DNA from: Gammaproteobacteria bacterium
Lineage (GTDB): Bacteria; Pseudomonadota; Gammaproteobacteria; Steroidobacterales; PWYM01
Reading direction: 5' to 3'
DNA length: 48,316 bases
Assembly (NCBI GenBank): GCA_007693855.1
Contig: RECU01000031.1
Coordinates: 1-48,316 of the forward strand
Below the pieces are notes generated by a model. The model was not told the DNA's origin. It ran no database searches and worked only from the letters and a program-made list of their open reading frames with translations. The first letter of the stretch is position 1. Each line of letters opens with the position of its first letter. This document shows, one piece after another, positions 1-48,316 of this stretch. Both the position numbers and the translations under genes were made by a program.

Positions 1-55
1 GATCGAACAGGCGCTCCCCCAACAGGATCTGGACGCGAGTATCCACCCGGGTTGA
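1..55 (+). CDS. possible C-terminal end of a gene entering from the left
   Basis: One plus-strand frame (from base 2) is open from the window edge to a TGA at 53-55 and ends in the residues DASIHPG. The stop directly abuts the stop codon of the convergent minus-strand gene at 56, a packing seen at other convergent gene pairs here (for example 40094/40098). Only 17 codons are visible, no domain can be recognised and chance openness is easily possible in DNA of this GC content. This is a tentative call. Confidence 0.3.
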   Translation, partial: IEQALPQQDLDASIHPG

Positions 56-919
56 TCAGATCGCTGCCTTGCGCATCTCCTCGATGTAGATCTCCCGCAG
101 GCGCGCAACCACCGGCCCCGGACGCCCCTCACCCACGCTCACCCCATCGATCTCGACAACCGGAGTGACGAAGGTGGAGGCGGAAGTGATAAAGGCCTCG
201 TCGGCGGCCTGCGCCTCGGGGAGACTGAAGGGACGCTCCTCGATATCCAGTGCCACCTCGCGCGCGAGACGGAGGACAGCGCTGCGGGTGATCCCGTGCA
301 GGATGGCCCGGCTCAGCTGGCGGGTGATGATGCGACCGTCCTTGACGAGGTAGGTGTTACTCGACGCGCCTTCGGTCACCATGCCGTCCTCGACCAGCCA
401 GGCGTCATCGCAGCCCGCCTGCTTCGCCAGGGTCTTGGCCCAGCAGGCGTAGAGCAGCTGTACCGACTTGATATCCCGACGACCCCACCGCAGATCCTCG
501 AGCGAGATCACCTTGATGCCCTCCCGGCCCGCGGGGCTCTCGGCCAGCCCGGGTTTCGACTGGGTGAACAGCACGACGGTGGGCGGACACTGCGCCGGAT
601 CAGGCCACAGGAACTCCCGGTCACCGGAACTGCCGCGGGTGAGCTGCAGATAGACCATGCCGTCGACGAGGGCATTCCGCGACACCGCCTCGCGATGGAT
701 TTCCAGCCAGCGGTCGCGGTCGTGGGGATTGCGCAAGCTCAGCGCGTCGCAGGAGCGCTGCAGGCGGGCAAGATGCCCATCGAAATCGACCAGCCGACCA
801 TCGAGTACGCTCGTGACCTCGTAGACACCATCGCCCATGAGAAAGGCCCGGTCGAAGATCGAGACCCTGGCCTCGGCTTCGGGCAGGAACTCGCCGTTGA
901 GATAGACCCAGCGACTCAT
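56..919 (-). CDS. dat: D-amino-acid transaminase-like PLP class IV enzyme
   Basis: Fold-type IV PLP aminotransferase of 287 aa, expected to be cytoplasmic and to move the amino group from a D-amino acid to 2-oxoglutarate, giving a 2-oxo acid and D-glutamate. It begins MSRWVYLNGEF, the usual start of this family, with D23-R-A-F-L-M-G-D-G-V-Y-E following. The PLP lysine is K151 (D-I-K-S-V-Q-L-L) and the ring-nitrogen glutamate is E183 (T-E-G-A-S-S-N). The ATG at 917-919 is preferred; the frame stays open upstream into dgcA, but that extension is low-complexity Gly/Arg/Ala. The R-x-H carboxylate trap of Bacillus D-AAT reads R101-E-F here, so the substrate pocket differs. Last gene of an apparent eight-gene operon, 8 bp after dgcA. 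A branched-chain or aminodeoxychorismate-lyase relative is less likely given the context. Confidence 0.85.
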   Translation of the reverse strand: MSRWVYLNGEFLPEAEARVSIFDRAFLMGDGVYEVTSVLDGRLVDFDGHLARLQRSCDALSLRNPHDRDRWLEIHREAVSRNALVDGMVYLQLTRGSSGDREFLWPDPAQCPPTVVLFTQSKPGLAESPAGREGIKVISLEDLRWGRRDIKSVQLLYACWAKTLAKQAGCDDAWLVEDGMVTEGASSNTYLVKDGRIITRQLSRAILHGITRSAVLRLAREVALDIEERPFSLPEAQAADEAFITSASTFVTPVVEIDGVSVGEGRPGPVVARLREIYIEEMRKAAI

Positions 920-927
920 CCCGGCAC

Positions 928-1890
928 CTATCCCCAAAGCCCGGCTACAGGCGGATGCACCCCGTCGGCGTCGTAACGCAGCGCCGGCGTGCGATCGCGT
1001 GCGAGCAGCAGCGGCCCGTCGAGATCCACCACTTCCGCCCCCTGGGCCAGCAACACCGCCGGCGCCATGGCCAGCGACGTGCCCACCATGCATCCCACCA
1101 TCAGGCGGTAGCCGGCGGACAGGGCATCGGCACGCAGGGCCAGCGCCTCGGTGAGCCCACCGGTCTTGTCCAGCTTGATGTTGATCATGTCGTATTTTCC
1201 GCGGAGTGTCGGCAGGCTGGAGCGGTCGTGGCAGCTTTCATCGGCACACACCGGCAAAGGCCTGGGCATCTCGGCGAGTGCGGCGTCCTCGCCGGCGGGC
1301 AGAGGCTGTTCCACCATGGCGACGCCGAGGCGCAGGAGATGGGGGGCGAGGTCGGCATACAGCTCAGCCGTCCAGCCCTCGTTCGCGTCGACGATGATGG
1401 ATGCGGCGGGCGCGCCGGCACGCACCGCCTCCAGCCGCGCCATGTCATCCGGCGACCCCAGCTTGATCTTCAGCAGCGGTCGGGTGGCATGGCGGGCCGC
1501 CGCCGCACGCATCCGCTCGGGCGTATCCAGCGACAGCGTGAACGCGGTGATCAGCGGCCGCGGCTCCGGCAATCCCGCGAGCAGCCACGCAGGCCGCCCG
1601 GCCTGCTTGGCTGCCCAGTCCCACAGGGCGCAGTCCAGCGCATTGCGTGCGGCACCGGCAGGCAGGGCCTGCTGCAGCGTCTCGCGGTCGATGTCCGCCG
1701 GCAGCCCCTCGAGCTGGGCCATCACCGACTCGACGCTCTCGCCATAGCGGGCGTAGGGGACACACTCGCCACGCCCGATGATGCCGTGGCGCGACACCTC
1801 GACCGTCACCACGCGGGCTTCGGTCTTCGCGCCCCGGGAGATCGTGAAGGTCTCGGCGAGTGGAAACGTCTCGGCCCGGACGCGCATCAT
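928..1890 (-). CDS. dgcA: enolase-superfamily racemase, DgcA type (N-acetyl-D-glutamate racemase / dipeptide epimerase)
   Basis: Enolase-superfamily protein of the dipeptide-epimerase branch, 320 aa. Catalytic and metal residues are all visible: K141-I-K143, D168-A-N-E-G-W, E194-Q-P, D217-E-S, and the I-K-L-D-K lysines at 239/242. In marine bacteria and haloarchaea the member next to dgcN (DgcA) is known to racemise N-acetyl-D-glutamate to N-acetyl-L-glutamate; elsewhere the family epimerises L-Ala-D/L-Glu. The adjacent dgcN makes the first role more likely, which is inference. Start: a GTG at 1917 overlaps the dgcN stop, but GAAGGG lies a few bases before the ATG-ATG pair at 1890/1887, and the fold starts there, so 1890 is chosen. 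The catalytic set is complete. Confidence 0.86.
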   Translation of the reverse strand: MMRVRAETFPLAETFTISRGAKTEARVVTVEVSRHGIIGRGECVPYARYGESVESVMAQLEGLPADIDRETLQQALPAGAARNALDCALWDWAAKQAGRPAWLLAGLPEPRPLITAFTLSLDTPERMRAAAARHATRPLLKIKLGSPDDMARLEAVRAGAPAASIIVDANEGWTAELYADLAPHLLRLGVAMVEQPLPAGEDAALAEMPRPLPVCADESCHDRSSLPTLRGKYDMINIKLDKTGGLTEALALRADALSAGYRLMVGCMVGTSLAMAPAVLLAQGAEVVDLDGPLLLARDRTPALRYDADGVHPPVAGLWG

Positions 1891-1913
1891 GTCTGACCCT
1901 TCAGCGCCGGAGC

Positions 1914-2918
1914 TCACAGCGCGGCGAGCGCATCGACCAGCTTGCCCGCGCCGAACCGGTAAGGGTCGGTGGCCGGCAGGCCCATGCGCGCCTCGACGCC
2001 AGCCAGGTAGGCGCGGGCACTCGACTCGTCCATCGCCTTGGTATTGACCGACACCCCGGCCACGGCGCAGGCTGGATTCGCGATTCTCGCCATCGCCAGG
2101 GACGTGTCACGCAGGGCTTCCAGCGAGGGCAGCGGAAAGCTCGGCAACCCGCGCATGTGCTTGCGGGTCGGTTCTTCCGCGAGGATCAGTGCGTCGGGCT
2201 GACCGCCATGGATCAGCGCCAGGGTGACGCCCGAATAGCTGACATGAAACAGGCTGCCCTGACCCTCGATGAGATCCCAGTGGTCAGGGTCGTTATCCGG
2301 GGTCAGCCACTCGATCGAGCCGGCCATGAAGTCGGCAATCACCGCATCCAGTGGCACACCGTCGCCGGTGATCAGGATGCCGGTCTGGCCGGTGGCTCGG
2401 AATGTCGCCTGCAGGCCGCGGGCGCGCATCTCACGCTCCATGCACAGGGCCGTGTACATCTTGCCGACCGAACAATCGGTGCCGACCGCCAACATGCGCT
2501 TGCCGCTGCGCTTGACGCCATCGGCAATCGGATAGCGCACCGCGGGGACACGCACATCGTGCAGCCGCCGCCCGGTGGCGCGCGCCACTGCGGCCAGATC
2601 TTCCTCGTCACGCAGCAGCGTATGCAGCCCGGATGCCAGATCGAACCCTTCCTCCAGCGCCTGCACCAGCACTTTTTTCCAGTGCGGACCGATCACCCCG
2701 CCACGGTTCGCCACACCGATGACCAGTGTTCGGGCACCGGCCGCCCGCGCCTGGGCCAGCGTCATGTCCGGCAGGCCCATGTCGGCCTGGCATCCCGGCA
2801 GCCGGAACTGACCCACGGCAAATTCGGGTCGCCAGTCACGGATGCCTTGGGCCACTTTTGCGGCCAGCGCGTCGGGGGCGTCACCGAGGAACAGCAGATA
2901 GGGGGTGGGGATACTCAT
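1914..2918 (-). CDS. dgcN: DUF1611 protein DgcN, D-glutamate N-acetyltransferase
   Basis: Member of the DUF1611 P-loop family, 334 aa, normal length. A Rossmann-like N-terminal part (about 1-125) is followed by a nucleotide-binding-like domain with a P-loop variant at about 146-156 (G-T-D-C-S-V-G-K-M-Y-T) and then G-Q-T-G and E-G-Q-G-S motifs. In Pseudoalteromonas and haloarchaea DgcN is reported to acetylate D-glutamate, feeding DgcA. The gene lies 23 bp before the preferred dgcA start (or overlaps it if the GTG at 1917 is used), matching the known dgcN-dgcA pairing, and starts 3 bp after the stop of the upstream membrane protein. No dgcR-type regulator is beside it. Expected in the cytoplasm. 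Confidence 0.85.
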   Translation of the reverse strand: MSIPTPYLLFLGDAPDALAAKVAQGIRDWRPEFAVGQFRLPGCQADMGLPDMTLAQARAAGARTLVIGVANRGGVIGPHWKKVLVQALEEGFDLASGLHTLLRDEEDLAAVARATGRRLHDVRVPAVRYPIADGVKRSGKRMLAVGTDCSVGKMYTALCMEREMRARGLQATFRATGQTGILITGDGVPLDAVIADFMAGSIEWLTPDNDPDHWDLIEGQGSLFHVSYSGVTLALIHGGQPDALILAEEPTRKHMRGLPSFPLPSLEALRDTSLAMARIANPACAVAGVSVNTKAMDESSARAYLAGVEARMGLPATDPYRFGAGKLVDALAAL

Positions 2919-2921
2919 CGC

Positions 2922-3614
2922 TTACGTGCTCTCACTCGCGGCGCGGGCCTTGAGTCTGCGGGTGATGAGACTGCCCAGGCCGAGGAACAGTGCCAGCAGA
3001 AACAAGGGCAGTACTGTCGCCGTCCCAGGCGTTTCCTCGTCGAGGCCGCGCTGGAACAGGCCATGAATGGCCCAGCAGTACATGGCCCATTTCGGCAACA
3101 GGCCAACGACCGCCGCCAGCAGGTAGGTTGGCCACGACAGACGCAGCAGGCCCGCGCTGTAGTTGATGACACCGTGAGGAAAGCCCGGCAACGCGCGCAA
3201 CGCCGCCTGGGTGAAAAAATCGCTTCGCGTCGACAGGATCCGGAAAGTACGGTGGCCGGCGAGCCGCCGATGGACCGAATCGCCGAGGAACCCGGCCACG
3301 GCGTAGGCGGCCACTGCACCAAGCACGCTGCCGACCAGCATCAGCGCCGTTGCCACCAGCGGAGGGTAGAAGGGCGCCACCACCCAGACCACCAGGGTTC
3401 CCGGCAGGCTGAGCGCGAACAGCAGCACCTGGAGCAGCACCAGCATCGGCGCGGTCCAGGGTGACTCCGCAAGCGCTGAACCCCAGGCGATGGCATCACC
3501 ACGGTCCACCGGCTCCGTAAGCGCGAACCCGACACCCGCCACCAGCAGCAGCACCAGCAGCGCGAGCCGCCAGCGACGGCGAGAGGACGGCTGGCTGCGG
3601 TCGCCGGACGACAC
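2922..3614 (-). CDS. TVP38/TMEM64-type VTT (DedA-related) membrane protein
   Basis: Inner-membrane protein of about 230 aa with roughly six hydrophobic segments. The centre carries the VTT/SNARE-associated pattern: a re-entrant stretch around L-P-G-T-L-V-V-W, a G-S-V-L-G-A-V-A-A-Y segment, and R-A-L-P-G-F-P followed by N-Y-S-A-G-L. DedA/VTT relatives act as lipid or undecaprenyl-phosphate flippases or affect membrane potential; the precise job here is unknown. The frame is open to an ATG at 3689 inside the upstream Rid gene, but a GTG at 3612-3614 follows the Rid stop by 7 bp and removes a non-hydrophobic leader, so it is preferred. It sits in the middle of the D-amino-acid operon and may supply a transport step or be a passenger. 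Confidence 0.75.
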   Translation of the reverse strand: MSSGDRSQPSSRRRWRLALLVLLLVAGVGFALTEPVDRGDAIAWGSALAESPWTAPMLVLLQVLLFALSLPGTLVVWVVAPFYPPLVATALMLVGSVLGAVAAYAVAGFLGDSVHRRLAGHRTFRILSTRSDFFTQAALRALPGFPHGVINYSAGLLRLSWPTYLLAAVVGLLPKWAMYCWAIHGLFQRGLDEETPGTATVLPLFLLALFLGLGSLITRRLKARAASEST

Positions 3615-3621
3615 GTGACAC

Positions 3622-4185
3622 TCAGTCGCGCGGGTCGACGGTGGGGTCACGCACCCCGACGGCGGCCCGAGCCGCCGGGCGGACGGCAACGACCTCGATC
3701 TCCACCAGCCACCCGGGATTCACCAGGCCGGCGACCTGCATGACCGAGCGCGCCGGGAGATTCGGCTGGGCCTCCGTGCCGAAGAATTCGCTGTAGGCCT
3801 GCATGAAACCACGAAAGTCCATCTGCCCCTCCAGCGCCGGATCTCCGACCAGAAACACCTGCATCTTGACCACGTCGCCCATGCCGAGCTCTAGCCGCCG
3901 GAGTATTTCCTCGATGCGCACCAGTACGTTGGTGGTCTGCACGCGGGTATCGCCCCAGGCAGCCACAGTGTCGCGCGCCACCTCGGGATTGACCAGGCTC
4001 GGCACCTGCCCGCTGACATAAACGAGCGCGTGCCCCGGAGGAATTTCCACGGCCTGGGCGATCGGGAAGTCGGAGCCGGGGATCGGATAGCGGATCGGCG
4101 CGCTGAGCGGGTCGGCAAGGGCACCCCAGCTGAGCCCGCCAAGGGCGAGCGGGAGGAGACATCGAACAAGGCGGCGCATTGGCAT
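3622..4185 (-). CDS. exported RidA/YjgF/YER057c-family protein
   Basis: Rid-family protein of 187 aa. The N-terminus is a classical Sec signal peptide (M-P-M-R-R-L-V-R, a hydrophobic run, then W-G-A-L-A before D25), so the product is probably periplasmic. The Rid fold follows: V-Y-V-S-G-Q-V, a central N-V-L-V-R-I-E-E helix, and P-A-R-S-V-M-Q-V, where the Arg corresponds to the catalytic arginine of RidA that binds the carboxylate of imine/enamine substrates. RidA proteins hydrolyse reactive enamines released by PLP enzymes or finish ureide and pyrimidine breakdown (as in RutC). A strong GGGAGGAG site precedes the ATG. It lies between the deacetylase pair and the VTT protein; an exported Rid beside apparently cytosolic enzymes is odd. 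Confidence 0.85.
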   Translation of the reverse strand: MPMRRLVRCLLPLALGGLSWGALADPLSAPIRYPIPGSDFPIAQAVEIPPGHALVYVSGQVPSLVNPEVARDTVAAWGDTRVQTTNVLVRIEEILRRLELGMGDVVKMQVFLVGDPALEGQMDFRGFMQAYSEFFGTEAQPNLPARSVMQVAGLVNPGWLVEIEVVAVRPAARAAVGVRDPTVDPRD

Positions 4186-4208
4186 CGGAAACTCCTCCCG
4201 TCAGGGTT

Positions 4209-4236
4209 GGCGTCGGGTAGAAATCACCACGACGCC
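4209..4236. other. intercistronic stem-loop before the Rid gene
   Basis: GGCGTCG (4209-4215) and CGACGCC (4230-4236) are perfect complements, extended inward by GGT/ACC with one bulged A, leaving a 7-nt loop. It occupies most of the 67-bp gap between deacetylase A and the Rid gene. Neither strand has a following T-run, so it is not a typical terminator; an RNA-processing or partial attenuation site is possible. It is the largest gap inside the eight-gene cluster. Confidence 0.45.
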
Positions 4237-4252
4237 CGATCAGGTTGTCAGC

Positions 4253-5179
4253 TCAGCCTTGCGAACGCTGCCACTCCGTCAGGATATCCCGGCCGGTGGC
4301 TGGCCAGACACCCTCGTGGCCCAGCACATATTCCAATGCCCGCCGGAGGGCACGGATCCGGTAGGGCAACCCGCTGATGTAGGGTATCACCGGCAGACAC
4401 AGCACGCGCCCGCCGTGGTCGGCAGCCTCGGCGTAGAGGCAGTCGAAGGCGTCCTGCACCTGCTCGACGTACTCGTCTTCGGAGAAATGATAGTCGATGA
4501 GGATCTGGCGGTCCGAAAGCTCGGTGCTGTGCGGCATGGAATACAGGGTCGCACTGGATGTCTGCATCGCATAAGGCATGTCGTCGTTGACCCAGTCGCA
4601 GACATACTCCACGCCCCGCGCCGCCAGCAGGTCCGGCGTGACGAAAGACTCGCTCTTGGCCGGCGACAGCCAGCCGGTGACCGGTTGACCGGAGGCCGCG
4701 CGCAGCGTCGCCAGCGCCGTCTCGATCTGGCCGGCCTCTTCGGCCTCGTCCAGTCCGCCGTAGTGCAGGGCATCCATATCCACGCCATGCGCGATGACTT
4801 CCCAGCCGCGCCGTGTCACCTCCTCCAGCAGTGCCGGATATCGTTCGGCCACCACCGAGTTGAAGGCCACCGACGCGGGAATCTTCAGCTCGTCGAGCAC
4901 CTTGAAGATACGGTAGATGCCGACACGGTTACCGTAGTCCCGGGTGGTGTAGTGACGGAAATCCGGGTAAGGCGTGACCATGCTGCCAGGCGCCTTGAAG
5001 GGCTTGCCCGACGGGTTCAGCGGGAAGAATTCGAGTGCCGGCACCACCCACAAGGCGACCTTCGCGCCCTCCGGCCAGGCCGCCGGCTTGCGTTCGAACA
5101 GGTTGGAGAACGGGTAACGGTCGTGGTCCATGCCGTGGCGGCGCCACGGGTACTGGAGAAACTCTGCCGGCAGGGTCAT
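4253..5179 (-). CDS. polysaccharide-deacetylase-fold amidohydrolase A (PuuE/HpPgdA-like)
   Basis: NodB-homology-fold protein, 308 aa. The fold is shown by the D-Y-G-N-R-V-G segment (about 81-87), an A-H-G-V-D-M-D-A-L-H stretch near 130-139, G-W-L-S-P-A and a C-D-W-V-N-D-D block near 195. The usual catalytic T-F-D-D-G motif is absent; the first motif reads A-L-E-F-F, as in the PuuE-type allantoinases and HpPgdA-like group, which hydrolyse cyclic ureide or N-acyl bonds with little or no metal. It shares motif order and spacing with the next gene and is clearly a paralogue. The ATG overlaps the stop of that gene by 4 bp (ATGA), implying translational coupling. Substrate unknown; a cyclic or acylated amide is inferred from the neighbours. 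Confidence 0.8.
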   Translation of the reverse strand: MTLPAEFLQYPWRRHGMDHDRYPFSNLFERKPAAWPEGAKVALWVVPALEFFPLNPSGKPFKAPGSMVTPYPDFRHYTTRDYGNRVGIYRIFKVLDELKIPASVAFNSVVAERYPALLEEVTRRGWEVIAHGVDMDALHYGGLDEAEEAGQIETALATLRAASGQPVTGWLSPAKSESFVTPDLLAARGVEYVCDWVNDDMPYAMQTSSATLYSMPHSTELSDRQILIDYHFSEDEYVEQVQDAFDCLYAEAADHGGRVLCLPVIPYISGLPYRIRALRRALEYVLGHEGVWPATGRDILTEWQRSQG

Positions 5180-6096
5180 GTGCGTGCCTCCCCGGGCGTC
5201 ATGCCGAGCAGCGTGCAGGTGTCGGCATAATAGTGCGCGTAGTAGTAATCGGCGATCTCTTGCGCCGTGGTCACCCAGACGTCCTCATGGCTGGTGATGT
5301 ACTTCAACGCATCGGCGAAAGGCCCCACGCGATGCGGATGGCCTACCAGGTAGGCATGCAGCGGGATACACATCACCGTACCCGACTCCGCGCCCTCCTC
5401 GTAGAGCTGGTCGAACTGCATCTTGAGGATGTCACCGTAGCGCCGCGGGCTCATGAGGTAGCTGTTGTAGGCGATGACGTCGTTGACCTCCAGCGAATAC
5501 GGCATGGAAATCAGCCGGCCCTGCTGCACGTGGATGGGCTGGGGCTGGTCGTCCTGGAACAGGTCACAGGTGTACTTGATGCCATACTCGGCCAGCAGGT
5601 CGAAGGTGCGTTCGGTGTGCGTCAGCGCCGGCGCCAGCCAGCCGGCGATGCGCTGGCCGGTGGCGTCCATGACGGTCTTCAGCGCGTCTTCGATGATCGC
5701 GCGCTCCTGGGCCTCATCCATGCCATAGCAGTAGCGCGTGTTGTAAATGCCGTGCGAGAAGAACTCCCAGTCGCGTTCCACACAGGCCTGGATGATTTCA
5801 GGATGATGCTGGCACAGCGCCACGGAGAGCGAAATGCTCCCACGCACGCCGTATTTGTCCATCGCCTCCATCATCCGCCAATGGCCCACGCGGTTACCGT
5901 AGTCGCGCTGGGCGTAGTGCAGCACATCAGGGTTGGGCCGAGCCCAGGGCTTGCGCGAGGGATTCTGCGGCGGATCGAACTCGTAGTACTCGATGTTCGG
6001 CGCCACCCAGAAGGCGATACGTGCGCCGTTCGGCCAAGTGATTTTCGGCCGTCCCTGGTAGGGCCAGAACTCGTAGAGCTGGGGATCACGCATCAT
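5176..6096 (-). CDS. polysaccharide-deacetylase-fold amidohydrolase B (PuuE/HpPgdA-like)
   Basis: Paralogue of the downstream gene, 306 aa. Shared landmarks are W-P-N-G-A-R-I-A-F-W-V, the R-D-Y-G-N-R-V-G block, S-H-G-I-Y-N-T near motif 2, G-W-L-A-P-A and a C-D-L-F-Q-D-D block. The canonical NodB D-D and H-x3-H metal motifs are not seen; the first motif is N-I-E-Y-Y. No signal peptide, so cytoplasmic. The reading frame is open further upstream into the cysteine hydrolase, but family similarity begins at the double ATG at 6096/6093, 5 bp after the upstream stop. Two such proteins side by side may form a heteromer or act on two successive substrates. This is inference; the fold itself is secure. 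Confidence 0.8.
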   Translation of the reverse strand: MMRDPQLYEFWPYQGRPKITWPNGARIAFWVAPNIEYYEFDPPQNPSRKPWARPNPDVLHYAQRDYGNRVGHWRMMEAMDKYGVRGSISLSVALCQHHPEIIQACVERDWEFFSHGIYNTRYCYGMDEAQERAIIEDALKTVMDATGQRIAGWLAPALTHTERTFDLLAEYGIKYTCDLFQDDQPQPIHVQQGRLISMPYSLEVNDVIAYNSYLMSPRRYGDILKMQFDQLYEEGAESGTVMCIPLHAYLVGHPHRVGPFADALKYITSHEDVWVTTAQEIADYYYAHYYADTCTLLGMTPGEART

Positions 6097-6101
6097 GTGG
6101 A

Positions 6102-6773
6102 TCAGTCCCCACGCCAGTTTTCGAGGTAGTCGAACACCTCCTGGACACCGACGACGTCCGCATATTTCAACTGCAGGTCCGTCAGGTTCGCGAAGTGATA
6201 GCTCTCGTGCTTGTCGGCCACGCACTCCTCCGGGACGATCGTGCGGTAGCCGTGACTCAGGCTGTCGACACCGGCTGCTCGCACACACCCCGAGGTCGAG
6301 CCACCGGTCAGCACCAGGGTATCGATCTGGTGCCAGACCAGCAGCGACTGCAGGTTGGTTTCGTGGAACGGCGAGGGCATGCGCTTGTGCATGATGATGT
6401 CGCGCGTGCGATCGATGTTCAGCCGGTCATCGAACTCGGCACGCTCGGAGCCGTGCTTGATGTTCTGCAGCGAGTCCGGGGTGTCCGTGCGGGTGCCCCA
6501 GACGCCGGCATCTTCCCCTGACTCCATAAAGGCGACATAGGTCCAGATGACCGGCAGATTGCGCTCGCGAAACATCGCGGCGAGGCGGTCCACGTATTCC
6601 AACTGACGGGGGTCGGTCTGGTAGGCGGTCTTGAACTTGCCCACGGCCGTGTAGGCTTTCTGCAGGTCAATATTGACCAGCGCCGGGCGCTTGCCGAACC
6701 CAAAGCGCGCGCGCGCCGGGTTGGCCTTTACGTCTGCGAAGATCTGTCGCGCGGTCTTGTCGCTCGTCTCCAT
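6102..6773 (-). CDS. isochorismatase-fold cysteine hydrolase (N-carbamoylsarcosine amidase-like)
   Basis: Cysteine amidohydrolase of 223 aa with the full catalytic triad of the isochorismatase-like family: D36 (V-N-I-D-L-Q), K130 (M-H-K-R-M-P-S-P-F) and C163 (T-S-G-C-V-R-A). The G-G-S-T segment before the Cys is the usual cis-peptide turn. The triad and the family's roughly 30-residue N-terminal lead resemble N-carbamoylsarcosine amidase, RutB and maleamate amidohydrolases, all of which release ammonia (and CO2 for carbamoyl substrates) from C-N bonds. A good ribosome site (GGGGAG) precedes the ATG. It is the first gene of the catabolic cluster, 43 bp downstream of the antiporter module. With PuuE-like proteins next to it, hydrolysis of an N-carbamoyl or N-acyl amino acid is the most economical guess. 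Confidence 0.85.
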   Translation of the reverse strand: METSDKTARQIFADVKANPARARFGFGKRPALVNIDLQKAYTAVGKFKTAYQTDPRQLEYVDRLAAMFRERNLPVIWTYVAFMESGEDAGVWGTRTDTPDSLQNIKHGSERAEFDDRLNIDRTRDIIMHKRMPSPFHETNLQSLLVWHQIDTLVLTGGSTSGCVRAAGVDSLSHGYRTIVPEECVADKHESYHFANLTDLQLKYADVVGVQEVFDYLENWRGD

Positions 6774-6816
6774 ATCACTCCCCTGGCTTGGACGGGCACC
6801 TCTTTCCGGGGCCGCA

Positions 6817-8499
6817 TCACAGGTAATAAATCAACAGCGAGGCGGCCAGCAGGATGGCCACCCACAATACCATGCTGCCGGTCGGCCAGGTCCGGGCCAG
6901 AATGCCCTGTGGTCCATGATGCGCCGAGACCGATGTGACCAGCGCCGTCAGCTTGTGCATCAGCGTGCCCAGCATCGCCTGCCATGCTGCACCGCCCACG
7001 CGCTGTATGCCGCCAGCGATCGCCGGCATCGCCTTGCGATACACCCAGTCGGTATCGACGCTGATCTTGGGCTCACCGCCGACATGCTTCAGCAGCACAA
7101 AGAACCCGACCCCGGTGAACAGCAGCAACTGCAGCTCCCACAGGATGTGTCCCGAGGTATAGGCCTGGTATTCCACTGTCGCCGGCATCATCGCGTACAG
7201 CCACTGCGGATAGATCCCGATGAACACGCAGAAGAATGCCGCGATACCCATGGCGACCAGCATGTTCAACGGCGCCTCACGCGGCTTGAGGCCGCGGTCC
7301 GGGCCAAAGAACGTAAACCACGGCAGCTTCAGCCCGGTGTGCAGGAAGGTCCCGGCGGAGGCCAGCGACAGCAACAACCAGACCCAGGCGCGCTGATCCA
7401 GTGCCGCGGCCTCGACCACCATGGTCTTGCTGACGAAGCCGCTGAACAGCGGGAACGCGGAAATCGAGAACGCACCAATCATGTACAGCAGGAAGGTCAC
7501 TGGCATGTAGCGGTAGATGCCGCCCAGCTCGGTGAGCTTGGCCCGCCCCGTCATGTGAATGACCGCACCGGCGCCCATGAACAAGAGTGCCTTGTAGAGA
7601 ATATGCGTGAAGGCATGCGATGCGGCGCCGTTGAGCGCCATGATGGTACCCATCCCCACCCCGGCGACCATGTACCCGACCTGGCTGATGATGTGGTAGG
7701 CCAGCAGCCGCCGGATGTCGTTGGCCAGCACCGCATAGACCACGCCCCACAGGGCCATCACCACGCCCAGCCAGACGAGCAGCTCGGTGCCTGGGAATCC
7801 GCGGATCAGGGTATAGACGGCGGTCTTGGTGGTCAGCGCGCTGAGGAAGATCGCGCCGGTCACCGTCGATTCCGGATAGGCATCCGCGAGCCAGGCTCCA
7901 AGCGGCGGCACGGCCGCATTGAGCAGGAAGCCGATGAGAATCAGGTAGAACGCAAGCCCCGTATTCTCGATCTCGGCGAACTGCACGGTGCCGGCATCAA
8001 GATAGTAGAGGATGATACCGGCGAGCAGCACGATCCCACCCAGGGCATGGACCAGCAGGTAGCGGAACCCCGCGGCCATCGATGCCGGGTTACGCCGGCA
8101 CCAGATGAGCCATACCGAGGTGAAGACCATCAACTCCCAGAACACATAGAGCGTGACGAGGTCTCCGGCGAACACCACGCCTAGCGCCGAGCCGGCATAC
8201 ATCAGGGCCGCGACATGCTGCGGGGTGTCCTTCACATGCAGGGCATAGATCGCACCGACCAGGGTGATGATGGCGAACACCGAGGCAAAGACGAGACTGA
8301 GCTTGTCCACGCGCATCGGCGAGAGCTCGATCCCGAGGAATTCAGTCGCCCCGAACACACCGCTCGGCAGCGAGAACACCAGCCAGATCAGCGCGGCGGC
8401 CACCAGCAGCATCACGCCCTGCTGCAGCCGGCCACGCAGCACGGCCACCACCAGCGCGCCGGTGAACAGCAGGATGGAGGGGTGCAGCACCTCACTCAT
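6817..8499 (-). CDS. Mrp/Mbh-type antiporter, third MrpD-like subunit
   Basis: Proton-conducting transporter family (NuoL/M/N, MrpA/D) protein of 560 aa, about 14-16 membrane helices. Conserved points visible are the TM5 glutamate (Y-V-F-W-E-L), the TM8 lysine (T-T-K-T-A-V-Y) and a late-helix lysine (G-F-V-S-K-T). The TM7 position that usually carries Lys then P-x-H reads L-L-N-A-A-V-P-P-L-G-A-W, so both Lys and His are missing. A C-terminal extension of about 100 residues ends in one more hydrophobic helix. It is the last gene of the antiporter module, overlapping the 83-residue membrane protein by 8 bp. Probably one of three antiporter-like channels in a single complex; its own pumping ability is uncertain. 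Confidence 0.85.
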   Translation of the reverse strand: MSEVLHPSILLFTGALVVAVLRGRLQQGVMLLVAAALIWLVFSLPSGVFGATEFLGIELSPMRVDKLSLVFASVFAIITLVGAIYALHVKDTPQHVAALMYAGSALGVVFAGDLVTLYVFWELMVFTSVWLIWCRRNPASMAAGFRYLLVHALGGIVLLAGIILYYLDAGTVQFAEIENTGLAFYLILIGFLLNAAVPPLGAWLADAYPESTVTGAIFLSALTTKTAVYTLIRGFPGTELLVWLGVVMALWGVVYAVLANDIRRLLAYHIISQVGYMVAGVGMGTIMALNGAASHAFTHILYKALLFMGAGAVIHMTGRAKLTELGGIYRYMPVTFLLYMIGAFSISAFPLFSGFVSKTMVVEAAALDQRAWVWLLLSLASAGTFLHTGLKLPWFTFFGPDRGLKPREAPLNMLVAMGIAAFFCVFIGIYPQWLYAMMPATVEYQAYTSGHILWELQLLLFTGVGFFVLLKHVGGEPKISVDTDWVYRKAMPAIAGGIQRVGGAAWQAMLGTLMHKLTALVTSVSAHHGPQGILARTWPTGSMVLWVAILLAASLLIYYL

Positions 8500-8743
8500 C
8501 GTAGTAGTCCTCTGAGCGGTACAGCAGCAGGTAACCCAGCGCCTTGGACACGACGATGATCAGCACGCAGGAGATGAAACCGTAGAACGCCCCAAAGCCA
8601 CCGATGCTCTCCCAGGGAAAGCGGTCGTACTTCGAAGGCACCACGATGTCGGCGATCACCAGTCCGGCCAGCACGACATACATGATCCGGCGCAACAGCA
8701 CACCGCGCTCCACCATCGCCTGCAGCAGTCTGCCCAAATCCAT
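8492..8743 (-). CDS. small two-helix membrane protein of the antiporter module
   Basis: Protein of 83 aa with two hydrophobic segments (about 20-36 and 48-72) and an acidic C-terminus ending S-E-D-Y-Y-D-E. I do not recognise a named family. It overlaps the next MrpD-like gene by 8 bp and follows the second by 33 bp, so it is translationally tied to the complex and probably a subunit or assembly factor. The W-E-S-I-G-G-F-G-A-F-Y-G stretch between the helices looks conserved in style and is a good search handle. Confidence 0.7.
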   Translation of the reverse strand: MDLGRLLQAMVERGVLLRRIMYVVLAGLVIADIVVPSKYDRFPWESIGGFGAFYGFISCVLIIVVSKALGYLLLYRSEDYYDE

Positions 8744-8776
8744 CTCAGTTCACTCCGTCATCGGCCCGTGCGGCGC

Positions 8777-10252
8777 TCAGCCGCCCGCCACCGCCAGGTA
8801 GGGCCGCAGCAGCTCAGCCAGCGGACCGGCCAGCACGAACAGTGCAAGGCAGCCCAGCGCCGTCAGACTGAGCGGCACGACGCACAGCACGGGCGCCTCG
8901 CGAACGCCACCGGTCTGCTCGCTCTCCGGCGGCGGCAGCAGGAACGCCCGCACCACCGGTGGAATGAGGTAGGCGATATTCAGCAAAGTACTGACGATGA
9001 GCGCCAGCACCACCAGTTGATACCCGGAGTCATAGGCGCCCATGAACAGGTGCCACTTGCTCCAGACCCCGCCCATCGGCGGCACACCGATCACGCACAG
9101 CGCGCCGATGAAAAACGCAAAGAAGGTCACCGGCATGCGTCGACCCAGCCCGTTCATGTCACTGATCTCGGTCTTCTTGGTCGCGACATAGATCGCACCG
9201 GCACAGAAGAACAGGGTGATCTTGCCGAACGCATGCATGACGATATGCATGGCGCCGCCCAAGGCCGCGAACTCGCTGACCAGCATCGCCGCAGCGACAA
9301 TGTAGGACAGCTGGCTGACGGTCGAATAGGCCAGACGTGCTTTGAGATTATCCTGCTGCATGGCGACCAGAGAGGCGGCCAGCAGCGTGAACACCGCAAT
9401 ATAGAGAATGAGCTCACTGGTGGCGAGCTCTCGCAGGTAATCCAGCCCGAACAGGTAGACGCTGACCTTGAGCACGGTAAAGACACCGGCCTTGACCACC
9501 GCCACCGCGTGCAGCAGGGCAGAGACCGGCGTAGGCGCCACCATCGCCGAGGGCAGCCAGCGGTGGAACGGCATCAACGCCGCCTTGCCGATGCCGTACA
9601 TGAACAGCACCAGCAGAATGGCGCCTATGGCGGGATCGACGCGGCCAGCCATGATGCCGCCCGGCGTGAACTCCAGGGTGCCGGTCAGCCACCAGGTGGC
9701 GATGACGGCGGGCAACAGCAGACCGACGGAGGTCCCAAGCAGCAGCCCGAGATAGGTCCGGGCGCCCTTCTTGGCGGCCTCGTTGCCCTTGTGCGCCACC
9801 AGCGGATAGGTGGAGAGCGTCAGCACCTCGTAGAACACGAACAGTGAAAACATGTTCGCCGAGAATGCGATGCCTGTGGCACTGAACAGCGCGATACAGA
9901 AAAAGACATGGAAGCGCGTGTGGTGGAGCTCCTTGGCACCACGCATGTAGCCGATCGCATACAGTGCCGTGATGATCCACAGGCCCGAGGCCAGCAGCGC
10001 GAACACCATCCCCAGCGGCTCGACCACGAACGCGATCTCGAGCCCCGGAAACAGCTCCAGCAGCGTGGCCGAGGGCCGCTGACCGTCACGCACACGCGGC
10101 AGCAGCTGCAGCACCACGCTGAACATCACCGCCGCCGTGGTGACCACCAGAGCATCGCGCAGCCCGGCCCAGCGGCTGGTCGCCATCAGGGCGAACATGC
10201 CGATCAGCGGCACCGCCAGCGCAAGATAGATCAGGGTGGCGTCGCTTACCAT
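8777..10252 (-). CDS. Mrp/Mbh-type antiporter, second MrpD-like subunit (MrpA-N/NuoL-like)
   Basis: Proton-conducting transporter family, 491 aa, about 14 helices. It has the TM5 glutamate (F-V-F-Y-E-V), the TM7 lysine and histidine (G-K-A-A-L-M-P-F-H-R-W-L-P), and an H-A-V-A-V-V-K-A-G-V segment. The H-A-x(3)-V-K-A-G signature is typical of NuoL and the N-terminal half of MrpA rather than MrpD, so this protein may stand in for the missing MrpA N-terminal domain. It overlaps the first MrpD-like gene by 7 bp. Inner membrane; expected to exchange Na+ (or K+) for H+ within the complex. Calling it MrpA-like rather than MrpD-like is inference from this signature. Confidence 0.85.
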   Translation of the reverse strand: MVSDATLIYLALAVPLIGMFALMATSRWAGLRDALVVTTAAVMFSVVLQLLPRVRDGQRPSATLLELFPGLEIAFVVEPLGMVFALLASGLWIITALYAIGYMRGAKELHHTRFHVFFCIALFSATGIAFSANMFSLFVFYEVLTLSTYPLVAHKGNEAAKKGARTYLGLLLGTSVGLLLPAVIATWWLTGTLEFTPGGIMAGRVDPAIGAILLVLFMYGIGKAALMPFHRWLPSAMVAPTPVSALLHAVAVVKAGVFTVLKVSVYLFGLDYLRELATSELILYIAVFTLLAASLVAMQQDNLKARLAYSTVSQLSYIVAAAMLVSEFAALGGAMHIVMHAFGKITLFFCAGAIYVATKKTEISDMNGLGRRMPVTFFAFFIGALCVIGVPPMGGVWSKWHLFMGAYDSGYQLVVLALIVSTLLNIAYLIPPVVRAFLLPPPESEQTGGVREAPVLCVVPLSLTALGCLALFVLAGPLAELLRPYLAVAGG

Positions 10253-11733
10253 GACTGCGGCACCCCCAGCAGCGCTTCGGCCGCGTTACGGGCGGCAGCG
10301 ACCGGGAACTGCGCCCAGACACCGAACACAATCGTCGAACCCGTCAGCACCCAGGTCGGCACCAGCAGGGCGAGCGGCGCCTCGCGAAGCTCGCGGGCGT
10401 CTTCCGGCGGGGCACGGAAATAGGCCGCCTCCACCACTTTCCAGATATAGACCGCGGCGATCAGCGAGGTGGCGAGCAGCAACGCCACCACTGGCCAGAA
10501 GCCTTCCATCAGCGCCGCCTGCAGGAGATACCACTTGGTGACGAAGCCGGCGGTCAGCGGCACCCCGATCAGACTCAGGCCAGCCACGACGAACGCCGCC
10601 ATGGTCCAGGGCATACGCTCGGCGGCCCCAGCCATGCGCGTCAGCGACACACCGCCCAGGCGATACACCAGGCAGCCCACCGCCATGAACAGCGCCGCCT
10701 TGGTGATGGCATGGTTGAACAGGTGCAGCACCGAGGCCATCAAGCCGAGCGCACTGGCGAAGCTGATCCCCAGGATCATGTAGCCCACCTGGGCGACGCT
10801 GGAATACGCGAGCAGCCGCTTCACATCGTCCTGGAACACGGCGATCAGCGATGGAATCACGATACCCAGCAGCGCCAGCGGCATCAGCACCCAGGCCATC
10901 GACAGCTCGACGAAGCTGAACTCGAAGCCGAAGACGGTGTAGACAAAACGCAGGAGCACGTAGATCGCCACCTTGGTGGCGGTCGCCGACAGGAATACGG
11001 TCACCATCGACGGGGCGTAGCTGTACGCGTTGGGTAACCACAGGTGCAGCGGGAACAGCGCCAGCTTGAGCGAAATGCCCACAGCAATGAAACCGAACGC
11101 GGCGCGGATGGTACGCGTATCGGTGACCTCCGGCAGGCGGGCCGCCAGATCACCGAGGTTGAGCGTGCCCGTCATGATGTATAGAAAGCCGATACCGATC
11201 AGCAGGAAGGTGGTGCCGATCGTGCCCATGATCAGGTACTGGTAGGACGCCAGCACCGCACGGCGATCACGCCCCATCGCGATCAGGGCATAGGAGGCGA
11301 TGGCGGAGATCTCGAAGAACACGAAGATATTGAACGCATCGGCGGTGATGGCGATCCCGAGCAAACCGGCATTGGCCAACAGGAACGCCGAGTAGAACAG
11401 GCCGATGCGATCGGCCGGAATCTCCTGCTCCACGCTGCGTCGCGCAAACGGCATGACCACGGCGCTGACGAGCCCGATGATCAGCAGCACCCAGGCGTTG
11501 GCGCCATCGACGCGATACTCGATACCCCAGGGCGGCGCCCAGCCCCCCATCTCGTAGTGGATCGCACTGCCATCCAGGACCTGGAGAAGCAGCAGCACGG
11601 CCACCAGCAGCGTGGCCCAGCAGGTCACCAGGGTCACGCCCCAGGCGACGCGCGGCAGCCGGTTCAGCAGCATGACCAGGGGGGCGGCGGTCAGCGCGAT
11701 CACCACCTGGAGTGCAGGCAAATGTTCGCTCAC
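10246..11733 (-). CDS. mrpD: Mrp-type Na+/H+ antiporter subunit D
   Basis: Protein of 495 aa, about 14 helices, and the most canonical MrpD of the three. Features are the TM5 glutamate (F-V-F-F-E-I-S-A-I-A-S-Y), the TM7 lysine with P-L-H-L-W-L-P, the TM8 lysine in T-A-T-K-V-A-I-Y, and a late lysine in F-V-T-K-W-Y. Its start overlaps mrpC by 4 bp (ATGA), as usual in mrp operons. It provides one of the antiporter-like proton paths of the complex; in a high-salt or high-pH habitat the complex would expel Na+ at the cost of proton entry. Assignment is firm at family level; ion specificity is not visible. Confidence 0.9.
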   Translation of the reverse strand: MSEHLPALQVVIALTAAPLVMLLNRLPRVAWGVTLVTCWATLLVAVLLLLQVLDGSAIHYEMGGWAPPWGIEYRVDGANAWVLLIIGLVSAVVMPFARRSVEQEIPADRIGLFYSAFLLANAGLLGIAITADAFNIFVFFEISAIASYALIAMGRDRRAVLASYQYLIMGTIGTTFLLIGIGFLYIMTGTLNLGDLAARLPEVTDTRTIRAAFGFIAVGISLKLALFPLHLWLPNAYSYAPSMVTVFLSATATKVAIYVLLRFVYTVFGFEFSFVELSMAWVLMPLALLGIVIPSLIAVFQDDVKRLLAYSSVAQVGYMILGISFASALGLMASVLHLFNHAITKAALFMAVGCLVYRLGGVSLTRMAGAAERMPWTMAAFVVAGLSLIGVPLTAGFVTKWYLLQAALMEGFWPVVALLLATSLIAAVYIWKVVEAAYFRAPPEDARELREAPLALLVPTWVLTGSTIVFGVWAQFPVAAARNAAEALLGVPQSW

Positions 11734-12083
11734 TGTGGGTCGTCCTGCTGGTGGATATCGTCTTCTTCAATCGAGCCATAGGCCTCGTGGATTCTCACCA
11801 CGAGCGCAAGCCCCATGGCCGTCAGCGCCACCCCCACGACGATGGCCGTGAGGATGAGCACGTGCGGCAGGGGGTTGGCGTAGTCTGTGACTCCCGGCAG
11901 GGCGATCGGTGCGGTGCCGCCTTCCCGCCAGGCCAGGCTGATGAAAAAAATGAACGCCGAGGTCTGGAAAATATTCAGCCCGACGATCTTCTTTACCAGA
12001 TTGCCCTGGGCGATCACGATGTAAAACCCGATCATCATCAGCACGACGACGATCCAGTAGTTATACAGGCCAAGCAGGGTCAT
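11730..12083 (-). CDS. mrpC: Mrp-type Na+/H+ antiporter subunit C (NuoK-like)
   Basis: Three-helix NuoK/MrpC-family protein of 117 aa. The conserved V-K-K-I-V-G-L-N-I-F-Q-T-S segment after helix 1 and the N-P-L-P-H-V-L-I-L-T-A-I-V-V-G stretch before the last helix are diagnostic. It overlaps mrpB by 4 bp upstream and mrpD by 4 bp downstream. It forms part of the membrane coupling module between the MrpA C-terminal domain and MrpD. Confidence 0.92.
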   Translation of the reverse strand: MTLLGLYNYWIVVVLMMIGFYIVIAQGNLVKKIVGLNIFQTSAFIFFISLAWREGGTAPIALPGVTDYANPLPHVLILTAIVVGVALTAMGLALVVRIHEAYGSIEEDDIHQQDDPQ

Positions 12084-12502
12084 TCTTCCGACCTCCGCCC
12101 GGCGAACGAGTAGAACAGCGTCAGACCTACGGCTGCCACCGTGATGCCGACACCCAGCTCGATCCCGATGATGCCGAAGGTCTCACCGGCCTGGTCGTTG
12201 GGCAGCAGCACCTTGTATTCGAGGAAATTGCCACCGAGAAACATGCTCGCGAATCCGAACGCGGCGAACAGCAGCACCCCGATGGCCGACAGCGCGTGCG
12301 CGGCCTCCGGCGGAATCGCCTTCTGGGCGGCATCCAGGCCGTACAGCAGCGTGTAGACGACAAAGGCCGCCGTGAACACGATGCCTGCCTGGAACCCCCC
12401 GCCGGGGCTGTATTCACCGTGGAATTGCACATAGAACGCGAAAATCAGGATCATCGGGATCATCAAGCCACTGACGACCCTGAGCACGATGTAGCGGTTC
12501 AT
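12080..12502 (-). CDS. mrpB: Mrp-type Na+/H+ antiporter subunit B
   Basis: MnhB/MbhF-family membrane protein of 140 aa with four hydrophobic segments. The signature H-G-E-Y-S-P-G-G-G-F-Q-A-G-I (about 28-41) is a hallmark of MrpB. The frame is open far upstream through the previous gene, but that stretch is Arg/Gly-rich out-of-frame sequence; the real start is the ATG at 12500-12502, which overlaps the upstream stop by 4 bp. Role: structural and coupling subunit of the antiporter complex. Confidence 0.92.
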   Translation of the reverse strand: MNRYIVLRVVSGLMIPMILIFAFYVQFHGEYSPGGGFQAGIVFTAAFVVYTLLYGLDAAQKAIPPEAAHALSAIGVLLFAAFGFASMFLGGNFLEYKVLLPNDQAGETFGIIGIELGVGITVAAVGLTLFYSFAGRRSEE

Positions 12503-13080
12503 GGCGTCTCGTCCTCCTGACGCGAACGCGCAGCGGTTTTCGCCCTGCGCCCACGGACCGAGCCACTGCCCAATACCAGCAGCACGCCCACAGCCGCGGC
12601 GAACACCACCACCGCCTCTCCAAGGGTATCGATCCCGCGGTAACTGGCCAGCACGGAAGTCACCATGTTCGGAATACCGATTTCCTCGGGAGACTCCTGG
12701 GTAAAGCGCGGCGAGAGGTGGGCATGCGCGGGCGCCTCGGGATCGCCGAACAGCGGCATGTCCAGGGTGGCGTAAATCAACGCCGCACCCGTGATCGCCA
12801 CCACCACCAGCGCCAGCAGATTGTGGCGCACGCGGTGGCGTCGCTCCTCCTGCGTCGTCAGGGCAATGGTCCCCAGCATCAGGATCACCATCAGACCGGC
12901 GCCGACCGCCGCCTCGGTCAGGGCGACGTCCGGGGCGTCCATCAGCACGAACAGCACGGCGACGACCAGGCTGTAGATGCCCGTCAGCATGGTCACGGCC
13001 AGCAGGTTGCGGATGCGCACGATCGCGATCGCGATGATCGCGAGGAACGTCAGCAGGACGATGTCGATCAGCGCTTCGAT
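12499..13080 (-). CDS. MbhD/MbhE-like protein (stand-alone C-terminal part of MrpA, DUF4040)
   Basis: About 193 aa. The first half matches DUF4040/MbhD (V-R-I-R-N-L-L-A-V-T-M followed by D-A-P-D-V-A-L-T-E-A-A-V-G-A-G). The second half resembles MbhE (H-L-S-P-R-F, then P-N-M-V-T-S-V-L-A-S-Y-R-G-I-D-T-L-G-E). In ordinary Mrp operons both are fused to the end of MrpA; here they form a separate gene. Start: no ATG, GTG or TTG occurs before a GTG at 13020, which would cut off most of helix 1. GGGAGGT at about 13086-13092 lies five bases before an ATC at 13078-13080 that opens a fitting N-terminus (I-E-A-L-I-D-I-V-L-L). I therefore suggest an AUC start; the conservative start is 13020. Confidence 0.8.
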   Translation of the reverse strand: MEALIDIVLLTFLAIIAIAIVRIRNLLAVTMLTGIYSLVVAVLFVLMDAPDVALTEAAVGAGLMVILMLGTIALTTQEERRHRVRHNLLALVVVAITGAALIYATLDMPLFGDPEAPAHAHLSPRFTQESPEEIGIPNMVTSVLASYRGIDTLGEAVVVFAAAVGVLLVLGSGSVRGRRAKTAARSRQEDETP

Positions 13081-13397
13081 GACGCACCTCCCGGCGCTCG
13101 ACGCCAGGGCTCGAGATGATCATGCCGCGCGGCCTTGGCCAGCGCGTGAGCGGCCGTCGGGCCCGTGAACAACAGAAAAGCGAGCGTGAACAGCAGTTTC
13201 GCGGCCACCGGGATGCTGTCGGCCTGCAGCGCGAGACCCAGCAGGATCAGGATCGAGCACAGCGTGTCGGTCAGACCTGCCGCCTGGATACGCGAGTAGA
13301 AATCCGGCATCCGGACAAGCCCGAGACCACCGACCACCAACAGTGCGGAACCGGCCAGCAACAGGGCCCAGCTCAGGATATCCAGCACCATGGCCAT
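13068..13397 (-). CDS. mrpG: Mrp-type Na+/H+ antiporter subunit G
   Basis: MnhG/MbhC-family protein of 109 aa with three helices. The R-M-P-D-F-Y-S-R-I-Q-A-A-G-L-T-D-T motif (about 29-45) is diagnostic, and P-T-A-A-H-A-L-A-K-A-A follows the last helix. It overlaps mrpF by one base upstream and the next gene by about 13 bp if that gene starts at the proposed ATC. Small scaffold subunit near the periphery of the complex. Confidence 0.92.
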   Translation of the reverse strand: MAMVLDILSWALLLAGSALLVVGGLGLVRMPDFYSRIQAAGLTDTLCSILILLGLALQADSIPVAAKLLFTLAFLLFTGPTAAHALAKAARHDHLEPWRRAPGGASSKR

Positions 13398-13696
13398 CAG
13401 CGCTCCTCCCCGGTCTGGTCCATCTCCTCAGCCGGCGCACCGGCAAGGCTCCCGGATTCAAACACACGCAGCACCGCGATGATGCCGATGTAATTCAGCA
13501 GGGCGTAGACGATAGCGATATCGATGAACTCCGGACGCCCGGTGATGAAGCCGACGACCGCGATCATCAGCACGGTCTTGGTGCCGACCACGTTCACGGC
13601 GAGGATGCGGTCATGGATGGTCGGACCGATGAAGGCCCGGGCCAGCGCCATGCCAAGGGTGACGAGAATCGCGAGCGCTACGGCGAAGAACATCAT
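13397..13696 (-). CDS. mrpF: Mrp-type Na+/H+ antiporter subunit F
   Basis: MnhF/MbhB-family three-helix protein of 99 aa. The P-T-I-H-D-R-I-L-A-V-N-V-V-G-T-K segment (about 25-40) is the family signature, and the third helix contains D-I-A-I-V-Y-A-L-L-N-Y. The double ATG at 13696 overlaps the mrpE stop by 4 bp. Ends in an acidic tail (E-E-M-D-Q-T-G-E-E-R). Part of the membrane scaffold with MrpE and MrpG. Confidence 0.92.
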   Translation of the reverse strand: MMFFAVALAILVTLGMALARAFIGPTIHDRILAVNVVGTKTVLMIAVVGFITGRPEFIDIAIVYALLNYIGIIAVLRVFESGSLAGAPAEEMDQTGEER

Positions 13697-14178
13697 GACA
13701 GCCGATCCTCGAAGCGCAGCACGCGGCGATTCATCTCACCGGTCTCGAGGTCATCGACCACCTCGGGCAGCAGAGCGTAGTACTCGATGTAATCCTTGGT
13801 GACCTGCAGCGTGACGGTGCCGGGGGTGAGCGTGATGGAATTCGCCATGATGGCCCGGCCGACGTGGGTCCGCTGCAGCGTCTGCAACCGGGCGATACGC
13901 GGGTCGATCGCGTCGCGCCCGGCCAGGATCCGGCGGGCGACCAGCAGATTGGCAAGCACGATCTGCCCGAGCAACCACGGCCAGTAGCGCAGTGCCGCGG
14001 GGACCATGTGAAAGACCTCAGTGTCACGCCCCAGCAAGTCCATGCGCGCGACCAGCCAGACCGTCACGATCACCGACGCCACGCCCAGGGACAGAATGAG
14101 GGGGTAAGTCCACATCCCCGAGAACAGCAGCCAGACGATGGCCAGCAGCACTGTCAGACTGATCACGTACCTGGACAC
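13693..14178 (-). CDS. mrpE: Mrp-type Na+/H+ antiporter subunit E
   Basis: MnhE/MbhA-family protein of 161 aa: two N-terminal hydrophobic segments and a cytoplasmic domain. The family block M-A-N-S-I-T-L-T-P-G-T-V-T-L (about 111-124) is intact. The GTG at 14178 is chosen because GGGAG stands 7 bases upstream and the protein then starts directly with its first helix (S-R-Y-V-I-S-L-T-V-L-L). The frame stays open to 14523 but that part has no membrane or domain character. First gene of the antiporter module; the promoter must lie in the intergenic region shared with the ectoine regulator. Confidence 0.9.
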   Translation of the reverse strand: MSRYVISLTVLLAIVWLLFSGMWTYPLILSLGVASVIVTVWLVARMDLLGRDTEVFHMVPAALRYWPWLLGQIVLANLLVARRILAGRDAIDPRIARLQTLQRTHVGRAIMANSITLTPGTVTLQVTKDYIEYYALLPEVVDDLETGEMNRRVLRFEDRLS

Positions 14179-14333
14179 GGCAGACTCCCGAACCGCTCGA
14201 CGCCAAAATCCCTGTCGACACCTGATCGCGCACTTGAGACGCGGCACCGGAGACGACTCACCGCCTGGGAGGCAGGTTGAGAGGCCGCAGCCGCCCCTGG
14301 CCGCAGCCGGATCACCCGGCACGAAAGCGCGGC

Positions 14334-14362
14334 ATCTTAGACTGAAATCCGCGCTGAATAAA
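14334..14362 (-). promoter_or_regulatory. candidate promoter for the mrp module (weak)
   Basis: Read on the minus strand, TTTATT (14362-14357) and TAAGAT (14339-14334) are separated by 17 bp, upstream of the mrpE GTG with a leader of about 150 nt. Both boxes are imperfect matches to the sigma70 consensus, so this is only the best candidate in the gap. Confidence 0.25.
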
Positions 14363-14510
14363 GCACTTCCGGCGGTCCGGAGCCCCTGACGGATGGCTGC
14401 GGACTGCCGGTTGCACGGGGTGCAGACCACGCGAAAGCGATGTGGCACAGCCAGTGTTAATAAGTCATTCGTTGCGCTGCAGCACGACCACAAGCACGGC
14501 AACGGGCCGA

Positions 14511-14544
14511 TAGTTTTGCACAAAACTAGTTGATGGCATATAAT
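14511..14544 (+). promoter_or_regulatory. sigma70 promoter with overlapping inverted repeat (ectR operator)
   Basis: TTGCAC (14516-14521) and a perfect TATAAT (14539-14544) are spaced by 17 bp, a near-consensus sigma70 promoter. TAGTTTTG (14511-14518) and CAAAACTA (14521-14528) form a perfect 8+8 inverted repeat with a 2-bp centre that covers the -35 box. The symmetry fits a MarR dimer, so the downstream regulator probably represses its own promoter and the ectoine genes behind it. EctR1 of Methylomicrobium similarly binds a palindrome at the ect promoter (known for that species; the site sequence is different). The expected start of transcription is only about 5 nt before the ATG. Confidence 0.7.
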
Positions 14545-14555
14545 TTCTGGTTGTC

Positions 14556-15128
14556 ATGAACGAGTACGAAAACAACAGTGATCAAAATAGTTTGCGCACC
14601 GGTTCGCGCCCCGAAGATGCGGGTCGCGACGGCGGCAGCGGCCACGAGTGGGCAGCCCGGGATGTTCGGGTAATGTCCGCGGTCCGCCACTTCCGCGTCG
14701 TGGTGCGGGCCGTCCAGGCCCATTCCAGCTGGGTGGAGCGCCAATGCGGCGTGACCGCCGCCCAGCTCTGGGCCCTGTGGGAGGTCTTCCGGGAGCCTGG
14801 CCTCAGGGTCTCGGACATCTCCCGACGCTTGTCGATCAAGCCGGCCACCGCGAGCAATCTCCTCGACAAGATCGAGGCCAAGGGACTGGTTCGCCGGGAG
14901 CGCCGTGGTCCGGACCAGCGCGTAGTCAGGCTGTTTCCCACGGATGACGGCGCGCGGCTGCTGGCCAGGGCGCCACGGCCGGCCGAAGGCGCTCTGCTCG
15001 ACGCCCTCACCCGCCTGGATGACCAGCAACTCGAGGCGCTCAACGGCAGTCTCGAAGCGCTGGTCGACATCCTGCGCGTCAAGGAGGAGGGATCGGCGTT
15101 GTCGCCGATCGTGCCCTCAGGGAACTGA
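14556..15128 (+). CDS. ectR: MarR-family regulator of the ectoine operon (EctR-like)
   Basis: MarR-type winged-helix protein of 190 aa. The first ~40 residues are polar and unusual (N-N-S-D-Q-N, G-G-S-G). The MarR core begins near M40-S-A-V-R-H-F; the recognition helix is S-I-K-P-A-T-A-S-N-L-L-D-K-I (about 105-118) and the wing is R-R-E-R-R-G-P-D-Q-R. It probably binds the inverted repeat over its own promoter. The ATG at 14556 leaves almost no leader; the ATG at 14673 is an alternative that would remove the extension. Placed 81 bp before ask and in the same direction, it most likely senses osmotic state and represses ectoine synthesis, as EctR1 does in methylotrophs. Confidence 0.8.
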   Translation: MNEYENNSDQNSLRTGSRPEDAGRDGGSGHEWAARDVRVMSAVRHFRVVVRAVQAHSSWVERQCGVTAAQLWALWEVFREPGLRVSDISRRLSIKPATASNLLDKIEAKGLVRRERRGPDQRVVRLFPTDDGARLLARAPRPAEGALLDALTRLDDQQLEALNGSLEALVDILRVKEEGSALSPIVPSGN

Positions 15129-15209
15129 CGCATCTCATCGCCCCGGGCTCCCCTGCCCGCGGGACCTTACTTGCCACAACAGACAGACAACAAAAGGCTC
15201 ACGAAGCAC

Positions 15210-16412
15210 ATGAACATCATCGTTCAGAAGTACGGCGGCTCATCGCTCGCCGAAGACAGCAAACTGCGCGCCGTGGCGCAACGCATCGCCGAGACGCGCC
15301 GCAGCGGCGCCGGGCTCGTGGTGGTGGTCTCCGCCATGGGCGATACCACCAGCCGCTTGCTCGCGCATGCCGGTCGCCTCAACGCGACGCCGGAGCATCG
15401 CGAGCTGGACATGCTGCTCGCCGCCGGCGAACAGAAATCGGCCTCCCTGCTGTCCCTCGCCCTGCACGACCTCGACATCGAGGCGGTGGCGCTGACCGGG
15501 GCACAGGCCGGCGTCTGCACCTGCGAGGCACACTTGAATGCCCGTATCCGCAAGGTCGATCCGACACGGATGCACCGCGAGGTCGCAGCCGGTCGTGTGG
15601 TGGTCGTGGCCGGCTTCCAGGGCGCGAGCCCGGCGGGCGACATCACCACACTGGGCCGGGGCGGCTCTGACACGACCGCGGTTGCCATTGCCGCCGCCGT
15701 GGGGGCCAGCCGCTGCGAGATCTACTCGGACGTCGATGGGGTCTACACCGCCGACCCGCGTGTGGTCCCGGAGGCCACCCGTCTGCGCATGCTCAGTCTG
15801 ACCGAAATGAAAGTGCTGGCGCACCACGGCTCCGGCGTGCTCAACGAGCGGGCCATCGATTACGCCCTCGAGCATGGGGTCACGATCCACGCGCGGCGGG
15901 CCCACGGCGACGGCGGCCAGACGATCGTCCGCACCGAACAGGGCACCGGTGGCCGCACCCGCATCGCCGGCATTGCCACCCATGCCGCGCTGCTGCGGAT
16001 CGATTTCACGGAACTCGCTGATCGTGCGGCGCTTGGCGAACTGCTGGACGAATACGACAGCTTCGCACCGGAGCTCGCCCTCGGGGGTCGCGGCCTGTAT
16101 CTGTTGCCTACTGACCAGCTGGCCGACGTGCCCGGGCTCTGCGAGGTGATCAAGGCGCGCTGCGGTGAGGGTGTTCAGGTCCACGGTACTGTCGCGTCGG
16201 TGTCCGCCGTCGGCCGCCAGGCCGGACGCGACCCGGGCACGCTTGCCTTTGCGCAACAGCTGCTGTCGGCGCAGCAGATCACGGTCCATCACGCCTTCGC
16301 CACCGAGCACGCAGTGACCTGCCTGGTACCCGAAGAGGCGCAGGCGAAGGCGGCCCAGGTTTTCCACGCCGGCTTCCGAATCGCCGATACCGGAGTGGCC
16401 GATGTCGCCTGA
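15210..16412 (+). CDS. ask: aspartate kinase, ectoine-operon type
   Basis: Aspartokinase of 400 aa phosphorylating L-aspartate to aspartyl-phosphate, the first step toward aspartate semialdehyde and ectoine. It shows the K-Y-G-G-S-S motif at about 7-12, G-R-G-G-S-D-T-T near 150, and S-D-V-D-G-V-Y-T-A-D-P-R near 173-184, followed by ACT-type domains. The frame opens at a TTG at 15171, but similarity to aspartokinases starts at M-N-I-I-V-Q-K-Y, so the ATG at 15210 is used. A dedicated, feedback-insensitive kinase (Ask_Ect) is often linked to ectABC, usually downstream; here it precedes ectA and overlaps it by 11 bp. Confidence 0.88.
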   Translation: MNIIVQKYGGSSLAEDSKLRAVAQRIAETRRSGAGLVVVVSAMGDTTSRLLAHAGRLNATPEHRELDMLLAAGEQKSASLLSLALHDLDIEAVALTGAQAGVCTCEAHLNARIRKVDPTRMHREVAAGRVVVVAGFQGASPAGDITTLGRGGSDTTAVAIAAAVGASRCEIYSDVDGVYTADPRVVPEATRLRMLSLTEMKVLAHHGSGVLNERAIDYALEHGVTIHARRAHGDGGQTIVRTEQGTGGRTRIAGIATHAALLRIDFTELADRAALGELLDEYDSFAPELALGGRGLYLLPTDQLADVPGLCEVIKARCGEGVQVHGTVASVSAVGRQAGRDPGTLAFAQQLLSAQQITVHHAFATEHAVTCLVPEEAQAKAAQVFHAGFRIADTGVADVA

Positions 16413-16941
16413 AGCGCTGGCCAGAACGCCTGCACCGGACGTCCGCTTCCGTGCGGCACGGCCCGAAGATGGCGCCGCCATGTGGCAGCTCGTGCACGAC
16501 ATGGGCGGCCTCGAGCTCAACACCGCGTACTTCTACGTGCTGTTCTGCATCGACTTCGCCGAGACCTGCGTCGTGGCCGAGACGCCAGACGGCCGCATGG
16601 CCGGTTTCGTGCTTGGCCACCGCCCTCCTGCACGGCCGGATACCGTGTTCGTCTGGCAGGTTGGCGTGGCGCCCTGGATGCGCCGGCAGGGCCTCGCGGG
16701 ACGACTGCTCGAGGCACTGCTCGGTCAGCAGTCACGCCCCGCACGCTGGCTCGAGGCCACCGTAAGCCCCGACAACAGCGCCTCGATGCAGCTGTTCCGC
16801 GCCCTTGCCCGCAGCCGCGGTGTGCGCTGCGAGGAAAGCGACTTCATGCCCGCCAGACTCTTTCCCGGCGATCACGCGGCCGAGCGACTGTTTCGCATCG
16901 GCCCCCTGAATTCAATACCAGCACAGGAACAAACATCATGA
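16402..16941 (+). CDS. ectA: L-2,4-diaminobutyrate gamma-acetyltransferase
   Basis: GNAT-fold enzyme of 179 aa that acetylates L-2,4-diaminobutyrate to N-gamma-acetyl-diaminobutyrate. The EctA pattern L-E-L-N-T-A-Y-F-Y-V-L (about 36-46), the acetyl-CoA loop R-R-Q-G-L-A-G-R-L-L (about 93-102) and V-S-P-D-N-S-A-S are present. The start overlaps ask by 11 bp and the end overlaps ectB by 4 bp (ATGA), so the three genes are translationally coupled. Second enzyme of the ectoine pathway proper. Confidence 0.93.
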   Translation: MSPEALARTPAPDVRFRAARPEDGAAMWQLVHDMGGLELNTAYFYVLFCIDFAETCVVAETPDGRMAGFVLGHRPPARPDTVFVWQVGVAPWMRRQGLAGRLLEALLGQQSRPARWLEATVSPDNSASMQLFRALARSRGVRCEESDFMPARLFPGDHAAERLFRIGPLNSIPAQEQTS

Positions 16942-18218
16942 GCATTCAAACCATCGAACGGCTCGAATCGGCAGTCCGCGGCTACGTGCGCACTTTCCCT
17001 TGTGTGTTCACGCACGCAAAAGGCGCGCGCATGACCAGCGAGGACGGCCGCGAGTTCATCGATTTCTTCGCTGGCGCCGGCGTGATGAACTACGGCCACA
17101 ATCATCCCGCGCTGAAGACGGCGCTGCTCGAGTACCTCGCAGAGGATCACATCATCCACAGCCTGGACATGGCCACGGCGGCGAAGGTCCGCTTCCTCGA
17201 GCGCTTCGAAGAGGTCATTCTCAAGCCGCGCGGCATGGACTACCGCGTGCAGTTTCCTGGCCCCACCGGCACCAATGCGGTCGAGGCGGCGTTGAAACTG
17301 GCGCGCAAGGTCACCGGCCGCGAGCGGATTCTGTCGTTCACCAACGCCTTCCATGGCATGACGCTGGGCGCCCTTGCCGTCACCGGCAACTCGTTCAAGC
17401 GCGCGGGCGCCGGTGTGCCACTGTCGCATGTCACGATGATGCCGTTCGACAGCTACCTCGACGAGGGCGAGGAACAAAGCCTGAAACTGCTCGAGGCGAT
17501 GCTCGGAGACGAAGGCTCGGGCATCGACAAGCCTGCTGCCGCCATCATCGAGACGGTACAGGCCGAGGGCGGCGTAAACGTGGCGCGGATGGAATGGCTG
17601 CGAGAGCTCGCCGCGCTCCTGAAGCGCCATGACGTGCTGCTGATCGTCGACGACATCCAGGTCGGCTGCGGCCGTACCGGCCCGTTCTTCAGCTTCGAAG
17701 CCGCCGGCATACAGCCCGACATCATCTGTCTGTCGAAATCGCTGAGCGGTTTCGGCCTGCCGCTGGCCGTGACCCTGATGCGCCCGGAGCTCGACGTCTG
17801 GTCGCCCGGGGAGCATAACGGCACCTTTCGGGGCCACAACCCCGCCTTCGTCACAGCCACGGCGGCGCTGGGGTTCTGGACCGACGATCAGCTCGAGCGC
17901 GAAGTCGGCCGCAAGGCGGCAGTGATCGAACAGCGGCTTGGCGCGCTGGTCGACCGGCTGCCGGTCGAGGCGACGCACCGCGGCCGCGGACTGATCCAGG
18001 GGATCGAGTTCACCGACCGCGCGCTGGCCGCGGCGGCCTCACAGGCGGCGTTCGAGCGCGGACTGATCATCGAGACCGCCGGCATCGACGATCAGGTGCT
18101 GAAACTGCTCCCGCCGCTGATGATTCCCGATGCGGATCTCGCCGCAGGCCTCGATATCGTCGATGCAGCGGTCATGTCGGTGGCCCGCCGGGCTGCACCC
18201 GGCCGGAAGGTCGCCTGA
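16938..18218 (+). CDS. ectB: diaminobutyrate--2-oxoglutarate transaminase
   Basis: Class III PLP aminotransferase of 426 aa that converts aspartate semialdehyde and glutamate into L-2,4-diaminobutyrate. It contains the G-P-T-G-T-N-A-V-E-A-A motif (about 111-121), V-D-D-I-Q-V-G-C-G-R-T-G with the PLP-ring Asp, and the PLP lysine in C-L-S-K-S-L-S-G-F-G. The protein begins M-S-I-Q-T-I-E-R-L-E-S. The frame is open for 152 codons upstream inside ectA, but the ATG at 16938 overlapping the ectA stop is the natural start. Confidence 0.95.
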   Translation: MSIQTIERLESAVRGYVRTFPCVFTHAKGARMTSEDGREFIDFFAGAGVMNYGHNHPALKTALLEYLAEDHIIHSLDMATAAKVRFLERFEEVILKPRGMDYRVQFPGPTGTNAVEAALKLARKVTGRERILSFTNAFHGMTLGALAVTGNSFKRAGAGVPLSHVTMMPFDSYLDEGEEQSLKLLEAMLGDEGSGIDKPAAAIIETVQAEGGVNVARMEWLRELAALLKRHDVLLIVDDIQVGCGRTGPFFSFEAAGIQPDIICLSKSLSGFGLPLAVTLMRPELDVWSPGEHNGTFRGHNPAFVTATAALGFWTDDQLEREVGRKAAVIEQRLGALVDRLPVEATHRGRGLIQGIEFTDRALAAAASQAAFERGLIIETAGIDDQVLKLLPPLMIPDADLAAGLDIVDAAVMSVARRAAPGRKVA

Positions 18219-18268
18219 GTGCCCGCCCCTGACCCCACCCATCAACGCAGTACCAGGGAAGCTTGTAC

Positions 18269-18691
18269 ATGATCGTAAGGACACTGAACGGGACGCTCGG
18301 CACCGAGCGCGAAATCGACACGCCCGGCTGGACCAGCCGCAGGCTGCTGTTGAAAAGCGAGAACATGGGATTCTCGCTGCACGACACGCTGATCAAACCG
18401 GGCGCTGAACTGCCCATGTGCTACCGCAACCACCTTGAGGCGGTCTACTGCATCGAGGGCGAGGGCGAGGTGGAGACCGTCGCCGATGGGGTCCGGCACC
18501 AGATCAAGGCCGGCACGGTCTATGCGCTGGACCGGCACGACGAGCACATTCTGCGGGCGCGCACGCAGATGCGCATGGTCTGCGTGTTCAATCCGCCGAT
18601 CACCGGGCGGGAGGTCCACGGCGACGACGGGGCCTACCCGCTGGTCGAGGATGACGAGGCGGGCGGCAACGACGACCTCAGGGCCGGTTGA
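18269..18691 (+). CDS. ectC: L-ectoine synthase
   Basis: Cupin enzyme of 140 aa that cyclises N-gamma-acetyl-diaminobutyrate to ectoine. It opens with the characteristic M-I-V-R-T-L-N-G-T, and has [17 protein letters not shown] (metal-ligand Glu) and Y-A-L-D-R-H-D-E-H (metal-ligand Tyr and His). A TTG at 18263 is in frame but the ATG at 18269, preceded by AGGGAA, matches the family start. No ectD hydroxylase follows, so the product is probably ectoine and not hydroxyectoine, at least from this locus. The end overlaps the convergent gene by 14 bp. Confidence 0.95.
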
Positions 18692-19262
18692 GAAACACCG
18701 CGTCGCGCGGCGTCCGGCTGCCACGCAGCGTCAGGCTCGCGTTGATGCCCTCATCGAGGATCATGGTCGAGGGCACGTTCTCGTTCCAGTCCATCACGAC
18801 CTGACGCCGCGCGATGCGCCACTCGCCGTCGCGCCTCTCCAGGCGATCGACGTAGCGCCCGCCGAAGATGTAGAGATGGCGGCCGCGCTGCGCCGGGCCG
18901 ATATTGAACTGCTGCATGTACGTGGAGCCGAAAATATCGTCCATCCGGTCCGGCCGGACGATGTGATAGGCCAGCAGGTAACTCTCCGTACAGGCCACGT
19001 CACCGTCGATCTCCATATGGACATTACAGATGGCATGGGTGGTGACCTCGAACCATTCCTGGATCTCGCGGATGATGTACTCGGCAAACTCCTGGGCATT
19101 GCCCTGGAAAATACCGTGATCATCGAAACCGTCCTCGTGATAGACGGATTTCATGAGCTCGACGTCGCAACGATCGAGCGCACGACAGTAGCGGGTCAAC
19201 ACGTCATAGCACTTCTGACGTGCAATGAGTTCACGAACTTCAGCGTCGGTTACGGCGTCCAT
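18678..19262 (-). CDS. SnoaL/NTF2-like domain protein
   Basis: Protein of 194 aa with an NTF2-like (SnoaL-type) cone fold: an N-terminal helix pair ([17 protein letters not shown]), the typical D-R-C-D-V-E-L-M turn, then beta strands ending in [12 protein letters not shown]. Such proteins are hydratases, dehydratases, isomerases or small subunits of ring-hydroxylating oxygenases; the substrate cannot be told. GGGGGAACC precedes the ATG at 19262, which is preferred over an upstream in-frame start at 19337. Convergent with ectC and without obvious partners. Confidence 0.8.
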
Positions 19263-19410
19263 GGTTCCCCCGTTGATGACTTGGCTGCGGCCAGCGGCCC
19301 GAGCGGTGAGTGTGGAGCCCCGGCCTTCGCCGATCAACCACCCCGCCCCCGGTGCCTGTCTGCGCGGCGATGCTAGACTCTGAACATCCCCAGCTTGATC
19401 CGGATGGACG

Positions 19411-20712
19411 ATGATCGATAGTCAGCGCTTCCCGCCCCAGGTCCACCTGAACCTCAACGTCCGGGGACTGGAGCATTCCGCCACCATTGCCATCAACGAA
19501 CGCAGCAACGCCCTGCGTCGAGAGGGCCGCGAGGTGGTACGGCTCGGGCTCGGCCAGTCTCCCTTCCCGGTCCCGGCCCCCATGGTCGCAGCCCTCAGGG
19601 AGTCTGCAGGCGAGAAGGACTATCTCCCGGTAAAAGGTCTGCCCGCGCTGCGTCAGGCGATCGTCGAGTACTACCGGCGGACCGAAGGACTGGACTACCA
19701 CCCCGATCACGTGCTGGTGGGGCCGGGCACCAAGGAGCTCATGTTCCTCGTGCAGCTGGTGTACTACGGCGATCTCGTGATTCCGGCGCCCAGCTGGGTA
19801 TCCTATGCCCCACAGGCGCGCATCATCGGCCGTCATCTCCACTGGCTGCCCACGCAAATCGAGTCCGGCCTGGGGGTCACACCCGCGGCCCTGGAGCGTC
19901 TCTGCGCGGCCGATCCAGACCGCCCCCGGCTGCTGATCCTCAACTACCCCGGCAACCCCACGGGCACGACCTATCCTCCGGCCCAGCTCGAGGCCATCGC
20001 CGCGATCGCCCGGCGCTATCGCCTGCTGGTGCTGGCCGATGAGATCTACAGCGGTCTGCACTTCGAGGGCGAGCATGTGTCCATCGCCCGCTATTACCCG
20101 GAGGGCACGATCATCAGCAACGGGCTGTCGAAATGGGCGGGCGCAGGCGGCTGGCGTCTTGGCGCCTTCACCTTTCCGGAGTCACTGAAGTGGCTGGTCG
20201 ACACCATGGCGGCGGTGGCCAGCGAGACCTTCACGGCGACAGCAGCACCCATCCAGTACGCTGCCATTCGCGGCTTCGAGGACAGCCCGGAGATGCAGGA
20301 TTACCTGTCGCGGGCGCGACGTATTCTTGCCGCCCTCATGCGCCATACCTGGCGAAGGCTCGAGGGCATTGGCGCAGAACTCACCGAACCGCGTGGCGGG
20401 TTCTACGTGTTCCCCAATTTCACGCCACTCCGGGAACAGCTCAATGCCAAGGGGGCCCTGACCAGCCCGGAGCTGTGCGAACGTGCACTGGAACGCACTG
20501 GCGTGGCTTTCCTGCCGGGTACGGCCTTCGGCCGGCCCGAGCACGAGCTCTCCGTGCGCATTGCCTGCGTTGATTTCGACGGCGCGCGCGCGATGGCTGC
20601 CCTCGACGAGCTGCCCCCTGAAGAACTGCCCGATACCGGCTTCCTGGCACGCCACTGCCAGCCGACCTTCGATGGGATCGAACGCCTATGTGACTGGATC
20701 ATCCGGCCCTGA
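19411..20712 (+). CDS. class I/II PLP aminotransferase
   Basis: Fold-type I aminotransferase of 433 aa. Landmarks: N-Y-P-G-N-P-T-G (about 176-183), A-D-E-I-Y-S-G-L (about 209-216), the PLP lysine in S-N-G-L-S-K-W-A-G-A-G-G-W-R-L-G, and R-I-A-C near the C-terminus binding the alpha-carboxylate. These fit the aspartate/aromatic aminotransferase group. The amino donor is not predictable. Apparently monocistronic, with a convergent 27-bp overlap with the CDF exporter gene. A long N-terminal lead (P-P-Q-V-H-L-N-L-N-V-R-G-L) precedes the catalytic domain. Confidence 0.85.
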   Translation: MIDSQRFPPQVHLNLNVRGLEHSATIAINERSNALRREGREVVRLGLGQSPFPVPAPMVAALRESAGEKDYLPVKGLPALRQAIVEYYRRTEGLDYHPDHVLVGPGTKELMFLVQLVYYGDLVIPAPSWVSYAPQARIIGRHLHWLPTQIESGLGVTPAALERLCAADPDRPRLLILNYPGNPTGTTYPPAQLEAIAAIARRYRLLVLADEIYSGLHFEGEHVSIARYYPEGTIISNGLSKWAGAGGWRLGAFTFPESLKWLVDTMAAVASETFTATAAPIQYAAIRGFEDSPEMQDYLSRARRILAALMRHTWRRLEGIGAELTEPRGGFYVFPNFTPLREQLNAKGALTSPELCERALERTGVAFLPGTAFGRPEHELSVRIACVDFDGARAMAALDELPPEELPDTGFLARHCQPTFDGIERLCDWIIRP

Positions 20713-21897
20713 CCGGCGCCCACCCCCAGCGTCGCCCGGCGCAAACCAGACCTGTACATCGCCCACCCGTGGGTGACGACGCGTGGCAGCCATCAGCCGG
20801 GCCGCCTGCCAAGACGCGCGACCTGCGGTGCTGTCGGCTACCGGTGCCAGGAACAGCTCGACGTGAATTCGGCCGTCCAGGTAATGGAGGTCGACCCGGT
20901 GAATCCGGGTGGCCGAGTCCAGACCCTGCCAGTACGTGGCGAGCTCCCCTAGCAGCTGCGCACGGGTGGGCAGCGTCAGACTCAGGCGCTCGCGGGATTC
21001 GTCGATCTCGGGATCGACATGCACAGTGACGTCGGCGACGTCATCATCGGCCTCGAGCAGCCTGGCACGAACACACTCACTGATATGGTGCGCCTCGGAG
21101 ACACTGATCCGCGCGGCGAGCCTGACATGGACGTCGACCAGCGAATTCCCGCCCATGCGGCGAGTCCGCAGCAGGTGCAGATCCTGGACCCCATCGACTG
21201 CACGGATGGCGGCATCGATACGCGCAAGGCGCTCAGGGTCGAGACCGCGATCGATGAGTTCGGCGAGCCCTCGGTACACCAGCCGCCCGGCGATGAAGGC
21301 GATCATGGCGGCCACCAGCAATGCTGCCGCACTGTCCAGCCAGGGAAACCCCGCCAGCGCACCGATCACCCCGACCAGCACCACCAGAGAGGAGGCCACA
21401 TCGGAGCGATGGTGCCAGGCGTTGGCGACCAGCAGCGTCGAGCGCAGCGTTCGTGCCATGCGCCGCGTGTAACGAAACAGCGCCTCCTTGGTCAGCACCG
21501 CGACCGCCGCGAACAGCAGGGCCAACGGCTCCGGCGCGACCAGGGCCGAGGGATCAAGCAGCCGGCGCGCGGCATACAGCGCCAGCGTGAAGGCCACGCC
21601 GGCGAGCAGCAGGCCCACGATCACCGACGCGAGTGTCTCGATACGACCATGCCCATACGGATGTGCACTGTCGGCAGGACGGTTCGATTCGCGTGCCGCC
21701 AGCAGTACCACCGCATCGCTGACAAGATCGGAAAGGGTGTGCAGTCCGTCGGCAATCAGCGCCTGGGACTGGGAGACGACGCCACCCGCCAGCTGCATAC
21801 CAGCCAGACCAAGATTGGTGAGCGCGCCCACCACGGTGACACGCCGCATGGCTGGATAGCGACCCTCAGGGCGGCGCTCCGGCGAGCTGATATTCAC
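20686..21897 (-). CDS. cation diffusion facilitator metal exporter
   Basis: CDF-family inner-membrane antiporter of 403 aa expected to export divalent metal (Zn, Fe, Mn, Co or Cd) for H+. Metal-site residues are A-D-G-L-H-T-L-S-D (helix 2) and A-W-H-H-R-S-D-V (helix 5), with H-P-Y-G-H-G-R-I-E-T after helix 2. After the normal cytosolic domain (ending near V-H-V-D-P-E-I-D) there are about 120 further residues with a second H-R-V-D-L-H-Y-L-D-G-R-I-H-V-E-L stretch, so the C-terminal domain appears duplicated. Metal specificity not assignable. Single gene. Confidence 0.87.
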   Translation of the reverse strand: MNISSPERRPEGRYPAMRRVTVVGALTNLGLAGMQLAGGVVSQSQALIADGLHTLSDLVSDAVVLLAARESNRPADSAHPYGHGRIETLASVIVGLLLAGVAFTLALYAARRLLDPSALVAPEPLALLFAAVAVLTKEALFRYTRRMARTLRSTLLVANAWHHRSDVASSLVVLVGVIGALAGFPWLDSAAALLVAAMIAFIAGRLVYRGLAELIDRGLDPERLARIDAAIRAVDGVQDLHLLRTRRMGGNSLVDVHVRLAARISVSEAHHISECVRARLLEADDDVADVTVHVDPEIDESRERLSLTLPTRAQLLGELATYWQGLDSATRIHRVDLHYLDGRIHVELFLAPVADSTAGRASWQAARLMAATRRHPRVGDVQVWFAPGDAGGGRRSGPDDPVT

Positions 21898-21919
21898 CGG
21901 GAAACCCGCCTCCGCCGGC

Positions 21920-22423
21920 TCAGTTCACCGTCAGGACCTTCACGGCGAAATTCAGGGCCTGGCCAGCCAGCGGATGGTTGAAGTCGAGCACGACCAGGTC
22001 ATCGCGCACCTCGGCGACGCGCACCTGGAACGGCATCCCGTCCGGATCGACACCGACCAGCATTTCGCCGACCTGCCGGCCCTCCTCCGGGATACGATCC
22101 AGCGGGACTTCCTGGAAGCCCCGCGGGTCCACTTCACCGTACCCGTCCTCGGCATCGAGGCGGAACTCACGTTCCTCGCCCGGCCCCAGCCCAACAAGCG
22201 CGGCTTCCAGCGCCGGAAGCAGCTGGCCCGCCCCGTGAGTGTAGACCAGCGGCTCGCCGCCGACGTTGCTGTCAGCCGTGCTGCCATCGTCGAGGGTCAA
22301 GGTGTATTCAATGGTGACTTCGCGACCCTCGCCGACGACACCACTCTCTTCGGCCTGCGCCAGCGGCGCGGCGAGAGCGAACCACAGTGCCACCCCCGCG
22401 GCGGCAGACAACTTGATCTTCAA
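21920..22423 (-). CDS. exported FKBP-type peptidyl-prolyl isomerase
   Basis: SlyD-like FKBP of 167 aa with a Sec signal peptide (K-I-K-L-S, hydrophobic run, A-P-L-A-Q-A before E-E). The FKBP core shows Y-T-L-T-L-D-D-G-S, G-A-G-Q-L-L-P-A-L-E-A-A-L and the C-terminal N-H-P-L-A-G-Q-A-L-N-F signature. It would isomerise prolyl bonds in the periplasm. The start is a TTG at 22421-22423 preceded by CAGGAG at a 7-base spacing; longer in-frame starts would bury the signal peptide. It is divergent from the HIT gene with 76 bp between starts. Confidence 0.85.
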   Translation of the reverse strand: MKIKLSAAAGVALWFALAAPLAQAEESGVVGEGREVTIEYTLTLDDGSTADSNVGGEPLVYTHGAGQLLPALEAALVGLGPGEEREFRLDAEDGYGEVDPRGFQEVPLDRIPEEGRQVGEMLVGVDPDGMPFQVRVAEVRDDLVVLDFNHPLAGQALNFAVKVLTVN

Positions 22424-22499
22424 CGGAAAACTCCTGAGGATGTTGCAGGGCGTCACTATAACGCACTCATACCGCACTCGGGCACCGTCTGATCTCAAA

Positions 22500-22931
22500 A
22501 TGAAGTTCTCCCTGCACCCTGCACTTGCGCGGGACACCGTCCCGATCAGCCGCCTTGGCGGCACCCGGCTGCTGCTGATGAACGACAGCCGGTTCATCTG
22601 GTGCGTGCTGGTACCGGAATATCCCGGCCTGCGTGAACTCCACGAGTTGCCACAACCGCAGCGAAGCGCGTTCCTCGAGCTTGTCTGTCAGCTCTCCGCC
22701 AACCTGCACACGGCCTTCGACGCGGAAAAAATGAACGTCGCCGCCTTGGGCAACCGCGTCCCTCAACTGCACGTGCATATTGTCGTGCGCCATAGCGCCG
22801 ATGCGGCGTGGCCGGACCCGGTCTGGGGTGTCGGAGCGGCCGTGCCCTGGGAAACCAGCGCACTCGCCGAGGTCATCCCGCGAGTGCGCGGCTGCGCTGC
22901 CGCGCTCGACAGCGGACCGCAATCCCTGTGA
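22500..22931 (+). CDS. HIT-family protein
   Basis: Histidine-triad superfamily protein of 143 aa, a probable nucleotide hydrolase or transferase acting on nucleoside phosphate esters. The active-site strand reads P-Q-L-H-V-H-I-V-V-R-H; the first His of the usual H-x-H-x-H is Gln, followed by D-A-A-W-P-D-P-V-W-G, a pattern I associate with a common proteobacterial HIT subgroup. The ATG at 22500 begins M-K-F-S-L-H-P; the frame is open upstream through the divergent FKBP. The stop overlaps the next start by 4 bp (GTGA). Confidence 0.87.
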   Translation: MKFSLHPALARDTVPISRLGGTRLLLMNDSRFIWCVLVPEYPGLRELHELPQPQRSAFLELVCQLSANLHTAFDAEKMNVAALGNRVPQLHVHIVVRHSADAAWPDPVWGVGAAVPWETSALAEVIPRVRGCAAALDSGPQSL

Positions 22932-23353
22932 CCACCACCGCCATGCGCCTGTGCGCCGGATTCCTGGTCGCGCCATTGCTGCCGCTGGCGATCTGGGCGG
23001 TCAGTCCGTCGGGCTTCAACGTGATCGCCTTCGTGCAGGGGCTGCCCGGCGTGTATGCGCTGGCGCTCGGCGTGGGCATTCCTCTGTGGCTGCTGCTGCG
23101 GCGCCTGAATCGATTGAGTCCGTTGCCTGTGGTCCTGTGCAGCGGACTGCTCATCGCGCTTGCCGGTACCGTTTATCAGGCCTGGCACCTGCGTCGAGCG
23201 CTGTATGTGCGCCAACGTGAGCGTGATCTCGTGCTGGACGGCCAGCTCACCGGTGACGGACTCAATGCATTGCTGGCGCATGCCGTCACCCTGTCCTGGC
23301 TCGCCGCCATCGGCGGGCTTGCCTGGTGGTTGATCGTGCGCGCACGCCGCTGA
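22928..23353 (+). CDS. small integral membrane protein of unknown function
   Basis: About 141 aa with roughly four hydrophobic segments (near 10-30, 35-55, 68-85 and 118-138) and a polar patch (V-R-Q-R-E-R-D-L) before the last. I do not recognise a family. The GTG at 22928 overlaps the HIT stop by 4 bp, so the two genes are co-translated; an ATG at 22943 is the alternative. It ends in R-A-R-R, 56 bp before the molybdopterin enzyme, which may belong to the same transcript. Confidence 0.6.
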   Translation: MTTTAMRLCAGFLVAPLLPLAIWAVSPSGFNVIAFVQGLPGVYALALGVGIPLWLLLRRLNRLSPLPVVLCSGLLIALAGTVYQAWHLRRALYVRQRERDLVLDGQLTGDGLNALLAHAVTLSWLAAIGGLAWWLIVRARR

Positions 23354-23409
23354 AGCCTGGGCTACACTGGGGTCAGCGGTTTCCGTGCGGCTCCGGGGGG
23401 AGAGGTGTC

Positions 23410-25623
23410 ATGAGCGAACGCGTTTCATCGATCTGCAGGTTCTGTCACGCCCAGTGCGCCATCCACGTGGAGCTGGACCGCGGCAAGCCAATCCGGGTCG
23501 ACGGGGTCAAGGATCACCCCATCTACCACGGCTATGCCTGCGCCAAGGGCCGCGAGCTGCCGCGCTTCCACGACGCGCCCGATCGCCTGCTGCACCCGCA
23601 GCGGCGCGGGCCTGATGGCCGCCACCATGCCATCGCTTCGGCCACGGCGATGGACGATATCGCGACACGGCTGGCGGCCATCCGTGAGCGCCATGGCGAA
23701 CGCGCGATCTCGCTGTACATCGGCACACACGGGTACAACAACCTGGCCTCCACGCAGCTCGCGCTGGCGTTCATGGAGGCGCTGGGCTCGAAAATGGTCT
23801 TCACCAGTGTGACCATCGACCAGCCGGGCAAAGCCATCTCTCAGGCCCTTCACGGTACCTGGCTGGCCGGGGCCAGCAACGCATGGGAGGCGGACAGCTG
23901 GCTGGTGACGGGAGCGAACCCGATCGTTTCCATGCTCGGGCCGGTCAACCCAGCCTGGACGTTCAAGCATTCGCAGGCGCGGGGGATGAAGCTCATCGTC
24001 ATCGACCCGCGGCGCACCGAACTTGCCAGGCGCGCCGATCTCCACCTGCAGGCCCGCCCCGGCCAGGACCCGGTCATCCTTGCCGGGCTGCTACAGGTCA
24101 TTTTCCGCGAAGGCCTGCATGACGCGGCGTTCCTGGCGCGTCACACCCGGGGCCTGGAGGCACTGCAGGCGGCGGTCAGCGCCTACACCCCGGAATTCGT
24201 CGCCGCCCGCACCGGGCTGCAACCCGAGGAGATCGTGACAGCCGCGCGCCTCTACGCCGGCGGCAGGCGCGGGGTGGCCACGGTCGGTACCGGCCCGAAC
24301 ATGTCGGGCCACGGGAATCTCACCGAGTATCTCTCCAAGGTGCTGATGAGTGTCTGCGGTCACTGGCTCCAGGCCGGCGACCCGGTGCCCAATCCTGGCG
24401 TGTTCGTCAATCCGATGCCGGCGCTGGCACAGGCCGTCGACCCGATGCCAGCCTGGGGCTTCGGTGAACAGCTGCGGGTGCGCGGTCTGACAGACACGGC
24501 CGCCGGTCTGCCGACCGCGGCGCTGGCCGATGAGATCCTGCTGCCTGGAGACGGCCAGGTGCGCGCGCTGATCGTGCTCGGCGGCAATCCGATGATGGCC
24601 TGGCCCGACCAGCTGAAAACCCGCGAGGCGATGGACGCGCTCGAACTGCTGGTCTGCGTGGAGCCGGTCATGTCCGCCACGGCCCGGCTGGCGCACTACG
24701 TGATCCCGCCGAAGCTGACTTTCGAAATGGCGGGATGCTCGGTACTGCAGGAGTTTCTCGGCGTGATCCAGGGCTGGGGCTACCCCCGGCCTTACGGTCA
24801 ATGGGCTGATCCCCTGGTGGAACCGCCGCCTGGCAGTGACGTCATCGAGGACTGGGAACTCTTCTACGGCCTGGCGCAGCGCCTCGGGCTTGCGCTCTCG
24901 GTCAAGCCCGTCAGCCACCTCGATCCGGCCGCCCAAGCGCGCGAAGCCACCGCGCTGGACATGCAGCAGCCACCCTCCAGCGAGGCGCTCTGGGAAATAC
25001 TCCTGAAGGGCTCACCCATCCCGCTGTCCGAAGTCAGAAAGTATCCCGACGGCCATGTGTTCGACCGCGGGGAATCGCGGGTCGCCGCTGGCGATCCGGC
25101 CCACACCGGGCGGCTGGACGTGGGCAACCCCGTCATGCTCGAGGAACTCGTGGCGCTGCACAGCGCGGACCCTGACGCCGCCCATGGTGACTACCGGTTC
25201 CGGCTGGTCAGCCGGCGACTGGCCGACGTCCTGAACTCCGCATGGCACAGCAATGCAAAGCTCATGCGGCGCTGGCGCTACAACCCGGCGTTCATGCATC
25301 CCGACGACATGGCCGAGCTCGGTGTGGGCGTGGGCGACGTGGTGGAAATCAGCTCCAGCCATGCCAGCATCCGCGGGGTCGTGGAGCCGGCCGAGGACGT
25401 CCGTCGCGGTGTGATCTCGATGACCCACTGCTTCGGCGATCTCCCCGAAGATGAACACGACGTGCTCACGCAGGGCAGCAACACCGGGCGGCTGACACCC
25501 GTGGATCGCGACTATGACCCCTACACCGGGATTCCCCGGATGAGCACGATTCCCGTCAACGTGCGCGCGTTGGTGTCAGCGTCGCAGGCCGCGACGCTGA
25601 CCGAGGGTCTCGCTGCGGATTGA
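23410..25623 (+). CDS. molybdopterin oxidoreductase, DMSO-reductase superfamily
   Basis: Single-subunit-looking Mo/W-bisMGD enzyme of 737 aa. C9-x2-C12-x3-C16 with C44 binds a [4Fe-4S] cluster. The central Rossmann parts show L-V-T-G-A-N-P and L-I-V-L-G-G-N-P-M-M, and the C-terminal domain ends with R-M-S-T-I-P-V-N-V-R. At the position of the metal-ligating Cys/Sec of formate dehydrogenases the sequence is T-I-D-Q-P-G-K-A-I-S (135-144): no Cys, with Ser144 the nearest candidate ligand. No twin-arginine signal, so cytoplasmic. No electron-transfer subunit or cofactor chaperone lies nearby. Start ATG 23410 follows GGGGAGAGG. Substrate unknown. Confidence 0.85.
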   Translation: MSERVSSICRFCHAQCAIHVELDRGKPIRVDGVKDHPIYHGYACAKGRELPRFHDAPDRLLHPQRRGPDGRHHAIASATAMDDIATRLAAIRERHGERAISLYIGTHGYNNLASTQLALAFMEALGSKMVFTSVTIDQPGKAISQALHGTWLAGASNAWEADSWLVTGANPIVSMLGPVNPAWTFKHSQARGMKLIVIDPRRTELARRADLHLQARPGQDPVILAGLLQVIFREGLHDAAFLARHTRGLEALQAAVSAYTPEFVAARTGLQPEEIVTAARLYAGGRRGVATVGTGPNMSGHGNLTEYLSKVLMSVCGHWLQAGDPVPNPGVFVNPMPALAQAVDPMPAWGFGEQLRVRGLTDTAAGLPTAALADEILLPGDGQVRALIVLGGNPMMAWPDQLKTREAMDALELLVCVEPVMSATARLAHYVIPPKLTFEMAGCSVLQEFLGVIQGWGYPRPYGQWADPLVEPPPGSDVIEDWELFYGLAQRLGLALSVKPVSHLDPAAQAREATALDMQQPPSSEALWEILLKGSPIPLSEVRKYPDGHVFDRGESRVAAGDPAHTGRLDVGNPVMLEELVALHSADPDAAHGDYRFRLVSRRLADVLNSAWHSNAKLMRRWRYNPAFMHPDDMAELGVGVGDVVEISSSHASIRGVVEPAEDVRRGVISMTHCFGDLPEDEHDVLTQGSNTGRLTPVDRDYDPYTGIPRMSTIPVNVRALVSASQAATLTEGLAAD

Positions 25624-25625
25624 GT

Positions 25626-25647
25626 CGCCGGACAAGGCCAGCCGGCG
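25626..25647. other. inverted repeat between convergent genes
   Basis: CGCCGG (25626-25631) and CCGGCG (25642-25647) are perfect complements around a 10-nt loop, filling the 28-bp gap between the stops of the molybdopterin enzyme and the TPR gene. No T-run follows on either strand, so it is at most a weak bidirectional transcription-end structure. Confidence 0.35.
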
Positions 25648-25651
25648 GGGT

Positions 25652-27034
25652 TCAGTCACGCAAGGCGGTCAGCAGCGCCTCGAAACGGGGGTGACCTCGC
25701 AAGGCCGTAAGGTCGGGATCCTGCTCCACCCAGCCCCGGTTGACCATCTCGCGGAGCTCGAGACGCTCGAGACAGGCCAGTGCGGTGTCCACATCGCCGA
25801 GGCGAGCGTACAGGCAGGCGGCGTTGTAGTGCACAGCGATATCCTCCGGGTCGAGTGCCAGCGCCCGGTTGATCCAGTCTCGGGCCGCAGCGCACTCGCC
25901 CAGCCGCAGGAAGGCCGCAGCCCCCATGGACAGCGCGCGGCCATCGTCGGGAAAGGCCTGATGGTGTCGACTCACCCGCGCCACGCCCTCCCGTGTCCAG
26001 GCCCGCGCCTGAACCTCGTCATCGAGCTGCGCGTAGGCCTGGGCGGCCAGCAGGGTGGCCTGGTATTCGTGGGGCATCACCCCGGCGGCGACCCGATAGA
26101 GCTCGGCCGCGCGGCGGGGTTCACCCTGGTGCATGCAGGCGCGCCCGAACTGATAGAGCGCGTTGTAGTGATCAGGCTGCAGCGCCAGTGCACGACCAAA
26201 ATGGGCCTGCGCATCCCCCCAGCGATCGAACAGCATCGCCACCAGACCGGCGGCGACATGACTGCCCGGATGCTCCGGCGCCAGCGCCAGCGCCCGCGCC
26301 ACCGCCTCGGCCGCCTCGTTGCGCAGGCCCTCCTCCGCCACGGAGTAGGCGTAGATCCGCGCACTGCAACCGGCGAGTTCCGCCCATGCCCGCGCATAGT
26401 CGCTGTCCAGGGTAGCCGCATCCCTGAACAGTCGACGGGCCTGCTCGAGCCGGCGGCGACCCGGCTGGGAGGCGTAGTGGCGACCCTGCAGCACCGCAAG
26501 ATAAGCGGGACCTCCGCGACGGCCATGCAGATCGGTCACCGACGGGGCCAGTGACGGTGCCACGCCCAGCGCATCGGCGACCTCGATGACCGCGGCGCCC
26601 AGAATCACCGCGTAGTCGGGGTCGCAGTCCGCGAAGTGCCCGGCCCAGCGCGCCCGGCCGGAGGCCGGGCGCAGGTCGAACCTCAGCCGAGAGCCGGCAC
26701 CGGCCACATCGCCATGGATTTCGCCGGACAGCCGCCAGCGGCCCTCGACGGGACGATCGGGTCTCGCTTCGCAGCGGGCCTCGCCGACATCGACCAGCGC
26801 CCGAGCCACTGACAGGCCAGGCAGCCGGGCGAGGGCGACATGGAGATCATCGGTAAAGCTGTCAACCACGGCGGCGGCAGAGGCGTCCGCGGTGCGATCC
26901 GCCAGTGGGACGACGAGCAGATCGACGATCCGGGTGGCAGGCCCGATCGCCGGCGCAGCTGTGTTGGTGTCCTGCGACTGTCTGGCCAGCAGGCGGCGGC
27001 CGAGTGAGCGGATTCGCAACCCTATCGGACCCAC
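25652..27034 (-). CDS. tetratricopeptide-repeat protein
   Basis: Protein of 460 aa, no signal peptide. About residues 35-165 resemble the FlgO-like region often found after a winged-helix domain or adenylate-cyclase domain in TPR regulators (L-L-V-V-P-L-A-D-R-T, then S-G-E-I-H-G-D). Residues about 185-455 hold some seven TPR units (for example A-R-A-W-A-E-L-A-G-C, H-Y-N-A-L-Y-Q-F-G-R-A, V-H-Y-N-A-A-C-L-Y-A-R-L-G-D). The DNA-binding or catalytic head usually fused to this arrangement is missing. It may be a scaffold or a truncated regulator. The start is a GTG at 27034; no close upstream alternative is obvious. Confidence 0.72.
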   Translation of the reverse strand: MGPIGLRIRSLGRRLLARQSQDTNTAAPAIGPATRIVDLLVVPLADRTADASAAAVVDSFTDDLHVALARLPGLSVARALVDVGEARCEARPDRPVEGRWRLSGEIHGDVAGAGSRLRFDLRPASGRARWAGHFADCDPDYAVILGAAVIEVADALGVAPSLAPSVTDLHGRRGGPAYLAVLQGRHYASQPGRRRLEQARRLFRDAATLDSDYARAWAELAGCSARIYAYSVAEEGLRNEAAEAVARALALAPEHPGSHVAAGLVAMLFDRWGDAQAHFGRALALQPDHYNALYQFGRACMHQGEPRRAAELYRVAAGVMPHEYQATLLAAQAYAQLDDEVQARAWTREGVARVSRHHQAFPDDGRALSMGAAAFLRLGECAAARDWINRALALDPEDIAVHYNAACLYARLGDVDTALACLERLELREMVNRGWVEQDPDLTALRGHPRFEALLTALRD

Positions 27035-27106
27035 GCAGTGTCCATCCCAAAACCGGCAGAGTCCCCAGTCTACGCTGCGTCAAGACGCGCGACCGTCGAC
27101 CGCGTC

Positions 27107-28636
27107 TCAGCGCTGGCGCCGCTCCAGATCGACCACCAGGGGGAGGTGGTCGCTGTAGGCGGCGTCCCCAGCGGCCAGGCCGTGCCTGCGCAGCGCGCCC
27201 TCCCCCAGGCCGGCGGTGTCGAACAGAAACGCGTTGACGGCCACGGTCACCGACGGCGGATACAGCAGATAATCCAGACGCGACGGCGGAAACCGCGACC
27301 GCGGATCGCGCCAGGTGGTGGCTGAATCGCCTGCCAGTGTCAGGATCCGCGCGGCCACCAGGTTCCCCCCGGTGGGATCGAGGCCGGCGGCAATGATCTC
27401 CCTGGGTGCCGTGACGCCGACGAGGTTGAAGTCGCCGCCCACCAGGACCACCTCGGCATCGGTCTCAGCCAGCGCGCGACGCAGCGCCAGGTTGATGCTG
27501 ACCGCCTCGGCCTTGCGCTGCAGGTCTTCGGCGGAGGCGGCTCCCCCGCAGCACTTCAGATGGATATTGGCCAGCAGCAGCGGGCCGATCCGGGACTCGG
27601 CCAGCGCGGCGACATAGCGTACGCTGCGCGCCAGCAGGGCCTCTTCCCCGGCGGCCAGCCGATACGCCAGCGGCGCCTCACCGACGGCCGTGAGGGGCAG
27701 CTGCGAGGCGATCGCCACCCCCAGCGCCCCGGTACGATGAACCTCCCACGGCCGCTCAGCCGGCGCATGCGTATCGAACCATTCGGCAATGGACCTCGCG
27801 GACAGTCGCGGAGGCGGCCGCCCCCGTGCATCACGCTCGATACGGTCCCATTCCTGCAGGAGCACGATATCCGGCTGGGCGGCCGCCAGCAGCCGGGCAA
27901 AGGGTGCAGGATTCTCCAGCGGACTGGCCCATTCGACGTTCGCCGAGAGCACCCGCACGGCCTCGGCCGGCCTGGCTGGCAGGCCGCTGTCGACCTGCCA
28001 GGGTCCGGCGGCGGCCGCCGGCCGCGACAACGTCATCACCCCCGACTCCCAGACCACGCGTCCGCTCGCTGCCAGCCGCCGCACCAGCACCCGTGCCGTG
28101 CCCTCGGCGCGCAACAGCGGTCCCAATCGCCGATCCTCCAGCACATGGCGCGGAATCCGCAGCTCGAATTCATCGGCGAGGTGGGTCGGCAGCGCCGCGA
28201 AGCCGACCTGCTGATGGCGCAGGCGCCGCGGCGTGCCATCACGCCGATAGGCGCGCGCGGCGGCACCGCTGCCGAGGCCGGCATCGTCGCGACTCTCCGC
28301 CGGCGCAAACAGGAGGGCCAGATCCACGCCCAGAGCTGCGGCGCCATCGGCCGGCGTGACCTGCCGCCCGGTGGCGGGCTCGTCGTCCAGGTCGATCAGC
28401 ACTTCGGTGGTCGTTGTCGAGGTCTGCAGGCTCACCGCCTCTGGCAGCGCCAGGCGCAGGTAGAGGTGCCAGGGATCGGCCAGTACCTGTTGGCCTGCGG
28501 GCCAGTCGCCGAACTCGCCGTCGAGCACGATCGCGGGCTGTGCCTGCGCCGACAGCATGGGCGCGAGCAGACAGGCCAGCGCGATGCGGGCCCATGTTCC
28601 GGGAGAGCGCCTGTTGGTACTGGCTTCGGGTAGCAT
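27107..28636 (-). CDS. secreted endonuclease/exonuclease/phosphatase-fold protein
   Basis: Protein of 509 aa with a signal peptide (T-W-A-R-I-A-L-A-C-L-L-A-P-M-L-S-A-Q-A). An N-terminal beta-rich domain (about 35-225; I-V-L-D-G-E-F-G-D-W and V-L-I-D-L-D-D-E look like a DOMON/CBM9-like fold) precedes an EEP domain. The EEP residues are S-A-N-V-E-W, L-Q-E-W-D, G-G-D-F-N-L and Y-S-D-H-L-P. Substrates may be nucleic acid, sphingomyelin-like lipid or an inositol phosphate outside the cytoplasm. The ATG at 28636 is chosen because it gives a normal signal peptide; in-frame GTG/ATG codons exist up to 28708. Divergent from the phn-type transporter. Confidence 0.82.
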   Translation of the reverse strand: MLPEASTNRRSPGTWARIALACLLAPMLSAQAQPAIVLDGEFGDWPAGQQVLADPWHLYLRLALPEAVSLQTSTTTTEVLIDLDDEPATGRQVTPADGAAALGVDLALLFAPAESRDDAGLGSGAAARAYRRDGTPRRLRHQQVGFAALPTHLADEFELRIPRHVLEDRRLGPLLRAEGTARVLVRRLAASGRVVWESGVMTLSRPAAAAGPWQVDSGLPARPAEAVRVLSANVEWASPLENPAPFARLLAAAQPDIVLLQEWDRIERDARGRPPPRLSARSIAEWFDTHAPAERPWEVHRTGALGVAIASQLPLTAVGEAPLAYRLAAGEEALLARSVRYVAALAESRIGPLLLANIHLKCCGGAASAEDLQRKAEAVSINLALRRALAETDAEVVLVGGDFNLVGVTAPREIIAAGLDPTGGNLVAARILTLAGDSATTWRDPRSRFPPSRLDYLLYPPSVTVAVNAFLFDTAGLGEGALRRHGLAAGDAAYSDHLPLVVDLERRQR

Positions 28637-28764
28637 TGCGGTCGACGGCCTCCGTGACTGGCTGAAGAGTGCAGCCGCGACGGTAAGCGGGCGCAGCGGC
28701 GCGCGCAAGCGTCTGGTCCTGTCGTCATTTCGTAACCCCGAACGACCATACTTTGAAGTTTTGG

Positions 28765-29721
28765 ATGCCGACGGCGACCCGCGTGAACCACCGACTGCGA
28801 CCCAGCGCTCTTCTGCTCACGCTCCTCGCCGCCCTGGTGAGCGCGAGCTGCTGCCCACCGCCCGACACGGATGAGCGTGGCTGGCCACGCCAGCTGGTGC
28901 TCGGCCTGGTACCGGCCAACGAGGCCGAGGCGATGGTCGACAACCTCGGGCCGCTGACCGACTTCCTCGAACAACGGCTCGGCCTGTCGGTGCGCGCGTT
29001 CGTGCCGCAGGACTACACCGGCGTGGTCGAGGCCATGGGCAGTGGTCGCGCCGACATCGGCATGCTGCCCCCGTTCGCCGCCATGCTCGGGATGCGTCGC
29101 TACGACATCGAGCCCATCCTGGTCTCGGTGCGCAATGGCGAGACCGGCTACCGCTCCCAGTGGATGACCAATGACCGCGCGCTGTGCGACAGCGATCCGG
29201 TGGCCGACGCCCGCGGCATGCTGAGCTGCCAGGGCCGGCTCGAGGCCATCGCCGGACGCTCGGTGGCCTTCACCGACCCGAACAGCACCTCGGGCTTTCT
29301 GTTCCCCTCACTGCAGCTCGTCGAGCTCGGGATGGACCCGGAACGCGAACTCCGCAGACTGTTCGTCGGTGCACATGACGCCGCGGTCCTGGCCGTCTAC
29401 GGCGGCGACGTGAGCGTAGGCGTGTCCTACGAGGACGCCCGCGGCATGGTCCGTCCGCAGTTCCCGGACGTCGGCGAGCGGGTGATCGTGTTCGCCCATT
29501 CACGGCGCATCCCGAACGACGGCGTCCTGCTGCGCGCCGACCTCCCCGAGGATCTCAAGATCGCCATCCGCGAGGCCTTCGTCGCCCTGACCCGGGAACA
29601 GGCCGAACTGCCGCGCGAGCAGCGCGTGCTGTGGATCATCTACGAGATCGACGATTTCATCCCGGCCACGCCGGACATCTATGACCCCGTGGCCGCCGCC
29701 TACGATTTCATGCGGCGCTAG
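28765..29721 (+). CDS. phnD: phosphate/phosphite/phosphonate ABC transporter substrate-binding lipoprotein
   Basis: PhnD-family binding protein of 318 aa. The N-terminus is a lipoprotein signal (hydrophobic run then V-S-A-S-C-C), so it would be membrane-anchored in the periplasm. PhnD landmarks: L-G-L-V-P-A-N-E-A, G-R-A-D-I-G-M-L-P-P-F-A, D-P-N-S-T-S-G-F-L-F-P and V-G-V-S-Y-E-D-A-R. Four Cys outside the lipobox region (near C-D-S-D and S-C-Q-G) are unusual and could form a disulfide. A TTG at 28753 is also in frame. First gene of a four-gene importer operon. Confidence 0.85.
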   Translation: MPTATRVNHRLRPSALLLTLLAALVSASCCPPPDTDERGWPRQLVLGLVPANEAEAMVDNLGPLTDFLEQRLGLSVRAFVPQDYTGVVEAMGSGRADIGMLPPFAAMLGMRRYDIEPILVSVRNGETGYRSQWMTNDRALCDSDPVADARGMLSCQGRLEAIAGRSVAFTDPNSTSGFLFPSLQLVELGMDPERELRRLFVGAHDAAVLAVYGGDVSVGVSYEDARGMVRPQFPDVGERVIVFAHSRRIPNDGVLLRADLPEDLKIAIREAFVALTREQAELPREQRVLWIIYEIDDFIPATPDIYDPVAAAYDFMRR

Positions 29722-29730
29722 GAGCACCCC

Positions 29731-30534
29731 ATGCCTGCGAACGCCGACAGCCACGACGCCATGATCCGCTTCCGCGGCGCCGGCGTGACCTACCCGAACG
29801 GTGTGGTGGGTCTGGAGGACGTCAGCCTGGATATCCGGCGCGGTGAGTTCGTGGTGATCGTCGGCTCTTCAGGCGCCGGCAAGTCGACCTTCCTGCGTAC
29901 CATCAACGGCCTGACGCCGCTCAGCGCCGGGTCCATCGAGGTCGCCGGCCAGCCGGTGCCACGGAAGCAGGGCCGCGAGCTGCGCCAGCTGCGCGCCCGC
30001 ATCGGCATGGTCTTCCAGGACTTCCGCCTGGTCCGGCGGGTCTCGGTGCTGAACAACGTACTCATCGGCAGGGTGGCACGGGTGGCAGGCTGGCGCAGCG
30101 TGCTCAACCTCTGGCCGCGCGCGGATGTCGAGCTGGCGTTCGGCGCGCTGGAACGCGTCGGCATCGTCGACAAGGCCTACACGCGGGCAGGTCAGCTCTC
30201 CGGCGGCCAGCAGCAGCGGGTCGGCATCGCCCGCGCGCTCGCCCAGGAGCCCGAGGTGATTCTGGCCGACGAACCGGTGGCATCGCTTGATCCGGTCACC
30301 TGTCACCAGGTGATGGAGGACCTGCTGCGCATCAACCGGGAACTGGGCATCACCACGCTGGTGAACCTGCACTTTCTCGATCTGGCGCGACGCTATGGCC
30401 AGCGGATCATCGGTCTGCAGCAGGGGCGGCTGGTATTCGACGGCGCGGGCAGCGACGTCACCGATGCCGACTTCCAACGCATCTACGGTCGCCGCCCGGA
30501 GGAAGACGACTTCCTGCAGGAGGCGCGCGCGTGA
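29731..30534 (+). CDS. phnC: phosphonate-type ABC transporter ATPase
   Basis: ABC ATPase of 267 aa: Walker A G-S-S-G-A-G-K-S-T (about 45-53), the Q-loop in V-F-Q-D-F, the signature L-S-G-G-Q-Q-Q-R, Walker B V-I-L-A-D-E-P and the switch His in L-V-N-L-H-F-L. This set is typical of PhnC, which powers phosphonate or phosphite uptake. GGAG stands upstream of the ATG, 9 bp after phnD. The stop overlaps the first permease by 4 bp. Confidence 0.9.
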   Translation: MPANADSHDAMIRFRGAGVTYPNGVVGLEDVSLDIRRGEFVVIVGSSGAGKSTFLRTINGLTPLSAGSIEVAGQPVPRKQGRELRQLRARIGMVFQDFRLVRRVSVLNNVLIGRVARVAGWRSVLNLWPRADVELAFGALERVGIVDKAYTRAGQLSGGQQQRVGIARALAQEPEVILADEPVASLDPVTCHQVMEDLLRINRELGITTLVNLHFLDLARRYGQRIIGLQQGRLVFDGAGSDVTDADFQRIYGRRPEEDDFLQEARA

Positions 30535-31310
30535 ACCGTCCCGCGCCCCCCGATCGCCAGCTGGGCCTGTGGTTCACCATCGCCGCCGGGCTGGTGGCCA
30601 TGACCGTCTGGTCCGGGGTGAGCATCGGGTTTTCGATCAGCGAACTGGTCTGCAACGCCCCCGGGGGCAGTCGCCTGCTGCGCGAGTCCTGGCCACCGGA
30701 TTTCGCCTTTCTGCCGCGGCTGATCGGCCCGTTTCTCGAGACCGTGCAGATTGCCCTGATCGGCACCGTGGTCGGTGCCGTCATCGCCATCCCGGTTGCG
30801 GTGCTGGCCGCCCGCCCGGTCAGCCCGAACTGGCTGACCTGGATCCTCGACCGGAACTTCATGAACATCCTGCGCACGCTGCCGGACCTGTTCTGGGCCA
30901 TGCTGTTCGCCACCGCCGTCGGTTTCGGCCCACTGGCCGGGGCGCTGGCGCTGTCGGTGTTCAGCGTGGCGGTCATCAGCAAGCTGTTCTCCGAATCGGT
31001 CGAGGCGATCGACCTCAATCTCACCGAAGCGGTACGCGCCAGCGGCGGCAGCTGGCTGCAGATGATCGGCCTGGGCGCCCTGCCGCAGGTGTGGCCGCAG
31101 TACGCGGCCTATGTGCTGTATGCCTTCGAGCTCAATGTCCGCGGCTCGATGGTGCTGGGCCTGGTGGGCGCGGGCGGCATTGGCATGATCCTCGAAACCC
31201 AGCGCGCCAACTTCGAGTATGAGCGGGTGGCCATGATCATCCTCGCCGTGCTCGTGGTGGTGCTGTTGATCGAGCAATTCAGCATTGCCCTGCGCAGGCG
31301 GCTCACATGA
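30531..31310 (+). CDS. phnE: phosphonate-type ABC transporter permease 1
   Basis: Inner-membrane permease of 259 aa with about six helices. The EAA loop reads E-A-V-R-A-S-G-G-S-W-L-Q-M-I followed by L-P-Q-V-W-P, and F-E-L-N-V-R-G-S-M-V-L-G-L-V-G-A-G-G-I-G is the classic PhnE motif. It overlaps phnC and the second permease by 4 bp each. Together the two PhnE proteins form the heterodimeric channel. Confidence 0.9.
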   Translation: MNRPAPPDRQLGLWFTIAAGLVAMTVWSGVSIGFSISELVCNAPGGSRLLRESWPPDFAFLPRLIGPFLETVQIALIGTVVGAVIAIPVAVLAARPVSPNWLTWILDRNFMNILRTLPDLFWAMLFATAVGFGPLAGALALSVFSVAVISKLFSESVEAIDLNLTEAVRASGGSWLQMIGLGALPQVWPQYAAYVLYAFELNVRGSMVLGLVGAGGIGMILETQRANFEYERVAMIILAVLVVVLLIEQFSIALRRRLT

Positions 31311-32095
31311 GCGCGCGGCCCCTGCCGGCGCAGCGCTGGCGGCCCGGCTTTGCGAGCTGGACAACGCTTGTCGTCGGCGTCCTGCTGCTGTGGTCGCTCT
31401 GGGCGATCGAGGCGTCGCCGGAACGCCTGGCGCGCCTGCCGTCGCAACTCGCCCAGGTGCTCGGGTTCTTCTGGCCGGTGGACTGGGACTATGGCCATAC
31501 CCGTGTACTGCCAGCGATCGTCGAATCCATCCAGCTGGCCTGGATCGGCACCATCATCGGCGCGGCGCTGTCGCTGCCACTGGCCATCCTCGGCGCCAGC
31601 ACCCTGTTTCCCTGGGCCGCACGGGTCGTCAAGGGCATCTCTGCAGCCATCCGCGCGGTCCCGGAGATCCTCTGGGCACTGTACCTGGTGCCGATCGTGG
31701 GGCTGGGGCCCTTCGCCGGGGCACTGGCACTGGGCATCAACTCGGTGGGCATGCTCTCCAAGCTCGGCGCAGAGGTGGTGGAGTCGGCCGACCTCGCCGC
31801 CATGGAGGCGGTCGAGGCCGCCGGCGGCTCACGGCTGGCGGCGATCCGACTGGGTCTCCTGCCACAGGTGCTGCCGGAACTGATGGCCCATTGGCTGTTC
31901 CGCTTCGAGCTCAACCTGCGGGCCTCGGCGGTGCTGGGCGTGGTCGGCGCAGGCGGCGTAGGCGGCCTGCTGCTCAATACGCTGCGCTATCGGCAGTTCG
32001 AGATGGCCGCGGCGGTGCTGGTGCTGACGGTACTGGTGGTACTGGCCATCGACATGGTGTCGGGGTCCGTCCGCCGCAAACTGCTGCGCGGCTGA
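31307..32095 (+). CDS. phnE: phosphonate-type ABC transporter permease 2
   Basis: Second PhnE-family permease, 262 aa, about six helices. The EAA loop is E-A-V-E-A-A-G-G-S-R-L-A-A-I with L-P-Q-V-L-P, and F-E-L-N-L-R-A-S-A-V-L-G-V-V-G-A-G-G-V-G follows. Last gene of the importer operon; the next gene is convergent 13 bp away. No C-P lyase, phosphonatase, phosphite dehydrogenase or pho regulator is in the window, so the ligand (phosphate, phosphite or phosphonate) cannot be decided here. Confidence 0.9.
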   Translation: MSARPLPAQRWRPGFASWTTLVVGVLLLWSLWAIEASPERLARLPSQLAQVLGFFWPVDWDYGHTRVLPAIVESIQLAWIGTIIGAALSLPLAILGASTLFPWAARVVKGISAAIRAVPEILWALYLVPIVGLGPFAGALALGINSVGMLSKLGAEVVESADLAAMEAVEAAGGSRLAAIRLGLLPQVLPELMAHWLFRFELNLRASAVLGVVGAGGVGGLLLNTLRYRQFEMAAAVLVLTVLVVLAIDMVSGSVRRKLLRG

Positions 32096-32108
32096 ACGGC
32101 GAGCCCAA

Positions 32109-33455
32109 TCAGCGCGCAGCAGCACTCACCAGCAGATCGCGCCGATAGACCTGACCGCCCTTCATCACGAAGCCGACCCGTGTGAGCTCGGCCACGTCGA
32201 CCAACGGGTCACCGGCCACAGCGATGATGTCGGCGTAGCGGCCAGGGGTGATCGAGCCGATGTCTTCGCGCATCCCGAGCAGCTCGGCGGTATTCACCGT
32301 GGCCGTCTGGATGGCCTGCATCGGGGTCATGCCCCACTCGACCATACGCGCGAACTGGTGCGCGTTATGCCCATGCGGGAACACCCCGGCATCCGAGCCG
32401 AAGCTCATGCGCACGCCCCCCTCCAGCGCACGCTGGAAGTTCTCGCGCTGCGCCGTGCCGACGATGCGTTCTTTCTCGAGCGACTCCGGCAGAATCCCCA
32501 TGGCCTCGCCGCTGCCGAGGATGAAGTCGCTGACATAAATATCCATCGAGAGAAAGGTCCCGCGCTCACGGGCGAGCCGAATGCCCTCGTCATCAATGAG
32601 GCTCGCGTGCTCGATGGAGTCCGCGCCGGCACGGATGGCGGTCTTGATGCCCTCGGTCCCGTGGGCGTGTACCGCCACACGCAGGCCAAGCATCTGCGCT
32701 TCCTGCACGATCGCCTCCATCTCCTCGAAGGTGTATTGCTGCGCACCGATCGACGTCCCGGCAGACAGCACCCCGCCCGTGGCGCAGAACTTGATCAGGT
32801 CGACCCCGTACTTGAGGTTCTCGCGCACCCGCTGGCGAACTCCCCAAGGACCATCGGCCACGCCATCGGCGAACGCCCGGAATTCCGGCGGCAGCAGGTT
32901 GTTGTCGCAATGGCCGCCGGTGATGCCGATGGAGGGCCCGGAGACCAGCATCCGCGGCCCCACCACCTCGCCATCGTTGATCGCATCGCGCAGGGCCACA
33001 TCGGCGAAGCCGCCGGCACCGACATTGCGCACGGTGGTGAACCCCGCCCGCAGCGTGTGCAGGGCGCTGGCCACGCCGGTGAGCGCCGCGCGCGGCGTGG
33101 ACACCGCCAGGCCGCGATAGCCGTGCTGATCATGCCGACTGGTGAGATGCACGTGACCATCGAGCAGGCCCGGCAACACCGTCGCGCTGGACAGATCGAT
33201 GAGCTGCGCGCCCTCGGGTGCCGTGGTCTCCGCCAGCGGCCCGACCGCAATGATCCGCTCGCCCTCGATCACGATCAGCTGATCGCGCAGCGTCCTGCCC
33301 TGCTCGACGTCGAGCAGCGTGCCCGCGTGAATCGCCACCACGCGTGGGCCCTCCCCGTTCACCGACGCGACCGCCGGCGCGATTGCGAGCAGACAAGACA
33401 ACACCATGCACAGGCAGGCGGCGGACACTGGCGAAGGTAGGCGGCGGGTGGGCAT
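32109..33455 (-). CDS. exported metal-dependent amidohydrolase (imidazolonepropionase/prolidase-like)
   Basis: Amidohydrolase-superfamily protein of about 448 aa with a signal peptide (L-C-M-V-L-S-C-L-L-A-I-A-P-A-V-A-S). Metal residues: G-H-V-H (strand 1), K in L-I-K-F-C-A-T-G-G (candidate carboxylated lysine), H in V-A-V-H-A-H-G, H in S-I-E-H-A, and D in S-F-G-S-D-A-G. This arrangement fits the periplasmic Xaa-Pro/Xaa-Arg dipeptidases of this superfamily, though lactonases or other amide hydrolases are possible. The ATG at 33455 with GGAGAG is preferred to a GTG at 33470. A second member of the superfamily lies at 40098-41462. Confidence 0.85.
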   Translation of the reverse strand: MPTRRLPSPVSAACLCMVLSCLLAIAPAVASVNGEGPRVVAIHAGTLLDVEQGRTLRDQLIVIEGERIIAVGPLAETTAPEGAQLIDLSSATVLPGLLDGHVHLTSRHDQHGYRGLAVSTPRAALTGVASALHTLRAGFTTVRNVGAGGFADVALRDAINDGEVVGPRMLVSGPSIGITGGHCDNNLLPPEFRAFADGVADGPWGVRQRVRENLKYGVDLIKFCATGGVLSAGTSIGAQQYTFEEMEAIVQEAQMLGLRVAVHAHGTEGIKTAIRAGADSIEHASLIDDEGIRLARERGTFLSMDIYVSDFILGSGEAMGILPESLEKERIVGTAQRENFQRALEGGVRMSFGSDAGVFPHGHNAHQFARMVEWGMTPMQAIQTATVNTAELLGMREDIGSITPGRYADIIAVAGDPLVDVAELTRVGFVMKGGQVYRRDLLVSAAAR

Positions 33456-33569
33456 GAGGCTCTCCGGCACTGAAAAGACTATCGGCGACGAGCGCCAGCA
33501 AGCTGTGAGGATAGCCGCCGCCGTGCGGGCTGTCCAAATCGGTTCAGGATACGGGTGGTTGTCACTCCG

Positions 33570-33600
33570 AAAAAAAAGCGGCCGGCGAATGCCGGCCGCT
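33570..33600 (-). terminator. intrinsic terminator of the TonB-receptor gene
   Basis: AGCGGCCGGC (33577-33586), loop GAAT, GCCGGCCGCT (33591-33600): a perfect 10-bp stem. On the minus strand it is followed by a run of eight T (33577-33570). It lies about 24 bp after the stop of the receptor gene. Confidence 0.9.
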
Positions 33601-33623
33601 TGTGGGGCTCTCCCTGCAGAGGA

Positions 33624-36600
33624 TCAGAATTCGTAGCGAATACCGATCCTCGCGTACCAGACGGCCTGCGCGTTCGAGCGGAAGCTGGTCGCGCCGCCAC
33701 CGAACGAGTCGTAGCGGAACAGACAGTCATCCGCGCTCTGGCAGTTGGTCCGCGGCGCATCCCCGGTGAGTGCGGGGGCACCGTCGATACCGAGTTCGGC
33801 GACATCCTCAGCACGCACAAGGTTCGCGTTCAGGATCGGACGCTGACCGAAGCCCGGAGAGTTCTTCGCCGTACCCCAGCGCTTGTTGAGCATGTTGGCC
33901 ACGTTCTGGACGTCCAGCTCGATCAGGAAGCGGTTCTCGCGGAAGAAACCCGGTAGTTCCTGCTGGAACTTGAGATCCCAACGCTGGCTCCAGGGACCCC
34001 GGCCGGAGTTGACCGCATGGATGGCACCGCGTGGGATCCCGTTGGCGTCGATGTAGTTGTCGAAAGCCGCCACGTCGAACCCTGAGCCATAGACCACCCG
34101 TGGGTCACCCACCGTCGGGATATACACCGGGCTGTTGTTGAACGGCGCCTCGAAGTTACCCGGCCGGCCGAACAGCGGGTTGCCACCGCCGCCGGAGAAC
34201 CCGTCGTAGGTGAAGGTGAAGGGACTGCCGGAATTGAACTGGCCGAACACATCCACGCGGGTCATCAGGTCACGGATGAAGTTCCGCTCGTAGGACAACC
34301 CGAGTTTCAGCGAATGACGGATCTGGTACAGAGACGTGCGCGGCTCAGGATCGTTCGGGTTCGCGGTCACCTGGCCACGGAATGCCGAGATGCCACGCGA
34401 GGATGAACCCTCGGTGATCATATCGACATCCTGATACGAGTACGCCGCGTAGACACCGAGACCGTTGTCGAACTGGTTGGCCATCGACAGGGTCATGATC
34501 CAGTTCTTGTCGCCCGAGGTGTTGGCCAGGATGGTCCGGTTCGAGACCCCCAGGGCCTGCAGGTCAGCGTAGATGGGCCGACCGTCCGGTGCGACGCCGG
34601 TCTGGTTGAACGGTGCCTGCAGCACCTGTGCGCCCTCGATCCAGACGAAAGAGTCGCGCGAGCGGCTGTGCAGCAACTGAGCGGTGCCCAGCCAGCCGCG
34701 GCCGAGATTCAGGCCCTCGAAATCCAGGTCGATCTGCTGCTCGACGCGAACGGAGGCCTTCCAGTCGGAGGGGATCCGGAAATTGGGATCGATGGCATCA
34801 ATGGCGGTAGGTGTCCCGGAGGCCACTGCATCGAGCAGTGCCTGGGGCACATCCCGCCCGGTGACGCCCGCCACGTTGCCCGCCGAGGCGAACACTGCCG
34901 GCACCTGGAAGGCGTTGGAGGTCCAGACCCCGGGCGAGCCGCCGGCGAACAGACCGAGGCCACCGGTCACGGTGGTGCGGTCGGCCGCATCCCAGCGGAA
35001 CGAGAAGCGCGGCATCCAGAGGTCCAGACTATCCGTTGTCGCGGTGTTGGCGAAGCCCACGGCTTCGGCAAAACTCGGGTCGAGTGTCGGACGGTCGCTG
35101 GTCGAGATCCGCTCATAACGCAGACCGAAGCCAAGCTCGAGATCGGAGCGGGCCTGCCAGCGCACCTGCGCGAACGGTGCGAAAGTCGAGTACCCCCACT
35201 CCGCCGCACCATCGCGCGAGACGTTGGACGGCACGTTGCGATACTGCACGCTGTTCGCCACCTGGTTGGCGATGTTGTCGGCGTTCTGGAAGCGGAACAG
35301 GCCGCGGGACCGCTCGACGAACTCGTTGAAAATATCGAGATTTTCGTAGTCGATCCCGAAAGTGAAGATGAAGTCGTCCATGAAGTAGTCCGCCTTGGCG
35401 AACAGCTGCAGGCGCTCATCGGCGTAGTCGTTGGCGTGGCGGAAGCGATCGCAGCCGCCGGTGAAGGTCAGATTGTTCGCGCGTGTGAACAGGCCCTCGA
35501 GTGGCGAGCCGGCCACCGAGGCGGCATTCAGCTGGAACTCCAGCGTGCCGACATCGGCTGGCGAGCGGCAGTTCTGACCGCGGGTGTAGTCGATGTAGCT
35601 GGCCCGCAGCTCGGTCGAAAAATTCGGCGACCAGTCGGAGAACAGCTGGACGGTGTAGTTCTCGAGCAGTGTCGGGGTGTCATACCAGGCCGACTGGAAG
35701 TTGGTGGCCGAGATCCCGCTGACGCCGGTGTCCTCGCTGCGCTGATAGTTCATCTGCAGGCGATGGGAGTCGTTGATGTCCCAGTCCAGTCGCACGAACC
35801 AGCGCTCGGTCTGCTCGGGCACGGCCGCCTGCTGCGGGCGCCCCAGCATGTCGATGCCGTAGGTGTCGAGCACGATCTGGTTCAGCGTGCTGAAGAAGGC
35901 CGGATCGACATTGTTGTTGGCGTCGGTGGCCACGAAATCAAGCTGCCGGGCGGTATCGAACTTGTCATAGGACACGGCGAAAAACAGGCGATCCTGGATG
36001 ATCGGACCACGGATGGAAATCCCGTATTCCTTCTCCTCGAAGTCACCCGGACGGAAGGCGCCTTCGCCGCCGAAGGGCTTGCGGCCAATCCAGCCTTCAT
36101 CGCGATAGTAGTAGAACGCCGCGCCCTCGAACTCGTTGCTGCCGCCACGCGTGACGACATTGACCAGCCCGCCGGTGAATCCGGAGCTGGTCACCGAGTA
36201 TTCCGAGGCCACCAGCGACACCGACTCGATGATGTCGATGTTGATCGGCGAACGGGCGGTCGCGAACGTGTTCGAGCCGAGACCGAAGTTGTCCTGCTGG
36301 CGCGCGCCGTCGATGGTCACCCCGTTGAAGCGGGGGTTGACCCCACCCACCGACAGGTTGTTCGGGCCACCGGACACCGCAAGCGGGTCACGTGCCAGCG
36401 TGGAGATGACATCACGTGTCAGCGAGGGCTGGTTGGCAATGTCCCGTGCGGTGAAGTTCGAGCCCACGCCACTGTTCAGGTCGAGCAGCTGCGCCGCCTG
36501 GCCGACGACGACAATCTCGTCGAGCTGCTGCACGCCACCCAAGGTGATGCGCAGCGCCGGCTGGGTACCCGGCTGCAGCCGCAGGTCCTGCACGACGCCG

Positions 36601-36908
36601 CCCTCGAACCCGGGAGCGGTGACCCGAATGGTGTAGGGCCCGCCAACCCGCAGGCCGGCCTGCAGGAAGCTGCCGGTCGCACCCGTGGTCGAGCTGCTCG
36701 ACGTGCCGGTCGGCTCATGAGTCACTGTCACGGTGGCCCCACTGATCGGGGTGCCTTCCACGCTGACCACCGAACCGCGAAGCTCGGAGGAGGTGATCTG
36801 GGCATGCACTGCCGCCACTGGCGCCATGGCCAGCACGGTGGCAATGGATGCTGCAACGGACGTCCGATTCGGGCGCGCCAGCGCTGCCCGCAAAGCCTGC
36901 TTCAACAT
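33624..36908 (-). CDS. Oar-like TonB-dependent receptor with carboxypeptidase-regulatory-like N-terminal domain
   Basis: Outer-membrane protein of 1094 aa. A signal peptide (ending A-P-V-A-A-V-H-A) is followed by a CarboxypepD_reg-like domain (about 40-115; S-G-A-T-V-T-V-T-H and G-P-Y-T-I-R-V-T-A-P-G-F). Then comes the plug (D-E-I-V-V-V-G-Q, R-F-N-G-V-T-I-D-G-A-R, G-G-L-V-N-V-V-T-R-G-G-S) and a long beta barrel ending in I-R-Y-E-F with the terminal Phe for BAM assembly. This matches the Oar group (Myxococcus Oar; also common in Xanthomonadales-like bacteria). Substrate unknown: large peptides, proteins or glycans have been suggested for relatives. Monocistronic, with its own terminator. The start is ATG 36906-36908 with a weak GGCGGGA site. 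Confidence 0.88.
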   Translation of the reverse strand: MLKQALRAALARPNRTSVAASIATVLAMAPVAAVHAQITSSELRGSVVSVEGTPISGATVTVTHEPTGTSSSSTTGATGSFLQAGLRVGGPYTIRVTAPGFEGGVVQDLRLQPGTQPALRITLGGVQQLDEIVVVGQAAQLLDLNSGVGSNFTARDIANQPSLTRDVISTLARDPLAVSGGPNNLSVGGVNPRFNGVTIDGARQQDNFGLGSNTFATARSPINIDIIESVSLVASEYSVTSSGFTGGLVNVVTRGGSNEFEGAAFYYYRDEGWIGRKPFGGEGAFRPGDFEEKEYGISIRGPIIQDRLFFAVSYDKFDTARQLDFVATDANNNVDPAFFSTLNQIVLDTYGIDMLGRPQQAAVPEQTERWFVRLDWDINDSHRLQMNYQRSEDTGVSGISATNFQSAWYDTPTLLENYTVQLFSDWSPNFSTELRASYIDYTRGQNCRSPADVGTLEFQLNAASVAGSPLEGLFTRANNLTFTGGCDRFRHANDYADERLQLFAKADYFMDDFIFTFGIDYENLDIFNEFVERSRGLFRFQNADNIANQVANSVQYRNVPSNVSRDGAAEWGYSTFAPFAQVRWQARSDLELGFGLRYERISTSDRPTLDPSFAEAVGFANTATTDSLDLWMPRFSFRWDAADRTTVTGGLGLFAGGSPGVWTSNAFQVPAVFASAGNVAGVTGRDVPQALLDAVASGTPTAIDAIDPNFRIPSDWKASVRVEQQIDLDFEGLNLGRGWLGTAQLLHSRSRDSFVWIEGAQVLQAPFNQTGVAPDGRPIYADLQALGVSNRTILANTSGDKNWIMTLSMANQFDNGLGVYAAYSYQDVDMITEGSSSRGISAFRGQVTANPNDPEPRTSLYQIRHSLKLGLSYERNFIRDLMTRVDVFGQFNSGSPFTFTYDGFSGGGGNPLFGRPGNFEAPFNNSPVYIPTVGDPRVVYGSGFDVAAFDNYIDANGIPRGAIHAVNSGRGPWSQRWDLKFQQELPGFFRENRFLIELDVQNVANMLNKRWGTAKNSPGFGQRPILNANLVRAEDVAELGIDGAPALTGDAPRTNCQSADDCLFRYDSFGGGATSFRSNAQAVWYARIGIRYEF

Positions 36909-37235
36909 GGTCTATCCCGCCTGTAGCTGTGATTGGAGAATTGTGTCGTCAGGTCGCTGCACCGATACGACGGCAGCGCCCTGCAAGTGTTGCCTGAGCG
37001 CTACACCTGTACGCCGATAACCCGTAGTGTGCAGGCCGAACATGACAGTTTTCTGTCCGTCAGGTGACCGATTGACTGCAGCTGCCCTGCCGGCACGGGA
37101 GACTGACGAACACGGCGCGCAATCAAGACACGCACCGGCGCCCAAGCCACGGGTCCAGGCAGACTGGCAAGACCGGTCGCGTTACGAACTGCTCCGTTTG
37201 TAACGTGTTGTTTTTAGTTTACAGGCCGGGCGAAC
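36909..37235. other. intergenic region upstream of the TonB receptor
   Basis: This 327-bp stretch between mscS and the receptor gene contains no convincing gene. Its right end has the inverted repeat and AT-rich patch listed separately. I could not pick a clear sigma70 promoter for the receptor; the long leader would allow regulatory RNA structure, but no known riboswitch was recognised. Confidence 0.5.
37181..37204. repeat. imperfect inverted repeat, possible operator
   Basis: GTTACGAAC (37181-37189) and GTTTGTAAC (37196-37204) are complementary at 8 of 9 positions with a 6-nt centre. It is followed by a T-rich stretch to 37220. Lying in the leader region between mscS and the receptor gene, it could be a dimeric regulator site or, read on the plus strand, a weak terminator-like hairpin with no obvious gene to terminate. 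Confidence 0.4.
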
Positions 37236-37245
37236 TCAGTTCGCC
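37229..37245 (-). other. stem-loop containing the mscS stop codon
   Basis: GGCGAAC (37229-37235), TCA, GTTCGCC (37239-37245): perfect 7-bp arms whose 3-nt loop is the stop codon of the channel gene. No T-run follows in the direction of transcription, so it is not a classical terminator; it may protect the transcript end or be coincidence. Confidence 0.35.
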
Positions 37246-38078
37246 GACAGCGCCGGTGTCGGCTTGTCGTGATGATACACGTGCACATCGCGCTGCGGGA
37301 ACGGGATGCTGATGCCTTCCTCATCGAAACGCCGCTTGATGCGCTCGGTCAGGTCGAAAAAAACCGGCCAGTAGTCACTGGCCTTCACCCAGGGGCGCAC
37401 CACCCAGTCGATGCTCGAGTCGCCGTGGGTCATCATCCGCACCACCGGGGCCGGCTCCTGCAGCACCCGCTCATCGCCCTCCAGAATCTCGATCAGCACC
37501 CGGCGCACATGATCGGAATCATCCTCATAGCTGACGCTGGCGGTGAGATCCACGCGACGGGTGTCATGGGCCGAGTAGTTCACGATGGTGCCACTCATCA
37601 TCTGGCCATTCGGGACGATGATTTTCTTGTTGTCCGGCGACTTCAGGATCGTGGTGAAAATCTGCACTTCCTCGATGGTGCCGGCCACGCCTCCGCCTTC
37701 GACGTAATCGCCGATCTTGTAGGGCCGGAAGATGATGATCAGTACGCCGGCGGCGAAATTCGCCAGTGAGCCCTGCAAGGCCAGACCGACCGCAAGGCCG
37801 GCCGCGCCGAGGACGGCGATCAGCGAGGTGGTCTGAACGCCGACCTGGTTGATGGCCGCCAGCACCACGAACACCAGCAGCAGCGTGTAGACGATGTTGC
37901 CCAGGAACTTGACCAGGATGGCTTCCATCTTGGCCTTCTCGAGCCCCTTGACCAGGATCCGGTGCAGGATCTTCGCCACCCAGCGGCCGATGACGAATAT
38001 CGCGATGGCCGCAAGCAGGTTCAGGCCGAAGCTCGCCCCAACTTCCTGCACGGTTTCCAGCAGCTGATCGGTATCCAC
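37236..38078 (-). CDS. mscS: small-conductance mechanosensitive channel
   Basis: MscS-family channel of 280 aa with three N-terminal helices. The pore helix reads A-G-L-A-V-G-L-A-L-Q-G-S-L-A-N-F-A-A-G, the classic Gly/Ala-packed TM3, followed by the cytoplasmic vestibule (R-P-Y-K-I-G-D-Y-V, V-P-N-G-Q-M). It opens on hypo-osmotic shock to release solutes such as ectoine. The GTG at 38078 is selected because AGGGAGG lies 6-7 bases upstream; the frame is open to 38153 without membrane character. Divergent from olsF. Confidence 0.92.
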   Translation of the reverse strand: MDTDQLLETVQEVGASFGLNLLAAIAIFVIGRWVAKILHRILVKGLEKAKMEAILVKFLGNIVYTLLLVFVVLAAINQVGVQTTSLIAVLGAAGLAVGLALQGSLANFAAGVLIIIFRPYKIGDYVEGGGVAGTIEEVQIFTTILKSPDNKKIIVPNGQMMSGTIVNYSAHDTRRVDLTASVSYEDDSDHVRRVLIEILEGDERVLQEPAPVVRMMTHGDSSIDWVVRPWVKASDYWPVFFDLTERIKRRFDEEGISIPFPQRDVHVYHHDKPTPALSAN

Positions 38079-38261
38079 GCTCTGCCTCCCTCTTGGCGAT
38101 GCCGGTAGCTTTCCGCGCGGAATGGTTACACAAGCAGACGCAGATGCAAACACGGCCTCTGCCCGCCCTGGAATGTCGCCGGACTGTCACAGGGCTTTAG
38201 CGCGGCTGACATCTCCGTATGGCGCAATCGAATCTCCAAGATTCCAGAGGCTTGTCGCACC

Positions 38262-40094
38262 ATGGTGACAGTCGTTCGCAACTCACTGCAGCTTCGCGAC
38301 CCTGCGCATGCCGGGCTCGGCGCACTCTGGCGTAGCGCACTGGACCAGCTCCTCGGCCTGCGCACCCTCGACCAGCTCTACCGCAGCCTGCCGCCCGGAC
38401 TGGACGCGCCTGGTCTGCTTGACGCTGCCGCCGACGCGCTGGCACTCGACTGCGACCTGCTCGGCGCCGATCTCGACTCGCTCCCGGCCGACGGACCGCT
38501 GGTCATCGTCTGCAATCACCCGTTCGGCGGCGCAGACGGGATCCTGCTGACCCGTCTGCTGCTGCGGCGACGCCCCGACCTGAAAGTGCTTGCCAACAGC
38601 GAACTCGCGCGTCTCAGCGAGCTCGCCGAGCTCCTGCTGCCGCTCGATATCTTTGGCGCGGCGCGGAGCTCGGCGCGCAACCGCCGCAGCCTGCGCGCGG
38701 CGGCACGCTGGTTGGGCCACGGCGGCGCTGTCCTGCTGTTTCCCGCAGGCGAAGTGGCCCATATGAGTATCGACGGCCGGGTGAACGACCGGCGCTGGAG
38801 TGCCGCGGCCGGTTGGCTGGTCAGGCGCGCCCGTGCCACGGTCGTACCCGCCTGTTTCGAAGGCCGGAACCCATGGTGGTTCCAGGTGGCCGGCGGCGTG
38901 CATCCCCTGTTGCGTTCTGCGCTGTTACCCCGCGTGCTGCTCAGCCAGGCCGGGCAGCGCTTCCGTCTGCATCTTGGCGCCCGGATTCCCTACGGGCGCC
39001 TGGACAAGCTCGCCTGCGAGCAGTCGATCAGCGACGTGCTCCGCGCACTCACGCTGAACCTGTCCACCCAGGTACCGGCGGCGGCTGGCGCCGCAGACGA
39101 CACCACGCGCTGGCGCCCCGCACCGCTGGCGACGGCCGTGGCGCCTGAGCTGCTGCAGGCCGAAATTGCGGCGCTGCCGGCACAGGGTCTGCTGCTCAAG
39201 AACCGCAGCCTGCAAGTCCACCTCGCCCGTGCCAGTGAGATTCCCTGGACGCTCAGGGAAATCGGCCGGCTCCGCGAGCTGACCTTTCGACGTGTCGGCG
39301 AGGGCACCGGCCGACCGCTGGACCTCGACCGCTTCGACGAGGACTACCGGCACCTGTTCATCTGGGATGCCAGCGCGCGGCGGGTGGTCGGCGCCTATCG
39401 GCTCGGCCCGGTGGATGACATCCTGAAACTGCGGGGTCGCGACGGCCTGTATACGCACTCGTTGTTCCGCTACTCCGCCGCGCTGCTGCAGGACATCGGG
39501 CCGGCCGTGGAGCTGGGCCGCTCATTCATCATCCCCGAGTACCAGCGCAGTTTCGCCCCGCTGCTATTGCTGTGGCGGGGCATCGGTGCCTTCATGGCGC
39601 AGCATCCGCACTATCGCTGCCTGTTCGGGCCGGTGAGTATCAGCGCCGACTACCCACCGGAGGCCCGACGTTGCCTGGTGCGCTATCTGCGTCGCCATGC
39701 CTATAACCGTCGTCTGGCCAGGCGCGTCCGACCGAGGCGGCCTTACCGCAGCTGGCCGCTGCCGGGAAACCACGAGCACCTCTGGCGGGAGGTCCGCAGT
39801 GTGTCCGACGTCGACCTGTTCTCCAACCTGCTGAGCGCTGGCGACCGCGAAGGCCGAGGTGTGCCGGTGCTGCTGCGCCACTACCTCAAGCTCGGCGGCC
39901 GGATTATCGGCTTCAATGTGGACCGGGAATTCCGCGACGCCCTCGACGGCCTGATCGTCGTCGATCTGCTGCAGACTGACGATGCGTCACTGCAGCGCTA
40001 CATGGGGATCGACGGCGCCGCCGCCTGGCGTGCGGCACATGGCGGCCAGGCGACCCAGAGCACTGCGGATGGAGACCACCAGCAGATCGCCTGA
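38262..40094 (+). CDS. olsF: bifunctional ornithine-lipid synthase-like acyltransferase (OlsF type)
   Basis: Fusion of 610 aa. The N-terminal lysophospholipid-acyltransferase (PlsC-like) domain has H86-P-F-G-G-A-D92 and a F-P-A-G-E-V-A-H block. The C-terminal GNAT/OlsB-like domain (about 315-590, COG3176) has L-R-E-L-T-F-R-R-V-G-E-G-T, E-L-G-R-S-F-I and F-G-P-V-S-I-S. In OlsF the C-terminal half acylates ornithine with a 3-hydroxy fatty acid and the N-terminal half adds the second acyl chain, giving phosphorus-free ornithine lipids. An amino acid other than ornithine (Gly, Gln, Lys) cannot be ruled out. Length and domain order agree with OlsF. The start ATG has only a weak ribosome site. Confidence 0.82.
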   Translation: MVTVVRNSLQLRDPAHAGLGALWRSALDQLLGLRTLDQLYRSLPPGLDAPGLLDAAADALALDCDLLGADLDSLPADGPLVIVCNHPFGGADGILLTRLLLRRRPDLKVLANSELARLSELAELLLPLDIFGAARSSARNRRSLRAAARWLGHGGAVLLFPAGEVAHMSIDGRVNDRRWSAAAGWLVRRARATVVPACFEGRNPWWFQVAGGVHPLLRSALLPRVLLSQAGQRFRLHLGARIPYGRLDKLACEQSISDVLRALTLNLSTQVPAAAGAADDTTRWRPAPLATAVAPELLQAEIAALPAQGLLLKNRSLQVHLARASEIPWTLREIGRLRELTFRRVGEGTGRPLDLDRFDEDYRHLFIWDASARRVVGAYRLGPVDDILKLRGRDGLYTHSLFRYSAALLQDIGPAVELGRSFIIPEYQRSFAPLLLLWRGIGAFMAQHPHYRCLFGPVSISADYPPEARRCLVRYLRRHAYNRRLARRVRPRRPYRSWPLPGNHEHLWREVRSVSDVDLFSNLLSAGDREGRGVPVLLRHYLKLGGRIIGFNVDREFRDALDGLIVVDLLQTDDASLQRYMGIDGAAAWRAAHGGQATQSTADGDHQQIA

Positions 40095-40097
40095 AGC

Positions 40098-41462
40098 TCA
40101 GGGGGTGGCCTGGGCGTATCGCGTGCGGATCTCTTCGAGACCGGCATCGAGGCGCTCGCGATCGAACCACTCGCCGCGCACCATCACCCCCAGCGGACGA
40201 CGCAGCGGGGCGAAATCCTCCAGTGGATTTCCGGTCAGGAGCACCAGGTCCGCCACATGGCGCTCGGCGACCTGGCCGATCTCGTCAGCGGCGAAGAAGC
40301 GGGCAACATTCACGGTTCCGGCACGCAATGCCTCGTAGCGCGTCAGCCCGGCGGCACGCATGGCCTCGAGCTCCGGCACGATGGAAAAGCCCGGTGCGTT
40401 GAAAAACTGCGGCGAATCCGAGCCGAGCAGCAGATCGACGCCTTCGGCATGCAACTGTGCCGTGAGCTGTCGGCGCAGTTCGAAAAACCGTTCCGCACGC
40501 TCCGCGGAATAGCTGGGGTCGCCCAGAAAACGCTGTTTGGCCGCGACCCAGCGTTCCACCATGGCAGGCGGCAGGTAAGCCATCTCCGGGCGCGCGGCAA
40601 GCTGTTCCGCGGGCTCCGGTGAGAGCCCGTTCAGCATGATCGTCTCGGTGGGCACGATCCATACCCCCTGCTGACGGGTGGCTCGCGCCAGCCCCGGCAT
40701 CCGCCCCTCGTCGACGAGGTCGACGAGATTGAAGCCGAAAAATCCGGGGGGCACGTCGGCGGGCGGCCGCGGCAACATCGCGTCGATGTAGCCGTCGAGA
40801 TGATCAATCGCGTGCTGGCGCGCGGCCAGCGCGCGCGGTACACCCACGGCGGTGGAGACATGTCCGGAGAATTCGATGCCATGGACCTCCGCGGCGGTGA
40901 CGATGGCATCGAAGGCCTCACGACTGAGACCCGGATGGAGTTTCAGGAAGTCATACCCGGCCGCAGCCTGCTCCGCCACCATGCGTGCGCCGTCTTCCGG
41001 GCTGCGTACGCTGTTGCCGTTCAGTGAGGGCCCGGAGGTGTAGATCCGCGGGCCGGGCAGATCACCCGCCGCCACCGCCTCGCGAAGGTCCAGATGCCAG
41101 GGTTCGCCAAGCATCCCGCGGATGGTGGTGACACCATGGGCGAGGTACATGAACAGCACATCGGCGGCAAAGTCCTGCTGCGCATGGCCCGGGATGTGCG
41201 CGTGCATCTCCCCCAGCCCGGGCAGCAGATAGGCCCCGGCCGCGGGAATCACGCGATAGTCGCCGAAGTCCTCGGAGGAGACTCTGGCGGCCTCGATGAT
41301 GCGCTCGATCCGCCCGCCGCGGATGAACACATGCCGGTCCTCGAGGACCGTGTCCGTGCCCATTGGCACGACATTGACATCGGTGAACACCCAGGCCTCG
41401 TCTGCCGCCTGCACGAGCGACGAGCCTGCGAGCCACAACACCAACAGCATTGTCCTGATCAT
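40098..41462 (-). CDS. exported metal-dependent amidohydrolase
   Basis: Amidohydrolase-superfamily protein of 454 aa with a short signal peptide (M-I-R-T-M-L-L-V-L-W-L-A-G-S-S-L-V-Q-A). Metal ligands: M-H-A-H in strand 1, K in L-K-L-H-P-G, H in F-S-G-H-V, H in A-I-D-H-L-D-G, D in L-L-G-S-D-S-P. Related to the family member at 32109-33455 but clearly diverged. Likely hydrolyses an amide, ester or dipeptide in the periplasm. Upstream neighbours on the same strand are a NUDIX hydrolase (3 bp away) and a Rieske oxygenase, so the three may share a transcript. Confidence 0.85.
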   Translation of the reverse strand: MIRTMLLVLWLAGSSLVQAADEAWVFTDVNVVPMGTDTVLEDRHVFIRGGRIERIIEAARVSSEDFGDYRVIPAAGAYLLPGLGEMHAHIPGHAQQDFAADVLFMYLAHGVTTIRGMLGEPWHLDLREAVAAGDLPGPRIYTSGPSLNGNSVRSPEDGARMVAEQAAAGYDFLKLHPGLSREAFDAIVTAAEVHGIEFSGHVSTAVGVPRALAARQHAIDHLDGYIDAMLPRPPADVPPGFFGFNLVDLVDEGRMPGLARATRQQGVWIVPTETIMLNGLSPEPAEQLAARPEMAYLPPAMVERWVAAKQRFLGDPSYSAERAERFFELRRQLTAQLHAEGVDLLLGSDSPQFFNAPGFSIVPELEAMRAAGLTRYEALRAGTVNVARFFAADEIGQVAERHVADLVLLTGNPLEDFAPLRRPLGVMVRGEWFDRERLDAGLEEIRTRYAQATP

Positions 41463-41465
41463 GGC

Positions 41466-41900
41466 TTACTCCTGTTCGCCAAGTACCCTCAGGGCCGTGG
41501 CCACGATCTCCGGGTGATCGAAGGCCAGCGCCGGCAGCGCCTCGGTAGCGCACCAGATCGCCTCGGCAGCGTCGCTGCCGGCATCCGGGACCGCCGCCGC
41601 CGGCAGCTCACCGAGGTAGACCACGCTGATCACCCGCTCGCGCGGGTCCCGACCAGGGGTACCCCAGGTGCCGAGCTGCCGCAGCGGCCCCGCGGCCAGA
41701 CCCGTCTCCTCGAGCAGCTCCCGGCGGGCCGCATCCTCGAGGTCTTCGTCGATATCCACGAATCCACCGGGCAGTGCCCAGTGTCCAGCGAACGGGGGCG
41801 CCGCACGCTTGACCAGCAGCAGCCGACGACGCGCTGGCGCGCCCGCAAACAGCGCCACATCGACTGTCACCGCAGGATGTGGATAGCGATAGGTATACAT
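41466..41900 (-). CDS. NUDIX hydrolase
   Basis: Protein of 144 aa with a perfect Nudix box: G46-x5-E52-x7-R60-E61-L-L-E-E-T-G-L. The preceding P-H-P-A-V-T-V-D-V-A-L-F and the V-I-S-V-V-Y-L-G-E-L following the box resemble the ADP-ribose pyrophosphatase/NrtR-type Nudix group, without the winged-helix of NrtR. It would hydrolyse a nucleoside diphosphate linked to another group. Three bp upstream of the amidohydrolase and 17 bp after the Rieske oxygenase. Confidence 0.88.
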   Translation of the reverse strand: MYTYRYPHPAVTVDVALFAGAPARRRLLLVKRAAPPFAGHWALPGGFVDIDEDLEDAARRELLEETGLAAGPLRQLGTWGTPGRDPRERVISVVYLGELPAAAVPDAGSDAAEAIWCATEALPALAFDHPEIVATALRVLGEQE

Positions 41901-41917
41901 GCGACGAGCGACCCCAC

Positions 41918-43084
41918 TCAGGCGACTTTGGCCATCCGAGGCGGACGGCCGAGCACGCGGCCGATCTGGCGGTGCATGTTCTGCACGCCGATCTCGTTGC
42001 GCCCGATGATGACGTTGCGCTCGATGCCGGAGTCGATACCCCGCTGGAGCATCTCGCCCAGCCAGTAGTCCTCGTCAATGACCACGCGGGTAATCATCTC
42101 GAAGAACTCGCGGTAGTGATGCTCCTCGGCCTCGTCGGCCGGCGGACGCGGCAGAAACAGCGACTGGTAGACCACCGAATTGCAGGCGTCCACGGGATAC
42201 ACCCGCCACAGCTGGAAGTGATCCTCCACCACGAAGAATACCGTCGCCGGAAACGCGTAGTACACAAACGAGACATGGTCTCGCGGTCGCCACTGGGCCC
42301 GCGGTGTCTCCCTGAGCTCGGCGATAGTGAGCTTCGGCGCCGAGAGCCGGTGGTTGGGGCCGAGCTGCTGATAGTGGCAGATGTTGTTGTAGCTGATCGC
42401 ACCGATGGTATTCGGGTGCAGGGCGGCGAAATGATAGAACTCGTGGTAGCCCTCGAGCAGCGACTTCCAGTTCTGCCGGACAGGAATGCACGTGGTGTCG
42501 AAGAGGTAATGATCTTCCAGACCGAAACCGGCCATGTCACGACCGAGATCGCCCTGTACGGCGGCGATATCGAGGGTGCCCCCTGGATCGGCCAGCACGT
42601 AGATCATGCCGTCACGCTCGGCCGCCGGCAGTGGCGTGAGGCCAAGTTCGGCGCGATCGCAGTTCGGAAAGCCCTCGCGCCCGGGAATACCGCGCAGCCG
42701 GCCTTCCAGCGTGTAGGTCCAGGCATGGTAGGGACAGGACAGCAGCCCACCCGGCAGTTGGCCGCTACCCACAGCCACCGGCGCGCCCCGGTGACTGCAG
42801 ATATTCAGGAAGGCTCGCACACCGCGGTCGCGATCCCGAAGGATCAGGATGGGTACACCGGTATCGTCGAAGGTGAAGTAGTCCCCCGGCTCGCGGAGCA
42901 GACAGCTCGGCCCGACACACAGCGGGTGTTCGCGGAACAGCCGTCGGGTCTCCTCAGCGAACTGCCCGGGATCCCGGTAGCTGCTGTTGGACAGGATCAT
43001 CTCCGCCTCGTCGAGGCAGGTCGTCTTGCGGGCGACGTGATCGAGCAGGATTTCAGCCTCCGCAGCCAGCGCATCAGCGTGCAT
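41918..43084 (-). CDS. Rieske non-heme iron oxygenase, large subunit
   Basis: Ring-hydroxylating-type oxygenase alpha subunit of 388 aa. The Rieske cluster is bound by C96-S-H98 and C117-P-Y-H120. The catalytic iron site is H218 and H223 (Y-H-F-A-A-L-H) plus the Asp of E-D-Y-W near 335. The residue bridging to the Rieske cluster, Asp in naphthalene dioxygenase, is E215. Glu at this position is known from the carnitine oxygenase CntA, so a quaternary-amine or other N-demethylating substrate is possible. No reductase or ferredoxin gene is adjacent. The ATG at 43084 follows GGGGGAGGG; a longer start at 43117 is less likely. Confidence 0.86.
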   Translation of the reverse strand: MHADALAAEAEILLDHVARKTTCLDEAEMILSNSSYRDPGQFAEETRRLFREHPLCVGPSCLLREPGDYFTFDDTGVPILILRDRDRGVRAFLNICSHRGAPVAVGSGQLPGGLLSCPYHAWTYTLEGRLRGIPGREGFPNCDRAELGLTPLPAAERDGMIYVLADPGGTLDIAAVQGDLGRDMAGFGLEDHYLFDTTCIPVRQNWKSLLEGYHEFYHFAALHPNTIGAISYNNICHYQQLGPNHRLSAPKLTIAELRETPRAQWRPRDHVSFVYYAFPATVFFVVEDHFQLWRVYPVDACNSVVYQSLFLPRPPADEAEEHHYREFFEMITRVVIDEDYWLGEMLQRGIDSGIERNVIIGRNEIGVQNMHRQIGRVLGRPPRMAKVA

Positions 43085-43176
43085 GTTCAACCCTCCCCCG
43101 AAGGCGGCTTGTCTCACAGCAGACTAAACCGGTGCCGGGCGGCACGCAACGATTCGCGCCCCCGTGGCCACGGAGC

Positions 43177-43205
43177 CTGACGCAGGCCGTGTGACGCGGT
43201 AAACT
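43177..43205 (+). promoter_or_regulatory. candidate promoter of the slyD-like gene (weak)
   Basis: CTGACG (43177-43182) and TAAACT (43200-43205) are 17 bp apart, each matching four of six consensus bases. A small inverted repeat, TTTGCA (43205-43210) and TGCAAA (43216-43221), overlaps the likely transcription start. Confidence 0.3.
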
Positions 43206-43235
43206 TTGCAACTCATGCAAATTTCAGGAGCGCTC

Positions 43236-43706
43236 ATGCAGATCGCGCAGGATACCGTCGTGCACATCCACTACACACTGAAGAGTGACGCCGGCCAGGT
43301 GCTCGACAGTTCCGAGGGAAACGAGCCGTTGAGCTATCTGCACGGTGGCAGCAACATCATCCCTGGCCTAGAAAAAGCCCTGGACGGTCGTGCCGCAGGC
43401 GATCAGTTCGAGGTCAGCATCCCGCCGGATGAGGCCTACGGCCCCCGCGACGAGTCGCTGCTGCAGGCGGTACCGAAAAGCGCCTTCCAGGGGCTGGGCG
43501 ATCTCCAGCCCGGCATGCAGTTCCAGGCCCAGACCGACCAGGGGCCGCGGATCGTCACCATTGCAGCGGTGGCCGACGAGTCGGTCACGGTCGACGGCAA
43601 CCACCCGCTGGCCGGGCAGACGCTGAACTTCGCCATCGAGGTTGCGGGCGTGCGCGAGGCGACGGCCGAGGAACTCGCCCAGGGTCAGGTTCAGGACCAG
43701 GGCTGA
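43236..43706 (+). CDS. SlyD-like FKBP peptidyl-prolyl isomerase
   Basis: Cytoplasmic FKBP of 156 aa. Core motifs: V-H-I-H-Y-T-L-K-S-D-A-G-Q-V-L-D-S-S, G-G-S-N-I-I-P-G-L-E-K-A-L, P-P-D-E-A-Y-G-P-R, and the C-terminal N-H-P-L-A-G-Q-T-L-N-F. The insert-in-flap region is of SlyD type, but the metal-binding His/Cys tail of E. coli SlyD is absent (short tail ending Q-V-Q-D-Q-G). CAGGAG precedes the ATG at 43236, so the in-frame upstream ATGs are not used. Starts the plus-strand run to rimO. Confidence 0.88.
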   Translation: MQIAQDTVVHIHYTLKSDAGQVLDSSEGNEPLSYLHGGSNIIPGLEKALDGRAAGDQFEVSIPPDEAYGPRDESLLQAVPKSAFQGLGDLQPGMQFQAQTDQGPRIVTIAAVADESVTVDGNHPLAGQTLNFAIEVAGVREATAEELAQGQVQDQG

Positions 43707-43737
43707 GCGCGTGACCGGCGTCCTCAGCTAGACCGTC

Positions 43738-45051
43738 ATGGCCAGAGTCGGTTTTGTCAGCCTTGGATGCCCCAAGGCACTGGTAGACTCGGAGCGCATT
43801 CTCACGCAGCTGCGGGTGGAGGGCTACGAGATCTCGCCGAGCTATGAGGCGGCGGATCTCGTGATCGTCAACACCTGTGGCTTCATCGACGATGCCGTCC
43901 ATGAGTCGCTGGAGGCCATTGGCGAGGCGCTCGAGGCCAACGGCCGGGTCATCGTCACGGGGTGTCTGGGCGCGAAGCCCGAGACCATCACCGCGCGCCA
44001 TCCCGGGGTACTCGGCGTCACCGGACCGCAGGCGTACGAGGAGGTCATGGCGGCCGTCCATGAGGCACTGCCACCGGCCCATGATCCGTTCCTCGACCTG
44101 GTACCGCCGCAGGGCATCCGCCTCACACCGCGACACTTCGCCTATCTCAAGATCTCGGAAGGCTGCAACCACCGCTGCAGCTTCTGCATCATTCCCTCGA
44201 TGCGGGGTGATCTGGCAAGTCGACCGATCGGCGAGGTGATGCAGGAGGCCGAACGACTGGTCGATGCCGGTGTCCGGGAATTGCTGGTGATCTCACAGGA
44301 CACCAGCGCCTACGGTGTCGACCTGCGTTATCGCACCGATTTCTGGGATGGCCGGCCGCTGCGCAGCCGGTTCGCCGACCTCTGCCGCGCGCTGGGCTCC
44401 CTGGGCGCGTGGGTTCGCCTGCACTATGTCTACCCGTATCCGCATGTCGACGAGGTCATTCCGCTGATGGCCGAAGGCCGGATACTCCCCTACCTGGACA
44501 TCCCCTTCCAGCATGCCAGCCCGCGCATTCTCAAGCTGATGCGCCGACCGGCCGCAGCCGAGAACACCTTGGCGCGACTTGCGGCGTGGCGCAGTATCTG
44601 CCCGGACCTCACGGTGCGCAGCACCTTCATCGTCGGCTTCCCCGGCGAGACCGAGGCGGAGTTCCAGACGCTGCTGGACTGGCTGGCAGAAGCGCAGCTC
44701 GATCGCGTGGGCTGTTTCGCCTATTCGCCGGTGGCTGGCGCGGCGGCGAATGCACTGCCAGACCCGGTGCCCGAGGAGGTGAAGCAGGCGCGCCGGGCGC
44801 GCTTCATGCAGGCGGCCGCAGAGATCTCGGCGGCACGCATGGCAGCGAAAATCGGCCGAACACTCCAGGTGCTGATTGACGAGGTTGACGACACGGGCGC
44901 CATCGGCCGCAGCGCGGCGGATGCCCCTGAAATCGATGGCGTGGTCCACGTGGCCCCGGATCCCGCCCTGCGCGCAGGGGAGTTCTGCGAGGTCGAGATC
45001 CTCTCGGCCGACACGTACGATCTGCATGGACGCCTGGCCGGTTCCGCCTGA
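43738..45051 (+). CDS. rimO: ribosomal protein S12 methylthiotransferase RimO
   Basis: Radical-SAM methylthiotransferase of 437 aa that adds a methylthio group to an Asp of ribosomal protein S12. The N-terminal [4Fe-4S] site uses C11, C47 and C76; the radical-SAM site is C143-x3-C147-x2-C150. A TRAM domain closes the protein (V-L-I-D-E-V-D through [14 protein letters not shown]). P-Y-P-H near 235 and I-P-F-Q-H-A-S fit RimO rather than MiaB. It lies 31 bp after the FKBP gene and overlaps the sirtuin by 26 bp. Confidence 0.95.
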
Positions 45052-45883
45052 GGGTGACACGCCGGCACTGGGCGACGCCCTGGCACGTTTCCTGCGCGCT
45101 CACCGTCGGGTGGCCGTGCTGACCGGTGCCGGGGTGAGCACGGCCTCAGGCATCCCCGACTATCGCGATGCCGACGGCCAGTGGAAACACTCGCGCCCCG
45201 TGATGTACGAGGATTTCCGGCGGCATGCGCAGGTGCGCCGACGCTACTGGGCGCGCAGCCTGGTCGGCTGGGAATATTTCCGACGGGCCCTGCCAAATCC
45301 CGCCCATGCGGCCCTGGCGAGCCTGGAAGATGCCGGGCATCTGCGCGGACTGGTCACCCAGAACGTCGATCGCCTCCACCAGCAGGCCGGACACCGGGAG
45401 GTGCTGGACCTGCACGGGCGCCTGGATCGGGTGGTCTGCATGGGCTGTGGCGATGTCAGCGCGCGCGAAGACATGCAGTTGCGGCTCCAGGCGGCCAACC
45501 CCGGATTCACCGGCACGGCTGACGTGACCCGACCGGACGGTGACGCCGAGCTCACGCCGGGGCATGACCACGAGCATTTCGAGGTCCCCGCCTGCACGCG
45601 CTGCGGCGGTGACCTGAAGCCGGCCGTGGTATTTTTTGGTGAGGGGGTGCCGCGTGCCTGGGTCAGCCAGGCCATGGCGGATGTCGACAGCGCCAAGGCC
45701 CTGCTCGTCGTCGGCAGCTCGCTGATGGTGTTTTCCGGCTTTCGTTTCGTGCGCCATGCAGCGCGGTCCGGCAAGCCCGTGGCCATTCTCGGGCTCGGTC
45801 GCACCCGCGCCGACGAACTCGCCAGCCTGCGGCTGTCGGGGGACTGCGGCCACGTGCTGCACGCCGCCCTCGCGGCCCTTTGA
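45026..45883 (+). CDS. NAD-dependent protein deacylase (sirtuin, Sir2 family)
   Basis: Sirtuin of 285 aa removing acyl groups from lysines with NAD. It shows [14 protein letters not shown] (about 27-40), Q-N-V-D-R-L-H, the catalytic His in D-L-H-G-R, zinc Cys pairs C-M-G-C and C-T-R-C, and V-G-S-S-L-M-V. Between the zinc pairs is a roughly 45-residue insert rich in Asp/Glu/His (T-P-G-H-D-H-E-H). The start at 45026 lies inside rimO in another frame and gives M-D-A-W-P-V-P-P; earlier in-frame ATGs would be deep in rimO. Likely co-translated with rimO. Confidence 0.9.
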
Positions 45884-47073
45884 ACCCCAATCATGACCCT
45901 CGCGCCGTGACCGGACGCCGCCGCCCGCACCTGCCGCTGCTGGCCGCACTGGCCCTCTGGCTGGGTCTCGGCGCCGACGGTCTGATGGGGGCGCAGGCTG
46001 CCGCCGAGGAGCCCTGGAGGTTTGGCGGCGATTTCCGCGGCGGGGTGTTCGTCAGCGAGCGCCGTGCCGGCGGCGAAACCCTGGCGCGCAGCGAGGACCT
46101 GCGCTGGCGGCTCCGACTGTCCGCGCGCCGCAGCCTCACTGACCGGCTGGAATTTCGGGGCCGGCTGGCCGGCAGCTGGTCAGCCGACGATTTCGACACG
46201 CGGGCCTACCTCCGGGCGTCCAGCCCGACGCGCACCGGCGTGGCCCCCGGAGATGTCACGTTCGACGAACTGCAATTGCGCCTGCGCGGCGCTGACGATG
46301 ACTGGTGGCTGGTGGTCGGACGCTTCCAGAATCGGTTTCTGCTGCCCGGAGTGGCAGCCAAGTCCCTCGACCGCAACGACGGCTCGAACGTCGGCGTGGC
46401 CTGGCGCGACGGTCTGCATTACTCACACCGGCTGGGTGAGGACTGGCGCGCGCATGTCATCGCCATTCACAGGCCGCGGGAGGGCGGTGGCAGCGTCCGC
46501 CGTGCGCCCCTGGATTTCACGGCCACGGACTGGCGGATGAGCCTGTTTACCGGTCTTGCAAGCGAGCGGCCCCGCGGACCGGTGGTGTTGCAGATGGCCG
46601 GCATCGACTGGCTGCCCGGCGCGCTGGCCACCGATGGCATCAGCCAGTCACGGCGCGAAGACTATTTCGCCCTGGTCGCCCGCGGGGCCGCCGAGTGGCC
46701 GCTCGGCGCGCGGGGCATGCGGCTGCTGGCCGGCGCGGAGCTGGGTTATGCACCCACCACCCCGCGGCTGCCGGCCACGGAGGGTGTCGGTGAACGGGCG
46801 TCCGGGCTGGCCTGGCAGGCATCGCTCAACCTCTACGACATCCGCCCCGGCCATCACCTCGGCCTCGTACACGGCCAGGCAGGGGGCGGCTGGCTGCTGT
46901 CTAACGACTTCCGTGCGAATGACCGGCTGACCGAACTTCGCTATCAGCGCCGTTTCAGCCCGGCGGTGTCCATGGAAATCCGTGGCCGCTACCGCGATAC
47001 CCTGGTGCCTGCCCCGGGCGAGCGGCGCCGACACGACCGCGACGCCTATGTCCGGGTGACATTGCGCTTCTGA
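45880..47073 (+). CDS. outer-membrane beta-barrel protein of unknown function
   Basis: Protein of about 397 aa with an R-R-R n-region, a hydrophobic signal and an A-Q-A-A-A cleavage area. The mature part is rich in alternating aromatic strands (W-R-L-R-L-S-A-R-R, W-W-L-V-V-G-R-F-Q-N-R-F) and ends T-L-R-F, a C-terminal aromatic as expected for BAM substrates. It looks like a porin-like barrel of around 16 strands, but I cannot name a family. The TTG at 45880 overlaps the sirtuin stop by 4 bp; a GTG at 45907 gives a more standard signal peptide and may be the true start. Convergent with the porin gene, 6 bp apart. Confidence 0.7.
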   Translation: MNPNHDPRAVTGRRRPHLPLLAALALWLGLGADGLMGAQAAAEEPWRFGGDFRGGVFVSERRAGGETLARSEDLRWRLRLSARRSLTDRLEFRGRLAGSWSADDFDTRAYLRASSPTRTGVAPGDVTFDELQLRLRGADDDWWLVVGRFQNRFLLPGVAAKSLDRNDGSNVGVAWRDGLHYSHRLGEDWRAHVIAIHRPREGGGSVRRAPLDFTATDWRMSLFTGLASERPRGPVVLQMAGIDWLPGALATDGISQSRREDYFALVARGAAEWPLGARGMRLLAGAELGYAPTTPRLPATEGVGERASGLAWQASLNLYDIRPGHHLGLVHGQAGGGWLLSNDFRANDRLTELRYQRRFSPAVSMEIRGRYRDTLVPAPGERRRHDRDAYVRVTLRF

Positions 47074-47079
47074 CGCCCT

Positions 47080-48096
47080 TCAGAATGGATAGATGAAACC
47101 GACGGCAAGACCCTGCGGCGTGTTGCCCTGCAGGCCCGTCAAGTCGAGTTCCGCGCCATGGGCGCCGCCGCCCGACATGTTGACGTTCGCGAGCCGATCA
47201 TTTCGCGTTGCCGCGTAGGCAAGATAAAGCACTGCACGCTCACCCAGATGCCAGTCGGCCCCCAGGGCGAACATCGTCGCATCGCGGGCCGCCAGGCTGC
47301 TGTCGACGGTGAACACGTGGCCCTTGAAGGTGAAGTCCTGCCAACGGCGGCTGACCCCGACCCCATAGGTGTCGACATTCCCCGCTGCGCGCAGGCGTGC
47401 GAACTGCGCAAGTCCCATCACCGTCCAGTCCTCATGCTGCCACTGGGCCGCCAGCCGGGTGGCCTGCGGGCGGGTGCCACCGGTACGCTCCCAGGCGCCG
47501 AGCAGCAGCAGATTTCCTGCCGTATAGCCCAGACCGGCACTGATCACCTCCTGGTTGCGCCCGTCCTGGCTGGTCCCGGTGGTGTCGTTGGTCGAGTAGT
47601 GCAGATCCGCCACGAACCCGTTGAACACCGGCGAGCGGTAATGGATGCCGTTGCGCAGCCGGGCATCCCAGTTCTTGCCGCCGAACTGGTCGTCGAGCCT
47701 GGTGACGTTACGGATGTCGCCGATCCGGTTGCCAAACAAGTCGAGCCGCGAGCGTATCAGCATCAGCGGTGACTGCATGAAGCCCAGACGTACGGTACCG
47801 AAATCCCCGCGCAGGCCGACGAACGAATCCCGACTCGCCCAGCTCCCCGCGCCATTGTCGATGCGCAGGCCCTGCTCGATCTGCATGATGGCCGCGAGCC
47901 CTGGCTGGAGCTCAGTGCTGGCGCGAAAGCCGATCTGGGTGGCGTTGCTCGAGGTGTTCATGCCGGAACGATCTCCATCGTCCAGCCACTCCACGCTCAT
48001 GTGCGCCTCGCCGTAGATCTGCACCTGTTCGGCCTGGACGGCCTGACCAAGGCCGGCGGCCAGCATGACCCCGAGTACTACCCCTGTTCCGCGCAT
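47080..48096 (-). CDS. Gram-negative general porin
   Basis: Porin of 338 aa with a cleavable signal (G-Q-A-V-Q-A before E-Q-V-Q-I-Y-G). Porin_4/OmpC-like features: Q-I-Y-G-E-A-H-M-S-V-E at the mature N-terminus, S-R-D-S-F-V-G-L-R-G-D-F-G-T-V-R-L-G (loop L3 region), Y-R-S-P-V-F-N-G-F-V-A-D-L-H-Y, and a terminal I-Y-P-F. Likely a 16-stranded trimeric channel for small hydrophilic solutes. Single gene; no terminator is visible in the 6 bp before the convergent gene. Confidence 0.9.
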   Translation of the reverse strand: MRGTGVVLGVMLAAGLGQAVQAEQVQIYGEAHMSVEWLDDGDRSGMNTSSNATQIGFRASTELQPGLAAIMQIEQGLRIDNGAGSWASRDSFVGLRGDFGTVRLGFMQSPLMLIRSRLDLFGNRIGDIRNVTRLDDQFGGKNWDARLRNGIHYRSPVFNGFVADLHYSTNDTTGTSQDGRNQEVISAGLGYTAGNLLLLGAWERTGGTRPQATRLAAQWQHEDWTVMGLAQFARLRAAGNVDTYGVGVSRRWQDFTFKGHVFTVDSSLAARDATMFALGADWHLGERAVLYLAYAATRNDRLANVNMSGGGAHGAELDLTGLQGNTPQGLAVGFIYPF

Positions 48097-48210
48097 CAGC
48101 GCTCTCCTTGATTATCCGGGAAATCACTCCGCGTACACTCTTCAGGTCGCGGGCGGCGCCAAGGTTACGGGAACATGTCGTCGATGCAAGCGCGTTACGG
48201 CATGAGCATA

Positions 48211-48240
48211 TAAAAAAACCCCGCCACCAGGTGACGGGGT
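48211..48240 (-). terminator. intrinsic terminator of the gene at the right edge
   Basis: On the minus strand ACCCCGTCACC pairs with GGTGGCGGGGT (48240-48218; one mismatch, tight loop) and is followed by seven T (48218-48212). It lies about 60 bp downstream of the stop at 48299, the expected place for that gene's terminator. Confidence 0.85.
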
Positions 48241-48298
48241 CCAAGCCTCCTCCTTGCGGGGGGAGCGGGCCGGGGTGGGCCCGTTGGGGAGCCTTGCT

Positions 48299-48316
48299 TC
48301 AGAAGTCGTAGCGGAA
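48299..48316 (-). CDS. C-terminal end of an outer-membrane barrel protein (partial)
   Basis: The minus strand reads F-R-Y-D-F then TGA at 48301-48299. A terminal aromatic preceded by alternating residues is the BAM signature of outer-membrane proteins and closely resembles the I-R-Y-E-F end of the Oar-like receptor in this window, so a second TonB-dependent receptor is likely. Only five codons are present; a terminator follows. Confidence 0.6.
   Translation of the reverse strand, partial: FRYDF

Follow-up and report, generated by a model that had tools for sequence, protein, structure and literature searches.

The 'green' complex I of rhizobia was reportedly described by Degli Esposti and Martinez Romero in 2016 (as cited in PMC9040806). 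In the copy on a plasmid of Ensifer canadensis (locus L125), two antiporter-like subunits and a small protein, called D2, D3 and s below, replace NuoL: the order is NuoJ-NuoK-D2-s-D3-NuoM-NuoN, followed by NuoA to NuoG, with no Mrp E, F, G or B gene listed beside them. In canonical group 1 Mrp (solved as PDB entries 6z16 and 7qru) MrpA is one protein and two antiporter-like subunits are present. The stand-alone Mrp of P. furiosus, mrpEFGBB'CD, begins with E-F-G and carries the C-terminal part of MrpA as a gene of its own (MbhD and MbhE fused); in the available portion of its description it has no mrpA, no redox module and a single D, without D2, s or D3 (PMC8415708). The group 3 Mrp of 'Ca. 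Nitrospira alkalitolerans' has two further NuoM/NuoL-like genes after mrpD, which its authors read as extra mrpA/mrpD-like genes in addition to naming mrpA among its seven genes. It can be likened to our cluster by description only, and the available part of that description contains no small gene, fusion or residue differences (PMC7784846).

The cluster studied here lies in a window of 48,316 nucleotides, the whole stretch of gammaproteobacterial DNA that was analysed. Its E-F-G start, separate MrpA C-part and lack of mrpA and of a redox module are shared with P. furiosus Mrp, which as far as it is described in PMC8415708 is a shorter version of the same arrangement. A plasmid of Halomontanus rarus (L132) has the same order, E-F-G-DUF4040-B-C-D1-D2-D3, but lacks s and has a His-rich insert in D2. 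The Mbh-like and haloarchaeal gene order proposed by the first-pass annotation is supported. With the Ensifer enzyme the cluster has in common D2-s-D3 in the same order and the same Asn in helix 7 of D3; with canonical Mrp, also found on contig C65 of the same genome, it shares the A-C-part, B, C, E, F and G families, while the D clades differ. It resembles Mbh and Mbs of P. furiosus in the order of the cation-module genes and in its D1, which is closest to MbsH and MbhH, but no hydrogenase or sulfane reductase gene is found among the neighbours scanned. Judged from sequence, this kind of cluster is already known and widespread (within the class, 51 of 274 genomes contain the D3 family), and its layout probably has a precedent in Nitrospira, where mrpD of a group 3 Mrp is described as followed by two additional NuoM/NuoL-like genes (PMC7784846). 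Apparently undescribed is s, a protein of 83 amino acids.

Gene content and order

The cluster consists of ten genes on the minus strand (6817-14178) in the order E-F-G-(MbhD/E)-B-C-D1-D2-s-D3, and they overlap or lie close to one another. MrpE (13693-14178, 161 amino acids, GTG start; Pfam MNHE, E = 3.5e-25), MrpF (13397-13696, 99 amino acids; MrpF_PhaF, 4.3e-18) and MrpG (13068-13397, 109 amino acids; PhaG_MnhG_YufB, 3.7e-24) are followed by a separate MrpA C-part (12499-13083; MbhD, 1.1e-15, MbhE, 1.2e-6, DUF4040; PRK12504 above cut-off), MrpB (12080-12502; MnhB, 2.5e-27; PRK12508 above cut-off) and the NuoK-like MrpC (11730-12083, 117 amino acids; Oxidored_q2, 8e-23; PRK07375.1-6 above cut-off). 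Three Proton_antipo_M proteins of 495, 491 and 560 amino acids complete the run: D1 (10246-11733; PF00361, 6.5e-61), D2 (8777-10252; PF00361, 1.2e-51) and D3 (6817-8499), the last preceded by s (8492-8743). Their best NCBIfam models are PRK12662, PRK08375.1-1 and PRK12668, respectively, and only D3 exceeds its cut-off (716.6 bits against 564). Every Mrp subunit type except the N-terminal half of MrpA is thus found in a single same-strand run; the Mrp-type complex with a split MrpA had been read correctly in the first-pass annotation, in order and in span, and is borne out by the Pfam and NCBIfam matches. Loss of the MrpA N-half through a frameshift was rejected, as each D gene is a single open frame. 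Because the same order is met again in stand-alone clusters of several phyla and, s apart, on the haloarchaeal plasmid, it is not due to chance.

The start of the MrpA C-part is uncertain: a GTG at 13020 would give 173 amino acids, and similarity to the relatives reaches as far as a GTC codon at roughly 13083. This protein has no equivalent of MrpA E706; a Glu four residues earlier is found in 22 of 27 relatives, the others showing four gaps and one Asn. In the window, counts of terminators and promoters are near the shuffle mean, and Rfam and tRNA searches gave no match.

As in group 3 Mrp defined in PMC8415708 and PMC5703873, the cluster has no mrpA, three Proton_antipo_M genes, a separate MrpA C-part and the remaining Mrp subunit types in an irregular order, E-F-G-(MbhD/E)-B-C. 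Groups 1 and 2 do not fit, since the operon contains only the C-part of mrpA and five MrpD sequences form their own clade (support 100) that excludes D1, D2 and D3. Nor does green complex I, as the D2-D3 pair comes after D1 and not between NuoK and NuoM and no nuo gene is seen among the neighbouring ORFs scanned; Mbh fails for want of a NiFe hydrogenase module among the same neighbours. None of these ten ORFs (2925-6773 and 14556-19373) matches a redox family, nine matching non-redox families and one (18435-19373) having no match at all, in agreement with the earlier statement that no hydrogenase or NADH module is present. By gene content the cluster is a stand-alone group 3 Mrp of putative antiporter function. 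Ectoine genes adjoin it, and because of them the host is probably salt-loving.

A separate mrpA elsewhere in the genome had been named beforehand as an observation that would refute this reading. Such a gene exists: contig C65 encodes a complete MrpA of 781 amino acids with its own B, C, D, F and G matches. It belongs to a different mrp operon and leaves the make-up of the window cluster unchanged. A third Mrp-like cluster is found on contig C29.

D1 and D2

D1 carries the helix-5 Glu and the Lys residues of helices 7, 8 and 12; the helix-5 Glu and the helix-7 and helix-12 Lys are kept in all 32 relatives. The nearest solved chains are MbsH, MbhH and MrpD. D2 contains the motif H-A-x3-V-K-A-G at residues 248-256 (9485-9511, minus strand), as noted from the sequence before; in the alignment the His of the motif corresponds to H254 of E. 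coli NuoL. The Glu of helix 5, the Lys of helix 7 and the His of helix 8 are kept in 75 of 78 relatives, with gaps in the remaining three, and the other pathway residues looked at are also present in D2.

In the phylogeny of the D proteins that had been suggested as a check, D1, D2 and D3 form separate clades, all outside MrpD, and do not group tightly with it. The D2 sequences make up their own clade beside C29_Db, with MrpA, NuoL and HyfD apart (support 98), and in two trees D2 falls outside the MrpA/NuoL clade.

D3 as the counterpart of the MrpA N-half

The best Foldseek chain for D3 is MrpA (7qru_A, E = 2.7e-23), and by its AlphaFold2 model (mean pLDDT 89.3 over the whole chain and roughly 59-81 in the long-helix part) D3 is predicted to have the MrpA/NuoL fold. 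After the core, the model shows a helix of 45 residues (484-528; 6916-7050), a candidate for the bracing helix HL, and a last helix (533-559; 6823-6903). These two helices are features expected at the MrpA/NuoL position, as is fusion to the MrpA C-part, which occurs in one relative. In this Nitrospirota locus, L115, D3 is fused to MbhD and MbhE in an otherwise canonical operon, D2-s-[D3-MrpA-C]-B-C-MrpD-E-F-G. On account of the modelled long helix and this fusion, D3 appears to be a better match for the place of MrpA than D2. The proposal that D2 replaces the MrpA N-half therefore stands in part: the NuoL/MrpA-type helix-8 motif is in D2, but the long C-terminal helix and the fusion belong to D3. 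Because the L115 block groups with green-complex-I sequences from Nitrospirota (supports 97 and 100), the fusion probably arose when the block was secondarily inserted into a canonical Mrp operon. It shows that D3 is able to hold the place of MrpA, as D3 of the window may also do.

The segment that contains the bracing helix is 51-53 residues long in 23 of 32 stand-alone sequences, uniformly so in the proteobacterial forms, and 70-72 residues in 24 of 25 green-complex sequences, about 19 residues more; the exception is L084 with 97. In the nine other stand-alone sequences it spans 44-96 residues, although the eight whose antiporter-like genes were relisted all carry the same D1-D2-D3. In ten further sequences of the class without assigned context the length is 52-54, and in six other unassigned sequences it is 44-101. 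Given the spread of 44-96, the idea that helix length strictly reports the number of antiporter subunits was rejected, and the length is kept only as a regularity.

At the helix-7 position, where nearly all relatives of the antiporter-like kind have Lys, codon 194 of D3 (7918-7920, minus strand) encodes Asn, as judged by alignment to E. coli NuoL K229, NuoM K234 and NuoN K217. Asn is found in 70 of 81 sequences (D3 of the window and 69 of its 80 relatives). One derived D3 clade of nine sequences has Lys, and in the window's own class Lys occurs in 13 of 17 sampled sequences. All of the 80 relatives keep the helix-5 Glu and the Lys residues of helices 8 and 12, which would allow a modified proton path. 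Mutation of the helix-7 Lys abolished function in NuoL, NuoM or NuoN, according to the available part of PMC3046159. The same is given for MrpA-K223A and MrpD-K219A in the excerpt at hand of PMC5703873; going by their numbering, these residues should be the helix-7 Lys. In B. subtilis, the accessible text of PMC4938563 reports growth near the original for MrpA-K196A and NuoL-K229A at 80 mM NaCl; MrpA-K196A still grew in this way at 200 mM and showed a prolonged lag at 800 mM.

All three D subunits might conduct protons, in which case about one more H+ per turnover would be used than in ordinary Mrp and Na+ would be expelled more strongly at high pH. The acidic and basic residues kept throughout D3, the clade with the helix-7 Lys and the higher frequency of Lys in the 17-sequence class sample speak for this, and the authors of PMC9040806, in the part available, regard each of the two MrpD-like subunits in green complex I as a pump. 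With Asn in D3 of the window and in 69 of 80 relatives, at a position where, according to the same part of PMC3046159, mutation abolished function in three homologous subunits, we consider it rather unlikely.

The small protein s

The first-pass annotation had placed a small gene between the second and the third D gene. It is present there, overlapping the start of D3 by 8 nt, and is no stray ORF: conservation and the structure model identify s as a conserved family of two-helix membrane proteins. It lies directly upstream of D3 in 51 of 54 places, with dN/dS = 0.20 between the window copy and L045. The window copy gave no match in NCBIfam, Pfam or the PDB at the thresholds used (best Pfam E = 0.015). 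Among the 80 loci sampled, s was not found in five, two of which begin at D3, and it is absent from the haloarchaeal plasmid cluster. A copy fused to haloarchaeal D2 was considered and rejected, as the roughly 90 extra residues of that D2 are a His-rich stretch without similarity to s (one plasmid examined).

Origin of the D2-s-D3 block

Relatives were sampled as the best 80 loci. A context rule assigned 32 of these as stand-alone, 39 as green complex I and nine without assignment. L115 was moved by hand from green complex I to Mrp, giving 33, 38 and nine; the printed D2 and D3 trees keep its old label, and with the relabelling the D3 tree needs two context changes instead of one. Neither tree includes the nine unassigned loci, two of which are preceded by NuoH or NuoJ; L048 seems to be rearranged.

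D2-s-D3 moves as a block between operon types, and green complex I seems to branch from within the Mrp forms (AU p = 0.03 and 0.02); these values are weaker than they look, because the groups were named after the denser D2 and D3 trees had been seen, and the D3 set draws a long-branch warning. The first, sparser tree put D3 of the window beside a Gallionella green complex I sequence, a sparse careful D3 tree gave it no settled place among the D3 groups, and D3 groups with MbsH' in a quick tree (support 91). A mosaic origin, with s and D3 from green complex I and D2 from Mrp as hinted by phmmer scores, was dropped because the denser D2 and D3 trees agree and both place the window with proteobacterial Mrp.

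Proposed mode of action

The gene content, order, conservation, residues, phylogeny and the fusion of D3 to the MrpA C-part in a relative lead us to favour a stand-alone group 3 Mrp-type antiporter in which the tasks of the MrpA N-half are probably divided. An inward H+ gradient would drive Na+ (or K+) out. The cation module (E, F, G, B and the MrpA C-part) and MrpC would lie beside D1 as in the solved Mrp structures, with D2 next to D1 and D3 at the far end of the row. D2 would provide a proton path through its helix-5 Glu, its helix-7 and helix-12 Lys and its NuoL/MrpA-type helix-8 His. The long C-terminal helix of D3 would run back along D2 and D1 and brace the row, and D3 itself may conduct protons poorly or differently, since the helix-7 Lys is lacking. 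The s protein would be a further subunit made together with D3 and probably packed at D2 or D3.

Alternatively, the genes could encode the membrane arm of a hydrogenase-like or complex I-like redox enzyme with its electron module elsewhere. The Mbh-like order, the occurrence of D2-s-D3 in green complex I, a NiFe large-subunit gene on contig C25 and the position of the cluster between nuoM and nuoN in L109 and L120 fit this. However, the cluster has the full set of E, F, G, B and C, no scanned neighbour is of a redox family, the NuoL/M/N set of the genome is on contig C93 and C25 yielded no antiporter-like gene. Of the 32 loci first labelled stand-alone, L109 and L120 alone show a further NuoL/M/N-like gene, the kind searched for there, within the DNA available. 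We regard this as very improbable. That D2-s-D3 is a separate complex merely sharing the operon with a one-D Mrp would suit the movement of the trio as a block and P. furiosus, whose mrpEFGBB'CD has no extra genes and whose deletion affects growth with pH (available part of PMC8415708), but the L115 fusion, the place of NuoL taken by the trio in green complex I and the close packing of the ten genes make it equally hard to believe.

Beyond the division of labour favoured for the window, we tentatively consider a wider scenario possible. D2-s-D3 may be a transferable block that splits the MrpA-N/NuoL subunit into a proton-conducting D2 and a D3 that acts as a brace and conducts little (its helix-7 Lys changed to Asn), with s as an undescribed third subunit. 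It might have arisen in stand-alone Mrp, entered complex I and, in one lineage (L115) or more, returned to replace the canonical MrpA N-half. If so, green complex I would be without a full extra proton pump, contrary to the proposal, and the D3 clade with Lys would mark one later regain.

In what is probably a salt-loving host, the complex would serve Na+ and pH homeostasis. The questions at stake are how Mrp couples the proton gradient to sodium and how many subunits pump in the relatives of complex I, and because the D2-s-D3 trio is common to Mrp and an unusual respiratory enzyme, knowing how it acts would bear on both. One natural family supplies matched variants of an antiporter-like subunit, some with the helix-7 Lys and some lacking it, from both an antiporter and a respiratory enzyme. 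This makes it possible to test the claim that complex I gains proton pumping from two MrpD-like subunits, and it draws attention to a conserved small membrane protein that accompanies almost all copies seen.

Composition and genomic context of the cluster

The cluster consists of ten genes that run from 14178 to 6817 on the minus strand in the order E-F-G-MrpA-C-B-C-D1-D2-s-D3. MrpA-C corresponds to the C-terminal part of MrpA (MbhD plus MbhE) and is a separate gene, D1, D2 and D3 are antiporter-like (Proton_antipo_M) subunits and s is a small protein of 83 residues. These assignments derive from ORF calls and from matches in NCBIfam and Pfam, and they bear out the gene order, span and D2 motif reported in the first-pass annotation. 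It had also claimed that no hydrogenase or NADH module accompanies the cluster, and indeed no such gene occurs among the ten neighbouring ORFs scanned (2925–6773 and 14556–19373). To the left lie a VTT-domain gene, a RidA-type gene, a pair of polysaccharide-deacetylase-type genes and an isochorismatase-type gene; to the right lie a MarR-type gene, an aspartokinase gene, the ectoine genes EctA and EctB, and an ORF that matched nothing. The MarR-type, aspartokinase, EctA and EctB genes (14556–18215, plus strand) are transcribed divergently from the Mrp operon, and the operon and the ectoine genes are likely to be two salt-stress systems placed back to back. A gene pair at 4253–6288 (minus strand) weakly resembles allantoinase PuuE, both members being below the cut-off, and matches polysaccharide deacetylase in Pfam. 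An open frame of 1094 amino acids at 33624–36908 (minus strand) has no NCBIfam match at 1e-20.

By gene content the cluster belongs to Mrp group 3, which PMC8415708 defines by the absence of mrpA and the presence of at least one mrpD. For Nitrospira, PMC7784846 gives a verbal description of a group 3 Mrp in which two extra NuoM/NuoL-like genes follow mrpD. The genome (3.28 Mb, 114 contigs) contains eleven antiporter-like matches: three in the window, NuoL, NuoM and NuoN on contig C93, MrpA and MrpD on C65 and three on C29. The separate mrpA that was looked for elsewhere is thus present on C65, where an MrpA of 781 amino acids and MrpD are accompanied by B, C, F and G matches. Because this complete mrpA belongs to its own operon, the idea that the organism lacks MrpA falls, while the observation that the cluster in the window lacks it stands. 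C29 carries the third Mrp-like cluster of the genome (locus L013), in which E-F-G and a 422-residue fusion of MbhD with MnhB are followed by C, D, a protein resembling D2 and an antiporter-like protein of 938 residues. The latter has several hundred extra N-terminal residues and an alanine at the helix-5 glutamate position, and a DctP-type binding protein adjoins the cluster. A second s was not found anywhere in the genome. An NiFe large-subunit gene lies on C25, a contig on which the genome search found no antiporter-like gene.

Relatives occur in two settings

The D3 family PRK12668 is matched at E ≤ 1e-100 in 51 of the 274 genomes of the class and in none of 14 control genomes; 49 of the 274 have a match above the curated cut-off. 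In the named genome collection at least 580 stretches encode a relative at E ≤ 1e-3, which may include other antiporter-like proteins, and the best 80 were kept as loci. The closest among the matches listed is a gammaproteobacterial MAG (L045), with a D3 that is 86% identical; judging from its code, the sample presumably came from a soda lake.

By rule, 32 of the best 80 loci are stand-alone Mrp clusters, 39 belong to complex I and nine were assigned to neither. One of the 39, L115 from a Nitrospirota MAG, encodes a 765-residue protein (10001–12295, plus strand) in which D3 (PRK12668, 691 bits) is followed by MbhD and MbhE. Its operon reads D2-s-(D3-MrpA-C)-B-C-MrpD-E-F-G, such that D3 with its fused tail occupies the place of MrpA. 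Moving L115 to Mrp gives 33, 38 and nine loci, respectively.

On a plasmid of Ensifer canadensis the order is NuoJ, NuoK, D2, s, D3, NuoM, NuoN, NuoA–G, with s annotated as 'hypothetical protein'. This arrangement is that of 'green' complex I, where NuoL has given way to two MrpD-like subunits (PMC9040806, which refers to Degli Esposti and Martinez Romero 2016). Matches to s occur in 99 plasmid records (Sinorhizobium 67, Rhizobium 18, Ensifer 11, Phyllobacterium 2, Pararhizobium 1), and the rhizobial D3 records have the same genus counts, compared as totals and not record by record. At E ≤ 1e-60 D3 is found in two further plasmid records, both haloarchaeal.

The entire Mrp cluster lies between a nuoL–nuoM pair and a nuoN-like gene in L120 (Gemmatimonadota) and L109 (Bacteroidota). 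In L074 and L075 (Desulfobacterota-type MAGs) the clusters are stand-alone, B is shifted to after E, and MbhD and MbhE are two genes.

The three antiporter-like subunits

In an 88-row tree obtained by a quick method, D1, D2 and D3 form three clades (supports 98, 97 and 100) apart from those of MrpD (100), MrpA (99) and NuoL (99). The nearest PDB chains by sequence are MbsH, MbhH and then MrpD for D1, NuoL/NdhF types and then MbsH for D2, and MbsH' and MrpA for D3. The model of D3 (mean pLDDT 89.3, with less confidence for the tail) comprises an antiporter core, a 45-residue helix (484–528) and a last helix (533–559). Foldseek places MrpA (7qru_A, E = 2.7e-23) at the top, while in VIA-align MrpD and NuoL chains tie at Z of about 45, NuoL over more residues. 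The inter-anchor segment of D3 is 51–53 residues long in 23 of the 32 stand-alone rows and 70–72 residues long in 24 of the 25 green-complex rows; its length varies outside these majorities.

Residue columns were anchored on Glu144, Lys229, His254 and Lys399 of Escherichia coli NuoL. D1 retains the helix-5 glutamate and the helix-7 and helix-12 lysines in all 32 relatives and the helix-8 lysine in 29. The helix-5 glutamate, helix-7 lysine and NuoL-type helix-8 histidine of D2 are present in 75 of 78 relatives, the other three having gaps. In D3 the helix-5 glutamate and the helix-8 and helix-12 lysines are kept in 80/80 relatives (the best 80 of at least 580). MrpA-C has the equivalents of MrpA Asp792 and Glu796 in all 27 relatives; the equivalent of Glu706 is not kept (Gly in 22, a gap in four, Pro in one).

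At helix 7 of D3, the window and the best 80 loci (81 rows) have Asn in 70, Lys in ten and Ser in one. Nine lysine rows form one clade (support 100) and the tenth, from a locus assigned to neither setting, is outside the tree. As the lysine rows are mostly one clade and the tree requires two changes of the residue in total, asparagine looks ancestral for D3, a reading that depends on the sample. In the window's class, 13 of 17 aligned rows have Lys and four have Asn, and in a mixed alignment of 73 rows 56 have Asn, 16 Lys and one Ser. Among the other antiporter-like references this lysine is missing in MbsH only. Its mutation in NuoL, NuoM and NuoN abolishes function according to PMC3046159. 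Loss of function is likewise given in PMC5703873 for lysine mutants of Bacillus pseudofirmus MrpA and MrpD, which by their numbering are presumably equivalent to the helix-7 position. In B. subtilis complementation, MrpA-K196A and NuoL-K229A allow near-normal growth at 80 mM NaCl, K196A also at 200 mM (PMC4938563).

The small protein s

The window copy of s has no match in NCBIfam (limit 1e-5), Pfam (0.01) or the PDB (10), and at a loose limit the best Pfam E value is 0.015. Among 28 relatives scanned against Pfam, each family was matched by at most three, the lowest E value being 1.7e-4 (NnrU, one relative). By sequence s was found in 75 of the 80 loci (the best 80 of at least 580). Within the class it lies directly upstream of D3 in 51 of 54 D3 places, and D3 stands beside 51 of 53 s places. 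The exceptions are a genome split over contigs (counting on both sides), a D3 without s, a partial D3 and a weak s match. An 8-base overlap with D3 in 54 of 75 loci from the best 80, assuming the nearest possible D3 start codon, suggests that translation of s and D3 is coupled, and part of the conservation of the last s residues stems from this overlap. Between the window and L045 dN/dS is 0.20, and also 0.20 without the last three codons. The model contains two helices (3–34 and 50–74; mean pLDDT 82.9, pTM 0.50). In L100, from a Scalindua MAG, two adjacent s-like matches lie between D2 and D3 (2636–3068, plus strand).

A full-text literature search, with most subscription papers outside its scope, gave no account of s or of the D3 helix-7 asparagine, and the D3–MrpA-C fusion was not met in the same literature, which was searched for other points; this coverage did not extend to a pair of articles on atypical complex I where all three would most probably be discussed.

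Origin of the D2-s-D3 block

In trees with denser sampling, the rows from green complexes (L115 was then still among them) form one group for both D2 (support 94) and D3 (96), placed among the stand-alone rows in each. The nearest neighbours of L115 are two Nitrospirota rows of the green-complex type (support 97 for D3, 100 for D2), and its block has therefore probably returned to an Mrp operon from complex I. Once L115 is scored as Mrp, two changes of setting are required on the D3 tree. Forcing the stand-alone forms together is rejected by the AU test (p = 0.032 for D2 and 0.022 for D3; outgroups in, L115 out). Since the groups for this test were picked after the first trees had been viewed and long branches are present, the donation of the D2-s-D3 block by Mrp to complex I is considered likely rather than proven.
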